DNA of 64,000 bases. Source: Candidatus Babeliales bacterium (GTDB lineage Bacteria; Babelota; Babeliae; Babelales; Vermiphilaceae). Positions 1 through 64,000 of the stretch are shown piece by piece (within the stretch, counting starts at the first letter, position 1; each line of letters starts with the position of its first letter). The notes beneath the pieces were generated by a model. That model did not search any database. It saw only the letters and a list, made by a program, of their open reading frames with translations, and was not told the origin of the DNA. The position numbers were made by a program, and so were the translations under genes. Location of the stretch: positions 1 to 64,000 of the forward strand of contig JAGVLK010000016.1 in assembly GCA_020049835.1 (NCBI GenBank), given 5' to 3'.

Positions 1-330
1 ACAATTGTAGTGTTTTGTACTTCATGATCTTTCTCTTTTTTATAAGGAAACTGGTCATGAGTATACTTCAAATTTTAAAGTTTCAGAAGAGGTCTATTTG
101 AAAAAGTGGCGCCAGCCATTCGTAGCTTGCCGAGCCGGAAGGCCCGGATAAGCGAAGAATGGCGGCAGACATGTGGTACACTACGAACTTTTAGATGGTC
201 AATATTAGTATCACAACTGCCGTTAATCAGCTCAATACGCGACGGTTACGGTAACCTGAAACTCTTCTAATAATAGGAGAAGTGTCTATAGTAGGTTACC
301 AACTTGTCTTTTGTAAACCAGTTAAAATCG
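1..330. other. Intergenic stretch with palindromic repeats
   Basis: No convincing gene is visible here. Two structured parts stand out. Positions 115-163 form a 49-nt imperfect hairpin of the same design as the one at 11532-11579. Positions 244-300 hold three overlapping complementary segments (GGTTAC, GTAACCT and AGGTTACC) that can pair in alternative ways. The stretch lies downstream of the minus-strand gene that ends at 331. Confidence 0.5.
115..163. repeat. REP-like extragenic hairpin, copy 1
   Basis: The arms begin GCCATTCGTAGCTT and end AAGCGAAGAATGGC, with an inner GCCGGAAGGC-type stem. The copy at 11532-11579 shares the same layout and most of its bases, so this is a dispersed palindromic element rather than a single terminator. 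No T-run follows it on either strand. Confidence 0.6.
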
Positions 331-996
331 TTAAGTACCAATAGTTTGATCGACTACTGTAATTTTTTTATTCTTATCAATTGTGATTTCAAAAGTCCCA
401 GTCAATAAGTAATTTTCAAAGTAAGATTCTTTTTCCTCGTAATTTTCATCTTCAAATTCAAACTCTGATTTGATCGTTAGATCATATTGCCCGTCGACAC
501 AAATCATATCTCCATTTATTTGATAGGAAAGTTCACTTAATGAAATATCTTTCGCTATATAATTTTCATAAAATCCGCTTATATCAGCTTCAGTCTCGCC
601 AGTAAGAAAATCGTTAAGCAAGTATTGTTTAATTTCATTCTTCACATTTGATTTTTCACACACAGCTCGCATATCTTTTTCGGAGTGCTGAAATATTTTG
701 AGAATGTCTAATATCTCATGAAATGAGGTTTCCGGGCTTTGAACGAATGGAATTGCCAAATCTATTTTTTTAGACATATCATTTTCTGAAGAGATTTTCT
801 CCAAGAGAAGATCCATAGAGGATTTTTCTTGCTTGCGTGTAGATTCTAAAACATTTAGGTAATTTCTATAGTTAGAGTAGCCCAACTCTCGCGCGGCTTC
901 ATCAAGCGCTTGACTGGACCGCAAAGATTTCTCTTTTTTGAGTTGTCTTGCTCGCTGCTTGAGAAACGATAATAAAACGATTGATTCTTTCATCAT
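331..996 (-). CDS. Hypothetical protein with a conserved-looking N-terminal helix
   Basis: A 221-residue soluble protein of unknown function. The N-terminal 55 residues are basic and helical and contain QALDEAARELGYSNYRNYLN. That pattern (Q-A-L-D..A...GY.N...) resembles the short N-terminal helix-turn module found on various plasmid- or phage-linked proteins. The remainder is acidic, with a C-terminal beta-rich part. No signal peptide or membrane segment is seen. The start has only a weak AAAGG-type ribosome site, and the second codon is also ATG, so the start could be three bases later. No neighbour suggests a role. Confidence 0.6.
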   Translation of the reverse strand: MMKESIVLLSFLKQRARQLKKEKSLRSSQALDEAARELGYSNYRNYLNVLESTRKQEKSSMDLLLEKISSENDMSKKIDLAIPFVQSPETSFHEILDILKIFQHSEKDMRAVCEKSNVKNEIKQYLLNDFLTGETEADISGFYENYIAKDISLSELSYQINGDMICVDGQYDLTIKSEFEFEDENYEEKESYFENYLLTGTFEITIDKNKKITVVDQTIGT

Positions 997-1365
997 AAAC
1001 TAAACCTTTGCTCATCAACGCTCTGTCGCCTGCTCCAAAACATCTTTGAGAGATGCTTAGTTTAAAATGATTAGAGAATATTAATTCAATGACAGTACTC
1101 GAGTGCAAGTTTTAGTGCGCAGGCGCATGGCTTCTGTCTAACCAGCAACAATTCTAGCAGGTGAAAAAAATATTTCAAGCTCACATACGTTAAATCGCAG
1201 AGCATATAAATACTACCCATCGATTATGCAAAAAATTTGAATTAGTAACATTAATAGGGCCAGAAAAGCACTAGCACCAATGCTAAAGCTTGGCAATCAT
1301 GATTACTACACAACCCAATAAAAAAAAGGATCCACAGAAATGACATTGCTGATCAATCCAAAAAA
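997..1365. other. Gene-free gap
   Basis: This 369-base gap lies between two minus-strand genes. The short open frames in it have no ribosome site and no protein-like composition. It must hold the promoter of the 331-996 gene, but no convincing -35/-10 pair could be picked. No structured RNA was recognised. Confidence 0.4.
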
Positions 1366-1710
1366 TTAATGTTTGCGAAATATCAACTTAATCAATTCGA
1401 GTACCCACACACTTATTAACCAAATGATTATACTCAGCAACCCTAGAAAAAATGCGCCTGCACAAAGAATCAACAAGACATTGCCCAAGGAACTTTTAGA
1501 TATTATCACTAGCAATGCAACCAAAAGTAATACTATGCCAATTTGCTTGAAATTCTTTTCTATAACTTTCAAAGCCGGCGCAGTTGCTTCACAAATTAAG
1601 CTGAAAATTGCTATCGTTAGGCCAATTACAAATCCTAGTATTGATAGCACAATGGGTCCTAATGTTTTCATTATATACAAAAGGGCTGCAAGTTCTACGA
1701 TCCAAGACAT
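1366..1710 (-). CDS. Small multi-span membrane protein, unknown function
   Basis: A 114-residue, strongly hydrophobic protein with about three membrane segments: roughly residues 10-40, 55-80 and 82-108. It has a short basic C-terminus (LIKLIFRKH). The start is supported by AAGGAAGA seven bases upstream. No family motif was recognised. It sits between an unknown soluble protein and a lipoprotein, all on the minus strand, but the gaps are wide enough that co-transcription is uncertain. Confidence 0.6.
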   Translation of the reverse strand: MSWIVELAALLYIMKTLGPIVLSILGFVIGLTIAIFSLICEATAPALKVIEKNFKQIGIVLLLVALLVIISKSSLGNVLLILCAGAFFLGLLSIIIWLISVWVLELIKLIFRKH

Positions 1711-1759
1711 GCTTTTATCTTCCTTACAAGGTTAAATAGCTTTATATACGGTAATCCTT

Positions 1760-2539
1760 TCATTTCATCCTCCTATTCTGTTTACACAAAATAGACAGCA
1801 CCTCTTTATCATCATAATCTATCGTTCTAGCTATCTCGCCGTATGTATCTTTACCGAAGTAGTCAAACATACCCACTAATAGGTAATCTAGAGCTATCCT
1901 CAAATCGGCATTTTCACTACTGCTGACAGTTCTACCTTCCCAAACCTGAACTTTAGGCCATATGTCTTTGTCTAATACGATTTCTGAACCGTTTATCCAA
2001 TGCATAAATTGCTGCATCCAAGAACACGCTTCTTTTCTATCCTGAACCTCTTTTCTATATAGATTGAGATCAAATATCGCTATATCAAGCACACGGTGAA
2101 ATAAGGTATAATTTTGCGGAATATAATTTATTGTACCCGATGATTGGCTCGTTTGCGTATATCCTCCCGCTCCAAAGCCTCTACTGTTATAAACAGTACC
2201 CTGCGTTACGCTAACTGTTCCGGGAGTATAAATCGGCACATATGCAGTATGCTCAGAGCTGCTCATATCAAAGCTAAATACTAAGCCGTAATCGGCTACG
2301 TCATCTACCGCAACAAAACCTTTGTTTTCTAAAATAGTTGTAATCTTTGTGGATACTTCATTTGAAAGCATCTGATCATGATTGCTTAAAGAAAGAAGTC
2401 TGAAAGACGCCCCTGGTGCAAAACCAATAGGCAGATGTCGCTTATCTGCTATTGTATTAGTGGTAACACGAACCTTTATGCACGATGAGAAAAACATGAT
2501 AGACAGTAAAACCAAAAAAAAACTTTTACACTTAAACAT
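1760..2539 (-). CDS. Putative lipoprotein, unknown function
   Basis: The protein has 259 residues when started at the ATG that follows GGAG (spacing seven); the open frame extends eight codons further upstream without a ribosome site. The N-terminus MFKCKSFFLVLLSIMFFSSC is a lipoprotein signal ending in a plausible lipobox (FSSC), so the mature protein should be membrane-anchored. The middle is Gly/Ser/Thr/Tyr-rich (about residues 95-150), and the layout resembles DUF4136-type lipoproteins, but I cannot confirm the family. The acidic C-terminus is predicted helical. Confidence 0.65.
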   Translation of the reverse strand: MFKCKSFFLVLLSIMFFSSCIKVRVTTNTIADKRHLPIGFAPGASFRLLSLSNHDQMLSNEVSTKITTILENKGFVAVDDVADYGLVFSFDMSSSEHTAYVPIYTPGTVSVTQGTVYNSRGFGAGGYTQTSQSSGTINYIPQNYTLFHRVLDIAIFDLNLYRKEVQDRKEACSWMQQFMHWINGSEIVLDKDIWPKVQVWEGRTVSSSENADLRIALDYLLVGMFDYFGKDTYGEIARTIDYDDKEVLSILCKQNRRMK

Positions 2540-2684
2540 ATATAACTCCAAAATTTCGTTCAAAATAACCTATTCCATATCACCTATATAATGAGATTCT
2601 TAATTGTTTTGATCGCTGAAGGTGGCATACTATTTCGCTTGGCTTTTTAAAATAACGTTTTGTGACAATCATTTACTCAATCGA

Positions 2685-3302
2685 CTAAGGCCTGGCATTA
2701 ATTAGTCCTATTTCATGGTTTTGTTGTTGTTGAGTGTATGTTTTGTTTGCTAAGATTTTGAGTATTTCTTGTGCTTTTATATTTCCTAGTACTGCAGCAC
2801 GAAGAAGATCGGCTAAGTAGGCTGCTGAATTCCCAAGTGCATTATAAACTTCTGCACGATTTTTATAACAGATATGTTCTGATGGATCTAATGATATTGC
2901 CATACTAAAATCTTGAATTGCCTGAGAATAGTTTTGCAAAGAGGTATATGCACGTCCTCGCTCATTCCAAGACTCAATACTAGTTGAATCCATAACTATA
3001 CACTTAGAACAGTACTTCACTGCTTTTTGCCACTGGTTTGCGGCAAAAGCCTTCTCAATTTTTTTTGCGTAGCGATTAAATTCTTTTGCATCATTTAAAA
3101 GCTTTAACGCTGCGGGAGTACCTATTTGCTTAAGATATGCTTCAGCATAAGGTATGAATTGTTCTTCGGTGGCAAAATTTACAGCTTGCTCTTTTAATTG
3201 CTGTTTAAGTCTCGCGTATTCTTGATAATCTACATGATCACGCGATTGACACGTAGTAGCAATCGAAATTGCTAACGATATTGAAATTAAAAACTTATTC
3301 AT
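2685..3302 (-). CDS. Exported TPR protein
   Basis: A 205-residue protein with a cleavable-looking signal peptide (MNKFLISISLAISIATTCQS). Two tetratricopeptide repeats follow at about residues 92-160. They are recognisable by the W/A-G-Y-A spacing in ESWNERGRAYTSLQNYSQAI and by the DPS at the repeat boundary. TPR arrays bind other proteins, so a scaffold or host-contact role is possible but is inference. The gene lies among other small exported proteins on the minus strand, with AGGAC upstream of the start. Confidence 0.75.
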   Translation of the reverse strand: MNKFLISISLAISIATTCQSRDHVDYQEYARLKQQLKEQAVNFATEEQFIPYAEAYLKQIGTPAALKLLNDAKEFNRYAKKIEKAFAANQWQKAVKYCSKCIVMDSTSIESWNERGRAYTSLQNYSQAIQDFSMAISLDPSEHICYKNRAEVYNALGNSAAYLADLLRAAVLGNIKAQEILKILANKTYTQQQQNHEIGLINARP

Positions 3303-3332
3303 AGTTATTCGTCCTAAAAAATATATTTTGTT

Positions 3333-3626
3333 TTATCTACTATTTTTGCCATCTTTATAGCCATCCATATAAAATTCATCTTTAATATATTTAGGCCTTT
3401 TCTTATTCAACCCGTCATCGAAACCTTCATCGTACATATCAGAGTCCCAAGATCCGGAAACATAACCATCTTTTTCCTCTTGGCTAGCCCAATAATCGGG
3501 CTCTTCTTCATATTGCCAAGCCGCTTCATATCCCTTTTCATATGACTTATCCGTACAACCGCTCAATAGGAGCAACGTCAACAAAAATGATAGGCTACCC
3601 TGAGAAATAAAATAGTCCTTGATCAT
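3333..3626 (-). CDS. Small putative lipoprotein rich in acidic and aromatic residues
   Basis: The start was placed at the ATG preceded by AAGGG, giving 97 residues; the longer open frame reads into the upstream ankyrin gene. The N-terminus ends in LLLLSGC, a good lipobox. The mature part has repeated Y-x-x-G-Y/F-x-x-G segments (EKGYEAAW, DGYVSGSW, DEGFDDGL, DGYKDGK), about four copies of a short imperfect repeat. No function is recognised. It follows the ankyrin gene by ten bases, so the two are probably co-transcribed. Confidence 0.7.
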   Translation of the reverse strand: MIKDYFISQGSLSFLLTLLLLSGCTDKSYEKGYEAAWQYEEEPDYWASQEEKDGYVSGSWDSDMYDEGFDDGLNKKRPKYIKDEFYMDGYKDGKNSR

Positions 3627-3636
3627 ATTAATACCC

Positions 3637-4476
3637 TTATAGTGTTGCGCCGTTGGCAATGAGAAACTGAACTGCATCCTGAGAATTCCCTCCCTGAAGT
3701 GCAAATGCCAGTAGCGTAGTAATATCTTTACCATTAAATGTAGTTTTGAAATTAATGTTGGCACCATGAGACAGCAATACCAGTACATTTTCCGTCCAGT
3801 TGTTCCTATCAATACACCGTGACAACGGTGTGTAAGCAGGAGTACCATACATAGAAGGATTACACGAAGATGTACAGCATGAAGAACTATTCGAAGCAGT
3901 AGAATCTACGTTTGTGGTAATAGTGCAATTAGGATCAGCACCATACTCTAAAAGAAACTTAAGCGTTTTTGGGCCTATAAATCGCATATTATTTGGATCG
4001 ACTACATCAGTCCATAAATCTTTAATGCTGGCATAACCCATAAGGACCATATCCTTGAATATCTCTAATGCTAAGTCATCATTAGCACACTGCGATATAC
4101 GATTAATTACTAGCTTTTTATGCAGCCCAAACTGGTCTGGCGAAGATTTTATAATACTCCAAAGATCGCGTACCTCAAACCGGTAAATGGTACCTTGAAA
4201 TACACGTTCATCAATACGAGCTTTAAGCTCAAGAAGCGTCTGTATGGCATTATGCTTTTGGTATCGTAACGCCACTGAAAAAGGTGATACGTCACATTCA
4301 GTGTAATTAATGTCCGCACCAGCGCAGACTAGTCGTTTGATATCTTCGGCAGAGTCTGCCAGGACAGCCTTGATCATCTCGTGATTTAATTGACGCGCAT
4401 TATTTTCAGATTGAAAGTTGTTTCCTGCGATAGTCGTTGAGAAGGCAAACAATAAGACAATTTCTTTTTTGAACAT
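3637..4476 (-). CDS. Exported ankyrin-repeat protein
   Basis: A 279-residue protein with a signal peptide (MFKKEIVLLFAFSTTIAG) and degenerate ankyrin repeats. The clearest are CAGADINYTECDVSPFSVAL near residue 50, FLLEYGADPNCTI near 170, and VLLSHGANINFKT plus FLIANGATL at the C-terminus. A Ser/Cys-rich insert (SSSCCTSSCN) sits near residue 195. Ankyrin proteins bind other proteins, and exported ones in amoeba-associated bacteria are often host-directed; that role is inferred here. AGGGG precedes the start. The lipoprotein gene ending at 3333 follows closely. Confidence 0.85.
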   Translation of the reverse strand: MFKKEIVLLFAFSTTIAGNNFQSENNARQLNHEMIKAVLADSAEDIKRLVCAGADINYTECDVSPFSVALRYQKHNAIQTLLELKARIDERVFQGTIYRFEVRDLWSIIKSSPDQFGLHKKLVINRISQCANDDLALEIFKDMVLMGYASIKDLWTDVVDPNNMRFIGPKTLKFLLEYGADPNCTITTNVDSTASNSSSCCTSSCNPSMYGTPAYTPLSRCIDRNNWTENVLVLLSHGANINFKTTFNGKDITTLLAFALQGGNSQDAVQFLIANGATL

Positions 4477-4683
4477 CCATAACCCCTAAATAAATGAACC
4501 TACACTTTGTTTCTATTTCTCAACCTAACAAATTAACATATTGTTGTAAAACGGTAAAAGGCGCTTATTTAAAAGTCTTTTTTGATAGTTTTGAGTCATA
4601 TAGCTACCCTATTTACGCATGGTAACGGCTTGTTGCATGGCCTCTTTGCTGGTAATATTACTTTTAAAGATACTGTATTTTGC

Positions 4684-4697
4684 TATCTATTTCGATA
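4684..4697 (+). promoter_or_regulatory. Candidate shared operator or promoter element, site A
   Basis: TATCTATTTCGATA lies 19 bases before the ATG at 4717. A 13-of-14 match lies before the next gene (5211-5224). TATC and GATA form a small dyad. A regulator binding site is an inference. Confidence 0.4.
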
Positions 4698-4716
4698 TAG
4701 GGGATAAAAGTAAGCC

Positions 4717-5184
4717 ATGACCGTAAAATTACTATCAAAGAGCCGACCCATAAGTGATTTTATGGATCCCACAAGCAATCAGCCTGATTGCGACAAATGG
4801 CGCCTTAGGTTAATTGTAACGATGCTTACATGGGCTTCAAGCCCTGATGCTTTAGAAATTATGGGATTCTGCATCCGATATAGGATCTCCAGAGAAACAC
4901 TGCATAATTGGGCTAAAGAATACGAAGACATTGCTCGTGCACTTGAGGAAATGAAATTGTTCATAGCTGCCCATAGGCGCATCGGCTGCATGAAGAAGCA
5001 ACTCGATAATCACTCAGCCTTTAGGAACATACATTTACTTGATCCAGAAGAAGACGCAGTAAACAGGTATCACGCAGATCTCAAGAAGAAAAATGAGCTC
5101 GAAGAACAAGTAAGATATCTTGTTGAAATCGTGCGACCAAAAATCATCGACAGGGTTGATACAATCAAAGAAATCAGCGCTTAG
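4717..5184 (+). CDS. Terminase-small-subunit-like HTH protein
   Basis: A 155-residue protein. Residues 45-85 read as a helix-turn-helix followed by a helix: GFCIRYRISRETLHNWAKEY, then a helix carrying LEEMKLFIAAHR. That arrangement is typical of phage terminase small subunits, which recognise the packaging site in DNA and hand it to the large subunit. The C-terminal half is a charged, probably coiled-coil region. No large terminase gene is adjacent, so a packaging role is inference; a generic DNA-binding regulator is the alternative. The ribosome site is weak. The motif at 4684-4697 lies just upstream and recurs before the next gene. Confidence 0.55.
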   Translation: MTVKLLSKSRPISDFMDPTSNQPDCDKWRLRLIVTMLTWASSPDALEIMGFCIRYRISRETLHNWAKEYEDIARALEEMKLFIAAHRRIGCMKKQLDNHSAFRNIHLLDPEEDAVNRYHADLKKKNELEEQVRYLVEIVRPKIIDRVDTIKEISA

Positions 5185-5210
5185 AGGCAACTGCATACCC
5201 TGCAGTTTAC

Positions 5211-5224
5211 TATCAATTTCGATA
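5211..5224 (+). promoter_or_regulatory. Candidate shared operator or promoter element, site B
   Basis: TATCAATTTCGATA lies 13 bases before the ATG at 5238 and just before its AGGAG ribosome site. It matches site A at 13 of 14 positions, although the genes behind the two sites are unrelated. Confidence 0.4.
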
Positions 5225-5237
5225 AATAGGAGACCAT

Positions 5238-5885
5238 ATGACTCATTGGGGATGGTATTGGGGAATAAAAAAGCAGCATGTTGCCAAAACATTGTGCACA
5301 CAATTGGTATCGATCGACTCTTTCAAGCTATTTAAGAATACTGGGTTTACTAGTTTCAACATTCAACCGTTTGGTATTAACGCTGAGCGAACAGAGAACC
5401 ATTTTAAGCTCAGATATCCCGGCCGTAAGGACAATGTATACCAGATTCCTATCGATAAGCTACCTTGCAATTATGGTGGCGTGCGCTACTACTTTAAGTG
5501 CCCCTTGTGCCAAAAACGTATGCGGATTCTGTACTTTTCAGAACAACGCATTTTTCTTTGCCGCGTATGCTTGAACCTAGGCTACCCTACGCAAAAGTTA
5601 AGACCCACAAAGCGTTATGAGTACATGAGCAAGAAGATTAAGCAACAGGTAAAGGATCGAGGCGGGAATCTCGATATCTACAAGAAGCCACCGAAGATGC
5701 ATCGTAATACTTATCGAATGCTACGCAGTAGGCAATTCTACTATGAATCTAAATCCCATCAAGCATTAAACGCAGAGTTGCGCCAATGGTACCCTAAGAT
5801 TGCATCTGAACTGGATGATTATTTTGATTACGTTGATGAGAGCAAGGAGTGGAGGAAAATAAGAAACTCGACGCATTGCAGTTAA
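5238..5885 (+). CDS. Zinc-ribbon protein of mobile-element type
   Basis: A 215-residue protein with a C-x2-C...C-x2-C zinc ribbon at about Cys88/91 and Cys108/111, set in GVRYYFKCPLCQKRM and IFLCRVCLNLGYPTQ. The pattern aromatic-aromatic-x-CPxC, then LY, then a second CxxC followed by L-x-Y-x-(S/T)-Q, is familiar from short proteins on phages and plasmids, whose function is not known to me. The C-terminal half is basic and helical. AGGAG precedes the start by six bases. Its stop overlaps tail-to-tail with the minus-strand gene that ends at 5882. Confidence 0.65.
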   Translation: MTHWGWYWGIKKQHVAKTLCTQLVSIDSFKLFKNTGFTSFNIQPFGINAERTENHFKLRYPGRKDNVYQIPIDKLPCNYGGVRYYFKCPLCQKRMRILYFSEQRIFLCRVCLNLGYPTQKLRPTKRYEYMSKKIKQQVKDRGGNLDIYKKPPKMHRNTYRMLRSRQFYYESKSHQALNAELRQWYPKIASELDDYFDYVDESKEWRKIRNSTHCS

Positions 5886-7366
5886 TCCCATCTCTCTGTT
5901 TCAAATTTTTCTACGTACTTACGCACCTTTTTTGCCAACATCGCTGATTGTATATTAAAAATCGGAAAATTCGGCCTTAATTCTGCGCTATACCTGGTTT
6001 TTTGGGCTATACATAGCTCATCAAGAACACCCTTTATTCCAACGCGCTGCAGGTATTTAGTTGCATTTAATCCATCAGCAGCATCCGGATTCATTTTACT
6101 GAAGCCTTCCGCTATAAGCTCATCTATAAATTTAAAGGCATAACTATTTTCATCATCGGCAAATGTATGCAAGGTAATAACTTCAATAAGCCCGGAAGCC
6201 CATTTAACAAACAACCGAAGATATTTGCAATCTTCAATGCCCAGCTTTATACTGCTTGGCATCGGTAAACTTTCAATATGTCCTACATCAAGTTTGTAAA
6301 TGTACTCTAGAATGATATTCAAGTTACGATCAATGCGGTCTCGTGAATAAATAATCTGCTTTAACTTACGTCCACTTTTTGTTCTCAAAGGACTTCCGCT
6401 ATACAGAGCTTTAATTTCAACGTGAGTAAAATGAAGATCCATAAGCTGCGCGTCTCTAGCGCATGCTGCCGTGTCCATGGCTTTTTTAGGCTTATTTTTT
6501 ACTTTAGCTTCTACCTTTTGTTGGTGATACAAGGCCTTTTGCCTAAAGTAATCTCTGGACACTTCGGTGCTCCAAATAAGACGATACAAGTATGCATATG
6601 CAATCCATACAGACCGGCTAGGGCGTGTTAAGTCAAAGCTTGCTTGCAGTCTTTGTAAATTAAAAAATGATGGCGCCATTGTAAAACGTTTAATCTGCGC
6701 TTCGCGCATCCAGACCTTATACCTGTGTATCGTGAAAGAATTCTTCGAATCCCCACACCTTGGACAAGTCCAATTTGATGGCAAATCTTCAAAGGGAATC
6801 GGCATATCTAGCTCATCTTTGCACGCTGTTCCAACATTGTAGAAAAAACCACAGAAATTGCCGCAAAAGGATTCCGTGAAACCCGTTTTAGGATTTTGTT
6901 CCTGATACCGATATGCTTCTACATATTTTACTTTAGCATAGTGAATAAGAAGATCGTCCCTGCCCAAATCAAGCAGTCTATAACATATTTTTGAAAAATT
7001 ATCGTATGCCACATCAGAGGGAGGCGGCATTATAAATTCCGGTCTATTGTCAAAAATACTTTCCAAAGCAATTTTGCACTTGTTGATTACGGGATCGTCC
7101 ATTAGATCTTCCGCAATCAGAGTCAATTTCAGGGATTCAAAGTCATGCTGGAATTCACGTATCGCATCAGCCTCGAACTCAACACATTTTTTGCTATAGT
7201 TCTTTGCCTTCCGTCGCCATTTTAGATGCAATACCGGAGCAATTCGCTCAATCAAGGGCATCACTCTTGTAAGAATACCTATTAGGTAAGCCCTATCATT
7301 TTTTTGCTCACGAACAAATTCGGCACAATACTTCAGAACAGCAATGGCTTTTGATGAAATAGTCAT
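5882..7366 (-). CDS. Unknown protein with an embedded rubredoxin-like motif
   Basis: A 494-residue, mostly helical, basic protein with no signal or membrane segment. At residues 168-211 it carries a sequence strikingly like rubredoxin: a first knuckle CGNFCGFFY (C168, C172), then PFEDLPSNW and a second knuckle CPRCG (C201, C204), followed by DSKNSF. Canonical rubredoxin has Cx2C in both knuckles; here the first is Cx3C, confirmed in the DNA. The domain could bind iron or zinc. The flanking 170- and 280-residue regions match no family I know. It is the only long gene of the element on the minus strand and is divergent from the replication module. Confidence 0.6.
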   Translation of the reverse strand: MTISSKAIAVLKYCAEFVREQKNDRAYLIGILTRVMPLIERIAPVLHLKWRRKAKNYSKKCVEFEADAIREFQHDFESLKLTLIAEDLMDDPVINKCKIALESIFDNRPEFIMPPPSDVAYDNFSKICYRLLDLGRDDLLIHYAKVKYVEAYRYQEQNPKTGFTESFCGNFCGFFYNVGTACKDELDMPIPFEDLPSNWTCPRCGDSKNSFTIHRYKVWMREAQIKRFTMAPSFFNLQRLQASFDLTRPSRSVWIAYAYLYRLIWSTEVSRDYFRQKALYHQQKVEAKVKNKPKKAMDTAACARDAQLMDLHFTHVEIKALYSGSPLRTKSGRKLKQIIYSRDRIDRNLNIILEYIYKLDVGHIESLPMPSSIKLGIEDCKYLRLFVKWASGLIEVITLHTFADDENSYAFKFIDELIAEGFSKMNPDAADGLNATKYLQRVGIKGVLDELCIAQKTRYSAELRPNFPIFNIQSAMLAKKVRKYVEKFETERWD

Positions 7367-7571
7367 GTTTAACTCAGACTGGATGGTTATCGATTCACAA
7401 AGCTTACCTAACAGTTACAGAGTACTATAAACGTCGCGATTTTTCGATCATGGCAAAAAGACAACCTCCGTTAAGCCCTTTCCAATCAGTAAAAGCATCG
7501 CAAATTTACCCTAAATCATGGGGTGCAAAAAAGGGCATTAAGCTTTTAATAACGTTAAACAAGTTTAAACA

Positions 7572-7589
7572 AGCGTACCAATTTACGCT
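7572..7589. promoter_or_regulatory. Dyad upstream of small orf
   Basis: AGCGT and ACGCT form 5-bp arms around an 8-base AT-rich centre, directly before the AGGAG at 7594-7598. A GTTTAAAC palindrome lies next to it. It is a plausible operator in the divergent control region of the element, but weak. Confidence 0.25.
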
Positions 7590-7605
7590 CGTCAGGAGTT
7601 ATTAC

Positions 7606-7710
7606 ATGAAGCAAGAATTAGCATCAACGGATATTAACATGCTCAGATTCTTTGCACTGCTATACAAGATCGACAAGCGCAACAAGCGAGAACAACAAGA
7701 AAATAACTAA
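7606..7710 (+). CDS. Very small hypothetical protein of the element
   Basis: The protein has 34 residues when started at the ATG that follows a perfect AGGAG with seven-base spacing. The open frame extends upstream to 7450 (86 residues), but that longer start has no ribosome site. It is highly charged, with a basic, Gln/Glu-rich tail (KIDKRNKREQQENN). It is first in the rightward replication run and divergent from the rubredoxin-like gene. It might be a small regulator; nothing in the sequence proves this. Confidence 0.4.
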   Translation: MKQELASTDINMLRFFALLYKIDKRNKREQQENN

Positions 7711-7748
7711 AAGAATTGAGCAAGTGAGGATGATCCTCGCCTCTCACA

Positions 7749-7776
7749 CCACCGTATACCGAGTGGTATACGGTGG
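7749..7776. repeat. Perfect 12-bp inverted repeat
   Basis: CCACCGTATACC and GGTATACGGTGG form a perfect stem with the loop GAGT. No T-run follows on either strand, so it is not a typical intrinsic terminator. It lies between the small orf and the primase zinc module; it could be an operator, an mRNA processing hairpin or a replication-origin structure. Confidence 0.7.
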
Positions 7777-7839
7777 TCCATAGATTCATTCATCAACAAT
7801 AAAGAAGCTGGCATTCACCAGCTATAAAAGGTTCTAATT

Positions 7840-8130
7840 ATGTATAATAATTCTACTAAAAATCCCAATCATACACAACGCAAATCAATTACAATGCCAG
7901 AACTACTTAGCATGATCGTTACATACAATGGTAGTGGTGTAAAACAATGTGGTAGTACCTACCGAGTTAACTGCCCTGCCCATGGCGATAGACGTCCCAG
8001 CATGACCATAAGAGAAGCCAATAATGGCCCCATCTTACTCTACTGCCATACAGGATGCACAACGCAGGAAATCTGCGATGCACTTGGCATACATATCAGC
8101 CAACTATTTCCGCCAAAAAAGGTGGGTTAA
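7840..8130 (+). CDS. CHC2-like primase zinc-binding module, stand-alone
   Basis: A 96-residue protein holding only the zinc module of a DnaG/phage-type primase. The ligands are CPAH (about residues 47-50) and CHTGC (about 68-72), followed by TTQEICDALGIHISQLF, the helix usually found after this domain. In primases this module recognises the template, and the Toprim domain makes the primer. Here the Toprim domain is encoded by the next gene, four bases downstream in another frame, so the two probably work together. AAAAGG precedes the start at some distance. Confidence 0.75.
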   Translation: MYNNSTKNPNHTQRKSITMPELLSMIVTYNGSGVKQCGSTYRVNCPAHGDRRPSMTIREANNGPILLYCHTGCTTQEICDALGIHISQLFPPKKVG

Positions 8131-8134
8131 CACT

Positions 8135-9616
8135 ATGAATACTCAGAAAAAAATCGTCTACTCTTACGAAAACGAGCAAGGCGACGTGCTTTTCAAGAAA
8201 ATACGCGTTGAAAACGAAGATGGATCCAAGAGCTTCTACTTTGAACGCGAGGAGAATGGTCAAATAGTTAGAAATATGAATGGATGCAGGCATGTTCTTT
8301 ACAAGCTACCGCAACTGTTAGAGGCTATCGCTCGTGAAGAACCGATATTCCTCGTTGAAGGGGAAAAAGATGCTGAAACTATAATTAAATGGGGATGGGC
8401 AGCAACAACTGCCCCCATAACTCGCAAATGGGAAGAATCGTTCACGCAAATTCTAAAAGGTGCGCAGGTAGCTCTCTTCTATGATAACGACAAAGCCGGA
8501 GTAAATAGGCGTGACATGATAACGTCACAGTTATATAACAATACCAAGCGTTTCCGCATCATCGATCTGCCTGGTATTGAATATTCCGAATCCCATGGCA
8601 AAGATGTTACCGATTGGCTTGAAATACCAGGCAATGATATTAAAAAACTAGAACAAATTATATACAACACGCCCGATCATAGACCGCCACAAAAAGATCA
8701 ACCAGAGCAACTTAAAGGACCATTACGCGTGATAACACTGAACGAACTTATCGCATTAGAACTACCCGAACGTGCAATGCTGCTGCACCCATTTTTGCCA
8801 AGCCAAGGTCTCGTTATGCTTGCAGCTAAGCGTGGCGTAGGCAAAACACACGCTGCATTAGGTATAGCGTATGCCGTCGCAAGTGGCGGTACCTTTTTAA
8901 ATTGGTATGCTTCAACTGCAAAAAAGGTGCTCTACATTGATGGCGAAATGCCCGCAGTACAAATGCAGGAGCGGCTACGTATCATCGCAGATATGTCAGA
9001 TACGCGACCCGAAGAACAATTTCTGCAACTCATTACTCCTGATCTACAAGAACGCCCCATACCTGATCTTTCCACCAAGCAAGGTAGAGATATCTTTGAA
9101 GAATATATCAAAGATCGCGATCTAATCGTCATCGACAATCTATCATGCTTATTCCGGAGCGGTAATGAAAACGATGCTGAATGTTGGCAAGAAGCACAGG
9201 AATGGGCGCTTGACCTACGCAGGCGTGGCAAGTCCATATTATTTATACATCACACCGGTAAAAGTGGCACACAACGTGGCACCAGTAAAAAAGAAGATAT
9301 TCTGGATGCTGTAGTTCTACTAAAACATCCGGATGATTACAAAGCTTCAGAGGGAGCACGATTTGAAGTTCACTTCGATAAGGCGCGACATTTTTCTGGT
9401 GAAGCAGCTAAGTCATTTGTAGCGCACTTGAGGCAAGAGAATGATAACTATGTATGGCATATTTCTAATGGTGATGAAGAAGAGCTGCTGAAGGAGATAG
9501 TCCACATGCGCGCAACAGGGCTTACTATTCAGGCAATAGTCGAAAAAACCGGACGTAGCAAGTCACAGATAGAAACACTGATTAAAAAAGCAAAGACCCG
9601 AGAGATAATCCAGTAA
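8135..9616 (+). CDS. Toprim primase / RecA-like ATPase (RepA-type) replication protein
   Basis: The protein has 493 residues when started at the ATG after the zinc-module gene. An N-terminal Toprim domain shows VEGEKDAE (near residue 75) and FYDNDKAG (near 117), the acidic metal-binding motifs. The second half is a RepA/DnaB-like ATPase: Walker A KRGVGKTH near residue 233, DGEMP near 270, Walker B LIVIDNL near 330, and a sensor-like IHHTGK. A C-terminal HTH (TIQAIVEKTGRSKSQIETLI) ends the protein. It should prime and unwind the element's DNA during autonomous replication. A 15-bp hairpin follows the stop. Confidence 0.8.
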   Translation: MNTQKKIVYSYENEQGDVLFKKIRVENEDGSKSFYFEREENGQIVRNMNGCRHVLYKLPQLLEAIAREEPIFLVEGEKDAETIIKWGWAATTAPITRKWEESFTQILKGAQVALFYDNDKAGVNRRDMITSQLYNNTKRFRIIDLPGIEYSESHGKDVTDWLEIPGNDIKKLEQIIYNTPDHRPPQKDQPEQLKGPLRVITLNELIALELPERAMLLHPFLPSQGLVMLAAKRGVGKTHAALGIAYAVASGGTFLNWYASTAKKVLYIDGEMPAVQMQERLRIIADMSDTRPEEQFLQLITPDLQERPIPDLSTKQGRDIFEEYIKDRDLIVIDNLSCLFRSGNENDAECWQEAQEWALDLRRRGKSILFIHHTGKSGTQRGTSKKEDILDAVVLLKHPDDYKASEGARFEVHFDKARHFSGEAAKSFVAHLRQENDNYVWHISNGDEEELLKEIVHMRATGLTIQAIVEKTGRSKSQIETLIKKAKTREIIQ

Positions 9617-9621
9617 AAAAC

Positions 9622-9668
9622 GGATTTCCGATTTCTGGTTTCCTAAGCAAATAAGAAATCGGAAATCC
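9622..9668. repeat. Perfect 15-bp inverted repeat after the replication gene
   Basis: GGATTTCCGATTTCT pairs perfectly with AGAAATCGGAAATCC across a 17-base loop. It starts six bases after the stop at 9616. The T-tract after it is poor (TTCATAC). It may end or stabilise the replication transcript, or it may be a recognition site for an element protein. Confidence 0.6.
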
Positions 9669-9744
9669 TTCATACACGACATATACATCGTAATGTTTGT
9701 AAAGGTTTGATATACTTAAAGCATAATCAATAAGGACCAACTGC

Positions 9745-9933
9745 ATGTTTAAGATAACCGATTATTTAACAATTCAAGACGCAGCAAAATTTCTTGGCGT
9801 CGCCGCAAATACCTTACGCAACTGGGAAAAGGAAAAAAAAGTTACGGTATACCGTAATCCCCAAAACCAGTACCGCTTATACAAAAAAGAAGATTTAGAG
9901 CAGCTGCTCAACAACATACAGCCTATGCGATAA
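9745..9933 (+). CDS. MerR/excisionase-like helix-turn-helix protein
   Basis: A 62-residue DNA-binding protein. LTIQDAAKFLGVAANTLRNW is a standard winged-HTH of the MerR/excisionase kind, with the wing in YRNPQNQYRLYKKEDL. The recombinase starts four bases after its stop, so translation is probably coupled. IS607-type transposases fuse the same kind of HTH to a serine recombinase; here the HTH is separate. It is likely a recombination directionality factor or a regulator of the recombinase. The start follows AAGGACC. Confidence 0.75.
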   Translation: MFKITDYLTIQDAAKFLGVAANTLRNWEKEKKVTVYRNPQNQYRLYKKEDLEQLLNNIQPMR

Positions 9934-9937
9934 TGTA

Positions 9938-11404
9938 ATGAAAGCACTTATTTTTGCACGCGTTTCAAATAAGGATCAGGAAGATGGGCAATCAATACCT
10001 GCTCAAGTCCGACGCCTTACCGATTACGCAATTAAAAAGAATTTTACTATCGATCGTACGTTTCAGGTCACTGAATCATCCTCTAAGGATACACGTAAAC
10101 AGTTTGAACAGATCATCAACTACGTCAAAAAGTCAAAAGATACGTTTGCACTTATTACCGATACCGTTGATCGACTACAACGTAGTTTTAGAGAAACGCC
10201 TCTGCTTGATGAGCTACGCAAACAGGGCAAAATAGAACTGCATTTTTTGCGTGAAGGTCTTGTTGTAAATCAATCTGCGAACAGCGCTCAGCTCTTGCAA
10301 TGGGATATTGGCGTTCTTTTTGCATCCAGCTATGTGCGGCAATTGAGCGACAACGTTAAACGTAGTCAAGAGCAGTGTATACGCAACGGGCAATGGATTT
10401 CTAAGGCACCATATGGCTACAAAAACATTACATTGCCTACAGGGCAAAAAAGCATCGAAGTTGACCCTCTACAAGCAGCATGTGTCGTCAAAATTTTTGA
10501 CCTCTATAGCAGAGGCAATAACTCTTTTCAAACAGTTGCACTAAAGATGCGCATCGAAGGCTTTGCAACAACCGCTCGAGGCAAATCCATAACTGCACGG
10601 ACGGTTGAACTTATTTTAAAGAATCCCTTTTATATGGGCATGATGCAGATCAAAGGACAGCTGCATCCGCATAAATATCCAACCATACTGTCTGCTTCGA
10701 TATTTAACCTGGTACAACAAACGATTGCCAATCATAACAAGGCACCGGTACAGTTTGCAGGCAAGCCCATCTTGTTCAGAGGACTAATACAGTGTAAAAA
10801 CTGTGGTTGCTCGGTAAGTGGTGATATAAAGAAACAGAAGTACGTCTACTATAGCTGCCATAACTCAAAACGTATTTGTATAAAGAAGTGGGTCAAAGAA
10901 GAAGCTTTGCTCAAAACGATCTTACACGAATTTGATAGCATAAGCATTACTGATCAGCAGATTACTGATATCATAGCGTACATACAAGAGCATGAAGAGC
11001 AAGAAGAGGCACTCGCACAGCAATCACAGCTTGAACTCACGCGCCAAATCAACCGCGTCCGGGAACGGATATCAAAACTTGTTGATATGCATCTTGACGG
11101 CACAATCGATCGTGGCACCTATCAAGCAAAGCTTGATGAATACAAACATGAGCAGCAAGAGCTACAATCAAAAATAATGGCTTATGGCGAAAGCAAGCAA
11201 GAACTGGTAACCGCACGAATTGTGCTTAATTTGGCAAAAGAAGCCAAGAATATTTTCATGAGTTCGAAGTTGGATGAAAAACAGCAACTTTTACGATTTT
11301 TCTTTTCCAACTTTAAGCTGAATGACGGGCAGCTCGATCTGGAGCTGCGTGATCCATTCAAAAATATTGCCAAATTGTCAGATCAAACAATATGGCGGGG
11401 CTGA
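9938..11404 (+). CDS. Large serine recombinase (site-specific integrase)
   Basis: A 488-residue protein with a catalytic resolvase domain at 1-150 (nucleophile Ser10 in ARVSNKDQ, and DRLQRS near residue 80), a recombinase domain at about 155-265, and a zinc ribbon with CKNCGC near 286 plus later cysteines. A Glu/Gln-rich coiled coil lies at about 345-430. This is the standard layout of large serine recombinases that integrate phages and conjugative elements. The final residues TIWRG and the stop are encoded by the 3' end of the opposite-strand tRNA-Asp gene. Such recombinases usually need a partner for excision, and the HTH gene just upstream is a candidate. Confidence 0.9.
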   Translation: MKALIFARVSNKDQEDGQSIPAQVRRLTDYAIKKNFTIDRTFQVTESSSKDTRKQFEQIINYVKKSKDTFALITDTVDRLQRSFRETPLLDELRKQGKIELHFLREGLVVNQSANSAQLLQWDIGVLFASSYVRQLSDNVKRSQEQCIRNGQWISKAPYGYKNITLPTGQKSIEVDPLQAACVVKIFDLYSRGNNSFQTVALKMRIEGFATTARGKSITARTVELILKNPFYMGMMQIKGQLHPHKYPTILSASIFNLVQQTIANHNKAPVQFAGKPILFRGLIQCKNCGCSVSGDIKKQKYVYYSCHNSKRICIKKWVKEEALLKTILHEFDSISITDQQITDIIAYIQEHEEQEEALAQQSQLELTRQINRVRERISKLVDMHLDGTIDRGTYQAKLDEYKHEQQELQSKIMAYGESKQELVTARIVLNLAKEAKNIFMSSKLDEKQQLLRFFFSNFKLNDGQLDLELRDPFKNIAKLSDQTIWRG

Positions 11405-11469
11405 CGAGACTCGAACTCGCGACCTTCCGCGTGACAGGCGGACGCTCTAACCAACTGAGCTACAGCCCC
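11393..11469 (-). tRNA. tRNA-Asp (GTC)
   Basis: 77 nt including an encoded CCA. The acceptor pairs GGGGCTG with CAGCCCC, the anticodon loop reads CTGTCAC, and the T-arm carries GTTCGAGTC. The 3' end (11393-11404) overlaps the last codons and the stop of the recombinase gene on the other strand, which marks it as a likely integration site. Confidence 0.95.
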
Positions 11470-11531
11470 TTAAAAGATGTATTTCATAATGAAGCCAGAT
11501 GATAACCTTTTGCCGGGTAAATATGTGGCCT

Positions 11532-11579
11532 GCCATACGAAGTTTGCCAAGCCGAAGGCCTGGATAAACGAAGTATGGC
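11532..11579. repeat. REP-like hairpin fused to the tRNA-Asn 3' end, copy 2
   Basis: A 48-nt imperfect hairpin with outer arms GCCATACGAAGTTT and AAACGAAGTATGGC. It shares its design with 115-163. Its last four bases are the complement of the discriminator base and CCA of tRNA-Asn, so the tRNA 3' end forms one end of the palindrome. Confidence 0.6.
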
Positions 11580-11651
11580 TCCTCGGACAGGACTCGAACC
11601 TGTGACCTAACGATTAACAGTCGTGTGCTCTACCAGCTGAGCTACCGAGGA
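11576..11651 (-). tRNA. tRNA-Asn (GTT)
   Basis: 76 nt with an encoded CCA. The acceptor pairs TCCTCGG with CCGAGGA, and the anticodon loop CTGTTAA gives GTT. It lies in a cluster Val > Asn > Asp read on the minus strand. Confidence 0.95.
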
Positions 11652-11688
11652 ATACAATTTCAAGAGTGTTGTTCTTAGAGGCCAAATT

Positions 11689-11764
11689 TGGTGGGCGGTA
11701 CAGGATTCGAACCTGTGACCCCCAGTTTGTAAGACTGATGCTCTACCAGCTGAGCTAACCGCCC
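11689..11764 (-). tRNA. tRNA-Val (TAC)
   Basis: 76 nt with an encoded CCA. The acceptor pairs GGGCGGT with ACCGCCC, and the anticodon loop CTTACAA gives TAC. It is the first gene of the three-tRNA minus-strand cluster. Confidence 0.95.
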
Positions 11765-11889
11765 TCTAAGAACTAGATGAAAAGATTTTAAAGGAAAACA
11801 AAAAGAAAGTCAAAGCAAAATCACTATTTTTTATAGGTATCTACAAAAGCATGTGCACACATCCATTTAAACTACACTTTAAAAACCAA

Positions 11890-11916
11890 CAAAGCCCCGT
11901 ACAAGACGGAGCTTTG
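11890..11916 (-). terminator. Probable terminator of the gene ending at 11950
   Basis: CAAAGCCCCGT and ACGGAGCTTTG form a stem with one internal mismatch around the loop ACAAG. On the minus strand a five-base T-run follows after four bases. The position, 34 bases past the stop, fits. Confidence 0.55.
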
Positions 11917-11949
11917 CATAGATGTACGTATATACTGTAATCTTACAAT

Positions 11950-12816
11950 TTATGCATTAATATCACTCGGGTTTTTCCAATACTGCTGATCCATATAACC
12001 AACAAATAATGGTTCATGCATACCCGGACGCTCGATCCAAACAAAGAACGGCGTATCGATAGTTACATCATGTGTTATACAACAACGCATACCAAATGCA
12101 GCTGCACTTTGTGCACGTGCACCCGATTCATTCATTTTAAACTTAGTTTGCTGTTTTGCTTGATCAATATGATACTTACCAATTGCCAATCCACGCAGCC
12201 AATCAAGTTCAGCTGTCTCATCGTAATTAATCATAGGGATAATAACTTTATCACATTTTCGTGCATATTCTAATACCGGTGATGTGCGAATCTGATTAAT
12301 TTTATCAAGCAATGCCATGTCTGTTACCGGCTCATCAGCAACGGTAATCCATACCGTATCTTCTGTTTGCGTGTTAATACATATTACCGGATGTGCATAT
12401 CCAGATGGTTGATGAATACTAAAACCCTTATCTAATGCAAATGCAGCATATTCAACATCGTTGACATCAACTAAAGATGTCACGCTGCCAGCTTTTTCCC
12501 ACTGTACTGCAATATCCATAATAGCAACTACACCAAAAGGACATGGATTTAAACGAATAGAAAAGCCTTCTTGTTCTAATATACGGTTAAGCCATTCTAT
12601 ATTAGCTGACGCCCAAGTGCGTAATTCACCCGGCTTAAAGAGCTCAAGATCACCCAGCATTGGATTATAACGATATAAAAAATCTTTTTGTACTTGGGTA
12701 ACCGGTTGTGCAGTAATAAGATCCCATGCGCGTATCGGCTGCACATCCTGATGTACACACCCAATCGCGCCCATTAATGCCGCAATAATTGGCCATATCG
12801 CCATACTTGAAATCAT
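11950..12816 (-). CDS. Putative lipoprotein, unknown function
   Basis: The protein has 288 residues when started at the ATG after AGGAGT; upstream ATGs lack a ribosome site. The N-terminus MISSMAIWPIIAALMGAIGC ends in a lipobox (AIGC), so it should be lipid-anchored. The mature part has a mixed alpha/beta composition with no motif I know. The gene is monocistronic by appearance, between the tRNA cluster and dus, with a hairpin terminator behind it. Confidence 0.65.
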   Translation of the reverse strand: MISSMAIWPIIAALMGAIGCVHQDVQPIRAWDLITAQPVTQVQKDFLYRYNPMLGDLELFKPGELRTWASANIEWLNRILEQEGFSIRLNPCPFGVVAIMDIAVQWEKAGSVTSLVDVNDVEYAAFALDKGFSIHQPSGYAHPVICINTQTEDTVWITVADEPVTDMALLDKINQIRTSPVLEYARKCDKVIIPMINYDETAELDWLRGLAIGKYHIDQAKQQTKFKMNESGARAQSAAAFGMRCCITHDVTIDTPFFVWIERPGMHEPLFVGYMDQQYWKNPSDINA

Positions 12817-12904
12817 ACTGGTACTCCTATGCATAAGCATATAATATTACATAATTGCATAATAAGCATAGCTCAAGCCATAAAAAAGCGCAAATGGCTC
12901 ATCT

Positions 12905-13888
12905 TTAAAGGGAACCGGCCATCGCCTGGGTTAATCCCTGCTTAATAAGCTCCGGATCGGTCACCGTAACCAAGAATTTGCGTAATTCTGCCGCATCGGG
13001 AAGGCCACGAACATAAAATGGCAAATGCTTACGAAACACATAAACTGCGTGCAAGCCGTAATAATCGAGCATGAGCTCAAAATGGCGCAGTGCGCAACGG
13101 TAAATCAGCGCACGATCAACCACAAACTCACGTCCGGCTGCATGTTCCCGCATTTCATGTAGTTTCCATGGTTTGGCCCAGATGCCACGGCCAATTAAAT
13201 AGCCATCAACACCCGTTTGCTCATAGACCATCTGTGCCGTTTTAAAGTTAACAACACCCCCGGAAACGATAACCGGTATCTGAATAGCCTTTTTAACTTC
13301 TGCTACCAGCGCATAATCGGGGCGTCCTTCAAAATGCTGTGTCTGCAAGCGCGGATGAATAGCAAGCGCATCAACACCGCAATCTTGGGCCAGTTGTGCA
13401 ACTTCAACGGCATTCACGGTTTTAAAGCCAGCGCGAATTTTGAGGGTAAAGGGAACGTTAAGATTGCTTCGCATAGCGACCAAAATCTGTTTTAAGCGAG
13501 GTAAATCTGCCATAAGGGCAGAACCCGATCCTGAACCAATAACGTTGCGTGCCGGGCAGCCAATGTTTAAATCGACCATATCTACACCCTTGGCTACAAT
13601 GCGTTCTAGTGCTTGGGCAATAAAGCGTTCATGATTGGCAGCAACTTGATAGTTAAGCGGACGCTCAAGCTGTTCAAAATTAAGCGATTTAACGCCACCT
13701 TTATCATTGGCAACACAGGCTACATGGCGCATTTCTGTATACAGCAGCTCATCGGCAGAAAATTCACGCACTAAACGGCGAAACGGCGCATCGGTAATGC
13801 CGTCTAATGGCCCGCCGATAAAACGTGGATACAGTTTATCTTTAATACGTATGCTACCTTGCCAGTAATCACGCTCGTCAAAACTCAT
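12905..13888 (-). CDS. dus: tRNA-dihydrouridine synthase
   Basis: This FMN enzyme reduces specific uridines in tRNA to dihydrouridine using NADPH. The 327 residues have the full Dus layout: GGPLDGITDAPFRRL (FMN entry, residues 25-39), the conserved DLNIGCP (Cys111), FTLKIRAGF with Lys150, a HPRLQTQHFEGRPDY segment and PVIVSGGV...GYLIGRG for phosphate binding. The length is usual for the DusB-like group, but the exact site specificity cannot be told. It stands alone on the minus strand, with a hairpin-rich leader at 13920-14080. Confidence 0.9.
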   Translation of the reverse strand: MSFDERDYWQGSIRIKDKLYPRFIGGPLDGITDAPFRRLVREFSADELLYTEMRHVACVANDKGGVKSLNFEQLERPLNYQVAANHERFIAQALERIVAKGVDMVDLNIGCPARNVIGSGSGSALMADLPRLKQILVAMRSNLNVPFTLKIRAGFKTVNAVEVAQLAQDCGVDALAIHPRLQTQHFEGRPDYALVAEVKKAIQIPVIVSGGVVNFKTAQMVYEQTGVDGYLIGRGIWAKPWKLHEMREHAAGREFVVDRALIYRCALRHFELMLDYYGLHAVYVFRKHLPFYVRGLPDAAELRKFLVTVTDPELIKQGLTQAMAGSL

Positions 13889-13940
13889 ACAGAACCTTTA
13901 AAAAACCGTTAGATCTCGATCTTACAAGAGATGAAGCGCT

Positions 13941-14077
13941 CACCGGCTTAAAAGCCGGTGTTTCGCGCGCAATTCTTCGAAGCAAAACTCTACCCTACTA
14001 CGCTAAAGCTACGAAGGGTTATTCTACTCGCAATTCATCCACAGGTTAAAACCAGTGATTTTCTTGCGAAGTAGAAT
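13941..14077. repeat. Cluster of hairpins between dus and the ankyrin-like array
   Basis: Three structures lie in a row: a 9-bp perfect hairpin CACCGGCTT/AAGCCGGTG (13941-13960), a REP-like segment with ACCCT...AGGGT ends (about 13991-14019), and a 13-bp stem with one bulge, ATTCTACTCGCAA/TTGCGAAGTAGAAT (14021-14077). The region lies between divergent genes, so these are not simple end-of-gene terminators. Confidence 0.5.
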
Positions 14078-14237
14078 AAGTATAGCGCATGTTAGCCATA
14101 AATTCCACCGCCGTCAGTTGGTTATTCGCCTCATTATAGCACATTTTTACCATATTTTTAAAAATTATTGCAGTTTGAAAATCGCAGATGCGATACTTAA
14201 AGATGATAACCTCGCTATTTTTAAAAGGAGCATTCCT

Positions 14238-14711
14238 ATGAAACGTTTTTTCTATACCGTTAGCCTGCTAAGCCTATTAGCGACTGGCATTAATACCATT
14301 CAAGCTGCATCATGGTTTGGCTTTGGTCAAAAAATAACGAATGCTGACCGTGATCTTTCAACCGCTATAAGTGACGGTGATTATAGAGCAGTTAACAAGG
14401 CATTGAGTGCAAAAGCAAATCCAAATGCAAAAGTTGATGGACATACCACCCTATTTATACATGCCTTTGTAGATGCATTAGAACATGATGAAAATAACAA
14501 AATTACCGGCATTGATTCTGATCGCGCTGATATTGCACGTTATCTAGCTGCAGCCGGTGGCAATAAAGCAGATCTTGAGCAAGACCTTAAACATTACGTC
14601 GATGCGAACGGTAAACCGCGTATAAAATTATTTGAAGACGCTAAAGCTGCGCAAGATTTTGAAACTTTTGTGTATAATCTTAAAAACCTTATTCCAACAA
14701 AAAAACGTTAA
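14238..14711 (+). CDS. Exported ankyrin-like small protein, paralogue 1
   Basis: The protein has 157 residues when started at the ATG after AAAAGGAG; the open frame is longer but without support. A signal peptide (MKRFFYTVSL...IQAA) is followed by SWFGFGQK and one ankyrin-like unit: DRDLSTAISDGDYRAVNKAL, then KANPNAKVDGHTTLFIHAF. It shares this core with the next two genes, so the three arose by tandem duplication. The function is unknown; exported single-unit ankyrin relatives might bind a host or envelope protein (inference). Confidence 0.75.
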   Translation: MKRFFYTVSLLSLLATGINTIQAASWFGFGQKITNADRDLSTAISDGDYRAVNKALSAKANPNAKVDGHTTLFIHAFVDALEHDENNKITGIDSDRADIARYLAAAGGNKADLEQDLKHYVDANGKPRIKLFEDAKAAQDFETFVYNLKNLIPTKKR

Positions 14712-14741
14712 TGTGTACCGTTCGTTTAAAAGGAAACACTC

Positions 14742-15245
14742 ATGAAACAGCTACTCAAAGTTACTATTATGCTCGGCATCTTAGTTATCGCCACACGCGC
14801 AGAATACAATGGCTGGTTTGGCTTTGGCAAAAAGAGCGCGCAACAGATTTCGCAAGCTGATCGTGATCTTGCTAGTGCCATAGAAGCCGGCAGCATAGAA
14901 GCTACAAATAACGCCATACGCAATGGCGCTCACCCTAATGCAAAAGTTGATGGACACACAAGTTTATTTATACATGCATTCGAACACGCTATCAACCGCA
15001 ATTGGCAAGGGAACAACAAAATTACCGGCATACATCCGGATCGCTCCGATATTGCACGCTTAGTCGCAGCAACACCTCCCGGTGGCAATATCGATGATCT
15101 TAATAAAGTATTAGAAGATTATTACGTTGATGCAGAGAATAAACCACGTAGGGAGTTATTTGTTAATGAGCAAGTACTCCAAGATTTCGCACTGTTTTTA
15201 TATCATCTGCACAATCTTGCTGTAGGCGCAGCACAAAACCGTTAA
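14742..15245 (+). CDS. Exported ankyrin-like small protein, paralogue 2
   Basis: A 167-residue protein with a signal peptide (MKQLLKVTIMLGILVIATRA) and a core shared with its neighbours: GWFGFGKK, DRDLASAIEAGSIEATNNAI, HPNAKVDGHTSLFIHAFEHA. Compared with paralogue 1 it has an insertion, NRNWQGN, before the NKITGIHPDR segment, which it shares with paralogue 3. AAAAGGAAA lies upstream, and the gap to paralogue 1 is 30 bases. The three genes are probably one transcript. Confidence 0.75.
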   Translation: MKQLLKVTIMLGILVIATRAEYNGWFGFGKKSAQQISQADRDLASAIEAGSIEATNNAIRNGAHPNAKVDGHTSLFIHAFEHAINRNWQGNNKITGIHPDRSDIARLVAATPPGGNIDDLNKVLEDYYVDAENKPRRELFVNEQVLQDFALFLYHLHNLAVGAAQNR

Positions 15246-15263
15246 AATAAAAGGATTTATATC

Positions 15264-15707
15264 ATGCAAAAAAATTTATTCTATCTATTCGCCTGCATTG
15301 CACTTGTACAAACTACACAGGGATCATGGCTTGCGCCCAGCACACAGCATTTGACCCATTCTGACCAAGCATTGTATTCTGCTGTGGAAGCCGGTGATAC
15401 CGGTGCTGCATTTCTTGCATTGCAAAAAGGGGCTAATCCTAATGCGCAGATTAATAGCTTAACTATTTTTATACATGCATTTGAGCATGCATTAAACCGC
15501 GATTGGCAAGGCGCCAATAAAGTTACCGGCGTTGATGAACATCGTGCCAATGTTGCCTATCAACTTGCACAACATGGCGGCAATATTAAAGATTTAGATC
15601 ATCATGTTGCGACGCACTATGGCATAACAGCATTTAAAAATAATTCAGCATCACGCGTATTCCATGCATTTGTGCAAAAACTTAAAGCTGAAGCAACAAA
15701 ATATTAA
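15264..15707 (+). CDS. Exported ankyrin-like small protein, paralogue 3
   Basis: A 147-residue protein with the signal peptide MQKNLFYLFACIALVQTTQG. The core is the most diverged of the three: SDQALYSAVEAGDTGAAFLA, then GANPNAQINSLTIFIHAFEHA, where the usual GHT of ankyrin repeats has become NSLT. It ends at 15707 and overlaps by four bases, tail to tail, with the PAP2-like gene on the other strand. Confidence 0.75.
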   Translation: MQKNLFYLFACIALVQTTQGSWLAPSTQHLTHSDQALYSAVEAGDTGAAFLALQKGANPNAQINSLTIFIHAFEHALNRDWQGANKVTGVDEHRANVAYQLAQHGGNIKDLDHHVATHYGITAFKNNSASRVFHAFVQKLKAEATKY

Positions 15708-16594
15708 AAAATACATGACAACTTAAGCGATGGCGCACCGGTGCTATTAACATCAAAAGCATAAGAAAAATCTGCATGGTACGCCTCTTCAAGACGCTTA
15801 TCGATCACTTTATCTGCAGCGATTGCAAATATAGTCCCTAATGCAGCGCCGGCAATAAGTTGTGAAACGTAATGCCGATTACAGTTCAAAAAGGTTACGC
15901 CTAAAAAGGTACTAAAAATACCCAATGGCACCGCAGCTTTTACCCCATAGCGCATGCCATAGAGCACTGTCATATAAGTAACTTCTGCCATATGCCCGGA
16001 GGGAAAGCCTCCTAATGCACGTTTGTCGCACGGAAAGCGATCGCACCAGGGGCGGAGATTGGCTTGAAAATCAAACTTTTTAATAATATCTTTGCCAAAT
16101 ATAACAAACGGCATACCAATCAAAAAAACCCAACCGGTTGTTTTGAATTCTTGGTTACCACCAAATACGGTCATCAACCCAAGTGTAGCAATTGGAATAC
16201 CAAGCCCATATTTTGAAAGATCTCTGCACCAAGTTGGCGCCTGATTTTTATCCCGATGGCAACAATCGTTATGAAATGATTTTTGTATACGTTCATCAAA
16301 CAGACGCGCAGCACCATAAAATGGAAATGTGGCAAGGATAACTTTAATCGTATCGAAACTAAAAATCACATTTTTATTAAGATCAATAACATCGCGCCAG
16401 ACTCTGCCCAAAAAATTTTCACGCGGGGATGGTCGTCGTGGAAAGCACAAGTTGCCATGCTGACTGACCGTTGTATATGGTGGTTTAGTACGTTGAGGCG
16501 CTCGCTTGGTAGCACGTTGTGCAGCATATACTCCGACGCTGAGTATGCTACAATAGAGCAGTACACCGCGTATATAAACCTTGCGTATATGCAT
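15704..16594 (-). CDS. PAP2-like phosphatase family membrane protein, degenerate active site
   Basis: The protein has 296 residues, started at the ATG after GGAGGG. It has an N-terminal signal or anchor and several membrane segments. The PAP2 (phosphatidic acid phosphatase) signature is partly present: a K...LRP segment (QANLRPWCD), FPSGHMAE, and the final LNCNRHYVSQLIAGAALG. In active members the last motif reads SR-x5-H-x3-D. Here the His is kept, but the Arg position is Phe and the Asp is Gln. It may be inactive or use altered chemistry. Lipid phosphatase is the family role. Confidence 0.75.
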   Translation of the reverse strand: MHIRKVYIRGVLLYCSILSVGVYAAQRATKRAPQRTKPPYTTVSQHGNLCFPRRPSPRENFLGRVWRDVIDLNKNVIFSFDTIKVILATFPFYGAARLFDERIQKSFHNDCCHRDKNQAPTWCRDLSKYGLGIPIATLGLMTVFGGNQEFKTTGWVFLIGMPFVIFGKDIIKKFDFQANLRPWCDRFPCDKRALGGFPSGHMAEVTYMTVLYGMRYGVKAAVPLGIFSTFLGVTFLNCNRHYVSQLIAGAALGTIFAIAADKVIDKRLEEAYHADFSYAFDVNSTGAPSLKLSCIF

Positions 16595-16658
16595 AAGCCC
16601 TCCCCACACCACTACATAAGATTATGGTGGCACAGTGAGGGCCTATTTTGCAATCGTT

Positions 16659-18107
16659 TTAACCAAGAGACGGATGCATTGTATGCCAGGAAGTTTTTTG
16701 CTCCAATGCATGAGCAACTTTAAGCAACATTGCTTCACCCAAATGGGGACCGACCAGCTGCATACCGATTGGCAACTTACTTGACGTCATGCCACACGGA
16801 ATAGAAACTGCCGGATTACCTGAAAGATTCATGGCGCAGGTAAAATAATCTTGTAAATCAAGCTGCAGTTTATCTTGATCGAATGCACCAAAGGTAAATG
16901 CCGGTGCCGGATGCGTTGGCATAACGAGCATATCCACCCCTTCAAATGCGGTGATAAAATCATGGCGAATAAGGCGCTGTACTTTTTTAGCCGAACCATA
17001 AAATGCATCAGCATGCCCTGCCGATAACACATAGTTACCAATCATTATACGTGCACGTACTTCCGGTCCGAAACCTTCACGTCGTGTTTTGCAGTACAAC
17101 TCTTTAAGGGTGTCAGCTTCTGATGTACGCAAGCCATAGCGCACGCCATCAAAACGAGCTAAGTTAGAAGCTGCCTCTGCACGACTAATAATAAAATAAG
17201 CCGCAGCAACATAGTCTAATGTAGGCAATGTTATACGTTTAATACATGCACCTAAACCTTCAAGAACTTTAATGGTTGCTTCAATTGCTGCAACAATTTC
17301 CGGGTCCATACCTTCAGCGTATAATGCATTTTCCACAATACCTACAGTAAAGTTTTCCGGTAGTTTACCATCAAGTGTTGCCGTATAATCTTGTTGCGCC
17401 ACAGCCAATGTTGTAGAATCACGATCATCTTGGCCGGCGATTGCCGAAAGCACTAATGCCGTATCGTATGCCGAGCGCGCAAATACACCAACTTGATCGA
17501 GTGACGAACCATACGCAACTAAACCGGAACGTGATACTAAACCATACGTTGGTTTAAGACCATAAATACCGCACAATGCTGCCGGTTGGCGAACTGAACC
17601 ACCCGTATCGGAACCCAATGCCCATGGCACTAATCCTGCAGCAACTGCTGCGGCAGATCCGCTACTTGAACCACCGGGTACACGGGTTGTGTCCCACGGA
17701 TTTTTTGTCGGTCCAAAAGCTGAAGTTTCACCTGAGCTTCCCATAGCAAACTCATCCATATTAGCACGTCCTACCACCAAAGCTCCCGCTTTTTTCAGGC
17801 GCTCGGTCACCGTTGCGTCATACGGACTTATAAAATTGTGCAAAATGCGCGATGCACAAGTTAAGCTGCGCTCTTTTTGTGCAATGTTATCTTTTATGAT
17901 TCCGGGAATAGATTGCAATATCCCGTTTGTAACCGGGCTCGCAGCACTAATAGATTCTGCTTTAAAAATTTCTAAAGCTGCACCCAATGACGGGTTGTAA
18001 CGATTACAACGCTCAATAGTAAAGGAGAGTAACTCTTCGGGTGAAAGCTTACCCGCAGCTAAAAGTTCTTTTAATTCCGCAATAGTTGCAAATGCTAAAT
18101 CATGCAT
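16659..18107 (-). CDS. gatA: Glu-tRNA(Gln)/Asp-tRNA(Asn) amidotransferase subunit A
   Basis: This is the amidase subunit that releases ammonia from glutamine to convert misacylated Glu-tRNA(Gln) or Asp-tRNA(Asn). The 482 residues carry the amidase signature: catalytic Lys72 in PGIIKDNI, GGSSSGSAAAVAAGL near 145 with the cis-Ser, and SDTGGSVRQPAALCG with nucleophile Ser171. Length and motif spacing are normal. gatC lies 10 bases upstream in the same direction. gatB is not in this window, so the operon is gatC-gatA only. Confidence 0.97.
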   Translation of the reverse strand: MHDLAFATIAELKELLAAGKLSPEELLSFTIERCNRYNPSLGAALEIFKAESISAASPVTNGILQSIPGIIKDNIAQKERSLTCASRILHNFISPYDATVTERLKKAGALVVGRANMDEFAMGSSGETSAFGPTKNPWDTTRVPGGSSSGSAAAVAAGLVPWALGSDTGGSVRQPAALCGIYGLKPTYGLVSRSGLVAYGSSLDQVGVFARSAYDTALVLSAIAGQDDRDSTTLAVAQQDYTATLDGKLPENFTVGIVENALYAEGMDPEIVAAIEATIKVLEGLGACIKRITLPTLDYVAAAYFIISRAEAASNLARFDGVRYGLRTSEADTLKELYCKTRREGFGPEVRARIMIGNYVLSAGHADAFYGSAKKVQRLIRHDFITAFEGVDMLVMPTHPAPAFTFGAFDQDKLQLDLQDYFTCAMNLSGNPAVSIPCGMTSSKLPIGMQLVGPHLGEAMLLKVAHALEQKTSWHTMHPSLG

Positions 18108-18117
18108 ACCGGACCCT

Positions 18118-18402
18118 TTACTTATCTTCTAAAATCGATGGAACAACAAAAAAATCGTCTTCTCGTTGTGGTGCACGCTCAAGAATAGCTTGTGCATCAG
18201 CCGGTACGACAATATCATCACGAAAAATATTTATATTTTTTACAACAGGCTCTTGTATATCAGCAGCAAGTTGCTGAACACGCTCAGCATACGTAAGTAC
18301 ATCTTCTAACTGACTAATGATTGCCGGGATTTCTGCATCAAGCAGTTCAATATGCGACATATGCGCAATTTTCAGCACATCATCCTTAGATATTTTTGCC
18401 AT
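18118..18402 (-). CDS. gatC: Glu-tRNA(Gln)/Asp-tRNA(Asn) amidotransferase subunit C
   Basis: A 94-residue small subunit that wraps and stabilises GatA against GatB. MAKISKDDVLKIAHMSHIEL is a typical GatC start, which fixes the start at the ATG after AAGGAA rather than five codons upstream. The C-terminal part contains the usual FRDDIVVP-like stretch. It overlaps the end of the upstream MATE gene by 17 bases, which suggests coupled translation. Confidence 0.95.
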   Translation of the reverse strand: MAKISKDDVLKIAHMSHIELLDAEIPAIISQLEDVLTYAERVQQLAADIQEPVVKNINIFRDDIVVPADAQAILERAPQREDDFFVVPSILEDK

Positions 18403-19825
18403 GAACGTTTCCTTCAATTGCTGGTTTTTTCCATTCTTCAGTTCTAAATTTATGTATGTATATCAAACTCATAAAAGCGTTACCAATATAAAAAACACCA
18501 TACGTTAGTACAAATTTAAGCGCCAGACTTTCGATAGGCAGCCAATGTGCAATCACATAAGAAGTAGGCACAAAGTACCCTAAACAGATAATAAGGCGCG
18601 TAAACATAACCGTTTTCTCGTTACGCGATCCACGCAAAGCACCCGAAAGAATAAGCTGCGTAACATCAAAGAACACCAGCACGCTTAAAAATGGAAATAC
18701 TTGTATTGCAAGATCACTAAATTCATTATTGCGATCAAAGATCTGCACAAGTCGATGTGAGTTAGCCACCATGAGTAGCAACAACCCTAATACCAAGCTC
18801 GATGCAATGAGCGTAACTTTTTTAATATTTGTTTTAATGCCAATCCAATTTTCACGCCCAAAATCATTACTCACCATAAAGGTAATAATCTGCGCGCAGG
18901 CAATTGCCGGCAAAAAGGCAAAACGCTCTAGATCTTTTACCATGCAAAAAGTTGCGACACACGCAGTTCCCATCGGTTTTATCATACGCAACAACCAGAT
19001 ATAGGAAATTGCCATAGCAGCTTTATCAAGCACTACCGGCCAGCTGGAAGATAATAAACGTTTTACTTCACTGGTACCTTTAAAGATGGAAAACAGATCA
19101 AGACAATATTTACGATTTCTTCTACTGCAGAGCAAATAGCCAAGGGTAATGACGAGCATAAAGAGATATTGCACAACGGAAGCAAGTGCTGAACCTTGTA
19201 ATCCCATGGAAGGTATGCTAAATAAACCAAAATCCATACCATGAATAAAGAGTGCATCACATGCCACAAATAACAATGTACCGGCCATAAATATTTTCAT
19301 TGGCGCACGTGTATTTTTTATCCCACGCAAAAAGCCCGCAAGTGCCATGAATACAAACATGCAAAGTACACTTAATGCACGCAGACGCAAAAATGGAACG
19401 GCCAACGGTACAAGTTCCGCCGGAACATACCATTCATAAATCCAATGAGCACCAAAATAAAGACATCCGGAAAACAACATCCCCATACAAAGCGTCGTCC
19501 AGAATGCATCGCGTAATACGCGACCTACTCCTTCAAAATGCGATCTGCCATTATATAACCCGGTAAGCACCATAGTACCGACTGAAAGACCTTCGGTCAC
19601 TTTTATGATAAAATGTATCAAATTATTGGTTGCGCCAAGCGTGCTATACAATGGCGTCGATTTTAAACTACCGATAAAATAGGCATCTAAAATCATGGGC
19701 ATAGAATACAGCAGCAACGAGCTAATAAATTCAGGCATAAAAAAGCGCATGATGCGACCATAGCTCTCTCCATGGACCGATTCTTGCAATCCATCAACGT
19801 AGCTTCTTACCAAGCTTTTTTTCAT
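18386..19825 (-). CDS. MATE family efflux transporter
   Basis: The protein has 479 residues when started at the ATG after AGGAT. About twelve membrane segments fall in two homologous halves, with MATE features such as SLLLYSMPMILDAYFIGSL in helix 1, GATNNLIHF, and a related second-half start (SSWPVVLDKAAMAISYIWLL). MATE proteins export drugs or metabolites in exchange for Na+ or H+; the substrate is unknown. The gene leads the run MATE > gatC > gatA with overlapping ends. Confidence 0.9.
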   Translation of the reverse strand: MKKSLVRSYVDGLQESVHGESYGRIMRFFMPEFISSLLLYSMPMILDAYFIGSLKSTPLYSTLGATNNLIHFIIKVTEGLSVGTMVLTGLYNGRSHFEGVGRVLRDAFWTTLCMGMLFSGCLYFGAHWIYEWYVPAELVPLAVPFLRLRALSVLCMFVFMALAGFLRGIKNTRAPMKIFMAGTLLFVACDALFIHGMDFGLFSIPSMGLQGSALASVVQYLFMLVITLGYLLCSRRNRKYCLDLFSIFKGTSEVKRLLSSSWPVVLDKAAMAISYIWLLRMIKPMGTACVATFCMVKDLERFAFLPAIACAQIITFMVSNDFGRENWIGIKTNIKKVTLIASSLVLGLLLLMVANSHRLVQIFDRNNEFSDLAIQVFPFLSVLVFFDVTQLILSGALRGSRNEKTVMFTRLIICLGYFVPTSYVIAHWLPIESLALKFVLTYGVFYIGNAFMSLIYIHKFRTEEWKKPAIEGNVHGKNI

Positions 19826-19924
19826 ACTGATCCTTTGAGTAACAGCGGTTACCACATAGTTTATTTATACCCTCGTGCCCATTGTAATGTAATATTATAG
19901 TACTCCATTGACGACAAAAGTAAA

Positions 19925-20566
19925 TCACTGCTGCCGTACTGCATCTTTAAAAAATACATATTGTCTTTTTTTGTCGCCAACGGTATATTCGTGACGCTCA
20001 TACATATAGCTACTCACCGCATCATCCGGTTGCCATTGCTGTGAGGCCCAATAGATTAAATGCGCCTCTTTATAATGGCTCTGTGCCTTAAATATGCGCA
20101 CTAATTCACTCGGAGCAAGCGATGCACGCGCAATAAACAGATCTACCGAATAGGTTGTCTTGCGCAAAAAGGTTCGCCAATCGAGGTCAACAATTTCCAC
20201 CTGCTGCATATTAAACGTAGCAATAACCTCACGTAGAAAAGCGATACGCTTACTACTTACTTCAATAAGCAGAAGCGGTAGCTCTGGGTACATAATTTTT
20301 AATGGCATCGCCGGAAAACCGGCACCAGTTCCTACATCCGCTACCAATGTCGCCTTATACACGGGGTAAAAACGGCTTATTTCTAACGAATCTTTAAAAT
20401 GGTACGCAATGATCTCTTCCGGCTCACACAGCGCGGTAAGATTCATCCGTTCGTTCCACTCAATCAAAAGTTCGGCATAGCGCTGCAGTTGCGCTACCTT
20501 ATCAGCTGAGAGTTCATACCGTTGGGCAAGATCTTGATACCCGTATTTACTTGAATCTACTGCCAC
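19925..20566 (-). CDS. rsmG: 16S rRNA (guanine-N7) methyltransferase RsmG
   Basis: This enzyme methylates G527 of 16S rRNA using S-adenosylmethionine. The 213 residues contain LIEWNERMNLTA, a RsmG hallmark, the SAM-binding loop ADVGTGAGFPAMPLKI, and IEVSSKRIAFLREV for the ribose contact. The start is GTG (MAVDSS...), with a weak AGG upstream. It is divergent from the gene starting at 20628, with a gap of 61 bases. Confidence 0.95.
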   Translation of the reverse strand: MAVDSSKYGYQDLAQRYELSADKVAQLQRYAELLIEWNERMNLTALCEPEEIIAYHFKDSLEISRFYPVYKATLVADVGTGAGFPAMPLKIMYPELPLLLIEVSSKRIAFLREVIATFNMQQVEIVDLDWRTFLRKTTYSVDLFIARASLAPSELVRIFKAQSHYKEAHLIYWASQQWQPDDAVSSYMYERHEYTVGDKKRQYVFFKDAVRQQ

Positions 20567-20627
20567 AATATGCCTATCATAATTAAAAATCTAGATGTTT
20601 ATACCGCACATCTGCTATGCTGTACTT

Positions 20628-21335
20628 ATGAAGAATATACTACGTATTGTTGTTATTATAGCATGTTTCTCATCAAAACAACAGCTGCAAGCGCAGCCGG
20701 TCATGACATTCTTTATGCGCCCCTACCTAACGGCCCCTACCGATGAGAATTATGAACAAATGGCAACCAAACTTGCCAAACCCGGCCATATTGCACGCAG
20801 AAACGGCGCAATACGCAATTTCGCTATAGTCAGCGGTATATTTTCCACCTATGCCGGTTATCTTGCCATGTCCAACTCCTTTGGCCAAACTATATTTCCC
20901 CTTAAACATTCCCTTCCGTTAGTATATTTTGTGGTAACACCAAAAATCACCCCCATCATGATGGCTGGCAATACCATTCATCACTGGGAAATAGAACAAA
21001 ACTCCCCCGCACAGATATATAAGGTGGAACGCCATCACCTAGAACCTGATAATATCTACTATTGGCAAGTTGATGCAGTTCCATTACCTGATAAAAATAT
21101 TTTGCCGCCCATATCTATTACTATCTTAGCACGCCCAAAAGATATCGTTATTCCTGAGGGGATGACATTGACCAATGACGCAGCAAATCTATTGTTGCCT
21201 GACATATACATACGCAAAACTATAAATAAAGAGGCCAATGCGCTCTATCTGCTCAATATAAAACATTTTTTTGGACAACTACATCCATTATACAAACGGG
21301 ATGTTACGCGTTATCTTACGCATACACATGATTAA
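20628..21335 (+). CDS. Exported protein of unknown function, possibly leaderless
   Basis: The protein has 235 residues with the signal peptide MKNILRIVVIIACFSSKQQL, cut near QAQ. The mature part is beta-rich with many prolines. No family was recognised. The chosen ATG has no ribosome-binding site. Instead an extended -10 (TGCTATGCT) ends about seven bases before it, so transcription could begin at the start codon. The hexulose-phosphate synthase-like gene follows 36 bases later. Confidence 0.6.
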   Translation: MKNILRIVVIIACFSSKQQLQAQPVMTFFMRPYLTAPTDENYEQMATKLAKPGHIARRNGAIRNFAIVSGIFSTYAGYLAMSNSFGQTIFPLKHSLPLVYFVVTPKITPIMMAGNTIHHWEIEQNSPAQIYKVERHHLEPDNIYYWQVDAVPLPDKNILPPISITILARPKDIVIPEGMTLTNDAANLLLPDIYIRKTINKEANALYLLNIKHFFGQLHPLYKRDVTRYLTHTHD

Positions 21336-21371
21336 CCATCAAACGTTGTACTGCTCAAAGAAGGAACAAAA

Positions 21372-21995
21372 ATGAAACTGCAAATTTCATGCGATTTTAC
21401 TGATCTTGAAGAGGCGGTGAAACTCGCCCATGAGGTAGCACCTTACTGTGATATCTTGGAGATTGGCACCATCCTGCTCTATACGCATGGTTTAGAAACA
21501 GTACGCCGATTCCGCAAAGAATTCCCTTCCAAAACAATTCTCGTGGACACTAAACTCATTGATCGCGCACAACCAAGCGTTGAACTTATGGCACGCGCCG
21601 GTGCGGATTGGATAACGGTGATGGCAGGTACACCCAAAGAAGTTATCCATACTATATGCAAGGAAGCTGCAAAACATAAACTCAAAGTGTTGCTGGACTT
21701 ACTTGATGCTGCATCAGCTGCGCAAATGGCCCTGGAAGCGAAAAATTTAGGTGCTCATGCACTGCTCTTTCACCAAGCATACGATGCAGATGCATCACTG
21801 GTATTTCTTGATTCTTGGCACATGGTAAAAGAAAATGCATCATTGCCGCTATTTGTCTCAGCACACATAAATCGTAATAATCTTGAACAGATTATCGGCC
21901 TCAACCCATACGGCATGATCATTGGTCATTCTATTTTTGCAAGCGATGATCCTGCTGCCGAAGCGCAATTTTATTATGGCATTACCTCTAAATAG
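21372..21995 (+). CDS. 3-hexulose-6-phosphate synthase-like (HPS/OMPDC superfamily)
   Basis: A 207-residue TIM barrel of the orotidine-decarboxylase superfamily. The family catalytic motif D-x-K-x-x-D appears as VDTKLIDRAQ (Asp59, Lys61, Asp64), with ISCDFTDLEEA at strand 1 and YGMIIGHSIFASDDP at the phosphate site. The closest pattern is hexulose-phosphate synthase, which joins formaldehyde and ribulose 5-phosphate or, in reverse, supplies ribulose 5-phosphate. No 6-phospho-3-hexuloisomerase partner lies nearby. A ketogulonate-phosphate decarboxylase is the main alternative. It overlaps the TPR array gene tail to tail by eight bases. Confidence 0.8.
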   Translation: MKLQISCDFTDLEEAVKLAHEVAPYCDILEIGTILLYTHGLETVRRFRKEFPSKTILVDTKLIDRAQPSVELMARAGADWITVMAGTPKEVIHTICKEAAKHKLKVLLDLLDAASAAQMALEAKNLGAHALLFHQAYDADASLVFLDSWHMVKENASLPLFVSAHINRNNLEQIIGLNPYGMIIGHSIFASDDPAAEAQFYYGITSK

Positions 21996-23148
21996 CTATA
22001 GGCGATATGCCATCCAAATCATGTAAATGCAATTCTTGCAAAACTATAGCAAGACGTCCAGGATATTTTGCTACATATGTATTAAAGAATTTGCGCTCTT
22101 TCGCTTGTCGCAACATCCTAATTGTATGCAAACTCACTCTAAATTTATGTGTTGCCCGATCGGACCATATTATTTGTTTTGCTGCAGCATGAGTGGCCCG
22201 ATAATAAAGTAGATTAAATGCGGCGTACGCAGAATCCTCGCCTATATCGTCAGCCGCTTCCTTAAATTCATCATCGACTGCATCTAAATAACAAATCCAA
22301 GCTTTATGTTCATATGCTGCAGCCAAATCATTACAGACCGCCGTATGCAATGAATCTTCTAGACATATCTGCTTACCAGTTTCTATTGCTGCATCCCATT
22401 GCTGAAGTCCAATCTGTGCACGACAAGCGATCCCTAATGGTAAAGTGCTTGCCGGAGCTTTAGGAAAAATTGTGCTTGCTTTAAGGCCATAATCCAGAGC
22501 CTTCTGATACTGCCCGGCGGCAAAACATACGCGAGCAAGTTCATGCAAGAGACTCCATCTCATTGAAGGTCTGATTTCTTCTTCTGATGGCGCAAGAGCT
22601 TGTTCATACAAGCGCACAGCTGCATCAGAAGCTTTATAACGCAGATATACCCATACAGCTTCAACTTGTGCATCTTTATTTTGCCTTGTCAATAACAAAC
22701 GTAATATAGCAGCTTTTCTATCCTCTTCTTGTGAATATTGTTCTCTACCGATAAACCTACCCACCAAAGCATCCTTTTCTTGTACAACGAGATAATATTG
22801 AGGATCACGTACCATCATATTTCTTTTATGTTTTTTATTATACATCTCAACTTTATTATGAACTTCACTAACAGCACGTATTTTGCGGCGAATCCCAGTT
22901 GAGGCAGTCGATGAATGACAATGCAGAAGCGCCAGAACGCATGGTAGATCGTGCGCAATATGAAAACCTAAACTGCGACCACTGCTGGGATCAATACGCG
23001 AAAGATCGATATGAGACGCATAAGATGAATGTTTTCCATTGATTAATGTAATGGACCTCACGCCCGATTCACTTTGCTGCGTTGAACTTTCTGCAGCAAA
23101 ACAAGATGCTACGCATAACCCCATTGATACGATTAATGCATATTTCAT
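21988..23148 (-). CDS. Exported TPR-family paralogue A
   Basis: A 386-residue protein. The signal MKYALIVSMGLCVASCFA could be cut as a lipoprotein (VASC) or by signal peptidase I. The N-terminal module (to about residue 130) is shared with the next two genes: HIDLSRIDP, DLPCVLALLHCHSS, GIRRKIR, VRDPQYYLV. The rest is TPR-like helices (about 150-340) with A-A..LY..AL and A..CF.AGQY.KAL patterns. AAGGAGAGC before the ATG is conserved across the array. The function is unknown; protein binding outside the cell membrane is inferred. Confidence 0.75.
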   Translation of the reverse strand: MKYALIVSMGLCVASCFAAESSTQQSESGVRSITLINGKHSSYASHIDLSRIDPSSGRSLGFHIAHDLPCVLALLHCHSSTASTGIRRKIRAVSEVHNKVEMYNKKHKRNMMVRDPQYYLVVQEKDALVGRFIGREQYSQEEDRKAAILRLLLTRQNKDAQVEAVWVYLRYKASDAAVRLYEQALAPSEEEIRPSMRWSLLHELARVCFAAGQYQKALDYGLKASTIFPKAPASTLPLGIACRAQIGLQQWDAAIETGKQICLEDSLHTAVCNDLAAAYEHKAWICYLDAVDDEFKEAADDIGEDSAYAAFNLLYYRATHAAAKQIIWSDRATHKFRVSLHTIRMLRQAKERKFFNTYVAKYPGRLAIVLQELHLHDLDGISPIAI

Positions 23149-23170
23149 ACGCTCTCCTTATTATTAATGC

Positions 23171-24469
23171 TTACTCAGCTGATGATGCCGGAGCAGATAC
23201 ACCTGTTGCCTCTGGCGCTACAATAGCAAACTCTTTCGGATTTTGATCTTGACCACTTGCTCCTTGCTCACCCAATATACGATTTGCTTCTTGTAATGCA
23301 ATTTCGTAACGTCCAGGATAACATAATTGGTAGGCTTGTACAATTTCTTGTAAAATTTTGAAATCTGCCATTTCTGGTATCCGCTTAATTGCCGTAGCCG
23401 TTACTTTAATACGATCTTTAAGTGTTGGAGACAGCGCTCTTAGCACATTTTTTTGCACTGCATAGTAATACATGAGATGGATAAATGCAGGAATATACTG
23501 ATCATTTACAGTCACTTCCGAACTTCCCAACCAACCTATAGGGTTTTGTCTAATCACTTGCGCACAAGTATAGAAAGCTTCTTCTAATGACTCTTTGTGC
23601 TCATACGCTTCTGCTAATGCTTTAAGAACACCAGCATCACGTTTGCCACGCCATGCAGATTGCGGATTTAAATCACACGCAAGATTTATAGCTTCATCCC
23701 AATGTTGTAACGCTACATGTGCACGGCATAAAAGACCCAATATATCAAGAACTATAACTTCATCATGGTTAAACTTATACAAAGCCTGCTTACCCATTTC
23801 TATTGCTTTTGTATACTCTCCGTTGTGAAAACATAATTCACCGACATTACAGAGTGCACGTGACCAATCCATACCCGGATCATTAGCAGCTAAATCATCA
23901 CCATGCATGAAAAGCCGGTACCAGTTTACCGCTTCATTATACAAATTCCCCTCCGTGTATTGGCGCAAAGTAGCCAATGCACGTACTGGTAATTTTGGCT
24001 CTGTTAACATGCACCTTAAATCACTATACATTGGTTCTTTTGATAATGCATCTTTTTCTCTGCCCAAAAACCAACCCTTTAGAGCGCCATCTGCATTTTG
24101 CCAAACCAAATAATAATGCGGATCACGCACAATTGGATGTTTTGGATGCTTCTCATTGTAAGCTTCTACCCTCGTATGAATCTCATCGGCATTGCGCATT
24201 TTACGTCTTATACCCGAAGACGCAGAAGATGATTTACAATGGACCATAGCCCATATGCAAGGTAAATCAAATCGTACATGTGCAATCATGCTCTGTTTTG
24301 TAGGGTCCATGCGCAGCAGATCAACATGGTGTGGATCGTATACTAATGTGGGTTTGCTACAAATTAATGTAATGGGTTTCACGCATGTATCATCTTTCTG
24401 AATAGAACTTTCTGCTGCATGACACAATGCTACAATTAACCCCATTGAAACGATTAATACACATTTCAT
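23171..24469 (-). CDS. Exported TPR-family paralogue B
   Basis: A 432-residue protein and the longest of the array. It starts MKCVLIVSMGLIVALCHA and has the shared N-terminal module: HVDLLRMDP, DLPCIWAMVHCKSS, GIRRKMR, VRDPHYYLVWQ. TPR-like repeats span about 165-340. An extra C-terminal tail rich in Glu, Ala and Ser (about 400-432) is absent from paralogue A. It lies 22 bases from paralogue A in the same direction and carries the same AAGGAGAGC leader. Confidence 0.75.
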   Translation of the reverse strand: MKCVLIVSMGLIVALCHAAESSIQKDDTCVKPITLICSKPTLVYDPHHVDLLRMDPTKQSMIAHVRFDLPCIWAMVHCKSSSASSGIRRKMRNADEIHTRVEAYNEKHPKHPIVRDPHYYLVWQNADGALKGWFLGREKDALSKEPMYSDLRCMLTEPKLPVRALATLRQYTEGNLYNEAVNWYRLFMHGDDLAANDPGMDWSRALCNVGELCFHNGEYTKAIEMGKQALYKFNHDEVIVLDILGLLCRAHVALQHWDEAINLACDLNPQSAWRGKRDAGVLKALAEAYEHKESLEEAFYTCAQVIRQNPIGWLGSSEVTVNDQYIPAFIHLMYYYAVQKNVLRALSPTLKDRIKVTATAIKRIPEMADFKILQEIVQAYQLCYPGRYEIALQEANRILGEQGASGQDQNPKEFAIVAPEATGVSAPASSAE

Positions 24470-24550
24470 ACGCTCTCCTTATTATACATTACCAACTACA
24501 AATCACGGCGATTCTAACACTAAAGTATCAGCATCGCAAGCAATAAATAG

Positions 24551-25723
24551 TCACTTTGGATCATCTTCGCACATTGTTGGCTTTAGCAGATACCGTTGCG
24601 CTTCTTTTGTCGCAACGAGGTAGCGTCCATGATATTTGTGCATGTATGCTTGTATCCATGCATGTTTTGTTGAAAATTTTTTAAGCGCGGCCGCACATGA
24701 GCTTAATTTGCTCAACACATCCTCGTTAAACCCACAAGCAGCACCTCCTTTATCTGCTTCGCCTCGCATTTGTGCAACATAGTAGAGTAAATTTAAAGCA
24801 GCATGTATATATAACTCTTTATCCGGATCTTCTAAATCATATGCATCTACAGCTTCTAAAGCACAATCAAAAGCATCATACAAACGTCCTTTTTGTGAAT
24901 ATGCATAGGCTAAATCGTTGATTATAGGAGACGATGTGTATAATATGTCACTATCTAATAGCATGGTATAAAGAGGTGCACCAATATCTATCGCTTTATC
25001 CCATTTTTGCATCGCGACATATGAGCGGAAAATAATTTTTACTGCCAAATCATTTTGGAATTTGCCATAAGCTGCATGGCGTGCTTGTATGCCAAATATA
25101 GCGGCATCTTCATAAGCACCGGCAGCAAAGCTTGCTTTAGCTATAGAGTGCAATATCCGCCACCGCTCAGTTTGCGTTGTTTCTGACAATGATACTAACG
25201 CCTGTTTATACCATCTCACCGCTTGATCATGCACTTTATTATCCATGCAAATATTTCCTGCTGCAACCTGCGCATCTGCATTCTGCCCACACATTATCCA
25301 TTCACAATCGCGACTAGGTGAAAACCTACCCAAACCCGGTAACAACAAGCCTACGAGTTCCCCATCATCTTTTTGATGCACTAAATAATAATGAAGTTGA
25401 TAATATCCCTTCCACTTTTCATTGTAACGCGCTAAATTATTATGCATAGTGCGCCCTTCATGCCAACGATGCAACCATCCATTCGATCGTCTGCTCGATG
25501 GGCAACATATACGCGCAAGTACCGGAGGCAGATCTTCTTTAATGTGTGTAAGTAACGTTTTACCCGAGTGACGCTCAGTGCGAGTACAATTTACACGCGT
25601 GATATATTGTATAGCCGGATGTATCAATGTGATAGAAAGATGCTCAGGAACCGGGCTGGAACTTGACGCACCATTACAAGATGCTACGCATAACCCCGTC
25701 AACATGATTAATGTATATTTCAT
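24551..25723 (-). CDS. Exported TPR-family paralogue C
   Basis: A 390-residue, more diverged copy: MKYTLIMLTGLCVASC with a good lipobox, then a reduced N-terminal module (TRTERHSGKTLLTHIKEDLP, and YYQLHYYLVHQ replacing RDPxYYLV). The GIRRK motif has become GWLHRWHEG. TPR-like helices occupy about 150-350. The leader has AGTGAGAGC in place of the AAGGAGAGC of the other copies, so translation may be weaker. Confidence 0.75.
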   Translation of the reverse strand: MKYTLIMLTGLCVASCNGASSSSPVPEHLSITLIHPAIQYITRVNCTRTERHSGKTLLTHIKEDLPPVLARICCPSSRRSNGWLHRWHEGRTMHNNLARYNEKWKGYYQLHYYLVHQKDDGELVGLLLPGLGRFSPSRDCEWIMCGQNADAQVAAGNICMDNKVHDQAVRWYKQALVSLSETTQTERWRILHSIAKASFAAGAYEDAAIFGIQARHAAYGKFQNDLAVKIIFRSYVAMQKWDKAIDIGAPLYTMLLDSDILYTSSPIINDLAYAYSQKGRLYDAFDCALEAVDAYDLEDPDKELYIHAALNLLYYVAQMRGEADKGGAACGFNEDVLSKLSSCAAALKKFSTKHAWIQAYMHKYHGRYLVATKEAQRYLLKPTMCEDDPK

Positions 25724-25742
25724 ATGCTCTCACTAAAAAAAT

Positions 25743-26126
25743 CTATTTCTTGCCCACTCTTTCATCTGCCCACTTTTCCTGCATATCAAATATGCGCAGC
25801 GCAGAAGAAGCCGCTATTATTACAGCTTTTTTGAGCGGTTGTTCAGTATATAACTCCGCAGCTTGCGCCGCATACTTTCTTCCTTCATGATCACGATCGT
25901 TTTCAAAATATTTTCCCGCAATCATAGTCAAAAGTTTTAATTTCGTGCTTGACGCAAGATCGGTAGGTGCTATCTCGCGATCGTACAAACTTGCAGCCTC
26001 GTCACAGTACCCTGACTTGACAAACGTAGATACCGTTTCAAGTTTTCCATCTAATGACCACGCATTGTCTGCTGCATTGCACGATGCTGCGCATAACCCC
26101 ATTGAAACGATTAATGCATATTTCAT
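25743..26126 (-). CDS. Truncated TPR-family paralogue D
   Basis: A 127-residue protein keeping the family signal (MKYALIVSMGLCAASCNAAD) and leader (AAGGAGAGC), but the entire N-terminal HC/GIRRK/RDP module and most repeats are gone. What remains is about two TPR-like helix pairs (CDEAASLYDREIAP; YFENDRDHEGRKYAAQAAEL). It is either a short functional relative or a decaying copy. It comes first in the array's direction of transcription. Confidence 0.6.
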   Translation of the reverse strand: MKYALIVSMGLCAASCNAADNAWSLDGKLETVSTFVKSGYCDEAASLYDREIAPTDLASSTKLKLLTMIAGKYFENDRDHEGRKYAAQAAELYTEQPLKKAVIIAASSALRIFDMQEKWADERVGKK

Positions 26127-26196
26127 GTGCTCTCCTTAATAAATGGTTGATTTATAATCAGAGAGATACTAGCACTAAATGATCTGTACTACAAGA

Positions 26197-27936
26197 TTAC
26201 CTACTATGTTGCAGCTCAAACAATCGCTTGAGCTCATCAACCGTAGTTGCATCTTTGGCATCTTTATCTGGTCGATAACCCATAAAGCGTGGAAAGCGCA
26301 ATGCATAACCCAATTCTTGTTCCGTTTTATGTGCTGTATGCACCGGAGAACGAGTAATTTCATCAGCGCGAATCATGCAAACGATTTCCGGTCTGCACAG
26401 TACATCCGGCATAAGCTCTTTTGCAATCGCCACGTTGGGGCTCAACTTATGCATAACACGCTCATCACAACGGCGTTTCAGTTCAATCCAATCTTCATCT
26501 TTAAAGCCGGTGCCCACTTTAGCGACCGTTTCAAACCGATCAAGTTCACTATTATACAACCCTACCAAACAGGCGCCAATACCAAAACTTGCACGTTTGC
26601 CTTGGCCATAATAGTAACCAAGAACTACCGCATCGAGCGTATCTTCTAAATGTCCCTCTTCTTGGCGCTTTAACTTAATCCAATTAAAGTTACGTTTGCC
26701 CGGTGTGTACACTGAATCAGGACGTTTGACCACCAACCCTTCAAGACCGGCGGAAATATTTTGCTGAAAATACCCCAGTAATTGATCTGCTGAGATGATA
26801 TATTCTTCAGGAATAATCCGCACTACCTCTTGTGGCGTCTGTTCAATAACGCGCATTAAAGCTTCGCGGCGCATCATATGGGTAACGTTAATAAGACTTT
26901 CTCCATTCAGATAAAGTAAATCAAAGAGATATACCTGCAACGGAAACTCTTGTGCTACCGTATCGATGCCATGCTTGCGTTTACGTTTAACCGTTTCTTG
27001 AAATGGCAAAAAGGAGCCGGTATTAGGATCATGCGCAATCGCTTCACCTTCGCAAATTAATGTTTGTACCGGTAACTGCGCCACGGCTGCCGTTAAATCA
27101 GGAAACATAGCGGACATATCTTGCAAATTGCGAGAAAAAAACCAGATTTTGGGAATGCCGCCACGTTTATCAAGATGTACTTGCAACCGAAATCCATCCA
27201 GCTTGGGTTGCGCATAACAATGACCAAGCTTTTCCATAACCGCTTGTGCAGTAGGCATACGTTCTGCTGCCGCCGGACGAATTGGGATACCCAGCTGCAC
27301 ATGCAAATCTGCAAGCCGTTCATAACCTTCTGCTTTAATTATTTTGGCAATAAGCCCGATATCTGCGCATTTATTATAGGCATATTCGATCTGATCGCGC
27401 AGTTTTTTATCGCCGGTAATCATCCAGGAAAGCGCATCGATAAGCGTCATATCGGAAAAGCCAAGACGCAAACTACCCAACACCATGCGCACGATATATT
27501 TTGCTCCGCACGGCTCAACATGACGCAACAGTTGCTCTAATGCGGAAATCTTTTCTTCTGCCGAACCGGTGCCATGAAGCTGTTCAATTGCGCAGAGCTG
27601 TTCGTATACCTGCGTAATGGTGAATGGCACTTGCACCGACCAAGAACCTCCTGCTGCTACTAACCCCAAATCACCTAGCTGATTGAGCTGCTGCGTAACG
27701 ACATCATCCGATTGCGCTAAAAGCCCTGCTATAACTTTAATCATGTTTTTTTCTGCAATATTAAACTGGGTACCGATGTAGGGCGCGTGTAATTGGCCCA
27801 ATGATAGATTACAGACGATTTCTATCTCATCAGGTGACATCTGCCGGAATAAATCAGCCAATATCTGCGTTATTTCAAGACGCGAACTGGTGGCAGAAAT
27901 AAGCTCAAATGAGTGCGCAATTGCAGAAAAATCCAT
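26197..27936 (-). CDS. ATP-dependent DNA ligase
   Basis: This enzyme seals nicks using ATP, with an archaeal/eukaryotic-style layout. The 579 residues have an N-terminal DNA-binding domain (1-215) and then nucleotidyltransferase motif I AQPKLDGFRLQVH with Lys245 as the AMP-accepting residue. Further motifs are SRNLQDMS, LICEGEAIAHD, EGLVVKRPDSVY and NWIKLKR, and an OB domain ends the protein. The length is that of archaeal LigI-type enzymes. Bacteria normally rely on NAD-dependent LigA, so this is an extra or acquired ligase. The start follows AAAAGGAC. It is divergent from the gene at 28154. Confidence 0.9.
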   Translation of the reverse strand: MDFSAIAHSFELISATSSRLEITQILADLFRQMSPDEIEIVCNLSLGQLHAPYIGTQFNIAEKNMIKVIAGLLAQSDDVVTQQLNQLGDLGLVAAGGSWSVQVPFTITQVYEQLCAIEQLHGTGSAEEKISALEQLLRHVEPCGAKYIVRMVLGSLRLGFSDMTLIDALSWMITGDKKLRDQIEYAYNKCADIGLIAKIIKAEGYERLADLHVQLGIPIRPAAAERMPTAQAVMEKLGHCYAQPKLDGFRLQVHLDKRGGIPKIWFFSRNLQDMSAMFPDLTAAVAQLPVQTLICEGEAIAHDPNTGSFLPFQETVKRKRKHGIDTVAQEFPLQVYLFDLLYLNGESLINVTHMMRREALMRVIEQTPQEVVRIIPEEYIISADQLLGYFQQNISAGLEGLVVKRPDSVYTPGKRNFNWIKLKRQEEGHLEDTLDAVVLGYYYGQGKRASFGIGACLVGLYNSELDRFETVAKVGTGFKDEDWIELKRRCDERVMHKLSPNVAIAKELMPDVLCRPEIVCMIRADEITRSPVHTAHKTEQELGYALRFPRFMGYRPDKDAKDATTVDELKRLFELQHSR

Positions 27937-28153
27937 AGAAAGTCCTTTTAAATAGCATAGATCAGGTTCTTGTTACTTCATAAGTATAACACGAACAGCA
28001 GGCAAGTCTTGCGCTTTGTAAACCTTAATATAGCCAAAATTTGCTTCAAATTGAATATTTGCAAAATTATGTCGGCATGGCTGTTGACTTGGCCAAGCTA
28101 TCAGTTAAGCTGAAAAGTAGCTTAATTACGAGCCCATTACCAAAAGGAACTCT

Positions 28154-29272
28154 ATGAATTACAGAACTATTACCCTTGGTTTACTCACGGTTATCACCCC
28201 CCTTTTGCACGGAACGCAAGAGTATGCAACCTCAGCTGAATGCTGCTGCACGGCAATAAATGATGCAAATAACCAGTGCCAACCGCCGTTAATTCTTACT
28301 GAACAAGCTGAAAAACTAATGCAAGCGTTAGATGAGGCGCATAGGTGTATGCTGGAACATCCAGATCATAGCAAGCTGTTTGGCACATTACAAAAGCTTA
28401 TCAAGCTTATGCAGCAACGCGATGGCTTTGCTACCGGTAAACCACTCAAACCTGGAGCCATAAACCTCCTGGTAAAGCATGGCGCTCGCGGTTTAGGAAA
28501 GTATCTCACGATCTTTGGCGGCTATCTTGATGCTGCATCAGCAAAAATCGTGTCATCTATACTTACCAATCTACAGCATGCATTAGCACACGCTGAACGC
28601 TACATTAAAACTAAAAGCGATGTAGATAAAGCTCTTGTCGGCTTACATCTTGGTAATATTGTTCAAGAACTAGCGCAATTGATTGATATTGAAGCAAGCG
28701 GCAAACCACACCTTGAAATTATGCAGCAGCTCAACAGAACTATCCCGTTAATGATTGAAGAACTACGCCAAGGAATTGAAGACAACCCGATTAAACCTGT
28801 TGTTACTACACAAATTCTAACGGCACCTTGTGCACAATTTTTGACGCCAGAAGCACTTAAACTTGCAAATATTCTCTATGCATATGGCCAGAATGAGTTG
28901 GTAGATGCATTTCAAGCAATGGATGATTCAACAAGTGATTACCAAGCGTGTGCTTTCGCCCTTGAAGTCTTGCCTACGATTGCATACCAATTGGGCAGCT
29001 ATCTCACCCATGCGCAAGGTGAAATAGTAGTACAGCTCTTGCAGGATATACACAACATCAGCTTACAAGTAGAGCTTTGCATCGCACATGATGATCTGCA
29101 GGCCAAACAGCTTGCATTTGCCAATTGCGGTAAATTAATACAAGATGCGGCTATGCATTTCCAGCTACCGACATTACCAGCAGCATTCTTGACAATACTC
29201 AAAGCGTGTAACTTAGAATTACCGGTGATTGTAAAGCAGTTTAATAATGGTGTTGCGCGCGCAAAACGTTAG
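28154..29272 (+). CDS. Exported helical protein of unknown function
   Basis: A 372-residue protein with a signal peptide (MNYRTITLGLLTVITPLLHG) followed by a Cys cluster (SAECCCTA). The remainder is almost all helix, in two similar-looking halves with conserved-looking LGKYLTIFGGYLDAASAKIV and LGSYLTHAQGEIVVQLL, suggesting an internal duplication. No family was recognised. AAAAGGAAC precedes the start. A large palindrome ends the transcription unit. Confidence 0.65.
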   Translation: MNYRTITLGLLTVITPLLHGTQEYATSAECCCTAINDANNQCQPPLILTEQAEKLMQALDEAHRCMLEHPDHSKLFGTLQKLIKLMQQRDGFATGKPLKPGAINLLVKHGARGLGKYLTIFGGYLDAASAKIVSSILTNLQHALAHAERYIKTKSDVDKALVGLHLGNIVQELAQLIDIEASGKPHLEIMQQLNRTIPLMIEELRQGIEDNPIKPVVTTQILTAPCAQFLTPEALKLANILYAYGQNELVDAFQAMDDSTSDYQACAFALEVLPTIAYQLGSYLTHAQGEIVVQLLQDIHNISLQVELCIAHDDLQAKQLAFANCGKLIQDAAMHFQLPTLPAAFLTILKACNLELPVIVKQFNNGVARAKR

Positions 29273-29309
29273 CTTTTTTGATTTTTTATTATTTAATTCA
29301 AAGTCATTT

Positions 29310-29396
29310 TTTATATTTTTTTTATGCGCCTGCCGTGCCTCGACATAGCTCATAGAGCGACGGCGGGCCGCGCAGGCACATAAAAAAAAATATAAA
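29310..29396. terminator. Large palindrome, probable bidirectional terminator
   Basis: Arms of about 24 bases (TTTATATTTTTTTTATGCGC... and ...GCACATAAAAAAAAATATAAA) flank a GC-rich REP-like core. A or T tracts lie at both ends, so an intrinsic terminator is possible on both strands. It sits between the convergent genes ending at 29272 and 29561. A second REP-like segment follows at about 29430-29478. Confidence 0.6.
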
Positions 29397-29560
29397 GAAA
29401 ATGGATTTACACAAATAATTGAATACTGGATCCCCGCAAGCAGCTTGCCCGCCATAGCCGCAAGGCGACGGCTGGGAGGATGACAAAAAAATGATTACTT
29501 CACAAACATGTAAGACAGATAAATTCAACTGTATAAAAAGCGCCAAGGGCTGCAACCCCT

Positions 29561-30172
29561 TTATAAATCTTCTGGTTCATCAAGCTGAGAAAACACACTT
29601 TCGCCAAATGCAAGCATGCAAGCGCGATAATAGTTATAAGCTGAAAGCAGTGTAAGAATAACTGCTGCACTGAGCAAACTCACCTCAATGCGATGCGACC
29701 AATGTGCCGACACATCACCCTGATATGGATTTACAATCAAGAAGGTGATAAGCACCATTTGTAATGCTGTTTTAAGCTTGCCAAGAAAATCCACAGGTAA
29801 CTGTTTGTTGTTTTCCAGTGCGATAATGCGCAATCCCATAACAAAAAAATCACGTCCAATAAATAAAATGGGCCAAAAGAACCATATTTTATCAACTGCA
29901 AGCAAAGCGACGAACGTTGAGAAAGTTAAAAACTTGTCAGCGATATGATCCAGGGCACTACCAATGCGCGTTACCTGGTTATATTTGCGCGCGTAGTAGC
30001 CATCAAGAAAGTCGGTAAAACTGAATAATACAAAAAAAAGCCCGAGCACGAGATTGCTCATAAGGCAGTTAAAAGGCAATAATACAACCATGAGGGCCGG
30101 CAACAAAATGGGTGCTACCACCAGACGCAGGAGCGTCAGCATCATCGGTTTATTAATATGGAATGGTATCAT
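29561..30172 (-). CDS. pgsA: CDP-diacylglycerol-glycerol-3-phosphate 3-phosphatidyltransferase
   Basis: Catalyses the committed step to phosphatidylglycerol in the inner membrane. The 203 residues include a perfect CDP-alcohol phosphotransferase motif, DG-x2-AR-x8-G-x3-D-x3-D, at residues 57-79 (DGYYAR...GSALDHIAD). There are about five membrane segments, and NKPMMLTLLRLVVAP at the start is typical of PgsA. The product could be another CDP-alcohol enzyme, but length and N-terminus favour PgsA. The tRNA-Met gene lies just upstream on the same strand. Confidence 0.9.
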   Translation of the reverse strand: MIPFHINKPMMLTLLRLVVAPILLPALMVVLLPFNCLMSNLVLGLFFVLFSFTDFLDGYYARKYNQVTRIGSALDHIADKFLTFSTFVALLAVDKIWFFWPILFIGRDFFVMGLRIIALENNKQLPVDFLGKLKTALQMVLITFLIVNPYQGDVSAHWSHRIEVSLLSAAVILTLLSAYNYYRACMLAFGESVFSQLDEPEDL

Positions 30173-30182
30173 AAGATTTTAG

Positions 30183-30259
30183 TGGTGGCGACGCAGGGAC
30201 TCGAACCCCGGACCTACGGATTATGATTCCGCCGCTCTAGCCAGCTGAGCTACGTCGCC
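30183..30259 (-). tRNA. tRNA-Met (CAT), probably elongator
   Basis: 77 nt with an encoded CCA. The acceptor pairs GGCGACG with CGTCGCC, and the anticodon loop ATCATAA gives CAT. The GGCGACGTAGCTCAGCTGG start is of elongator-Met type. It lies between secD and pgsA on the same strand. Confidence 0.9.
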
Positions 30260-30273
30260 ACTAATTTCGTTTG

Positions 30274-31854
30274 TTAAATACTCAGTTTTCTTAGTTTAAC
30301 ATGAGTTAGAACAAAGGTAAATATAGATTTTAAAAAGAATAAGCCGGTGATCAATGTTGAGATGATACCAAGCATCATCGTAACCGCAAATCCTTGTATT
30401 GGACCGGTACCGAACTGATAGAGCACAATACCCACAATAAAGGTAGTAATGTTGGCATCTAAAATCACCCACTGTGCGTTAGAAAAGCCTACACGCACCG
30501 CTTTATCTATTGAATCACCCTTTGCAAGCTCTTCTTTAATACGTTCATAAATCAAAATAGATGCATCGATAGCCATACCGATGGTAAGTACCATACCTGC
30601 AATACCCGGCATCGTAAGCGTAGCGCCCAATTTTGCCAAACCGAATAGGATCAATAACATATTGTATACTAAGGCAAAGAATGCAAACAGACCTGAAAGT
30701 CTGTAATACCACAAGCTGAAGAGTAAAATTAAGCCAAGGCCAACCAGGCATGAAAGCAAGCCACTCTTAATAGAAGCTTCTCCCAATGATGGGCCAACTT
30801 GGCGTTCTTCTTCAAAAGTAATCGGTGCTACAAATGAACCTGATTTAAGCAACAGCGCAAGCTCTTTTGCACCTTGGGGAGTAAACTCACCCTCAATGTA
30901 ACCTTCGTTGCGAATTGCTGAATTAATGCGTGGAGCAGTAATCACTACACCATCTAACACAACCGCCAATTGACGATTGTAGTTCTTGCTGGTTAATGCG
31001 TAGAATTTGTCGCCACCTTCTGGCGCCCAACTAAAGTTTACTACCCATTGATTTTTGGTTGAATCAAATGACGCACGAGCATCAGCAAGCAACTTACCGG
31101 TCAAATCAGAATATCGATTAACCAGATAAAAGATTTTACCATCAAATGCTTTACCCGGTAACATTTCCATATCACCTGGAAGTACGCCGTCATATTCATA
31201 CAGAAGATCCTCTTCTGTGCCCATTTTTTCAACAATCTTAAATTCTAATACGGCAGCTTTACCAATCATCGCTTTAGCACGTTGAGGATCTTGTACATCT
31301 GGAAGTTCCACAATAATATTGCGCTCACCTTGTTGTGAAATTGGCACTTCAGAAACGCCCAATTTGTCTACACGTGTACGCAATACTTCAATATTACGTT
31401 CAACTGCTTCACGTTTGATGCGTTTTTCTTCCGCTTTTGCATAGCGCACGGTCACCACATTGCTGTTCACTTGTACCATGAATTGGCGATTCTTTTCTAC
31501 CAATAACTCTGATGCACGGCGTGCTTGATCGATATCAGGGAAGGTAATGTGCACTTGGTATGCTACCGGTTTTCCTGTATCATCCAATTTATCGACCGGT
31601 ACAATTTCTGTTGATGTTGGTTTTGCAATGCCACCTTCTTTAAGCTGCTTTTTGAACTGTTGGAGCATTTCAACCAGTTGCGATTCAATCGCCTTGGCCG
31701 TTTGCACTTCCAACGTAATGTACGTGCCACCAACCAAATCGATACCAAAACGCAAACGATCGCGCAACGGCATCACCGAATAGATGGCTAAGGCTGCTAC
31801 TGCAACCCAAAAAAACAAACTAGAATTAAGCACTTTTTGTGCAGAAAACGCCAT
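30274..31854 (-). CDS. secD: Protein translocase subunit SecD
   Basis: Membrane component that, with SecF, uses the proton gradient to help pull exported proteins across the membrane. The 526 residues have TM1 (about 12-30), FGIDLVGGTYITLEV, a large periplasmic part with LRTRVDKLGVSEVPI and GERNIIVELPDVQDP, then five C-terminal membrane helices with AGMVLTIGMAIDASILIYER. SecF is neither fused nor adjacent; pgsA and a tRNA follow. The heavy load of exported proteins in this window fits a need for Sec. Confidence 0.95.
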   Translation of the reverse strand: MAFSAQKVLNSSLFFWVAVAALAIYSVMPLRDRLRFGIDLVGGTYITLEVQTAKAIESQLVEMLQQFKKQLKEGGIAKPTSTEIVPVDKLDDTGKPVAYQVHITFPDIDQARRASELLVEKNRQFMVQVNSNVVTVRYAKAEEKRIKREAVERNIEVLRTRVDKLGVSEVPISQQGERNIIVELPDVQDPQRAKAMIGKAAVLEFKIVEKMGTEEDLLYEYDGVLPGDMEMLPGKAFDGKIFYLVNRYSDLTGKLLADARASFDSTKNQWVVNFSWAPEGGDKFYALTSKNYNRQLAVVLDGVVITAPRINSAIRNEGYIEGEFTPQGAKELALLLKSGSFVAPITFEEERQVGPSLGEASIKSGLLSCLVGLGLILLFSLWYYRLSGLFAFFALVYNMLLILFGLAKLGATLTMPGIAGMVLTIGMAIDASILIYERIKEELAKGDSIDKAVRVGFSNAQWVILDANITTFIVGIVLYQFGTGPIQGFAVTMMLGIISTLITGLFFLKSIFTFVLTHVKLRKLSI

Positions 31855-32049
31855 AACTGGAGCTCCTTAATAAAATTATTTTTCGACTACATCTCTCTTA
31901 ATAACGCATGTTGCTCTCCGGCTGCCCTACTATGCCCATACTACGTTATTACTTCGAAGGGCATACTTCGCTCATGCCATCAAAATCAACATGCTATTTA
32001 ACATTCATCCGGCGTCGCCTAAAGGCTATGCCGTAACACGTCCGTTAAA

Positions 32050-32086
32050 TGACTGGCCTGCCAGCCGAAGCCTTGGCGTAGGCTGG
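32050..32086. repeat. REP-like hairpin fused to the tRNA-Leu 3' end
   Basis: CCAGCC and GGCTGG (32061-32066 and 32081-32086) close a stem whose last bases are the complement of the encoded CCA of tRNA-Leu. This is the same arrangement as at tRNA-Asn. Further REP-like sequence lies at about 31922-31980. Confidence 0.5.
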
Positions 32087-32170
32087 TGCCGAAGAGGGGA
32101 CTCGAACCCCTACAGAATTTCTTCCACAGCCACCTCAAAGCTGCGTGTCTACCAATTCCACCACCTCGGC
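32084..32170 (-). tRNA. tRNA-Leu (GAG)
   Basis: 87 nt, class II with a long variable arm and an encoded CCA. The acceptor pairs GCCGAGG with CTTCGGC (one G-U). The anticodon stem pairs CAGCT with GGCTG, and the loop TTGAGGT gives GAG. Confidence 0.93.
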
Positions 32171-32482
32171 AGTATTCAACAAATTGTTTCAAAGTATGGC
32201 AAAAATGTAGCATAAATAAACGATCTTATCAAATAAAATCTGCGGTAATGATTTACTCCTCTCATTGTCATTCTCGCGCAGGCGGGAATCCAGCAACTTA
32301 GTTATCATTACTTTTATTTCAGGGAAAAGAACAAAATTTATCTTTTTGTATACAAACAATCTAAGTATTGATATAAATACAAGGCACCGCAAATTCATAC
32401 GCTCAAAAGAGTCTATTTATCAACATTTACAATATTTTAGATCATTAGAAATTGCAAATAATGTTCAAGTATAAATTTTTTA
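32171..32482. other. Gene-free AT-rich gap with a dispersed repeat
   Basis: This gap precedes the predicted promoter of the gene at 32602. A dispersed repeat (TCATTCTCGCGCAGGCGGGA, about 32269-32288) lies within it. The rest is AT-rich with no credible gene or structured RNA that I could recognise. Confidence 0.4.
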
Positions 32483-32512
32483 TTGATTTTAGATATAAAA
32501 ACATGCTATTAT
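32483..32512 (+). promoter_or_regulatory. Predicted promoter with a G8 tract after it
   Basis: TTGATT and TATTAT are separated by 18 bases. The expected start is near 32519. A run of eight G bases (32523-32530) lies in the first transcribed bases, about 70 bases before the start codon at 32602. Confidence 0.5.
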
Positions 32513-32601
32513 TGAATTAAATGGGGGGGGTATAGACCGTCTTGCTTCTCGACTCCTATCTATCAATAATGGCTATAAAAGCCCAAATGAAGGAGGTTTC
32601 T

Positions 32602-33081
32602 ATGAAGAAACTATTATTAATAGCACTATTAGGTGCGACAATTGGCACCACATGGAGTGCTGCGCCAGAAAATGAAAAAGCTGCGGCGGAATTCAAGTTC
32701 TTAACAAAACGAAAGATCACTCGAGATAGAGCAATAAGACAAATTAACACCATACTTAATTTAGCAATTAAATATAATGCTGATGCCTTAGCCAACTATA
32801 TGTCTATGTATGATCAGATTAAACCTATGAGTGTTGCTTTATACACTGACTTGCAAGCAGATCTAAATGCGGCTCTTTATCAAAAAAATTATGCAATCGC
32901 CGGTATGTATGCTGCAACGCTCATGGCCTTTGACGCAAATCGTAAATTCAGTCCCCAAACGCTAGTATCTGCGACAATACCGTTACTTCAATATTATGGT
33001 TTTCCCCTCGATCGATTGCCATCCGATATCCTTGAATTAAGGAATAAGGAGCTTCCTCTGGAATACACAGTTGAGCAGTAA
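32602..33081 (+). CDS. Small exported protein, unknown function
   Basis: The protein has 159 residues when started at the ATG after AAGGAGG. The signal peptide is MKKLLLIALLGATIGTTWSA. The mature part is helical and basic at the start (KFLTKRKITRDRAIRQIN), with a PLLQYYGFPLDRLPSD segment near the end. No family was recognised. Its promoter region carries the G8 tract. A GC-rich hairpin at 33115-33141 follows. Confidence 0.7.
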   Translation: MKKLLLIALLGATIGTTWSAAPENEKAAAEFKFLTKRKITRDRAIRQINTILNLAIKYNADALANYMSMYDQIKPMSVALYTDLQADLNAALYQKNYAIAGMYAATLMAFDANRKFSPQTLVSATIPLLQYYGFPLDRLPSDILELRNKELPLEYTVEQ

Positions 33082-33114
33082 CAACAACTCCTCAAGATTA
33101 ATTCGATACTACAA

Positions 33115-33141
33115 CGGGAGGCTTACAAGTAAAGCCTCCCG
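33115..33141. terminator. GC-rich hairpin between convergent genes
   Basis: CGGGAGGCTT pairs with AAGCCTCCCG around a 7-base loop. No clear T-run follows on either strand, so termination is plausible but unproven. It sits midway between the gene ends at 33081 and 33170. Confidence 0.5.
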
Positions 33142-33169
33142 GAAAACTATACATCAATTACAAAAGCTA

Positions 33170-34834
33170 TTAGCCAAATAATGACCATAGCCAATCGAAC
33201 CAACCCTTTTTAGGTGCCGGTTTCGCTTTCGTCGCTTCCGCTTCAGTTTGCTCGTGAGTTTCCAGATGCTCCTGCACGGCAACACCAAATTTGATACCCT
33301 TATTCTTAAGATCTTCTAGGGAATCTTTTATGGTCTTTGTTTGCGTTTGCAGTGCTTTGACCAATTGACTAAAATGATCTGAATATGGCCCAACAATATA
33401 CGCATCGATATTCTTAACATTTTCCCATTGCGTGATCACACCGTAATAATATTCACGTGCTATTTTGTCATCCAATTCCTGACTGATAGCTCTCAGTAAA
33501 CGCAACGCTTCACTTTCATACGTACGTACACGATTTAGTTGCTCAACAAGCGTAACTAACGCATCACGCAGATCATTAGAAAGCTGTCCAACTGATTGCA
33601 CTGCTGCTTTAAAACCTTCAATGGTTGTTTTGGCATTGGCTACCGTGGTGTAATACTCGAGCTCTTGCTCATCAAGCGAACCTTTCTTTTGTCGCTTTTT
33701 TTCAAGCTGTGTCATCAGCGTGTCGGCTATTTCTGTCAGTTGTCCTTGGTCAAATCCAACCGCAGTATAAAATGGATCAAGCAAATCACGATCTATACGC
33801 ACATGCTCAGTATAAAAATGCATACGTGCATCAGCAATTTCATTTACCGTTTTGTGAATTTTATCATACAGATTATTACTTTTTTCCCACCAGATCTGTT
33901 TAAACAACCAGTTGCCTGATGCAGAAGTTAAATCAACGGTATCAATACCTTGAATTTCTCCCTGCTCTACTTCCAATGCCGCTTTTTTTTGCTGCTCGGG
34001 TGTCAGCGTTACCGGCTTTGGTGGCTCGGGCAATGGTGGAATTTCCGGTGTGACTGCAGTTGTTTTTGGCTCTTCTGCTTTCGTTTTTGTTTCTGCAGGT
34101 TTTGCTTCTGCCGGCTGCGGCGTGGCTTCAGGAGCTTTTGGCGCTTCGGTTGCTACCGCTTTTGTTTCTGGTGCGGCCGGTTCTTGCGGCTTTGTTTCTT
34201 TGGCTACTTCCGGCGTAGGTGCTGCTGCAGTTTCAGCTGGTTTAGATGGTGCAACTTCCGTTGTCACGGTTTTGGTAGTTGTAGTTTCGGTAGTAGTTGT
34301 CGCTGCCGCTGCTTCTTGTGGTTTTGCAGCTTCCGCTTTTGTATCTGTTGCGGCAGAACTCGGCGTTTCTGCTTTCGGTTCAGCTTTTGCTGCATCCGCA
34401 TCTTTTGCAGGTACAGATTCAGATGCTTTTACATCGGTAGTAGCCGCTGCTGGAGCAGATGTTGCTGCCGGTTGTTCGGCAGCTTTTGTTGTATCCACTT
34501 TAGCATCTGCTGCCGGTGCCGTTGTTACCGCAGGTTGCTCTTTTTTTGTTTCTTCTGGTGCTTTTTTTGTTTCCGCAGGTGCATCAGCTTTAACAACCGG
34601 TACCGGTGTTGGCGTTCCAGTTACAGCCTGTTCTGCAGGCTTTGTTGCATCGGTAGGTTTTGCCGATGCAGCATCAGCCTCTGTTGGTAATGAAGATTCC
34701 TCATTTTCATTTTCATCATCTAAGTCTTGCAGCCATTCTTGCAATTCATCATCTTCCTCAACATCCTGCGCACGTAATACGGGGGTGATCGCGTAGCTTA
34801 ATACAACAAGATACACCAGAGATACAAGAGACAT
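33170..34834 (-). CDS. Exported low-complexity (Ala/Pro/Thr/Lys/Glu) protein with a helical C-terminal domain
   Basis: A 554-residue protein with a signal peptide (to about residue 22, ...VLRAQ), an acidic segment (EEDDELQEWLQDLDDENENE) and about 220 residues of Ala/Pro/Thr/Lys/Glu low complexity. The last 250 residues are helical and probably coiled-coil. It ends PKKGWFDWLWSLFG, an amphipathic aromatic tail. The low-complexity part resembles a periplasm-spanning or surface linker. AAGGAGT precedes the start. Long open frames on the other strand are composition artefacts. Confidence 0.75.
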   Translation of the reverse strand: MSLVSLVYLVVLSYAITPVLRAQDVEEDDELQEWLQDLDDENENEESSLPTEADAASAKPTDATKPAEQAVTGTPTPVPVVKADAPAETKKAPEETKKEQPAVTTAPAADAKVDTTKAAEQPAATSAPAAATTDVKASESVPAKDADAAKAEPKAETPSSAATDTKAEAAKPQEAAAATTTTETTTTKTVTTEVAPSKPAETAAAPTPEVAKETKPQEPAAPETKAVATEAPKAPEATPQPAEAKPAETKTKAEEPKTTAVTPEIPPLPEPPKPVTLTPEQQKKAALEVEQGEIQGIDTVDLTSASGNWLFKQIWWEKSNNLYDKIHKTVNEIADARMHFYTEHVRIDRDLLDPFYTAVGFDQGQLTEIADTLMTQLEKKRQKKGSLDEQELEYYTTVANAKTTIEGFKAAVQSVGQLSNDLRDALVTLVEQLNRVRTYESEALRLLRAISQELDDKIAREYYYGVITQWENVKNIDAYIVGPYSDHFSQLVKALQTQTKTIKDSLEDLKNKGIKFGVAVQEHLETHEQTEAEATKAKPAPKKGWFDWLWSLFG

Positions 34835-34855
34835 ACAAAACTCCTTCTTCGATTC

Positions 34856-35317
34856 TTACAATGTTTGAGATAACTCTTTCAATTCATTCATAAGACCATT
34901 ACACAACTCTTCGGCCTCCCATGAAGTATAACTCCAACGCACGCCACTATCAACTCGTGTTAATACCGAACGATCACTTTTGATATCTATAATATCGATA
35001 CGCACCACATTCATCAATGGATGTACCATAGATGGTGCACGCACCACGCCGGCTCTGCCTAAAACACTGTACGCAACGTTGTCTTCATCCAAGAAGCAGA
35101 GCATAACTTTTTTTTGCCAAACCATGTTATGGTAGCCAATATGATCTTTGTGAATAGATATCAATACACTTTCAAGACCTTTTGGATAGATTGAAGACAA
35201 TGGTGTTGTGTGTGGCAATCCTTTTTCAGAAAATGTTGCAAGAATAGCACAGGTTTGCCCTTTTCTTAACACTTTTATTAAATCTTCCGGTAATTTTACC
35301 CCAACATGTTTTGCCAT
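34856..35317 (-). CDS. Pyridoxamine 5'-phosphate oxidase-like flavin-binding protein
   Basis: A 153-residue protein with a split-barrel pattern: LPEDLIKVLRKGQTCAILAT, then GLPHTTPLSSIYP, and FLDEDNVAYSVLGRAGVV. These fit the small FMN-binding PNPOx-like family, whose members are often of unknown substrate. It is too short and diverged to be the vitamin B6 enzyme itself. It lies 21 bases upstream of the low-complexity protein gene on the same strand. Confidence 0.65.
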   Translation of the reverse strand: MAKHVGVKLPEDLIKVLRKGQTCAILATFSEKGLPHTTPLSSIYPKGLESVLISIHKDHIGYHNMVWQKKVMLCFLDEDNVAYSVLGRAGVVRAPSMVHPLMNVVRIDIIDIKSDRSVLTRVDSGVRWSYTSWEAEELCNGLMNELKELSQTL

Positions 35318-35391
35318 GAAAAACCCTATCTATGTTAAAAATTTATACATTCAACAAAAAATCCCCCCATTACCCACTAACCTTTTTTTAT

Positions 35392-36519
35392 TTATGCCAA
35401 ATATGCGATGACATCTTGCTCGACTGCAAGTCCTGCAGGCGTTAACCAAATCTGCCCATCTGCAGATTTAACTAACCCTTGCTGTATGCAATATGCAAGA
35501 TGTTCGTTAAGCTGAACATGACGACGTGCATCAACCTGTTCATAAAGCATCGACAATGCAATGCCACGTGTTTGACGCAGCCCAAGCATAATACGCTCCA
35601 ACGCTGCTTGCTGCTCAGTTAACTCTTCAGAAAAATCTATCACGTTCCCCCCTTGCTCCATTGTCTGCATGTACAACATGAGATTTTTTCTATTGCGAAA
35701 TCTACGCGTACCATCAAATGACCACGCACCCACACCAAACCCACGGTATGGTTTGCGTTGCCAATATGCTTGATTATGCAGCGATGCATACCCTTGGCGT
35801 GCAAAGCTGGAAATTTCATACTGCTTAAACCCATGCTCTGCCATAAAATTGACCGCCCAGCAATATAGTTGCACGAGCTCATCATCACATGGCAGCTGTA
35901 CTTCCTTTTTTTGCACGCGATAATAGAGCGGCGTAAATTCATGCACCATGAGAAAATACATGGAAATATGCGCTATCGGCCATTGCACAATCTCACGTAA
36001 TTGCTCTTTAAAATCGGCAGCACTCACGCCCGGCAACCCCAAAATAAGATCGATTGATACATTGTCAAATATGCCCTGTGCCTGCGCAATTGCATTGCGT
36101 ACATCCTGTGCCGCTTGCAAACGGTTCAGTTGCACTAAGGCTTTATCTTTTAAACTCTGTACACCAATACTCATTCTGTTTATCCCTAACGTTCTCCAAA
36201 ATGCCATCTTCTCACGATCAACCGTACCTGGATTTACTTCAATAGTAATTTCTTGTACCCCATCAAGCGACAGTACATTTCTTAGTGTACCAAACGTGTC
36301 AAGTAGTAACTCATTGGGATAGGTGCTCGGCGTACCGCCGCCAAAGTAGATTGTCTGAATGTCGATTGGCTGCGCCATTTGAGCGGCAACCTCTACGATT
36401 TCTTTGCATAATGCACGATGATATTGTGCCATAAACTGATCATGCTGCGCGTAGGCAACAAATGGGCAAAAGTGGCATTTGTAGGGGCAAAAGGGCCAAT
36501 GAATATATAATGAGTTCAT
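35392..36519 (-). CDS. hemW: Radical SAM protein, HemW-like (coproporphyrinogen oxidase-like)
   Basis: A 375-residue protein. The radical-SAM cluster motif is C-x3-C-x2-C in FCPYKCHFCPF near residue 11. The family GGGTP motif is FGGGTPSTY near 60. NRMSIGVQSLKDKAL and VSIDLILGLPGVS follow, and EISSFARQGYASLHNQAYW is a HemW/HemN family block. HemW-type proteins bind haem and are thought to deliver it; true HemN makes protoporphyrinogen. No other haem gene is visible here. It ends the serS > DUF58 > DUF4381 > hemW run. Confidence 0.85.
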   Translation of the reverse strand: MNSLYIHWPFCPYKCHFCPFVAYAQHDQFMAQYHRALCKEIVEVAAQMAQPIDIQTIYFGGGTPSTYPNELLLDTFGTLRNVLSLDGVQEITIEVNPGTVDREKMAFWRTLGINRMSIGVQSLKDKALVQLNRLQAAQDVRNAIAQAQGIFDNVSIDLILGLPGVSAADFKEQLREIVQWPIAHISMYFLMVHEFTPLYYRVQKKEVQLPCDDELVQLYCWAVNFMAEHGFKQYEISSFARQGYASLHNQAYWQRKPYRGFGVGAWSFDGTRRFRNRKNLMLYMQTMEQGGNVIDFSEELTEQQAALERIMLGLRQTRGIALSMLYEQVDARRHVQLNEHLAYCIQQGLVKSADGQIWLTPAGLAVEQDVIAYLA

Positions 36520-36557
36520 GAATGCATATCTTGTTGTTAAAATGAGGTAAAATAGGA

Positions 36558-37082
36558 CTATTTTGTCGCCGATGCAAGCGTTGAGCGCGCATGCAATTCC
36601 CGCACCAGCTGAATGGATTGCGCAAGATCTTGTTGCATCTGCTGCACCAATGATGAAGCTTTGGCAAATTTTATCATTTGCCCGCCATAAAAAATTCGGC
36701 CGAGCATCTGTTTGTGCAGTTCGGGCAGATCGGTTTGGGTAATATAATCAACCACTTGTTGATCGGTAAAACTGGCAATATTAATTTTAAAATAATCTGA
36801 CAAAAAAATTTTTAGCAAGGTAGTTATGCGCACATAGAACTGCTCACCTTGATCTGCACGTTGTGCCATCTGATCTAATTGCGCAAGTTGTTCCAGCGTA
36901 TATTGCCAAACAGCAATCTGCTTTTTTTGTGCACGTCGATGATAGAAATACCAGCCGATTAACCCTGCAACAAATAACAATACTACGATAACCGTAGGCA
37001 AAAACCATGGTCGCTGCCATATGGGCACATACCACAGACCATAAATATCGATAAGTTCTAATTCTTGCTCTGGTGCTTGCAT
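36558..37082 (-). CDS. DUF4381-like membrane protein
   Basis: A 174-residue protein with one membrane helix (about 28-48) after the short IYGLWYVPIWQRPWFLP segment. A basic HRRAQKK stop follows, then a cytoplasmic helical domain with FYVRITTLLKIFLSDYF. This layout matches DUF4381 proteins encoded with MoxR-type ATPases and von Willebrand proteins. It lies 13 bases after the DUF58 gene. The moxR and VWA/BatA genes normally found with it are absent here. Confidence 0.7.
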   Translation of the reverse strand: MQAPEQELELIDIYGLWYVPIWQRPWFLPTVIVVLLFVAGLIGWYFYHRRAQKKQIAVWQYTLEQLAQLDQMAQRADQGEQFYVRITTLLKIFLSDYFKINIASFTDQQVVDYITQTDLPELHKQMLGRIFYGGQMIKFAKASSLVQQMQQDLAQSIQLVRELHARSTLASATK

Positions 37083-37095
37083 ATCGATTCCCTAC

Positions 37096-37962
37096 CTAAT
37101 AAAGCATACGTTTTTTAAAAAAACTTACCATATCCTGCACATATGGACGATCACTGCGCACTTCAAACAGGTCTATACCATGTTTATTAAAAACAGTATT
37201 TTGCTCTCCCAAGCGAGCATGTAAAAATGTTTGCGTAGGGTTATGCTTAAACCGCACATCAAGTACTGCTGTTTGCCCGGTCTCTTGGTCTACAACCGGA
37301 ATAAACCCTACGTTTGGCAATGCAACTTCATATGCATCCAAACAGCGTATGGCAATCGTATCAAATTTTTTAGCAACCAAACCGATACTGCGCTCAGATG
37401 GCGCTGCAATAAAATCTGACACAAAAAAGAGCATCGCTTGCTTGAGCTTTAACCGCGCAAGATAATCAAGCGCCACATCAAGGGATGTTGTTACTCCTTG
37501 GCGCGGTTCAATTTCAAACAACGCATGCATTATATGCTGTATGTGTGCTTGCCCGCGCGAAGGTGGTATAAACTGCTCAATTTTATTGCTAAATAACAAC
37601 AGCCCTACACGATCTTTTGCATATTCACTCAATAGAGCAAGTACCGCTGCGATTTCTCTGACAACGGTATATTTCTGTTCAATGGAGCCAAAAAATATGG
37701 AGCTTGAAACATCCACGGCAATAATGGTTGTACGACTACGCTCTTCGATATACTGGCGCGTCATAATTTTGCCCGTTTTCGCGCTGCTTTTCCAATCGAT
37801 AAAACGTACATCATCTCCCGGCTGATACTCACGAATCTGATCGAACTCAAATCCTGCACCTTTAACCGCAGAACTGCTTTGGCCAAAGAGCGTACCGCGC
37901 ATAATACGCTTGGTATACAACTCAATTTGGCGAATGCGTTTGAGAATTTCTGTACGTATCAT
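37096..37962 (-). CDS. DUF58 family (MoxR-associated) protein
   Basis: A 288-residue protein with the DUF58 core GAGFEFDQIREYQPGDDVRF, then DWKSSAKTGKIMTRQYIEE and a VWA-like fold starting IIAVDVSSSIFFG with a metal-site-like D-x-S-x-S. DUF58 proteins act with MoxR AAA+ ATPases in envelope or stress functions, in a chaperone-like way. serS lies 10 bases upstream and the DUF4381 gene 13 bases downstream, so it sits in an operon with a housekeeping gene. Confidence 0.85.
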   Translation of the reverse strand: MIRTEILKRIRQIELYTKRIMRGTLFGQSSSAVKGAGFEFDQIREYQPGDDVRFIDWKSSAKTGKIMTRQYIEERSRTTIIAVDVSSSIFFGSIEQKYTVVREIAAVLALLSEYAKDRVGLLLFSNKIEQFIPPSRGQAHIQHIMHALFEIEPRQGVTTSLDVALDYLARLKLKQAMLFFVSDFIAAPSERSIGLVAKKFDTIAIRCLDAYEVALPNVGFIPVVDQETGQTAVLDVRFKHNPTQTFLHARLGEQNTVFNKHGIDLFEVRSDRPYVQDMVSFFKKRMLY

Positions 37963-37972
37963 AGGTTATCTA

Positions 37973-39208
37973 CTAAAAAAAGGGTTGCGCTTTAAGTATA
38001 TCCGGGAGCACAATACTGCCATCTGCTTGCTGGTAAGTTTCCATGAGGGCAACCATCAAACGCGGTAATGCCAATGATGAAGCATTTAAGGTGTACACAA
38101 GTTCCGGTTTATGCGTTGGCGTTGGGCGATAACGTATTTGCCCGCGACGCGCTTGGAAATCGGTACAATTACTGCAAGAAGAAACTTCATAAAATTGTTT
38201 TTGCCCCGGCAACCATACTTCAATATCATACGTCTTTGCTGACGGGAATGAGCAATCTTGTGCTGCAAGCAATGAAATACGATAATGCAGCCCGAGTGCT
38301 ATTAAAATCTCTTCCGCGCAGTTGATCATACGTTCATGCTCAAATGCTGCTTGCTCAGGGGTACATAAGGTATATAACTCAAGTTTTTCAAATTGATGAA
38401 TGCGAATTAATCCGCGCTCATGTGCACCGTAGCCACCCGCTTCACGCCGGAAGCAGCTTGTCCATGAGGTCATGCGCAATGGCAACTCATTTGCCGCAAA
38501 TATATGATCGCGATAGATATTGGTTAAATTTACTTCCGATGTTGGCGTCAGATACAGTTTATCTTCCGTAACTGCATACACTTGATCTTTAAATTTAGGA
38601 AAGTTACTTGCAACTTCCAATGAGCGCTCGTTAACCAAATATGATGGCAATATGGGCTCATAACCGCGTTCAGTATTATGCTTGAACATGCATGATGCCA
38701 ATGCATAAATTAAGCGTACCGCATCGCCCTTATAAAGGGGAAAACCACTACCGCTAATATGAGCATTTGCTTCAAAATCGAACCATTTAAGTGCGTTACC
38801 AAGCTCAAGATGGTTTTTCACCTCAAAGGTAAAGGTCGGTTTTTCGCCAACGCTTTTTACCACTTTATTAGACTCTTTGTTACCGTTTGGAACATCATCT
38901 TCAGCAATATTGGGTGCATGCATCCAATGATCTTTAAAGATCGGCTCAAGCGTTTCAAGCTCAAGCTCTTTTTCTTTAAGCTCTTTGCCTAAATCTATAG
39001 ATGCTTGACGAAGTTCAGCAGTTACACCGGATTTAGCTTGCTCTGCAAGCTGATTTTTCTGTTGCCGTAGTTGCTCAACATGACGTTGTAATGAGGTGAC
39101 TTGACGATCAAGATCTATAAGTCGCTGCGTATCATAGGCAGGATCTTTTCTCTTGAGCTGTGCAATTATACGATCGGGTTCATCGCGCAACAAAGTTAAA
39201 TTAATCAT
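37973..39208 (-). CDS. serS: Seryl-tRNA synthetase
   Basis: Charges tRNA-Ser with serine. The 411 residues have the N-terminal coiled-coil arm (about 30-100, rich in Gln/Lys/Glu) that grips the tRNA long arm. Class II motif 2 follows (CFRREAGGYGAHERGLIRIH), then motif 3 (NASSLALPRLMVALMETYQ). The motif 3 start is less usual (NASSLALPR rather than the common NGSGLAVGR), but the arginine is kept. The length is normal. It leads a four-gene minus-strand run. Confidence 0.95.
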   Translation of the reverse strand: MINLTLLRDEPDRIIAQLKRKDPAYDTQRLIDLDRQVTSLQRHVEQLRQQKNQLAEQAKSGVTAELRQASIDLGKELKEKELELETLEPIFKDHWMHAPNIAEDDVPNGNKESNKVVKSVGEKPTFTFEVKNHLELGNALKWFDFEANAHISGSGFPLYKGDAVRLIYALASCMFKHNTERGYEPILPSYLVNERSLEVASNFPKFKDQVYAVTEDKLYLTPTSEVNLTNIYRDHIFAANELPLRMTSWTSCFRREAGGYGAHERGLIRIHQFEKLELYTLCTPEQAAFEHERMINCAEEILIALGLHYRISLLAAQDCSFPSAKTYDIEVWLPGQKQFYEVSSCSNCTDFQARRGQIRYRPTPTHKPELVYTLNASSLALPRLMVALMETYQQADGSIVLPDILKAQPFF

Positions 39209-39530
39209 ACGGCACCTTATGCATTTTCAGATGATTGACAATTTCTCTTTAAGATATCTTAAAAATCAATCTTTTGCAAAAGTGCCTGAGCTCGACCATA
39301 CGTGGTCGGCAAATAGGCAAAATCGGTAAAGTGAGTGTTGTAATTTGTGATTGAAAAGGGAATATAAATTTTGAGTTACACATGTAAAAGCAAACATCAT
39401 GATAATTAAAACAATCATCCTGAGCTTGTCGAAGGACTTTCCTTATAAGTAAATTCTCGGTGAATTGTGACCGGAAGATCCTTCGACAAGCTCAGGATGA
39501 TTAAATTATTGCACAATGTGTGGCTTAAAA
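39209..39530. other. Gap with inverted dispersed repeats
   Basis: No gene was found here. It contains the inverted pair of the CATCCTGAGC repeat family at 39416-39436 and 39479-39499, and the promoter region of serS. Confidence 0.5.
39416..39499. repeat. Inverted pair of CATCCTGAGC-family repeats
   Basis: CATCCTGAGCTTGTCGAAGG at 39416 and its inverted partner at 39479-39499 face each other over 42 bases and could form a long stem. Further copies lie at 45894-45914 (one base different), 47959-47979 and 48057-48077. Confidence 0.85.
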
Positions 39531-40040
39531 TTACGCCGCAGCAAATCCATCAATAATTTGCTGTGCATGGCGCTTGAGGTCAACTTTGGTAATAGTACCA
39601 ACGACAACACCGTCCCTTACAAGGAAAGTATAACGTTTGGCGCCCCAAAAGCCTTTAACCCCGTACGCTTTAACTACAGCATTATCAGCATGTAATACAT
39701 GAAATGGCAAATGATTTTGCTCTACAAAATGCTTATTCGTTTTTTGCGAACTTTTGCTTAAACCAAACATGGTAATGCCATGATCGTGCAACGAAGTAAA
39801 ATCATCACGCACACCGCACATCTGCTTTTTGCAGCCAATGCTTAACGATTGCGCACTGGGAAAAAAAGCAACGGCAACATCGCCTTTAATATCCGCCAAA
39901 TGTACACGTTTACCATTTTCATCCACCAGTACAAAATCAGGCGCTTTATCGCTAACTTTGAGCTTTTTGTGCGTACCGGCTGCAACGGTAAGATAGGTTA
40001 CAGCTCCTGCAATTAACGCTACAAGAAGTGATTTATTCAT
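39531..40040 (-). CDS. Exported peroxiredoxin (AhpC/TSA-BCP type)
   Basis: A 169-residue protein. The signal or anchor is MNKSLLVALIAGAVTYLTVA. The thioredoxin-fold peroxiredoxin has KAPDFVLVDENGKRVHLADI and an active-site region SIGCKKQMC, where family members usually have TPGC. A peroxidatic Cys and a second Cys four residues on are present. KAYGVKGFWGAKRYTFLV is the usual end block. It would reduce peroxides in the envelope, a plausible defence inside a phagocytic host (inference). Confidence 0.85.
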   Translation of the reverse strand: MNKSLLVALIAGAVTYLTVAAGTHKKLKVSDKAPDFVLVDENGKRVHLADIKGDVAVAFFPSAQSLSIGCKKQMCGVRDDFTSLHDHGITMFGLSKSSQKTNKHFVEQNHLPFHVLHADNAVVKAYGVKGFWGAKRYTFLVRDGVVVGTITKVDLKRHAQQIIDGFAAA

Positions 40041-40162
40041 CGTGATCCCCTATATTAAATGGATAGATAGATTAATCATCTAATTTTATGGTAACCCACG
40101 GCGTGATGTATGTCAAATGGTGCGCTGCGCCTCGGCGTAGCGCAAAGAGCGAAGACGGGCAT

Positions 40163-40185
40163 AAAAAAAGGTCGCAAATGCGACC
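40163..40185 (-). terminator. Intrinsic terminator behind the HU gene
   Basis: GGTCGC pairs with GCGACC around a 4-base loop, followed on the minus strand by seven T bases (40163-40169). It lies 43 bases past the stop of the HU gene and is the clearest intrinsic terminator in the window. Confidence 0.85.
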
Positions 40186-40227
40186 CTTTTACTATAATGA
40201 GCAAAGATATTGGTGTTTTGGCCTTAT

Positions 40228-40515
40228 TTAGCCAACTCTAACTGTTCGCACCACTTCGCGTAAATTTTTTCCTGCTTTGAAGCGCGGTACGTTTACTTCC
40301 GGTAAATCGATACGCTCTTTGGTTGCAGGATTTATGCCCTTACGTGCAGGGCGTTTTGATAACCAGAAAGATCCAAATTTAGTTATGGAAATCTTTTGGC
40401 CTTTTTTCAATGTGCGTTCCACAATACGTGTGAACGCGTCAAGAACGCGGGCGACATCTTTTTTGCTAAAAGTAGTCTCCTCACTGAGCGAGTTAATTAA
40501 TTCACTCTTGTTCAT
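40228..40515 (-). CDS. HU family nucleoid DNA-binding protein
   Basis: A 95-residue histone-like dimer that bends DNA. MNKSELINSLSEETTFSKKD is a standard start. ISITKFGSFWLSKRPARKG and NPATKERIDLPE form the beta arm region, with Pro at the tip, and VPRFKAGKNLREVV is the C-terminal block. The start follows AAAAGGAGT. A strong terminator follows, so it is monocistronic. Confidence 0.95.
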   Translation of the reverse strand: MNKSELINSLSEETTFSKKDVARVLDAFTRIVERTLKKGQKISITKFGSFWLSKRPARKGINPATKERIDLPEVNVPRFKAGKNLREVVRTVRVG

Positions 40516-40702
40516 GATTACTCCTTTAAAAGGTTAGTAATGGTTAATACACTGCTACTCCACTAGTACTCTACTTAAAATTAGCTCTTAAAATCTATAG
40601 TAATTTTATTTAGGTGTTTGTCAAATAAAGAATCATTATCTATGCTATGATAAGCAGGTCATACTCTAAAGCAACCCATAGCCGACACGACAAGGATTTC
40701 TT

Positions 40703-41530
40703 GTGTTAATCGATACGCATTGCCATATCAACATGATGGTAAAAAAAACATTCGACACACCATTGCAGCCTCATGAAATTGCTGCTGCAGAACCCATTAT
40801 CAACCACACAGTAGCACATGGTGTAACCACAATTATTAATGTTGGCACCAGCCTGGTTGAAAGTCGTAACTGTGTAGAACTTGCGCATAATTACGAACAT
40901 TGTTATGCGGTTGTGGGCATCCATCCCAATGATTGCACTGATAGTTGGCAAAATGATCTTAAAGAAATTGCACAGCTCTTGCGCGCAAAAGAAGCTAATA
41001 AAATTGTCGGCATTGGCGAATGTGGGCTTGATTTCCATTATCCTGATTATAATCTGCAGCGCCAAAAAGATGCGTTTCGTGCACAAATTGAACTCGCATT
41101 ACAACATGATCTTGCTCTCGTAGTGCACACACGCGACGCTCGCGATGAAACCCTCAAGATATTGCAAGAATATGCATCCGATGTTAAACGTGGCATTATC
41201 CATTGCTTTTCAGAAGACTTGGCATTTGCCAAACAAGTAATTGCCTGGGGCTATGCATTGGGCATTGGAGGCGCAATATCGTATCCTAAAAATGATCAAT
41301 TGCGTAACGTTGTCAAAACAGTTGCACTCAGTGACCTCGTGTTGGAAACTGACGCGCCATTTTTGCCACCACAACCAATGCGTGGCAAACAGAACAATCC
41401 TGCAAGCACCGCTTTCGTCGCAGATTTTATTGCTACATTGCGCATGTGCCCACTCACTGATGTTGCCGACACGACCACTGCCCGTGCGCGTGCTATTTTT
41501 AATCTTAACAATCATCATCTTATTGTATAA
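40703..41530 (+). CDS. TatD family metal-dependent deoxyribonuclease
   Basis: A 275-residue TIM-barrel hydrolase. Metal ligands are visible: IDTHCHIN (His6, His8), GECGLDFHY (Glu), VVHTRDA (His), IHCFSED (His) and ETDAPFLPP (Asp). TatD enzymes act as 3'-5' nucleases in DNA repair or turnover. The start is GTG after AAGGA. The SSS transporter gene follows 14 bases later. The product could equally be called YcfH-like; the exact subfamily cannot be told. Confidence 0.93.
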   Translation: MLIDTHCHINMMVKKTFDTPLQPHEIAAAEPIINHTVAHGVTTIINVGTSLVESRNCVELAHNYEHCYAVVGIHPNDCTDSWQNDLKEIAQLLRAKEANKIVGIGECGLDFHYPDYNLQRQKDAFRAQIELALQHDLALVVHTRDARDETLKILQEYASDVKRGIIHCFSEDLAFAKQVIAWGYALGIGGAISYPKNDQLRNVVKTVALSDLVLETDAPFLPPQPMRGKQNNPASTAFVADFIATLRMCPLTDVADTTTARARAIFNLNNHHLIV

Positions 41531-41544
41531 AAAGGAAATTCATT

Positions 41545-42951
41545 ATGCTCATGATAGCAGCATTCGCACTCTATTTTGTAACGCTTACCGGTATTGGTAT
41601 CTATTTTTATCATCGCAACAAATATGCATCCGATTATATTATCGGTAATCGCTCGGTAAACTATTGGGTAACTGCAATTGCCACACAAGCAAGCGATATG
41701 GGCAGCTGGCTCTTTATGGGCTTTCCCGCAGCAGTATATGCAGCAGGATTGTTTGAATTCTGGACAGCAATTGGTCTTACGGCGTGCATGTTACTCAATT
41801 GGGTTTTTATTGCACCACGTTTGCGTGCACAAACAGAACAGTACAATGCGCTTACCTTATCAACTTTTTTTGAACGCCGCCTGCAAGACAGCAGTGGCAT
41901 GCTGCGCAGCATCAGCGCAGCCATTACCATCTACTTTTTTACCTGTTATATTGCGTCAGGTGTTGTTGCTCTGGGTAGGCTGTTTGAAGCAGCATTTGGC
42001 ATCGATTATTTTATAGGTGCGGTGCTTGGCCTACTTGCCGGCGTGCTCTTTACCCTAATTGGTGGCTTTTTGGCAGTTGCTTGGTGTAACCTGTTTCAAG
42101 GATTATTTTTACTCGCTATGATTTTAATCGTACCTATCTATGGCACTATCTATTGTGGTGGCATTGGCGCAGTACTTGCTGCAACCAAAACGTATGGCGT
42201 AAGTCTTTCGCTCATCAGCCAAACACAATCTATTATCGCTGCAATTTCACTCGCATTGGGTTGGGGCCTTGGCTATTTTGGCCAACCGCACATATTGATC
42301 AACTTTATGGGTATCGATGATCCTAAGAACATACGCGCGGCAACCTGGGTTGGCATTAGTTGGCAAATACTTGTGCTCTCTGCTGCAACGGCTATCGGCT
42401 TGATTGGCGTATGCTTTTTTAACCATGCAATTGCAAATCCTGAACTTATTTTTATCGATATGGCCAAAACATTATTTCCGCCGTTTATCGCCGGGTTGGT
42501 GCTCTGTGCAATTCTTGCCGCGACACTTTCCACCATGGATAATCATATTCTTATTTCCGGTTCTACCTTTGCAGAAGATATCTATTTAACCTGCATTAAT
42601 AAACAAGCAACACAAAAGCATCTCATTTTAGTTTCTCGGATCATGAGCCTTGCCGTTGCATGTTATGCACTCTATATTGCATCAGACAACAGCAGCTCGG
42701 TGTATAAACTGGTTAACTACGCGTGGTCAGGAATTGGCAGTGCATTTGGCCCTATTGTGATTCTTTCACTTTACACATCGACATTAACCCGCAATGGCGC
42801 TTTACTTGGCATGCTCAGTGGTGCTCTTATTGCCGGCATGTGGCCATGGTTTAATAGTTCGGTGTTGCCGATGGTACCGGGCTTTTTCAGCGCATTGGCG
42901 CTGGCATATGGCTTGTCGTGGTATGAAAGAGCACGCACACGCCATTTTTAA
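41545..42951 (+). CDS. Sodium:solute symporter (SSS family, PutP-like)
   Basis: A 468-residue protein with about 13 membrane segments. SSS features are ASDYIIGNRSVNYWVTAIAT, QASDMGSWLFMGFPAAVYAAG, and GLGYFGQPHILINFMGI, close to the proline symporter PutP pattern, followed by CAILAATLSTMDNHILISGS. It would import proline or a similar solute with Na+, useful to a cell that takes amino acids from a host. It lies 14 bases after the TatD gene, so it is probably co-transcribed. Confidence 0.9.
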   Translation: MLMIAAFALYFVTLTGIGIYFYHRNKYASDYIIGNRSVNYWVTAIATQASDMGSWLFMGFPAAVYAAGLFEFWTAIGLTACMLLNWVFIAPRLRAQTEQYNALTLSTFFERRLQDSSGMLRSISAAITIYFFTCYIASGVVALGRLFEAAFGIDYFIGAVLGLLAGVLFTLIGGFLAVAWCNLFQGLFLLAMILIVPIYGTIYCGGIGAVLAATKTYGVSLSLISQTQSIIAAISLALGWGLGYFGQPHILINFMGIDDPKNIRAATWVGISWQILVLSAATAIGLIGVCFFNHAIANPELIFIDMAKTLFPPFIAGLVLCAILAATLSTMDNHILISGSTFAEDIYLTCINKQATQKHLILVSRIMSLAVACYALYIASDNSSSVYKLVNYAWSGIGSAFGPIVILSLYTSTLTRNGALLGMLSGALIAGMWPWFNSSVLPMVPGFFSALALAYGLSWYERARTRHF

Positions 42952-42995
42952 TATGATAGAAATATTTATAAAAATTATACAATTAAGGAGGCTAC

Positions 42996-43661
42996 ATGAA
43001 GAAATTAACTATCCTACAGTTGCTATTGCTACTCATACTATCATCATGCACTAATCCCGCAGATATTAATAAACCGCAGTGCACATCAACACAACTAACG
43101 AGCAATACCTATAGAGTCAATATTGCTGGCGGCTACAACCCTGAGAATATCACCGAACTTTTTAATGCCGCACAAGATATTGCGCACAAACACCCAAGTA
43201 CCGGCTACCGTATTACAACCGGTATCATTACACCAACAGATACGCAGCAAGCCGCACAGGTAACGTTACAGTTAAGTGGTACACCAGGCAACATAACTAA
43301 CGCTCCTGGCGCACATATTAATTGCATATTCTGTGCACCCACAACCCCCATCCTTTATGATGATGGCAGAGTACGTGTCATTAAAAAACTGGGAAATCGT
43401 CCCGGCACTGACATCTTAATTATTCCAAAGCAGCACGTGGCGACCAATATTGATACGCTCAATTTTAATAATCCACCTGATAGAGATCTGATTAAGCATA
43501 TCGTTACGGTTGCTGGCAAGATTGCACAGCATCTAAAAGGCACAGATAAGCGCTATCATCTGATGACCAATGCCGGCATCTACCAAGGGGTGTATCATCT
43601 GCATGTGCATTTTAAATCTGCCGCAGAACTGGATGAACAAGCCTTTATGCAGAGTAAATAA
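42996..43661 (+). CDS. Secreted or lipid-anchored HIT-domain protein
   Basis: A 221-residue protein. A lipoprotein-type signal (MKKLTILQLLLLLILSSC) is followed by an unrelated spacer domain to about residue 100. A HIT domain then follows: INCIFCAPTTPILYDDGRV, ILIIPKQHV, and the triad YHLHVHFKS. HIT hydrolases normally act on nucleotides in the cytoplasm, so an exported one is unusual. The product may act on host or periplasmic nucleotides (inference). AAGGAGGC precedes the start. Confidence 0.85.
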   Translation: MKKLTILQLLLLLILSSCTNPADINKPQCTSTQLTSNTYRVNIAGGYNPENITELFNAAQDIAHKHPSTGYRITTGIITPTDTQQAAQVTLQLSGTPGNITNAPGAHINCIFCAPTTPILYDDGRVRVIKKLGNRPGTDILIIPKQHVATNIDTLNFNNPPDRDLIKHIVTVAGKIAQHLKGTDKRYHLMTNAGIYQGVYHLHVHFKSAAELDEQAFMQSK

Positions 43662-43676
43662 CTATTGCAACGCAAT

Positions 43677-43729
43677 CCTCTTATTGATAAGCTAAAAGCA
43701 ATTATTGAAATCTGCTTATCGATAAGAGG
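43677..43729 (+). promoter_or_regulatory. Hairpin covering the ribosome site of the next gene
   Basis: CCTCTTATTGATAAGC (43677-43692) pairs with GCTTATCGATAAGAGG (43714-43729): 16 bp with one G-U and a 21-base loop. The right arm contains the AGAGG of the ribosome site for the ATG at 43740, so folding would hide it. Confidence 0.55.
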
Positions 43730-43739
43730 AAGTCTCTCT

Positions 43740-44417
43740 ATGTTACCAAGCAATTATGTTCTGCTATTTTTTTCGTTGTTATGTACGAGTAGTGCTTTGC
43801 ATTGCATGCAAAATAATCGTCGATATTTCGCTACTCGTCATCGGCAGAGTTTTTTGAGATTTATCAGCAGTGCCCCATCTTCGCCAGCTGATGATTCTGA
43901 TCTGTCCAGTCAACAACGCAAAAATGACATTTTATCTGATGTTAATTCAGCTCATGCATTTCTAGACGCCATGTCCGGCAGAACATTTGATACCAGTTCT
44001 GATGATGAATCAAGCTCAGAAGAATCGGAAGATGATTCAAATTATACTGACATTTCAGAAGATGAAATAGCCACAAATGAAATATTGACACAAGACAATA
44101 ATCCGCAACCTGTTCCCGTTCGACGAATTGCAGCAATTTTGGTAACAAGTATGCCTTCATTAGAGCTTATCGATCATGATTTTTTTCTATTCCGAAGAGA
44201 ACACCCCATAGTAGCACCAGCTTGTTCTGAACCTGAACCTCCTTGTTTACCGCAGATACAACCGCGTAAAGAATCCATTCCTACCTATTATAAACCAAAG
44301 CAAGCCAAAATTGCGCGTAAATATCAGCCTCAGCAACCGGCCAAGTCACAACAATGGCGCTCGAGGCGCACACCGGCAATAAGAAGTGTAACAATACGTT
44401 TAAAAGATCGTGCATAA
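43740..44417 (+). CDS. Exported protein with acidic Ser-rich and basic regions
   Basis: The protein has 225 residues from the ATG after AAGAGGA. The signal peptide MLPSNYVLLFFSLLCTSSALH is followed by a basic stretch (NNRRYFATRHRQ). An acidic Ser/Asp/Glu region (about 85-115) comes next, and a Pro/Gln/Lys/Arg-rich basic C-terminus (about 175-225). It looks largely disordered. No family was recognised. Its ribosome site lies within the hairpin at 43677-43729, which suggests controlled translation. Confidence 0.65.
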   Translation: MLPSNYVLLFFSLLCTSSALHCMQNNRRYFATRHRQSFLRFISSAPSSPADDSDLSSQQRKNDILSDVNSAHAFLDAMSGRTFDTSSDDESSSEESEDDSNYTDISEDEIATNEILTQDNNPQPVPVRRIAAILVTSMPSLELIDHDFFLFRREHPIVAPACSEPEPPCLPQIQPRKESIPTYYKPKQAKIARKYQPQQPAKSQQWRSRRTPAIRSVTIRLKDRA

Positions 44418-44423
44418 ATAAAA

Positions 44424-44903
44424 TTAGCGCGGCAATCTGAGCATACGGCGTATCCCGAGATCAAGCCATAGGTGCGAAATCATACCTAATAAAAAGAAGC
44501 TTAGTATCGGACACAACATGGCAACATGTGCTTTGCAATACGTAACTACAAGTGCCATACAAGAACCAATAAGTAGTATTAAGAACCATATGTTATGCAA
44601 AATGCCGCGATGCTTGGTGAGTAGCGGCAATGTACAAATAAGTGCAATTCCTGCGCAGCGATCAAACTGCTGTTCACTATAATAATAGAGCAGTAACAAA
44701 AATACTATCCAATAGAAATAGTTTTGCCCTTTGCTCTTTACATCGATATCAGGAAACAGTGCACCGGCAAGTGCAGACATAAAACTATACAGCATTAACA
44801 GATAATCTTGTTGCACCGATAAACATCCGGCTACAACTAATAGAGATAAAGCCAGCACTGCTGCAATTGCACCACCTACAAGATGTACACGATATCCTGG
44901 CAT
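44424..44903 (-). CDS. YdjM-like (DUF457) metal-dependent membrane hydrolase
   Basis: A 159-residue integral membrane protein with about four helices. Conserved polar motifs of the LexA-binding YdjM/DUF457 family are visible: GYRVHLVGGAI, LFPDIDVKSKG, KHRGILHNIWF and SHLWLDLGIR. These His/Asp residues are thought to bind metal. The function is unclear in general. It is convergent with the 43740 gene and divergent from the SPFH gene. Confidence 0.8.
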   Translation of the reverse strand: MPGYRVHLVGGAIAAVLALSLLVVAGCLSVQQDYLLMLYSFMSALAGALFPDIDVKSKGQNYFYWIVFLLLLYYYSEQQFDRCAGIALICTLPLLTKHRGILHNIWFLILLIGSCMALVVTYCKAHVAMLCPILSFFLLGMISHLWLDLGIRRMLRLPR

Positions 44904-44996
44904 GCTCCCCCCTTTTTTTGCAGCACCTCTCTATACAAAGAACCATTGTCATGTTACAGTTATGTTATCACACACCAACCCGGAAAGGATAGATTC

Positions 44997-45776
44997 ATGA
45001 AAAAAATTATAGCTCTCGTTGCAGCACTCATCCTCCTCATCATCGGCTCCGGTTCATGGTATATCGTTAGTCCCGGTTTTATTGCGCTTCAGTTACGTTT
45101 AGGTAAAATTATTCGCGTGCATAAGGATCCTGGCCTACATTTTAAGTTGCCATTAATCGACCAGATTAAATACATGGATATGCGCATTTCAAAAGCGCGT
45201 GAAGAAACTAAAGCACTTTCGCGCGATTTGCAAACAGTAAATGTTGGCATGGTAATTAACTACCGCATTTTGCAGCCATTAGAATTGTATCAAGAGATCG
45301 GCATCGAATTTAAACGTATTATTATCGATCCATTTTCGCAAGAGAGTGTAAAAGCTATTATTGCACAATTTACTGCTGAAAATCTGATTCAAAGTCGCCA
45401 TGTTGCAAAAGAAAAGGTGGTAGCTGACCTTAAAGAGCGTTTGCGCCCGATGCATATTGAACTGATCGATTTTAATTTTACGCATCTGGATTTTTCACCC
45501 GAGTTTATAAAGGCTGTTGAAGATAAACAGATTGCAGAACAAAGTGCAAAAACGGCAAAAAATCGCACCGAACAAGTTAAAGAAGAAGCATTGCAATCGC
45601 GCACGCGTGCAGAAGCGGAGGCCTATGCTCAGCAAGTGAAAGGACAAACTATTACCGCAGATTTAGTTGCCCTTAAACAAGTTGAGGCACAAATATTAGC
45701 GATCGAAAAATGGGATGGCCGCTTGCCGGTGTACTCAAGTAGTGCGTTACCCGTGCCATTTATAGCGGTAAAATAG
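44997..45776 (+). CDS. SPFH/prohibitin-domain membrane protein (HflC-like)
   Basis: The protein has 259 residues from the ATG that follows GGAAAGGA; the frame opens earlier without support. One N-terminal membrane helix is followed by the SPFH domain: SPGFIALQLRLGKIIRVHKD, then PGLHFKLPLIDQIKYMDMRI. The rest is the stalk helix IAEQSAKTAKNRTEQVKEEA with AEAEAYAQQVKGQT. SPFH proteins form membrane rings and can regulate proteases such as FtsH. Unlike HflKC it has no partner gene. Confidence 0.85.
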   Translation: MKKIIALVAALILLIIGSGSWYIVSPGFIALQLRLGKIIRVHKDPGLHFKLPLIDQIKYMDMRISKAREETKALSRDLQTVNVGMVINYRILQPLELYQEIGIEFKRIIIDPFSQESVKAIIAQFTAENLIQSRHVAKEKVVADLKERLRPMHIELIDFNFTHLDFSPEFIKAVEDKQIAEQSAKTAKNRTEQVKEEALQSRTRAEAEAYAQQVKGQTITADLVALKQVEAQILAIEKWDGRLPVYSSSALPVPFIAVK

Positions 45777-45893
45777 TACAAATCCTTCGACCCAGACTTC
45801 GCCCAAGGCTACGTCGGGCAGGCAAGCTTAAAATGATTGATCTGATTAATTTTATAAAGTTATAATTTAGTAATCACATAACTTTCGAGTAAT

Positions 45894-45914
45894 CATCCTG
45901 AGCCTGTCGAAGGA
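45894..45914. repeat. CATCCTGAGC-family repeat, single copy
   Basis: CATCCTGAGCCTGTCGAAGG, one base different from the 39416 copy. A REP-like segment (GACTTCGCCCAAGGCTACGT) lies about 100 bases upstream. It sits between two plus-strand genes. Confidence 0.8.
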
Positions 45915-45954
45915 CCTTCCTTTGATATAGCTTTCCTGGATAAAAAGGAATACT

Positions 45955-46596
45955 ATGCAGCACCATAAACCCATACGTGTATTATACTTTAACGGTCCAT
46001 CAAGCGTTGGCAAAACAACTATTATACGCGTACTACAAAATCTTTTGCTCCCCACCCCTTATTTGCGTATAGGCGTAGATCAGATAATCGATGACATGAT
46101 GCCATCCGCCATGAACGATTGGCGAGTTAATATTGTGCATGAAGAACCAAATAGTATCCAAGGTTTTTATTGCAATGTTATGCATGATACCGATGGCGCA
46201 ACCATGCATATTATTAAAGCCGGACCGTTTGCAATAAAGTTACTCGACTTATTTCGTGATTTAGCGCTGACAACGTTAAGCAAAGGATATAACGTCATTA
46301 TCGATGATGTTGCTGAGCATGGAGCAGTGGATGTGGATTTGTGGCGCGACGCGCTCAAAGATTACTCCGTACTATGGATCGGGCTAACTGCTGCACTTGA
46401 TGTGCTGGAAGAACGTGAGCGCACACGTGGCAACCGTGCTCCAGGCACGAGTCGCGCACAGCTTAAAACGGTGCACGAAGGCGTTACCTATGATCTCTTT
46501 TTTGATACCTCAAAAGAGTCCGCAACCGATATTGCACATGCTATACGTGCTGTTATTCTCCAAACAGACGCAAAAAATCCCGTTGGGTCTCTTTAA
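45955..46596 (+). CDS. Chloramphenicol phosphotransferase-like kinase
   Basis: A 213-residue P-loop kinase with Walker A FNGPSSVGKTT near residue 11, an IGVDQIIDDMMP block after strand 2, NVIIDDVAEHGAVD, and a lid ERERTRGNRAPGTSRAQ. This matches the CPT-like family, named after a Streptomyces enzyme that phosphorylates chloramphenicol; many relatives act on other substrates. Resistance should not be assumed. AAGGA precedes the start. It overlaps the fic gene tail to tail by 44 bases. Confidence 0.85.
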   Translation: MQHHKPIRVLYFNGPSSVGKTTIIRVLQNLLLPTPYLRIGVDQIIDDMMPSAMNDWRVNIVHEEPNSIQGFYCNVMHDTDGATMHIIKAGPFAIKLLDLFRDLALTTLSKGYNVIIDDVAEHGAVDVDLWRDALKDYSVLWIGLTAALDVLEERERTRGNRAPGTSRAQLKTVHEGVTYDLFFDTSKESATDIAHAIRAVILQTDAKNPVGSL

Positions 46597-47284
46597 CCAT
46601 CTGTGCAATAAGTAGTAGAAACTTTTTATCGTTGGTATGCGCCTCTTCAAGTGAGGACATATACGCTGCCCGCATAATCGGTGGAATAATTGCAATAGTA
46701 TAACCTTCTTGTAACAATATGAGATTCATCAACAAACGTGCTACGCGGCCGTTGCCATCGATAAATGGATGAATAAACACAAACTCCTTGTGCGCAATTG
46801 CAGCACGTGCAACCGGATGCATCGACGTACGCATACTGGCAAGCCGTTCAATAAATGCTGCCATAGCATCTGCAATATTTTCCGGTGCGGTGACGGGATA
46901 TTTAGAGCCAGTAATATAAACCTTTTGTGTGCGATACACTCCTGCTTGTGCAAGATCAATACGATAATAAAACAAACGGTGAAGCTCTTGGATTAATAAT
47001 TCATCAATCTGTTTACGCTGTATGCATTGATATACAAAATCATACGCTTGGCTATGACCAACTGCTTCCATATGATCTTTGAGTGGTTTACCACCAATGG
47101 TAACACCCTCTTCTAAAACAATTTTCGTTTCAGATTCTGTTAATGTATTGCCCTCAAGGGCGTTACTCGTATACGTAAGCCCTATACGAAAATATTCTTT
47201 TATCTGGGCTAATAAATGGCGCTCTAGAGGCCGTTGCTCGTTAATTTCTGCTTGTAGCAAATCTATTTCATCAAAAATATCCAT
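46553..47284 (-). CDS. Fic/DOC family protein (AMPylator), with inhibitory motif
   Basis: The protein has 243 residues from the ATG after AGGAG...AGGAT; a TTG two codons earlier is not needed. Active motif HPFIDGNGRVARLL lies near residue 172, intact, with the His needed for transfer of AMP. An N-terminal inhibitory motif of the (S/T)xxxE(G/N) type is visible in SNALEGN near 40, so activity is self-restrained. AGVYRTQKVYITGS is the flap. No signal peptide is seen, unlike the degenerate set at 60924-63889. Confidence 0.92.
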   Translation of the reverse strand: MDIFDEIDLLQAEINEQRPLERHLLAQIKEYFRIGLTYTSNALEGNTLTESETKIVLEEGVTIGGKPLKDHMEAVGHSQAYDFVYQCIQRKQIDELLIQELHRLFYYRIDLAQAGVYRTQKVYITGSKYPVTAPENIADAMAAFIERLASMRTSMHPVARAAIAHKEFVFIHPFIDGNGRVARLLMNLILLQEGYTIAIIPPIMRAAYMSSLEEAHTNDKKFLLLIAQMVKETQRDFLRLFGE

Positions 47285-47366
47285 ATACAATCCTTTACTC
47301 CTGCGATAATGATACTTCTAGTATGCTCATAGTTGGTAACTAAAAGAAATAAATTTTCGCCATGTA

Positions 47367-47909
47367 TTAGTTTTGAGCAATCCATTTATCAAACATACGA
47401 ACAACTGATATCTGGTTAGTTGGCAACTGTTCACGTACGGCGCCAAACCAACGCATATCATGCGATTCATGATTACGCACAAAATCAGCATCACCTGCAA
47501 CTTGTAATAAAAAGCGTATATCATAATGATAATGTTCCGGCTCTTTGCTTGTTGCTGGAATTAAATGGACATCAAGATCGAAAATCTCTGTGCTCACGGG
47601 CACAATATCCTGAATGCCCGATTCCTCTTGCGCCTCTTTAATGGCTACTGCCAACACATCAGCATCACCATCACAGTGGCCACCAAGCTGCATCCATTGG
47701 TTTAATTTAGCGTGATGCATAAGCAATGCTTTATCACCAGCTTTATTTAATAACCATGAAGATGCTGTTACATGCCCAACTAAAAGTGTACGCTCAAAAC
47801 AATCCGGATAGTTTTGTACAAATGTTATGATACGTTCTTGTGCTGCTGCATCGACGGAAGATGTTGGTTTGTAGTTATGGAGTTTGTGCAATAGTGCATT
47901 GCGATGCAT
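47367..47909 (-). CDS. Nudix hydrolase
   Basis: A 180-residue protein. The Nudix box appears as GHCDGDADVLAVAIKEAQEE followed by SGI, with the REUxEE core as KEAQEE; Arg is replaced by Lys and the usual first Glu by Ala. LLMHHAKLNQWMQLGG leads into it. Nudix enzymes cleave nucleoside diphosphates linked to other groups, and the altered box leaves the substrate open. AAGGAG precedes the start. Confidence 0.85.
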   Translation of the reverse strand: MHRNALLHKLHNYKPTSSVDAAAQERIITFVQNYPDCFERTLLVGHVTASSWLLNKAGDKALLMHHAKLNQWMQLGGHCDGDADVLAVAIKEAQEESGIQDIVPVSTEIFDLDVHLIPATSKEPEHYHYDIRFLLQVAGDADFVRNHESHDMRWFGAVREQLPTNQISVVRMFDKWIAQN

Positions 47910-47958
47910 AGGTTCTCCTTAGTATTAAAAACAGCCAAAATTTTTTATGCACGGATTA

Positions 47959-48077
47959 TCCTTCGACGAGCTCAGGATGATTAATTTAACTTGAAGAAAA
48001 CTAATTATTAAATTACAGCTAATCTTCCTCAATTTTGATTTACAACCAATAATAATCATCCTGAGCTTGTCGAAGGA
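47959..48077. repeat. Inverted pair of CATCCTGAGC-family repeats, second pair
   Basis: TCCTTCGACGAGCTCAGGAT at 47959 and CATCCTGAGCTTGTCGAAGG at 48057 face each other over 77 bases. This is the same arrangement as at 39416-39499 but in a divergent gene gap. Confidence 0.8.
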
Positions 48078-48206
48078 TCTTCCTTTTTCAAGTTTACCAC
48101 AATTACCTCTCATGTGGACTAAAACATACACCCGCATATTCGTTGAAAGCATACCGCTACCATGCTATACTTACCAGCACTATTATTATTTACAAAGGAA
48201 ACTACA

Positions 48207-48674
48207 ATGTTCATCCCAATTTATTTAGCCCTCCTATGCATAATATCTAACCTATATTGCGGTGATTCATTAATTCATTATCCCTATGCAGCAGAAGGCC
48301 TTGCATGTTCAGAGTTACGTGCTGATTGCACTGACTATGCAAAATCGATAGTGCGTGATATACAACGCACGCATACAGTTGTCGATATTGCTGACAACCT
48401 GTGCTGCCTCATGTTCGGCGCGTGCACATTAGGCTACTTGCAACATTATTGTGCGCCAAATATGATGTGCGACGAAGCATGCAACGCAAAATTAACACTT
48501 AGTTCTTACGTGTGTTGCCTTAAAATCAGCTTTATACGTTGCGTAGAAAAATGTTGCGAGCGAAAGCCTGTACGCTGGACATTTCGTTCAAACCAGGCAT
48601 TAAAAGCATGGGCAGAATCTCCCACCTATCGACCGTTACCACATATGCTCAGTGCAATCAACATTGAGGAATAA
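48207..48674 (+). CDS. Exported Cys-rich small protein, unknown function
   Basis: The protein has 155 residues from the ATG after AAAGGAAA. The signal peptide MFIPIYLALLCIISNLYC is followed by about a dozen cysteines, several paired (CCLMFGAC, CDEACNAK, CVEKCCERK). Disulfides and an extracytoplasmic location are likely. A TATACT -10 lies at about 48165. The NIF3 gene starts three bases after the stop. No family was recognised. Confidence 0.65.
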   Translation: MFIPIYLALLCIISNLYCGDSLIHYPYAAEGLACSELRADCTDYAKSIVRDIQRTHTVVDIADNLCCLMFGACTLGYLQHYCAPNMMCDEACNAKLTLSSYVCCLKISFIRCVEKCCERKPVRWTFRSNQALKAWAESPTYRPLPHMLSAINIEE

Positions 48675-48676
48675 AT

Positions 48677-49432
48677 ATGAATAACCATTTCACTGCTCAT
48701 ACGCTTGCACATGCACTCGATACATTCATTGGCGGCCAGCATATCGCTGATCGAGGTCCTAATGGGTTACAAATAACTAATTCCGGCACCATTACTAAAG
48801 TAGCTACTGCCGTGAGCACCGATCTTGCAACTATTGAACAAGCGGTTGCACATAAAGTGAATGCGCTTATTACACATCACGCTTTAAGTAATGTATACCC
48901 TATAACTGACGTCATTGAATACAAAAAAATGGCTCTCTTGCTGCAACACAACATTGCACTTCTGCGCTATCATCTGCCACTTGATGCACATCAAACGGTC
49001 GGCAACAATTGGGTTGCCGCGCACGAACTTGGTTGGCAAGATCTGCAACCATTTGGTCATTATAACAATGTACCTATCGGTGTGCGTGGCACGATTGCAC
49101 CAATACCGTTTGCTACCTTTGTGCAGCAGCTTGAACATTACTATGGCAATAAGGCAACCACTATCGCATTGCATCAAACTATTCAATCAGTTGCACTGGT
49201 GTCAGGTAAAGGTTATACCTTTATCGATCAAGCTGCACGCGCGGACGTTGATTGTTTTGTCACCGGCTCATTTGATGAACCTGCATGGTACGATGCACAT
49301 GCATATAATATCTCATTCTGTGCACTTGGACATGCGGCAACCGAAAAGGTTGGCCCGCGCGCTTTGGCAGATTATATCAGCCACACCTATTGTATTGAAG
49401 CTATTTTTATTGATACAACAAATCCGTTTTAG
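48677..49432 (+). CDS. NIF3/YbgI family dinuclear-metal protein
   Basis: A 251-residue protein. DRGPNGLQI and ALITHHALSN are the family N-terminal motifs, the latter with metal-binding His residues. PLDAHQTVGNNW supplies more ligands, and CALGHAATEKVGPRAL is the C-terminal metal motif. The family is universal, and its biochemical role is debated (GTP cyclohydrolase I type 2-like label). It is translated right after the Cys-rich gene and convergent with the NhaC gene, with a 4-base overlap. Confidence 0.88.
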   Translation: MNNHFTAHTLAHALDTFIGGQHIADRGPNGLQITNSGTITKVATAVSTDLATIEQAVAHKVNALITHHALSNVYPITDVIEYKKMALLLQHNIALLRYHLPLDAHQTVGNNWVAAHELGWQDLQPFGHYNNVPIGVRGTIAPIPFATFVQQLEHYYGNKATTIALHQTIQSVALVSGKGYTFIDQAARADVDCFVTGSFDEPAWYDAHAYNISFCALGHAATEKVGPRALADYISHTYCIEAIFIDTTNPF

Positions 49433-50715
49433 CGTTTGCAGGCCGTATGCGCAATTGAGCACACTAACACCAATGCAATAGCATATTGATAATGCAAATA
49501 AGGCATAATCGACACGCCACTGACATGCGCTAATGAACCTGCTAATAACAGTTGCGGTGCATAAGGCAAAATCCCTTGGCAAATGCATGCAGTAATATCA
49601 AGTAAGCATGCAACACGCTTTGGAGCAATCTTAAATTTATCACCAATTTGTTTTGCAATCGGCCCGGCAACAAGAATCGCAATGGTGTTAATTGCAACGG
49701 CAGCATTAATTAAAAAGGTAAGTGCTGTAATTGCCCATTCGGCACCAGATTTAGTTTTTACACAACGACCAATATGCTCAACTAAATAGTGCACGCCACC
49801 ATTGTATTCCACAATATGCGAAAGCCCTGCGATAAACAGTACCAAAATCAACACTTCTTGCAGGCCTGGTGATGCAGTAAATCCTTCAGTTATTAATTGT
49901 GAAGCTTGCAACACGGTAAAGTTACCGTGCATAATACCAATGGCAGCAGCAGCAACAATCGCCAATACTAACACACCGATAACATCCAGCCCCAGGGCAG
50001 TTAAAACGAACACAAGTATATAGGGCAGAATTTTTATCACGTCACACAGCTGATAACACAATGCAGTTTCTGCTTGCAGCGTTAATCCATAGTTTAAATA
50101 TGTAAGCCATGCAAGCGTCATCAAAAAAGCTGGGATTACCAGCACTATATTTGCTTTGAGTTTATCGGTCATATTACTGCCGGTTGTTTGCGCTGCAGCA
50201 ATCGTAGTATCAGAAATAACCGACAAATTATCACCCAACATTGCACCACTGACGGTAATGCCCGCAAGCAGTTCTGGCGCAAGACCCAATTTTGAACTCA
50301 TACCTAATGCGATTGGTACAAATGCAGCAATAGTACCCATGGAAGAGCCGATAGCGGTCGCAAAAAAACTAACTAATATAAAAAATCCGGGCAACACAAA
50401 TTGCGCGGGAATTATGCAAAGTCCCAGATTAATGGCACATTCGGTAGCACCAATTTTTTGTAAAATATAGGTAAATGCACCACTTAAGATAAAGATGAAT
50501 GTCATTGCAAGAATCGTCGGTTGTGCCGTACCGGTCAGAAATATACCGATTTTTTCGTTCAGTGGCTTTTTAAACAGCATGAATGCATAGATTATAGCAA
50601 TCATACAGGAAGCTACCGCTGAAAATTGCCCATCAAACCAAATGGTGGAAACTATAAATAACGAAACAAATAAGAAAAATGGTGAAAGTTGCAACAGATT
50701 ATTAGTTCTCTGCAT
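49429..50715 (-). CDS. NhaC-type Na+/H+ antiporter family protein
   Basis: A 428-residue protein with about eleven membrane segments. Family blocks are FATAIGSSMGTIAAFVPIAL, TVSGAMLGDNLSVISDTTIA, and GPIAKQIGDKFKI with CLLDITACICQGILPYAPQ. The GDNLSxxSDTT stretch is typical of NhaC/MleN antiporters that swap Na+ for H+ or for malate/lactate. The substrate cannot be settled. AAGGAG lies upstream of the start. Confidence 0.88.
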   Translation of the reverse strand: MQRTNNLLQLSPFFLFVSLFIVSTIWFDGQFSAVASCMIAIIYAFMLFKKPLNEKIGIFLTGTAQPTILAMTFIFILSGAFTYILQKIGATECAINLGLCIIPAQFVLPGFFILVSFFATAIGSSMGTIAAFVPIALGMSSKLGLAPELLAGITVSGAMLGDNLSVISDTTIAAAQTTGSNMTDKLKANIVLVIPAFLMTLAWLTYLNYGLTLQAETALCYQLCDVIKILPYILVFVLTALGLDVIGVLVLAIVAAAAIGIMHGNFTVLQASQLITEGFTASPGLQEVLILVLFIAGLSHIVEYNGGVHYLVEHIGRCVKTKSGAEWAITALTFLINAAVAINTIAILVAGPIAKQIGDKFKIAPKRVACLLDITACICQGILPYAPQLLLAGSLAHVSGVSIMPYLHYQYAIALVLVCSIAHTACKR

Positions 50716-50810
50716 GGAAATACTCCTTAAAAATTTGGCTTAAATAGGTACTTATTAACAGTACCCAATCATTTAGATAGTACACAAGATCTTTCTGGTA
50801 ATAACAAATA

Positions 50811-51566
50811 TCATAGCGCCTCAACTATAGCTATTTCTTGGCCCGGCTGCGCATGCAACAAACTTTGTGCTGATCCCAAGTTTACAGCCAACTCTAACGT
50901 TTTATTGCTTCCCTCATACGAAAGCAATTGGCCAACTGGAACATCTGCAAATGTTTTAACAAATTGGGTATGATAACGAACACCCTGTATTTCCAATACA
51001 AGATGATGTACTTGTTGATTAAGATTATCGAGCTTAATATTCGTTTTAATATTTCCAAAACTATCTATATACGTTACAATCGAACGATTTTCGATAGCAT
51101 GCAAATACACAATTTCATCCTCGGCGATAGGTTTCAGAAAATCTTTTTGATTGTTTGCTATCTTAATTGCAGCAGGTGTGAACAGGTCTCTGCCATGAAA
51201 TGTGTATGATGCCGGCTTAATAATGTGCTCATCAATGCTGTATACGCGCCTTCCTTCCCTTTTCAAAATATAATGAAACAAACCATTATTTGGCCCTATA
51301 AATGTATATCCATCATATTCTATGCAAATTGCCCGTCGTTCACTACCCACGCCGGGATCAACAATTCCAAGAATAATTGTGTTCTTGGGACAGTAATCGT
51401 AGACCTGTTGTAATACAAAAGCTCCACTGACCACATTGAATTTGGTAATCGTATGGTCAAGATGAATAACACGAGCCTGAGGTAACTGTTTTAAAATAAG
51501 AGACTCCATTGTCGCAACTGCAAAATCGTAACCAAAATCAGTCAATAACGCGAAAAAAATGTTCAT
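50811..51566 (-). CDS. SAM hydrolase (SAM hydroxide adenosyltransferase, DUF62)
   Basis: The protein has 251 residues from the ATG after GGAGC. Family motifs are ALLTDFGYDF (Asp10), IVDPGVGSERRAI, FIGPNNGLF, FHGRDLFTPAA and SFGNIKTNI. Relatives in Salinispora and Streptomyces make chlorinated or fluorinated adenosine, but most bacterial members cleave S-adenosylmethionine to adenosine and methionine, which fits here. The purpose in a host-dependent cell is unclear, perhaps salvage of host SAM (inference). Confidence 0.9.
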   Translation of the reverse strand: MNIFFALLTDFGYDFAVATMESLILKQLPQARVIHLDHTITKFNVVSGAFVLQQVYDYCPKNTIILGIVDPGVGSERRAICIEYDGYTFIGPNNGLFHYILKREGRRVYSIDEHIIKPASYTFHGRDLFTPAAIKIANNQKDFLKPIAEDEIVYLHAIENRSIVTYIDSFGNIKTNIKLDNLNQQVHHLVLEIQGVRYHTQFVKTFADVPVGQLLSYEGSNKTLELAVNLGSAQSLLHAQPGQEIAIVEAL

Positions 51567-51664
51567 GCTAAAAAGCTCCATGATAAAAAATTATCAAAAA
51601 GTAACTGTAAAACGTATAACGCCCCTTAGGGTCATTTATATATAGGTCAATGGTAAGATAAGTC

Positions 51665-51710
51665 GCGTTCGGACTGAACGCATAGCAACATAGTATGGCG
51701 TTACGCCATA
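51665..51710. repeat. Two small hairpins in the leader of the SAM hydrolase gene
   Basis: GCGTTC...GAACGC (51665-51681) and TATGGCG...CGCCATA (51694-51710) lie 100-145 bases upstream of the SAM hydrolase start, in a 275-base gap. I do not recognise a known riboswitch. Confidence 0.4.
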
Positions 51711-51841
51711 TGGGGCATGAACCTAGAGAATGATAAAAAGCTTAAAAGATCGTGCATCTGCAACTCGCTTTTTAAAAAATATCGCTTTTGGATTATATCA
51801 ACTATACATACAGTATGATCTATGTTGAAATTATTGTCAAC

Positions 51842-52180
51842 TTAATGCAGTTTTTGCCCATTAGGTACCGATGGATCAACCGTTGCCAAACAGATACCAC
51901 CATCCGATGCAGTAAAACCGACGATTAAACATTGCGAAATAAAGCCGGCAATATTTTTCTCTCCCAGATTAATACAACCAATAACTTGCCGCCCAACAAG
52001 AGTTTCAGGAGTATAATGTACCGTAATCTGCGCTGAGGTTTGCAATACACCCAGCTCTGGGCCAAAATCTATCCATACTTTGTATGCGGGTTTTTTAGCC
52101 TTGGCAAATGGTTCTGCTTTAACAATAGTCCCTGAACGTAAATCGACACGTTCAAATTCGGCATAGGTAATACTGTTCAT
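51842..52180 (-). CDS. csaA: CsaA-like tRNA-binding-domain protein
   Basis: A 112-residue OB-fold protein. DLRSGTIVKAEPFAKAKKPA, then KVWIDFGPELGVLQTSAQIT and QVIGCINLGEKNIAGF match CsaA/EMAP-type tRNA-binding domains. CsaA dimers act as export-related chaperones and bind tRNA. It is divergent from brnQ with a 271-base gap between them, which must hold both promoters. A weak AGGA lies upstream of the start. Confidence 0.88.
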   Translation of the reverse strand: MNSITYAEFERVDLRSGTIVKAEPFAKAKKPAYKVWIDFGPELGVLQTSAQITVHYTPETLVGRQVIGCINLGEKNIAGFISQCLIVGFTASDGGICLATVDPSVPNGQKLH

Positions 52181-52451
52181 ATGACAATCCTCTTATTTTG
52201 TAGCCAACTGTTGCGTAAACCATCCATGTATAGTACATTTACAGTATATATCATCGTACTTAAAAACAAAAAGTATACTTTAATGTTGATCAGAACATCG
52301 AATTCTGTATTTCACTCGTTCATCATCACACACGCACGTGCTGTGTTCTATACTGTTGTCATTGTGGCCGGCTAGGCCCTATACTTTCAAACAAACCAAT
52401 TATATTTTTGTTATCATATTTTATCTCGATTCATAGTTCTTAGGAATAATT

Positions 52452-53600
52452 GTGTCATATTATAAAAACAGCATTCTGTATGGATTTGCATTATTCGCAA
52501 TGTTCTTTGGCTCGGGCAATCTTGTATTTCCGTTGCAAATTGGACTGTTAACCGATTCGCATTGGTTTGCTGGATTTCTTGGTCTTTTGCTCACCGGTAT
52601 CGCTCTGCCTTTTTTAGGACTCTTTGTTATCAAATTGTACCATGGCAGTTACATTGCATTTTTTGCACAAGCCGGTACTGTCGCACAATATGTATTGCCC
52701 TTATTTACGCTTTCTTTACTTGGATCATTTGGGGTTATTCCGCGCTGTATTACCGTAGCGTATGGTGGTGTACGCATACTGTTTGAAACATTGCCATTAA
52801 GCCTCTTTAGCATCATTTTTTGTGTTATCTGTTATCTCGTTTGTCTTAAAGATCGCATAGTCATCCACATCTTGGGCAAATGGATGAGTCCACTTTTGTT
52901 AATTGCTCTTGCTGCAATCGTTGTGCAAAGTCTACTCTATGCACCGAACCTGAGTGCAAGCAGCTTATCTACATGGCATGCATTCACCAATGGGTTTCTC
53001 ATTGGATACCAAACCATGGATCTGTTTGCAGCGTTTTTCTTTTCTTCATTTATATTTATGCAACTACAAGCAGTTTTACCGCACACGAGCAGTGCCCGTC
53101 ATGTCATCAAAGCCGCGCTTGTACCAAGTATTTTTGGGATTATTCTACTTGCGGCAGTATATATGGGATTAGTATGTTTGGGCGCACATTACAAACCATT
53201 ACTTGCCAACATACTGCCTGAACTTATGCTACCCACCATTGCAACTTATGCATTCGGCACGAGCGGCGCAATAATTATCGCCATCACTATTTTATTTTCT
53301 TGTTTAACGACCGCGGTTGCACTGAATAATATCTATGCGCGTTATCTAAGCACTACGTTACGCATACCGGAAAGCAAGTTTTATCTGGTACTTGCAGCGA
53401 CCACCATCATTGCTTTTTTTATCTCATTACTAGATTTTAAAGGCATTGCGGCATTCCTTGCGCCAATGTTGGAGATTTCGTATCCAAGCATTATTGCGCT
53501 GACCGTTTTGAGTATTATCACGCCACATCATAAAATGCTTAAGACGGTTGCATTCTATGGTATTCTAGCATGCATGGTTTATTGGAACTATTTAAAGTAG
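52452..53600 (+). CDS. brnQ: Branched-chain amino acid transporter (BrnQ/LIV-II family)
   Basis: A 382-residue protein with about twelve membrane segments. The family start FFGSGNLVFPLQIGL and YQTMDLFAAFFFSSF are present, along with LFSCLTTAVALNNIYARYL. BrnQ carriers import Leu, Ile and Val with Na+ or H+, in line with the amino-acid import theme of this window. The start is GTG, five bases after TTAGGAA. A hairpin begins six bases after the stop. Confidence 0.9.
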   Translation: MSYYKNSILYGFALFAMFFGSGNLVFPLQIGLLTDSHWFAGFLGLLLTGIALPFLGLFVIKLYHGSYIAFFAQAGTVAQYVLPLFTLSLLGSFGVIPRCITVAYGGVRILFETLPLSLFSIIFCVICYLVCLKDRIVIHILGKWMSPLLLIALAAIVVQSLLYAPNLSASSLSTWHAFTNGFLIGYQTMDLFAAFFFSSFIFMQLQAVLPHTSSARHVIKAALVPSIFGIILLAAVYMGLVCLGAHYKPLLANILPELMLPTIATYAFGTSGAIIIAITILFSCLTTAVALNNIYARYLSTTLRIPESKFYLVLAATTIIAFFISLLDFKGIAAFLAPMLEISYPSIIALTVLSIITPHHKMLKTVAFYGILACMVYWNYLK

Positions 53601-53633
53601 AAAAAACGGGTGCTTGCAATTACAAGCACCCGT
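53601..53633 (-). terminator. Intrinsic terminator shared by convergent genes
   Basis: ACGGGTGCTTG pairs with CAAGCACCCGT (11 bp, 6-base loop). On the minus strand a T-run (53601-53605) follows directly, so it ends the PP2C transcript. On the plus strand it sits just past the brnQ stop without a T-run. Confidence 0.75.
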
Positions 53634-53660
53634 CAAATGTTTCAAATTATCGTGCTACTT

Positions 53661-54596
53661 TTATGCAGCATTATCCCAATTAAACTGCACTACCATAACA
53701 CTAATGTTATCGGTGCTACCACGTTTGTATGCTTCGTCACGCACGCGCTGTGCTGCAGCTTCTAATGTCAATCCATTGCGCAATGCTTCATGCACTATGG
53801 TTGCAGCATCTTGGCTCTCCATGACATCCCACACACCATCACACGCAAGTATCATAAATTGATGCTCTGGTGAAAGATTGATACGTTCAACGTCCGGCAC
53901 TGCTGTAATAACATCATTACCATGTGCTTCATAGCTCGCAAGCGCTTTGACTGAACGATCACCCAATGCACGTGGAATAGCCAATCCGGCAATACGTGGA
54001 ATACGATGAGCACCCCAAAATTGAATTACCGCACCAGCTTCTTTAAGTCGCGCAGCTTCGGACGGATCGTCAATTTTATGATCTTTAGTTTCGTAAACTA
54101 CATTTCCGGCATTATCGACTAGAACCGCGCGTGAATCCCCAACCCAACCAATGTAAAGTACATCAGTATTGGAGTAACGTTCAGTATCAATCAGCGCAAC
54201 TACTGCAGTGGAACCGGAATTATCGCCATTCTCTCTAAAATCTTTATCGAATGATGTAAAAGCATCAATAAATCTATAGCGTCCGGTAGATCTTGCTTGG
54301 AGTAAACGTTTGTGAATAGGTTCAATTACCTTACCATGTAGGAACGTACCACACTGTTTACCCTCCGCAGCAGTTTTTGCTGCAAGTTCACCACCGTGAC
54401 CATCAAAGAGACCAAAAAAAGCCAACCCTGGAGCTAATTGCCCTTTTGGCAATGCTACATGAGCATCTTCCATAGATGGCCGTCTACCCTGCATTTCGCT
54501 GTGAGCAACGTGCAGCTCTTTTAGCCGTGCTGTCTGAGCAAAACAGCTACCCGCAGATAGCAATCCCAATGCTATAATCATAACTCTATGCTGCAT
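53661..54596 (-). CDS. Exported PP2C-type Ser/Thr protein phosphatase
   Basis: The protein has 311 residues from the ATG after AGGAGT. The signal peptide MQHRVMIIALGLLSAGSCFA is followed by a complete PP2C domain: MQGRRPSMEDAHV, FFGLFDGHGGELAA, NSGSTAVVALI, YIGWVGDSRAVL, ILACDGVWDVM, and GSTDNISVMVV. All Asp metal ligands are present, so it should be active. An exported, eukaryote-like phosphatase with no cognate cytoplasmic kinase nearby suggests a target outside the cell, perhaps in the host (inference). Confidence 0.93.
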   Translation of the reverse strand: MQHRVMIIALGLLSAGSCFAQTARLKELHVAHSEMQGRRPSMEDAHVALPKGQLAPGLAFFGLFDGHGGELAAKTAAEGKQCGTFLHGKVIEPIHKRLLQARSTGRYRFIDAFTSFDKDFRENGDNSGSTAVVALIDTERYSNTDVLYIGWVGDSRAVLVDNAGNVVYETKDHKIDDPSEAARLKEAGAVIQFWGAHRIPRIAGLAIPRALGDRSVKALASYEAHGNDVITAVPDVERINLSPEHQFMILACDGVWDVMESQDAATIVHEALRNGLTLEAAAQRVRDEAYKRGSTDNISVMVVQFNWDNAA

Positions 54597-54761
54597 AAGT
54601 CGACTCCTGAAAAAAGATAATAAAGAATCAATTTCACCCCTATTGTAGCACAAATTACATAAAAAAGCAAGTTGGGGGTAGATGAGCGTCTAGACTTCCT
54701 AAATCCATCTAAAGATATTATAATTAAACAATCTTAATTATTTTTAACACTGGGCTACAAT

Positions 54762-55709
54762 ATGCTTTTTGATCCAATAATCCTTTTCTTTATTGTCGGT
54801 ATATTTGCTAAAGCATGTTTTAGAACGTTACATGTTCCCAAATGGCTTAATACGAGTGTAAGTTTAACAATTTTGCTCATTATTGGACTTAAAGGAGGGA
54901 TCGAACTATCTCGCTGGTCAAGTGGGTTTCTTCTGGTACAAATGAGTGCGGTAATTCTTCTGAGCCTATGCACCTATTATTTTTCAAAGCTATTTCTTTC
55001 TAAAATAGCTCATTATGCTGAAGAGGATGCTATTGTCGTTGCCGCTCACTATGGATCGGTAAGTGTAACAACATTTGCTTTTGCACTCAATGTATTGCAA
55101 CATAAACAGATTTATTTTGAGCCCTATATGCCCCTGTTTGTAGCCATTATGGAATTCCCTGCAATCTTACTCGCGTCTATAAGATTAACTAAGCTACACG
55201 CGGCCACCGAAAATATTGGCTCTATCATTAAAAAAACATTTACCTGCAAAAGTATCAGCGTTCTACTTATAAGCATCTTATTTGGCTATTTTTTTGGACT
55301 TGCAACCCTCGATATTTTGACACCATTACTTTTTGATAATTTTAGAATTTTTTTAGCACTTTTGCTTTTGGAAATGGGTGTTTTAGTAGGAGATGAATTT
55401 TCTCATATTAAAAATCATGCATGTGCCATTATACTGGCTTCAATCACTCTTTCTTTAGGATGCGCATGTTTAGGATTAGTCTGTGGCCTACTATTGGGCC
55501 TGAGTCAAGGTGGAATTATTTTACTTATGATACTGGCATCAAGCGCATCGTATATAGCTGTACCTGCAGTTTTGCGTCAAAATTGCCCTCAAGCCCGTGT
55601 TTCTTTTGCTTTGGGTCATGCTTTGGGAGTAACATTCCCCTTTAATATTTTTATAGGAATATACCTATATACTACGATTGTTCAAGCAATATATGCATAT
55701 CTACTGTAA
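54762..55709 (+). CDS. SbtA-like (DUF897) sodium-dependent permease
   Basis: A 315-residue protein with about ten membrane segments. VVAAHYGSVSVTTFAFALNV and YMPLFVAIMEFPAILLA match the SbtA family, of which the cyanobacterial member imports bicarbonate with Na+. The second half has LGMxAGDEF-like LEMGVLVGDEFSHIK and ASSASYIAVPAVLRQNCPQA. In a non-photosynthetic cell the substrate may be different. It is convergent with the RNase H gene, one base apart. Confidence 0.85.
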   Translation: MLFDPIILFFIVGIFAKACFRTLHVPKWLNTSVSLTILLIIGLKGGIELSRWSSGFLLVQMSAVILLSLCTYYFSKLFLSKIAHYAEEDAIVVAAHYGSVSVTTFAFALNVLQHKQIYFEPYMPLFVAIMEFPAILLASIRLTKLHAATENIGSIIKKTFTCKSISVLLISILFGYFFGLATLDILTPLLFDNFRIFLALLLLEMGVLVGDEFSHIKNHACAIILASITLSLGCACLGLVCGLLLGLSQGGIILLMILASSASYIAVPAVLRQNCPQARVSFALGHALGVTFPFNIFIGIYLYTTIVQAIYAYLL

Positions 55710-55710
55710 T

Positions 55711-56214
55711 TTAATGCGTCCAAGAGATGCCGTGCTCTGCAAGCAATTGCTTAAACTCATGCGGCACCGGTTGACGACTATCAACACCTGCATTAGCCAT
55801 AAGATCGGCCTGTTTGTTTGATGCGCGTAAAACATGTTTAATGACACAGGTGATACCGGTCAATAAATGTTGCGCAAGGTGAAACAATTTTTTTAGTTCG
55901 GGATTGGTAATTTTATAGTGACCATTCAGTTGGCGCACCAACAGTTCTGAATCAGAAATAATAGTAAGACCATCTGCAGAGCGCATATGCGCACGCACTT
56001 TGTAAATACCGATTACCAATGCCAGATATTCTGCTTGATTATTAGTTCTGGTGCCTAAATAAAAGCCTTCTTGTACAAAGAGCTCATCATTTTTATAAAT
56101 AACAATGCCGGCACCGGAAGGGCCGGGATTGTTGCGTGAAGCACCATCAATAAACAGCTTCCAGGTAACTGCATGCTGCGCACGTGCGTCATCAAATATA
56201 CATAGCTGCTTCAT
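55711..56214 (-). CDS. Ribonuclease H-like protein (RNase HI family)
   Basis: A 167-residue protein. The RNase H fold has the acidic residues in LFIDGASRNNPGPSG (Asp), NQAEYLALVIG (Glu) and LTIISDSELLVRQL (Asp), and the final ASNKQADLMANAG (Asp). All four are present, so cleavage of RNA in RNA:DNA hybrids is expected. The GPSGAG and Q-x-E-Y pattern is of the short RnhA-like type common in bacteria. The ATG overlaps the previous gene's stop by four bases. Confidence 0.92.
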   Translation of the reverse strand: MKQLCIFDDARAQHAVTWKLFIDGASRNNPGPSGAGIVIYKNDELFVQEGFYLGTRTNNQAEYLALVIGIYKVRAHMRSADGLTIISDSELLVRQLNGHYKITNPELKKLFHLAQHLLTGITCVIKHVLRASNKQADLMANAGVDSRQPVPHEFKQLLAEHGISWTH

Positions 56215-56936
56215 GAGACATCCATCGCATTGAGTAACTTTGGATCATACAAAAAGCGAAAGCAATGTTTGCATTGCAGAAGCGCACGATTACTTAAGCG
56301 CATCAGATCCTGCTCGGAAAGTACATATGCACAACCGGAACAGTTTTTATCAGCAATCGGCACTACCGGATCGGTGATACGATTGCGCATCATTTCATAT
56401 TTTTGTAACCATTCTTCGGGAATGCCAACCTGTTTTTCAGCGCGCTGTGCAAGTAACTGCGCCATCTGCTGATCACACGCGTCAATCTCTTGTTGCAATG
56501 CTGCAATCTGTGCAGTAATTTCAGCCTGCTGTTCACGATGTGTGCTGTGCGAACGTTGCAAATCACGTTTGGAACTTTCCAAAGTATGCCATGCATCAAG
56601 TAGCGATGTCTCTAATTCTTGTTGCTCAAGCTGGGCTTTAGCAAGCTCTTTACTCAATGATGCATACTCTTTAGGGTTGGCAACATTATCAAGATTATAT
56701 TTAATTTTTGCTATACGAATATCAAGCGTTTTACTATCAAGCTCTTGCAGATCCACCGTTTTTTGTGCCACATGCTCAGCCTCTTTCAGTTGCTCTTGCA
56801 ACAGCTCATGCGCTTGCAACTGTTGCTGTACCTGTTCAAGCTGCGCTTCTTTGCGCTCAATAGTTTCTTCAAGAGCTGTTATGCTGCGATCGAACATCAC
56901 AAGATTGAGAAATGTATGGAAAGGGAATTCTTTCAT
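56211..56936 (-). CDS. Coiled-coil plus C4 zinc-ribbon protein (DUF164 type)
   Basis: The protein has 241 residues from the ATG after AAAGGG; the GTG three codons earlier is not needed. Residues 15-180 form a long Glu/Gln/Leu-rich coiled coil. The C-terminus is a C-x2-C...C-x2-C ribbon (CSGCAYVLSE, LLQCKHCFRFLY). DUF164/CT398-type proteins of this layout bind nucleic acid or secretion partners and often sit next to an RNase H-like gene, as here. The next gene overlaps by four bases. Confidence 0.85.
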   Translation of the reverse strand: MKEFPFHTFLNLVMFDRSITALEETIERKEAQLEQVQQQLQAHELLQEQLKEAEHVAQKTVDLQELDSKTLDIRIAKIKYNLDNVANPKEYASLSKELAKAQLEQQELETSLLDAWHTLESSKRDLQRSHSTHREQQAEITAQIAALQQEIDACDQQMAQLLAQRAEKQVGIPEEWLQKYEMMRNRITDPVVPIADKNCSGCAYVLSEQDLMRLSNRALLQCKHCFRFLYDPKLLNAMDVS

Positions 56937-56995
56937 TGCTGGCACCCTTTTTTGCTACGAACAGCATATGTATATGGGTATCTGTCAGTTTGTTT

Positions 56996-57071
56996 TGGTG
57001 GGCCCACCAGGATTTGAACCTGGGACCTCTCGGTTATGAGCCGATTGCTCTAACCGCTGAGCTATGGGCCC
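56996..57071 (-). tRNA. tRNA with CAT anticodon (Ile2 or Met)
   Basis: 76 nt with an encoded CCA. The acceptor pairs GGGCCCA with TGGGCCC, and the anticodon loop CTCATAA gives CAT. The overall sequence is close to the type whose anticodon C is modified to lysidine to read AUA (Ile); Met is the alternative. It differs from the 30183 tRNA-Met. Confidence 0.88.
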
Positions 57072-57150
57072 CACCTGAAACATATGATTATTGTATCGCT
57101 ATTTTATTTATTACGCAAATTTTAATGTACGGCAATCTTCAAATAATCTG

Positions 57151-57924
57151 CTATTTTCTTTTAAACCAAGGAATAAATATGTTAGTTGTACGTGCATAGT
57201 CAGCGTATTCAGCTAGCTTTTTCATCTGTTCTTCGGCCAATGGCACGCCTGAAACAAAGCGTAGCAACAATGTTATTGTAAGAGGACTAATAAGTGCCAG
57301 TAAACCGTAGGGCACTTGAACTGCAATCACCCACATCCCCCACCAAATAAGCATCTCTCCGACATAATTTGGATGTCGTGAATAACGCCACAACCCTTCT
57401 TGCATAATGCGCCCACGATGCGCCGGATTGCTCAGATAGATGTTGAGCTGATAGTCTGCCAGAGCTTCCATACCAATACCTAACAGCCAGATCAAAAAAC
57501 CAACAAAATCAAACCTTGTAAGCCCTGGATCAGTGCTGGTATTCACCACAATAATAGGCAAAGCAATAATAAGCATGAACAACCCCTGCAGCATAAAAAC
57601 CTGCAGATACGAACGCCAAACAACTGTATCACCCCATTGCTCACGCCATTTAGCATAGCGGGCATCTTCTGGTTTGCCGCGATTGCGCCTCAATAAATGC
57701 ACCGAAATGCGCATTGCCCAAATACATGTCATTGCTGTAATCAGTATGTGCCGAGGCAGATATAATCCCGCTGCAATGAATGTTACCAATGCAATAAGCG
57801 CAAACCCAACTCCCCACCAGGGATCAATAATACTGTTGTCTTTTTTTGCACAGGCATATACAAAAAGCATATGCATTAAACAGACAACTACTATAGTTGC
57901 GTAACCTAATAAAACAAAAAACAT
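57151..57924 (-). CDS. DUF1295/steroid-reductase-like membrane protein
   Basis: A 257-residue protein with about six membrane segments. The C-terminal RYSRHPNYVGEMLIWWGMW and SGVPLAEEQMKKLAEYADY are the hallmark of DUF1295 proteins, related to steroid 5-alpha reductase and isoprenylcysteine methyltransferase folds. The substrate is unknown. The start codon overlaps the preceding stop (TAATG), so it is translated in step with the photolyase-like gene. Confidence 0.85.
   Translation of the reverse strand: MFFVLLGYATIVVVCLMHMLFVYACAKKDNSIIDPWWGVGFALIALVTFIAAGLYLPRHILITAMTCIWAMRISVHLLRRNRGKPEDARYAKWREQWGDTVVWRSYLQVFMLQGLFMLIIALPIIVVNTSTDPGLTRFDFVGFLIWLLGIGMEALADYQLNIYLSNPAHRGRIMQEGLWRYSRHPNYVGEMLIWWGMWVIAVQVPYGLLALISPLTITLLLRFVSGVPLAEEQMKKLAEYADYARTTNIFIPWFKRK

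Positions 57925-64000: not shown

Follow-up and report, generated by a model that had tools for sequence, protein, structure and literature searches.

What kind of genetic element occupies the 3' end of a tRNA-Asp gene in Candidatus Babeliales bacterium (Dependentiae), and could it travel between cells as a phage satellite? The window analysed here is a stretch of 64,000 nucleotides of contig JAGVLK010000016.1 (assembly GCA_020049835.1), in which we found an integrative element of ~11.2 kb (160-11398). It is almost certainly a mobile element, and its gene content suggests, with moderate confidence, that its likeliest lifestyle is that of a phage satellite.

Borders and integration site

The following features define the ends of the element and its target:
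105-159, no strand: hairpin repeat of the host, which originally flanked tRNA-Asp on its 3' side and now lies to the left of the element
160-199, plus strand: left attachment arm, core TGGCGG (160-165) followed by the arm CAGACATGTGGTACACTACGAACTTTTAGATGGT
9938-11404, plus strand: large serine integrase with Resolvase, Recombinase and Zn_ribbon_recom domains (phrog_95, E=2e-64)
11393-11398, no strand: right attachment core TGGCGG, made up of the tRNA CCA end and the acceptor start, repeating the core at 160-165
11393-11469, minus strand: tRNA-Asp (gtc), the integration target, predicted by ARAGORN

A search for long direct repeats that include the tRNA end found none. For serine integrases a short core is sufficient, and the left end was therefore traced through tandem elements; alignments within the genus did not reveal left borders, as the sequence downstream of tRNA-Asp is not conserved. 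When the 64 kb were scanned with a matrix built from six other elements only, the window element being left out, the site at 160 reached 48.7 bits against 9.0 for the second-best site, and the same motif is present in other elements with defined borders. On the right, the homology to empty sites of the same genus has its limit at the tRNA-Asp 3' end, where the right core lies. The left flank comprises only 159 bases since the window begins at the first base of the contig. The hairpin repeat in this flank is similar to the flanks of empty tRNA-Asp sites and scored 52 against the 3' flank of tRNA-Asn in the same genome (mean of random 70-mers, 12.5), and fusing positions 90-159 to tRNA-Asp restored a native-looking site.

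The sequence thus places the element at the tRNA-Asp 3' end between two TGGCGG cores. The initial annotation had drawn it from 4684 to 11404; its left boundary fell 4.5 kb short of the arm at 160, so that the minus-strand cargo genes of 331-4476, which lie inside the element given this arm, had been omitted. Its placement next to tRNA-Asp was correct: the integrase stop codon lies within the tRNA 3' end, and the final codons of the gene double as the tRNA acceptor end. Because the integrase gene terminates within the tRNA sequence, tRNA-Asp stays intact. On excision, the integrase end is predicted to be joined to the left arm (...CAAACAATATGGCGGCAGACATGTGGTAC...).

Gene content

Between the two arms the element contains cargo genes at the left, followed by conserved, replication and regulatory genes:
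331-996, minus strand: cargo gene, 221 aa, open frame without PHROG or PADLOC match
1366-1710, minus strand: cargo gene, 114 aa, membrane-protein-like, open frame without Pfam match
1760-2563, minus strand: cargo gene, lipoprotein-like, FFSSC lipobox-like motif (Pfam DUF4136 E=0.0017, below cut-off)
2685-3302, minus strand: cargo gene, secreted-looking TPR protein (TPR_1 E=1.7e-14)
3333-3626, minus strand: cargo gene, small lipoprotein-like with LLSGC motif, read from the sequence at an internal ATG of ORF 3333-3848
3637-4476, minus strand: cargo gene, secreted-looking ankyrin-repeat protein (Ank E=4.5e-9)
4717-5184, plus strand: TerS-like protein (candidate small terminase), 155 aa, from fold and synteny
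5238-5885, plus strand: Zn-ribbon protein, conserved in these elements (sister homologues 38-56%)
5882-7366, minus strand: conserved protein, 494 aa, rubredoxin-like Zn ribbon (Rubredoxin E=1.3e-5)
7450-7710, plus strand: small ORF, 86 aa, with a similar small ORF at the same position in sister locus L048 (54.5%)
7840-8130, plus strand: CHC2 zinc-finger protein, primase Zn domain (phrog_6088 DNA primase E=1e-11)
8135-9616, plus strand: Toprim and AAA_25 primase/helicase-type replication protein (AAA_25 E=3e-27; phrog_239 primase/helicase E=2e-22)
9622-9668, no strand: inverted repeat, 23-nt arms, 87% complementary, candidate terminator, operator or origin
9745-9933, plus strand: MerR/excisionase-like HTH protein, 62 aa (MerR E=4e-10; TIGR01764 excise E=9e-6)

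The serine recombinase, excisionase-like HTH protein, split primase with ATPase and 155-aa protein named by the initial annotation were all present, and capsid and portal genes were absent from the element as it had said, TerL likewise. Family searches of the window genes tested revealed no TerL, portal, capsid or other head or tail family. Residues S10 and D78/R79/R82 of the integrase are invariant, and in the tree the tRNA-Asp integrases form a single clade (support 100/100). The HTH protein is kept beside the integrase in sister elements (56-80%); it is a candidate directionality factor or regulator and may serve as excision factor. The pair weakly resembles an IS607-like transposon, but this was rejected, since a large serine integrase is encoded in full.

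Homologues of the Toprim-AAA protein were found at 52-59% in scattered genomes. Diverged homologues of the 494-aa protein lie at the equivalent position in sister elements, and no fold match was found for it in PDB. The Zn-ribbon protein matched 24 phage records, all of Streptococcus, and among the matches listed (10 of 24) all were satellite phages (best E=9e-7).

Mobilizable elements (IME/ICE) commonly carry large serine recombinases, and spread by conjugation would be one way for this element to move. However, among the element genes tested no relaxase or other conjugation gene was found, including coupling and type IV secretion domains, and this explanation is extremely unlikely.

Distribution in Dependentiae and Chlamydiae

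A single-protein query gave no match against the genome contigs; an alignment query found matches. Many Dependentiae genomes show the same gene order at their tRNA genes, so the arrangement is not due to chance. In Dependentiae the integrases of this family overlap tRNA-Asp, -Gln or -Glu, and in environmental Chlamydiae the family is found at tRNA-Tyr, tRNA-Asn or tmRNA. The sister elements measure 9.0-18.7 kb, with intact frames and precise ends, and belong to many genera of two phyla. Replication modules and cargo are swapped among them, some carrying DUF3987/DUF5906 primases. From these sequences, the element belongs to a recurrent family with exchanged replication modules and cargo.

A lack of variation in presence among close relatives had been set beforehand as a result that would refute the satellite or integrative-plasmid reading, and empty tRNA-Asp sites were to be sought. 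Presence varies strongly among relatives, and unoccupied tRNA-Asp sites were found in same-genus genomes.

The TerS-like protein and its possible role in packaging

The second such test was whether the 155-aa protein belongs to a non-packaging family. It does not match one. When its AlphaFold model (pLDDT 80.6, core >90) was compared with viral proteins by Foldseek, the best matches were phage proteins (E=3e-7 and 2e-4), followed by many proteins named TerS, and phage L262 encodes a homologue a short distance upstream of TerL. Direct sequence matches to small terminases were weak: E=0.01 against PHROG terminase small, and E=0.03 for its sole match in a known phage, a TerS adjoining TerL. In the PDB fold search TerS matches were weak only (Sf6 gp1, probability up to 0.38). 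Of 14 strong matches to this protein, 12 are encoded close to this integrase or at a tRNA-Asp gene. The HGG proteins of sister elements matched PHROG terminase small at E=4e-7, and also TerS genes that immediately precede TerL in Bacillus and Pasteurella phages. These lines are indirect and converge, and the 155-aa protein is a candidate TerS that may act in packaging. Neither test refuted the earlier reading, which the sequence evidence supports in its satellite-like form.

Alternatively, the element might be an unpackaged integrative plasmid or genomic island, excising, replicating and reintegrating by itself and spreading by uptake of DNA set free within shared protist hosts, with the 155-aa protein as a DNA-binding replication or regulatory protein. 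The integration and replication module is complete, relatives of the Toprim-type and Zn-ribbon proteins are likewise found on small plasmids, most of them non-mobilizable, and helper-type prophages are scarce in the order. On the other hand, the TerS-like fold, the TerL synteny in L262, the co-occurrence of the HGG/TerS-like gene in sister elements and the Zn-ribbon matches in satellite phages argue against it, and no partition gene was found among the element genes tested. We consider this alternative rather unlikely.

Phage L262 and possible helpers

L262 (IMG/VR contig IMGVR_UViG_3300048611_000177) is a phage that encodes TerL, a P22-like portal and a major head protein, and was the only one found in a viral scan with the family of the 155-aa protein, its homologue being two genes upstream of TerL. 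Like the element it has a Toprim-AAA protein (48% identical, grouping inside Dependentiae) together with the TerS-like protein; unlike the element, it is a real phage with structural genes. A P22-portal phage of the L262 type could be the kind of helper that fits.

The shared genes might also indicate that the element is a decayed prophage related to L262-like phages, which kept the integrase, replicase and small terminase and lost the structural genes. But the reduced gene set recurs in elements of 9-19 kb with intact frames, precise ends and swapped replication modules, in many genera and two phyla, and it is therefore improbable that decay led to this set repeatedly and independently. In addition, the 25 top-ranking families for 58 ORFs of seven elements included no structural remnant. 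Decay is thus a very unlikely origin.

In genome G000 no match to TerL (phrog_2) or portal (phrog_12) was found. Across the order, only four of 101 genomes gave true TerL matches, and in at least one the contig concerned has a high GC content and looks misbinned; the high-GC phage contig of G024 looks misbinned and was set aside as helper. Relatives of the TerS-like and HGG proteins were absent from the prophage TerL regions. No tRNA was found in 12 TerL-bearing stretches, the order offering few prophages to compare. The DNA pattern of the attachment arm gave 16 chance-level matches in IMG/VR, which were without element genes.

Comparison with known systems

Phage satellites are described as integrative elements of 7-20 kb that are flanked by att repeats and encode an integrase and replication genes (PMC13376191). 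The present element has 11.2 kb, cores at 160 and 11393, an integrase and a replicase, and no virion structural genes among the window genes searched. The criteria for PICIs include (i) an integrase with a replication module, (ii) att sites never occupied by prophages and (iv) a size of ~12-15 kb (PMC6092414). The element possesses the integrase and replication module, and its 11.2 kb agrees roughly only with the size.

PICIs, including the Javan satellites of Streptococcus, resemble it by their ~9-15 kb, terminal integrase, small HTH regulator (a candidate one here) and primase/replication module, and also often carry TerS (TerS-like here) and cargo without structural genes. Several Javan satellites have the Zn-ribbon protein in common with it, the only protein of the element to match Streptococcus satellites. 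The master regulator of PICIs is Stl/Rpr, AlpA or MerR, and the element encodes the 62-aa MerR-like HTH protein, which may instead be the excision factor. The PICI integrase is of the tyrosine type, whereas this family combines a serine integrase with the MerR-like HTH, tRNA/tmRNA targets and the Toprim-AAA replicase. Its hosts, Dependentiae and environmental Chlamydiae, also differ from those of PICIs. It may best be called satellite-like rather than an established PICI.

PICMI of Vibrionaceae integrate in fis and rely on AlpA, and a homologue of terS was not found among their genes (PMC10803314). They share the minimal set of integrase, regulator and primase, and the DUF3987/DUF5906 primases of sister elements, but their int-alpA-primase core is inserted in fis and the present element sits in tRNA-Asp. 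P4-like satellites are likewise small and integrative with primase-helicase and cargo, but differ in integrase type and host, and no P4 hallmark genes were recognised in family searches of the element. SCC and other serine-recombinase islands have a large serine recombinase, distantly related (CcrB E=4e-23, XisF E=4e-26), but differ in target, replication genes and cargo.

Proposed life cycle and implications

As a phage satellite, the element would respond to helper phage infection through the HTH protein, which may switch the integrase to excision. The excised circle would be replicated by the CHC2 and Toprim-AAA proteins, and the TerS-like protein would recruit the large terminase of the helper, bringing satellite DNA into the helper capsid. 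In a new cell the integrase would insert the element at tRNA-Asp, the ankyrin, TPR and lipoprotein cargo genes moving along with it. More tentatively, the family might represent new satellites, with a tRNA/tmRNA serine integrase and a TerS-like protein, common to Dependentiae and Chlamydiae, which move with P22-portal-type phages like L262 and carry defence and host-interaction genes between them.

Hardly anything is known about phages of Dependentiae; the genome paper of Babela massiliensis reported no phage or plasmid genes (PMC4378268), and in the open-access literature we found no paper joining phage satellites with Chlamydiae. With attachment sites defined this exactly, integration and excision are open to direct testing in a laboratory strain. 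Should these elements be satellites, obligate symbionts of protists, small as their genomes are, would have both phages and satellites, and with them a route by which defence and secreted-protein genes may spread, even between phyla.

Ends and gene content of the element

The contig G000:C6 is 176 kb long, and the window is its first 64 kb. By sequence comparison with relatives, a mobile integrative element almost certainly lies at window positions 160 to 11398, in the 3' end of tRNA-Asp. The region contains the following features:

331–4476, minus strand, cargo genes, leftmost block of the region
4717–5184, TerS-like (small terminase subunit) candidate gene
5238–5885, Zn-ribbon protein gene
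5882–7366, minus strand, 494-aa-type protein gene
7450–7710, small gene
7840–8130, CHC2 gene
8135–9616, Toprim + AAA_25 gene
9745–9933, MerR/excisionase-like HTH gene
9938–11404, large serine recombinase gene
next after the recombinase, minus strand, tRNA-Asp, -Asn and -Val

The cargo comprised secreted-looking ankyrin, TPR and lipoprotein genes. The 3' end of the recombinase gene reads ...TGG CGG GGC TGA, bases that belong both to the gene and to the CCA end and the acceptor stem of tRNA-Asp; therefore, the stop codon of the recombinase is inside the tRNA. Among the complete relatives that were examined, the recombinase reads into a tRNA 3' end or into a sibling element, and its Dependentiae targets were tRNA-Asp, tRNA-Gln or tRNA-Glu. 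Through comparison of occupied with same-genus empty sites (G024/G017, G068/G084, G062/G055 and G087, G069/G081 and G034), homology was found to begin at most 4 bases from the tRNA 3' end. The att core matched the target, TGGCGG at tRNA-Asp and TGGCTGG at tRNA-Gln. Two oppositely oriented tRNA-Asp genes about 10 kb apart were found in one near-complete genome (L118, G040:C2:276000-295999), and the tRNA-Gln element of G020 encodes a tyrosine (Phage_integrase) recombinase (L055:6099-7157) in addition to the serine integrase.

Two genomes carry tandem elements at a single site (L049, L054), in which the stretch past the core of one integrase can only be the left end of the element that follows. 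The left-arm motif derived from them, TGGC-N17-CTTCGAA-N7-YTGG, was found at 160 in the window. A matrix built from six elements, with the window element left out, scored 48.7 bits at this position, and the runner-up anywhere in the 64 kb scored 9.0. A hairpin repeat, also found capping tRNA-Asn in G000, fills the 55 bases to the left of 160, and bases 90–159 joined to tRNA-Asp resemble native empty sites. The left arm and this joining of the flanks give an element of about 11.2 kb; the left boundary of 4684 in the initial annotation falls within it.

The arrays in G083:C7 (L054/L122/L123) and G085:C9 (L049) are serial insertions of elements with related yet distinct integrases, every junction being at the conserved TGGC core. 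At L044, an extra left-arm copy (position 1865, 53 bits) located 2.3 kb beyond the element's own left end suggests an older neighbouring insertion. Two recombinase-less cargo blocks, L109 (G055, 11407-17640) and L113 (G007, 2943-9864), start with the family left arm and end at tRNA-Asp. Both are flanked on each side by the tRNA's own terminator-like flank (duplicated exactly over about 45 bp in L109 and 21 bp in L113, longer if one change is allowed), and they look like integrase-less passengers.

Distribution and module exchange in Dependentiae

Relatives of the recombinase and primase were present in some genomes only, and empty tRNA-Asp sites existed in same-genus relatives, as a mobile element of the kind proposed initially would show. 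Full-length Toprim-AAA homologues (52–59%) were found in 8 other genomes of the 134 searched, scattered across families, and integrase homologues above 55% in some ten other genomes. A second integrase family (about 33%) occurs in many more genomes and uses the same tRNAs plus others. Such an integrase was located at 12 of 40 tRNA-Asp loci, which were chosen partly for being occupied. In the tree, integrases of tRNA-Asp elements formed one clade (100/100) with host families mixed within it.

The replication module is exchanged among sister elements, being Toprim-AAA, DUF5906/D5-like plus CHC2-Toprim primase, or DUF3987-Toprim. Cargo differs too, and some of it is defence-like: an MkoA-like helicase/nuclease (L046), a DrmD-like helicase (L199) and a type IIG restriction enzyme (L188). 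In a PHROG search with 58 non-core ORFs from seven elements, the 25 best families (18 more were weaker) were primases, integrases, nucleases, enzymes and unknowns, with no head, tail or large-terminase family among these 25.

Environmental Chlamydiae and other hosts

Environmental Chlamydiae carry the same Toprim-AAA protein (49–53% identity), and at six chlamydial loci a family integrase lies beside it. The integrases at L189 and L193 terminate in tRNA-Tyr; those at L191, L197, L201 and L213 terminate inside an apparent tmRNA (ssrA) gene, as read from the sequence, instead of a tRNA. L199, from a Simkaniaceae bin, has the complete architecture: 494-aa-type protein, Toprim-AAA, HTH (72%), integrase (57%), tRNA-Asn and left arm. 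Its integrase nests in the Dependentiae group (99/98), and a single chlamydial clade was rejected (p=0.029). L199 may be misbinned, considering that it is from a 17-kb contig whose sample also yielded a Babeliales bin; the remaining six chlamydial loci stand irrespective of it.

One Dependentiae element (L045:1930-4128) and L199 (365-2596) share the first large gene past the left arm, which in both encodes a DUF4379 / MTES_1575-like nuclease protein. Legionellales (Aquirickettsiella, Legionella steelei and L. worsleiensis; L203, L208, L247, L249) contain homologues (47–51%) of the replication protein's ATPase half, with an HGG-type gene (named from its motif) close by at L249.

The putative small terminase

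The sequence of the 4717 protein is only weakly suggestive of a TerS. It matched the PHROG terminase small family at E=0.01, and among 50,697 phage records its two matches were the TerS beside the large subunit gene (TerL) in one Porphyromonas phage pair (E=0.03). In the AlphaFold model (mean pLDDT 80.6, above 90 for residues 31–100), 4717 is an HTH protein made of helices throughout. Compared with viral proteins, the model matched Caudovirales proteins best (E=3e-7 and 2e-4), and many of the matches after these carry the name terminase small subunit. Matches in PDB were weak, Sf6 TerS being the sole sensible one.

In L262, an IMG/VR phage contig with TerL (4e-25), P22-like portal (2.5e-64) and major head protein (6e-32) genes, a 4717 homologue lies two genes upstream of TerL. 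This phage also encodes the Toprim-AAA protein of these elements, and a quick tree places its copy with those of Dependentiae (SH-aLRT 94). The 4717-like gene of sister elements is next to the HGG gene, for which a PHROG family of small terminases was matched (4e-7). In Bacillus phage vB_BboS-125 and Pasteurella phage Pm86, homologues of this HGG gene lie directly upstream of TerL; the HGG gene was found neither in the window element nor in the rest of the G000 genome. In 101 genomes, 12 of 14 strong matches to 4717 were tied to integrases of these elements. Predicted fold, synteny in L262, HGG neighbours and integrase linkage argue more strongly than sequence alone for 4717 as a TerS; the initial terminase-small-like call gains from fold and TerL synteny, although its direct sequence match stays weak. 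Independently of 4717, the Zn-ribbon protein 5238 may point to satellites: it matched 24 phage records, all of Streptococcus, and the best 10 of the 24 were all satellite phages.

Possible helper phage and classification

The satellite-type gene set without structural genes described initially was recovered, with integrase, HTH and replication genes present. As for a helper, no TerL or portal gene was found in G000. Of the 101 genomes of the order, four had convincing TerL matches; the TerL regions of these four contained none of the TerS-like genes. If the helper is virulent, no prophage of it would be expected, so the missing helper genes are compatible with a satellite; PICMI satellites, which have a virulent helper without prophage, offer a precedent (PMC10803314). 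One Dependentiae bin contained a G+C-rich-looking phage contig (L150, G024:C15) with TerL, portal and capsid-like genes, which is probably contamination.

Against the PICI criteria (PMC6092414), the element has an integrase and replication genes, lacks structural genes and agrees roughly in size. Of the other PICI features, the MerR/excisionase-like HTH protein may be the regulator, 4717 may be the TerS and the att site may be free of prophages, and mobilization is hypothetical. As far as the evidence goes, the element would work in the way a PICI does, but it should not be classed as one. We found no earlier description of phage satellites in hosts of this kind. On balance the element is probably a phage satellite, and we would class it as a new variant within this group.
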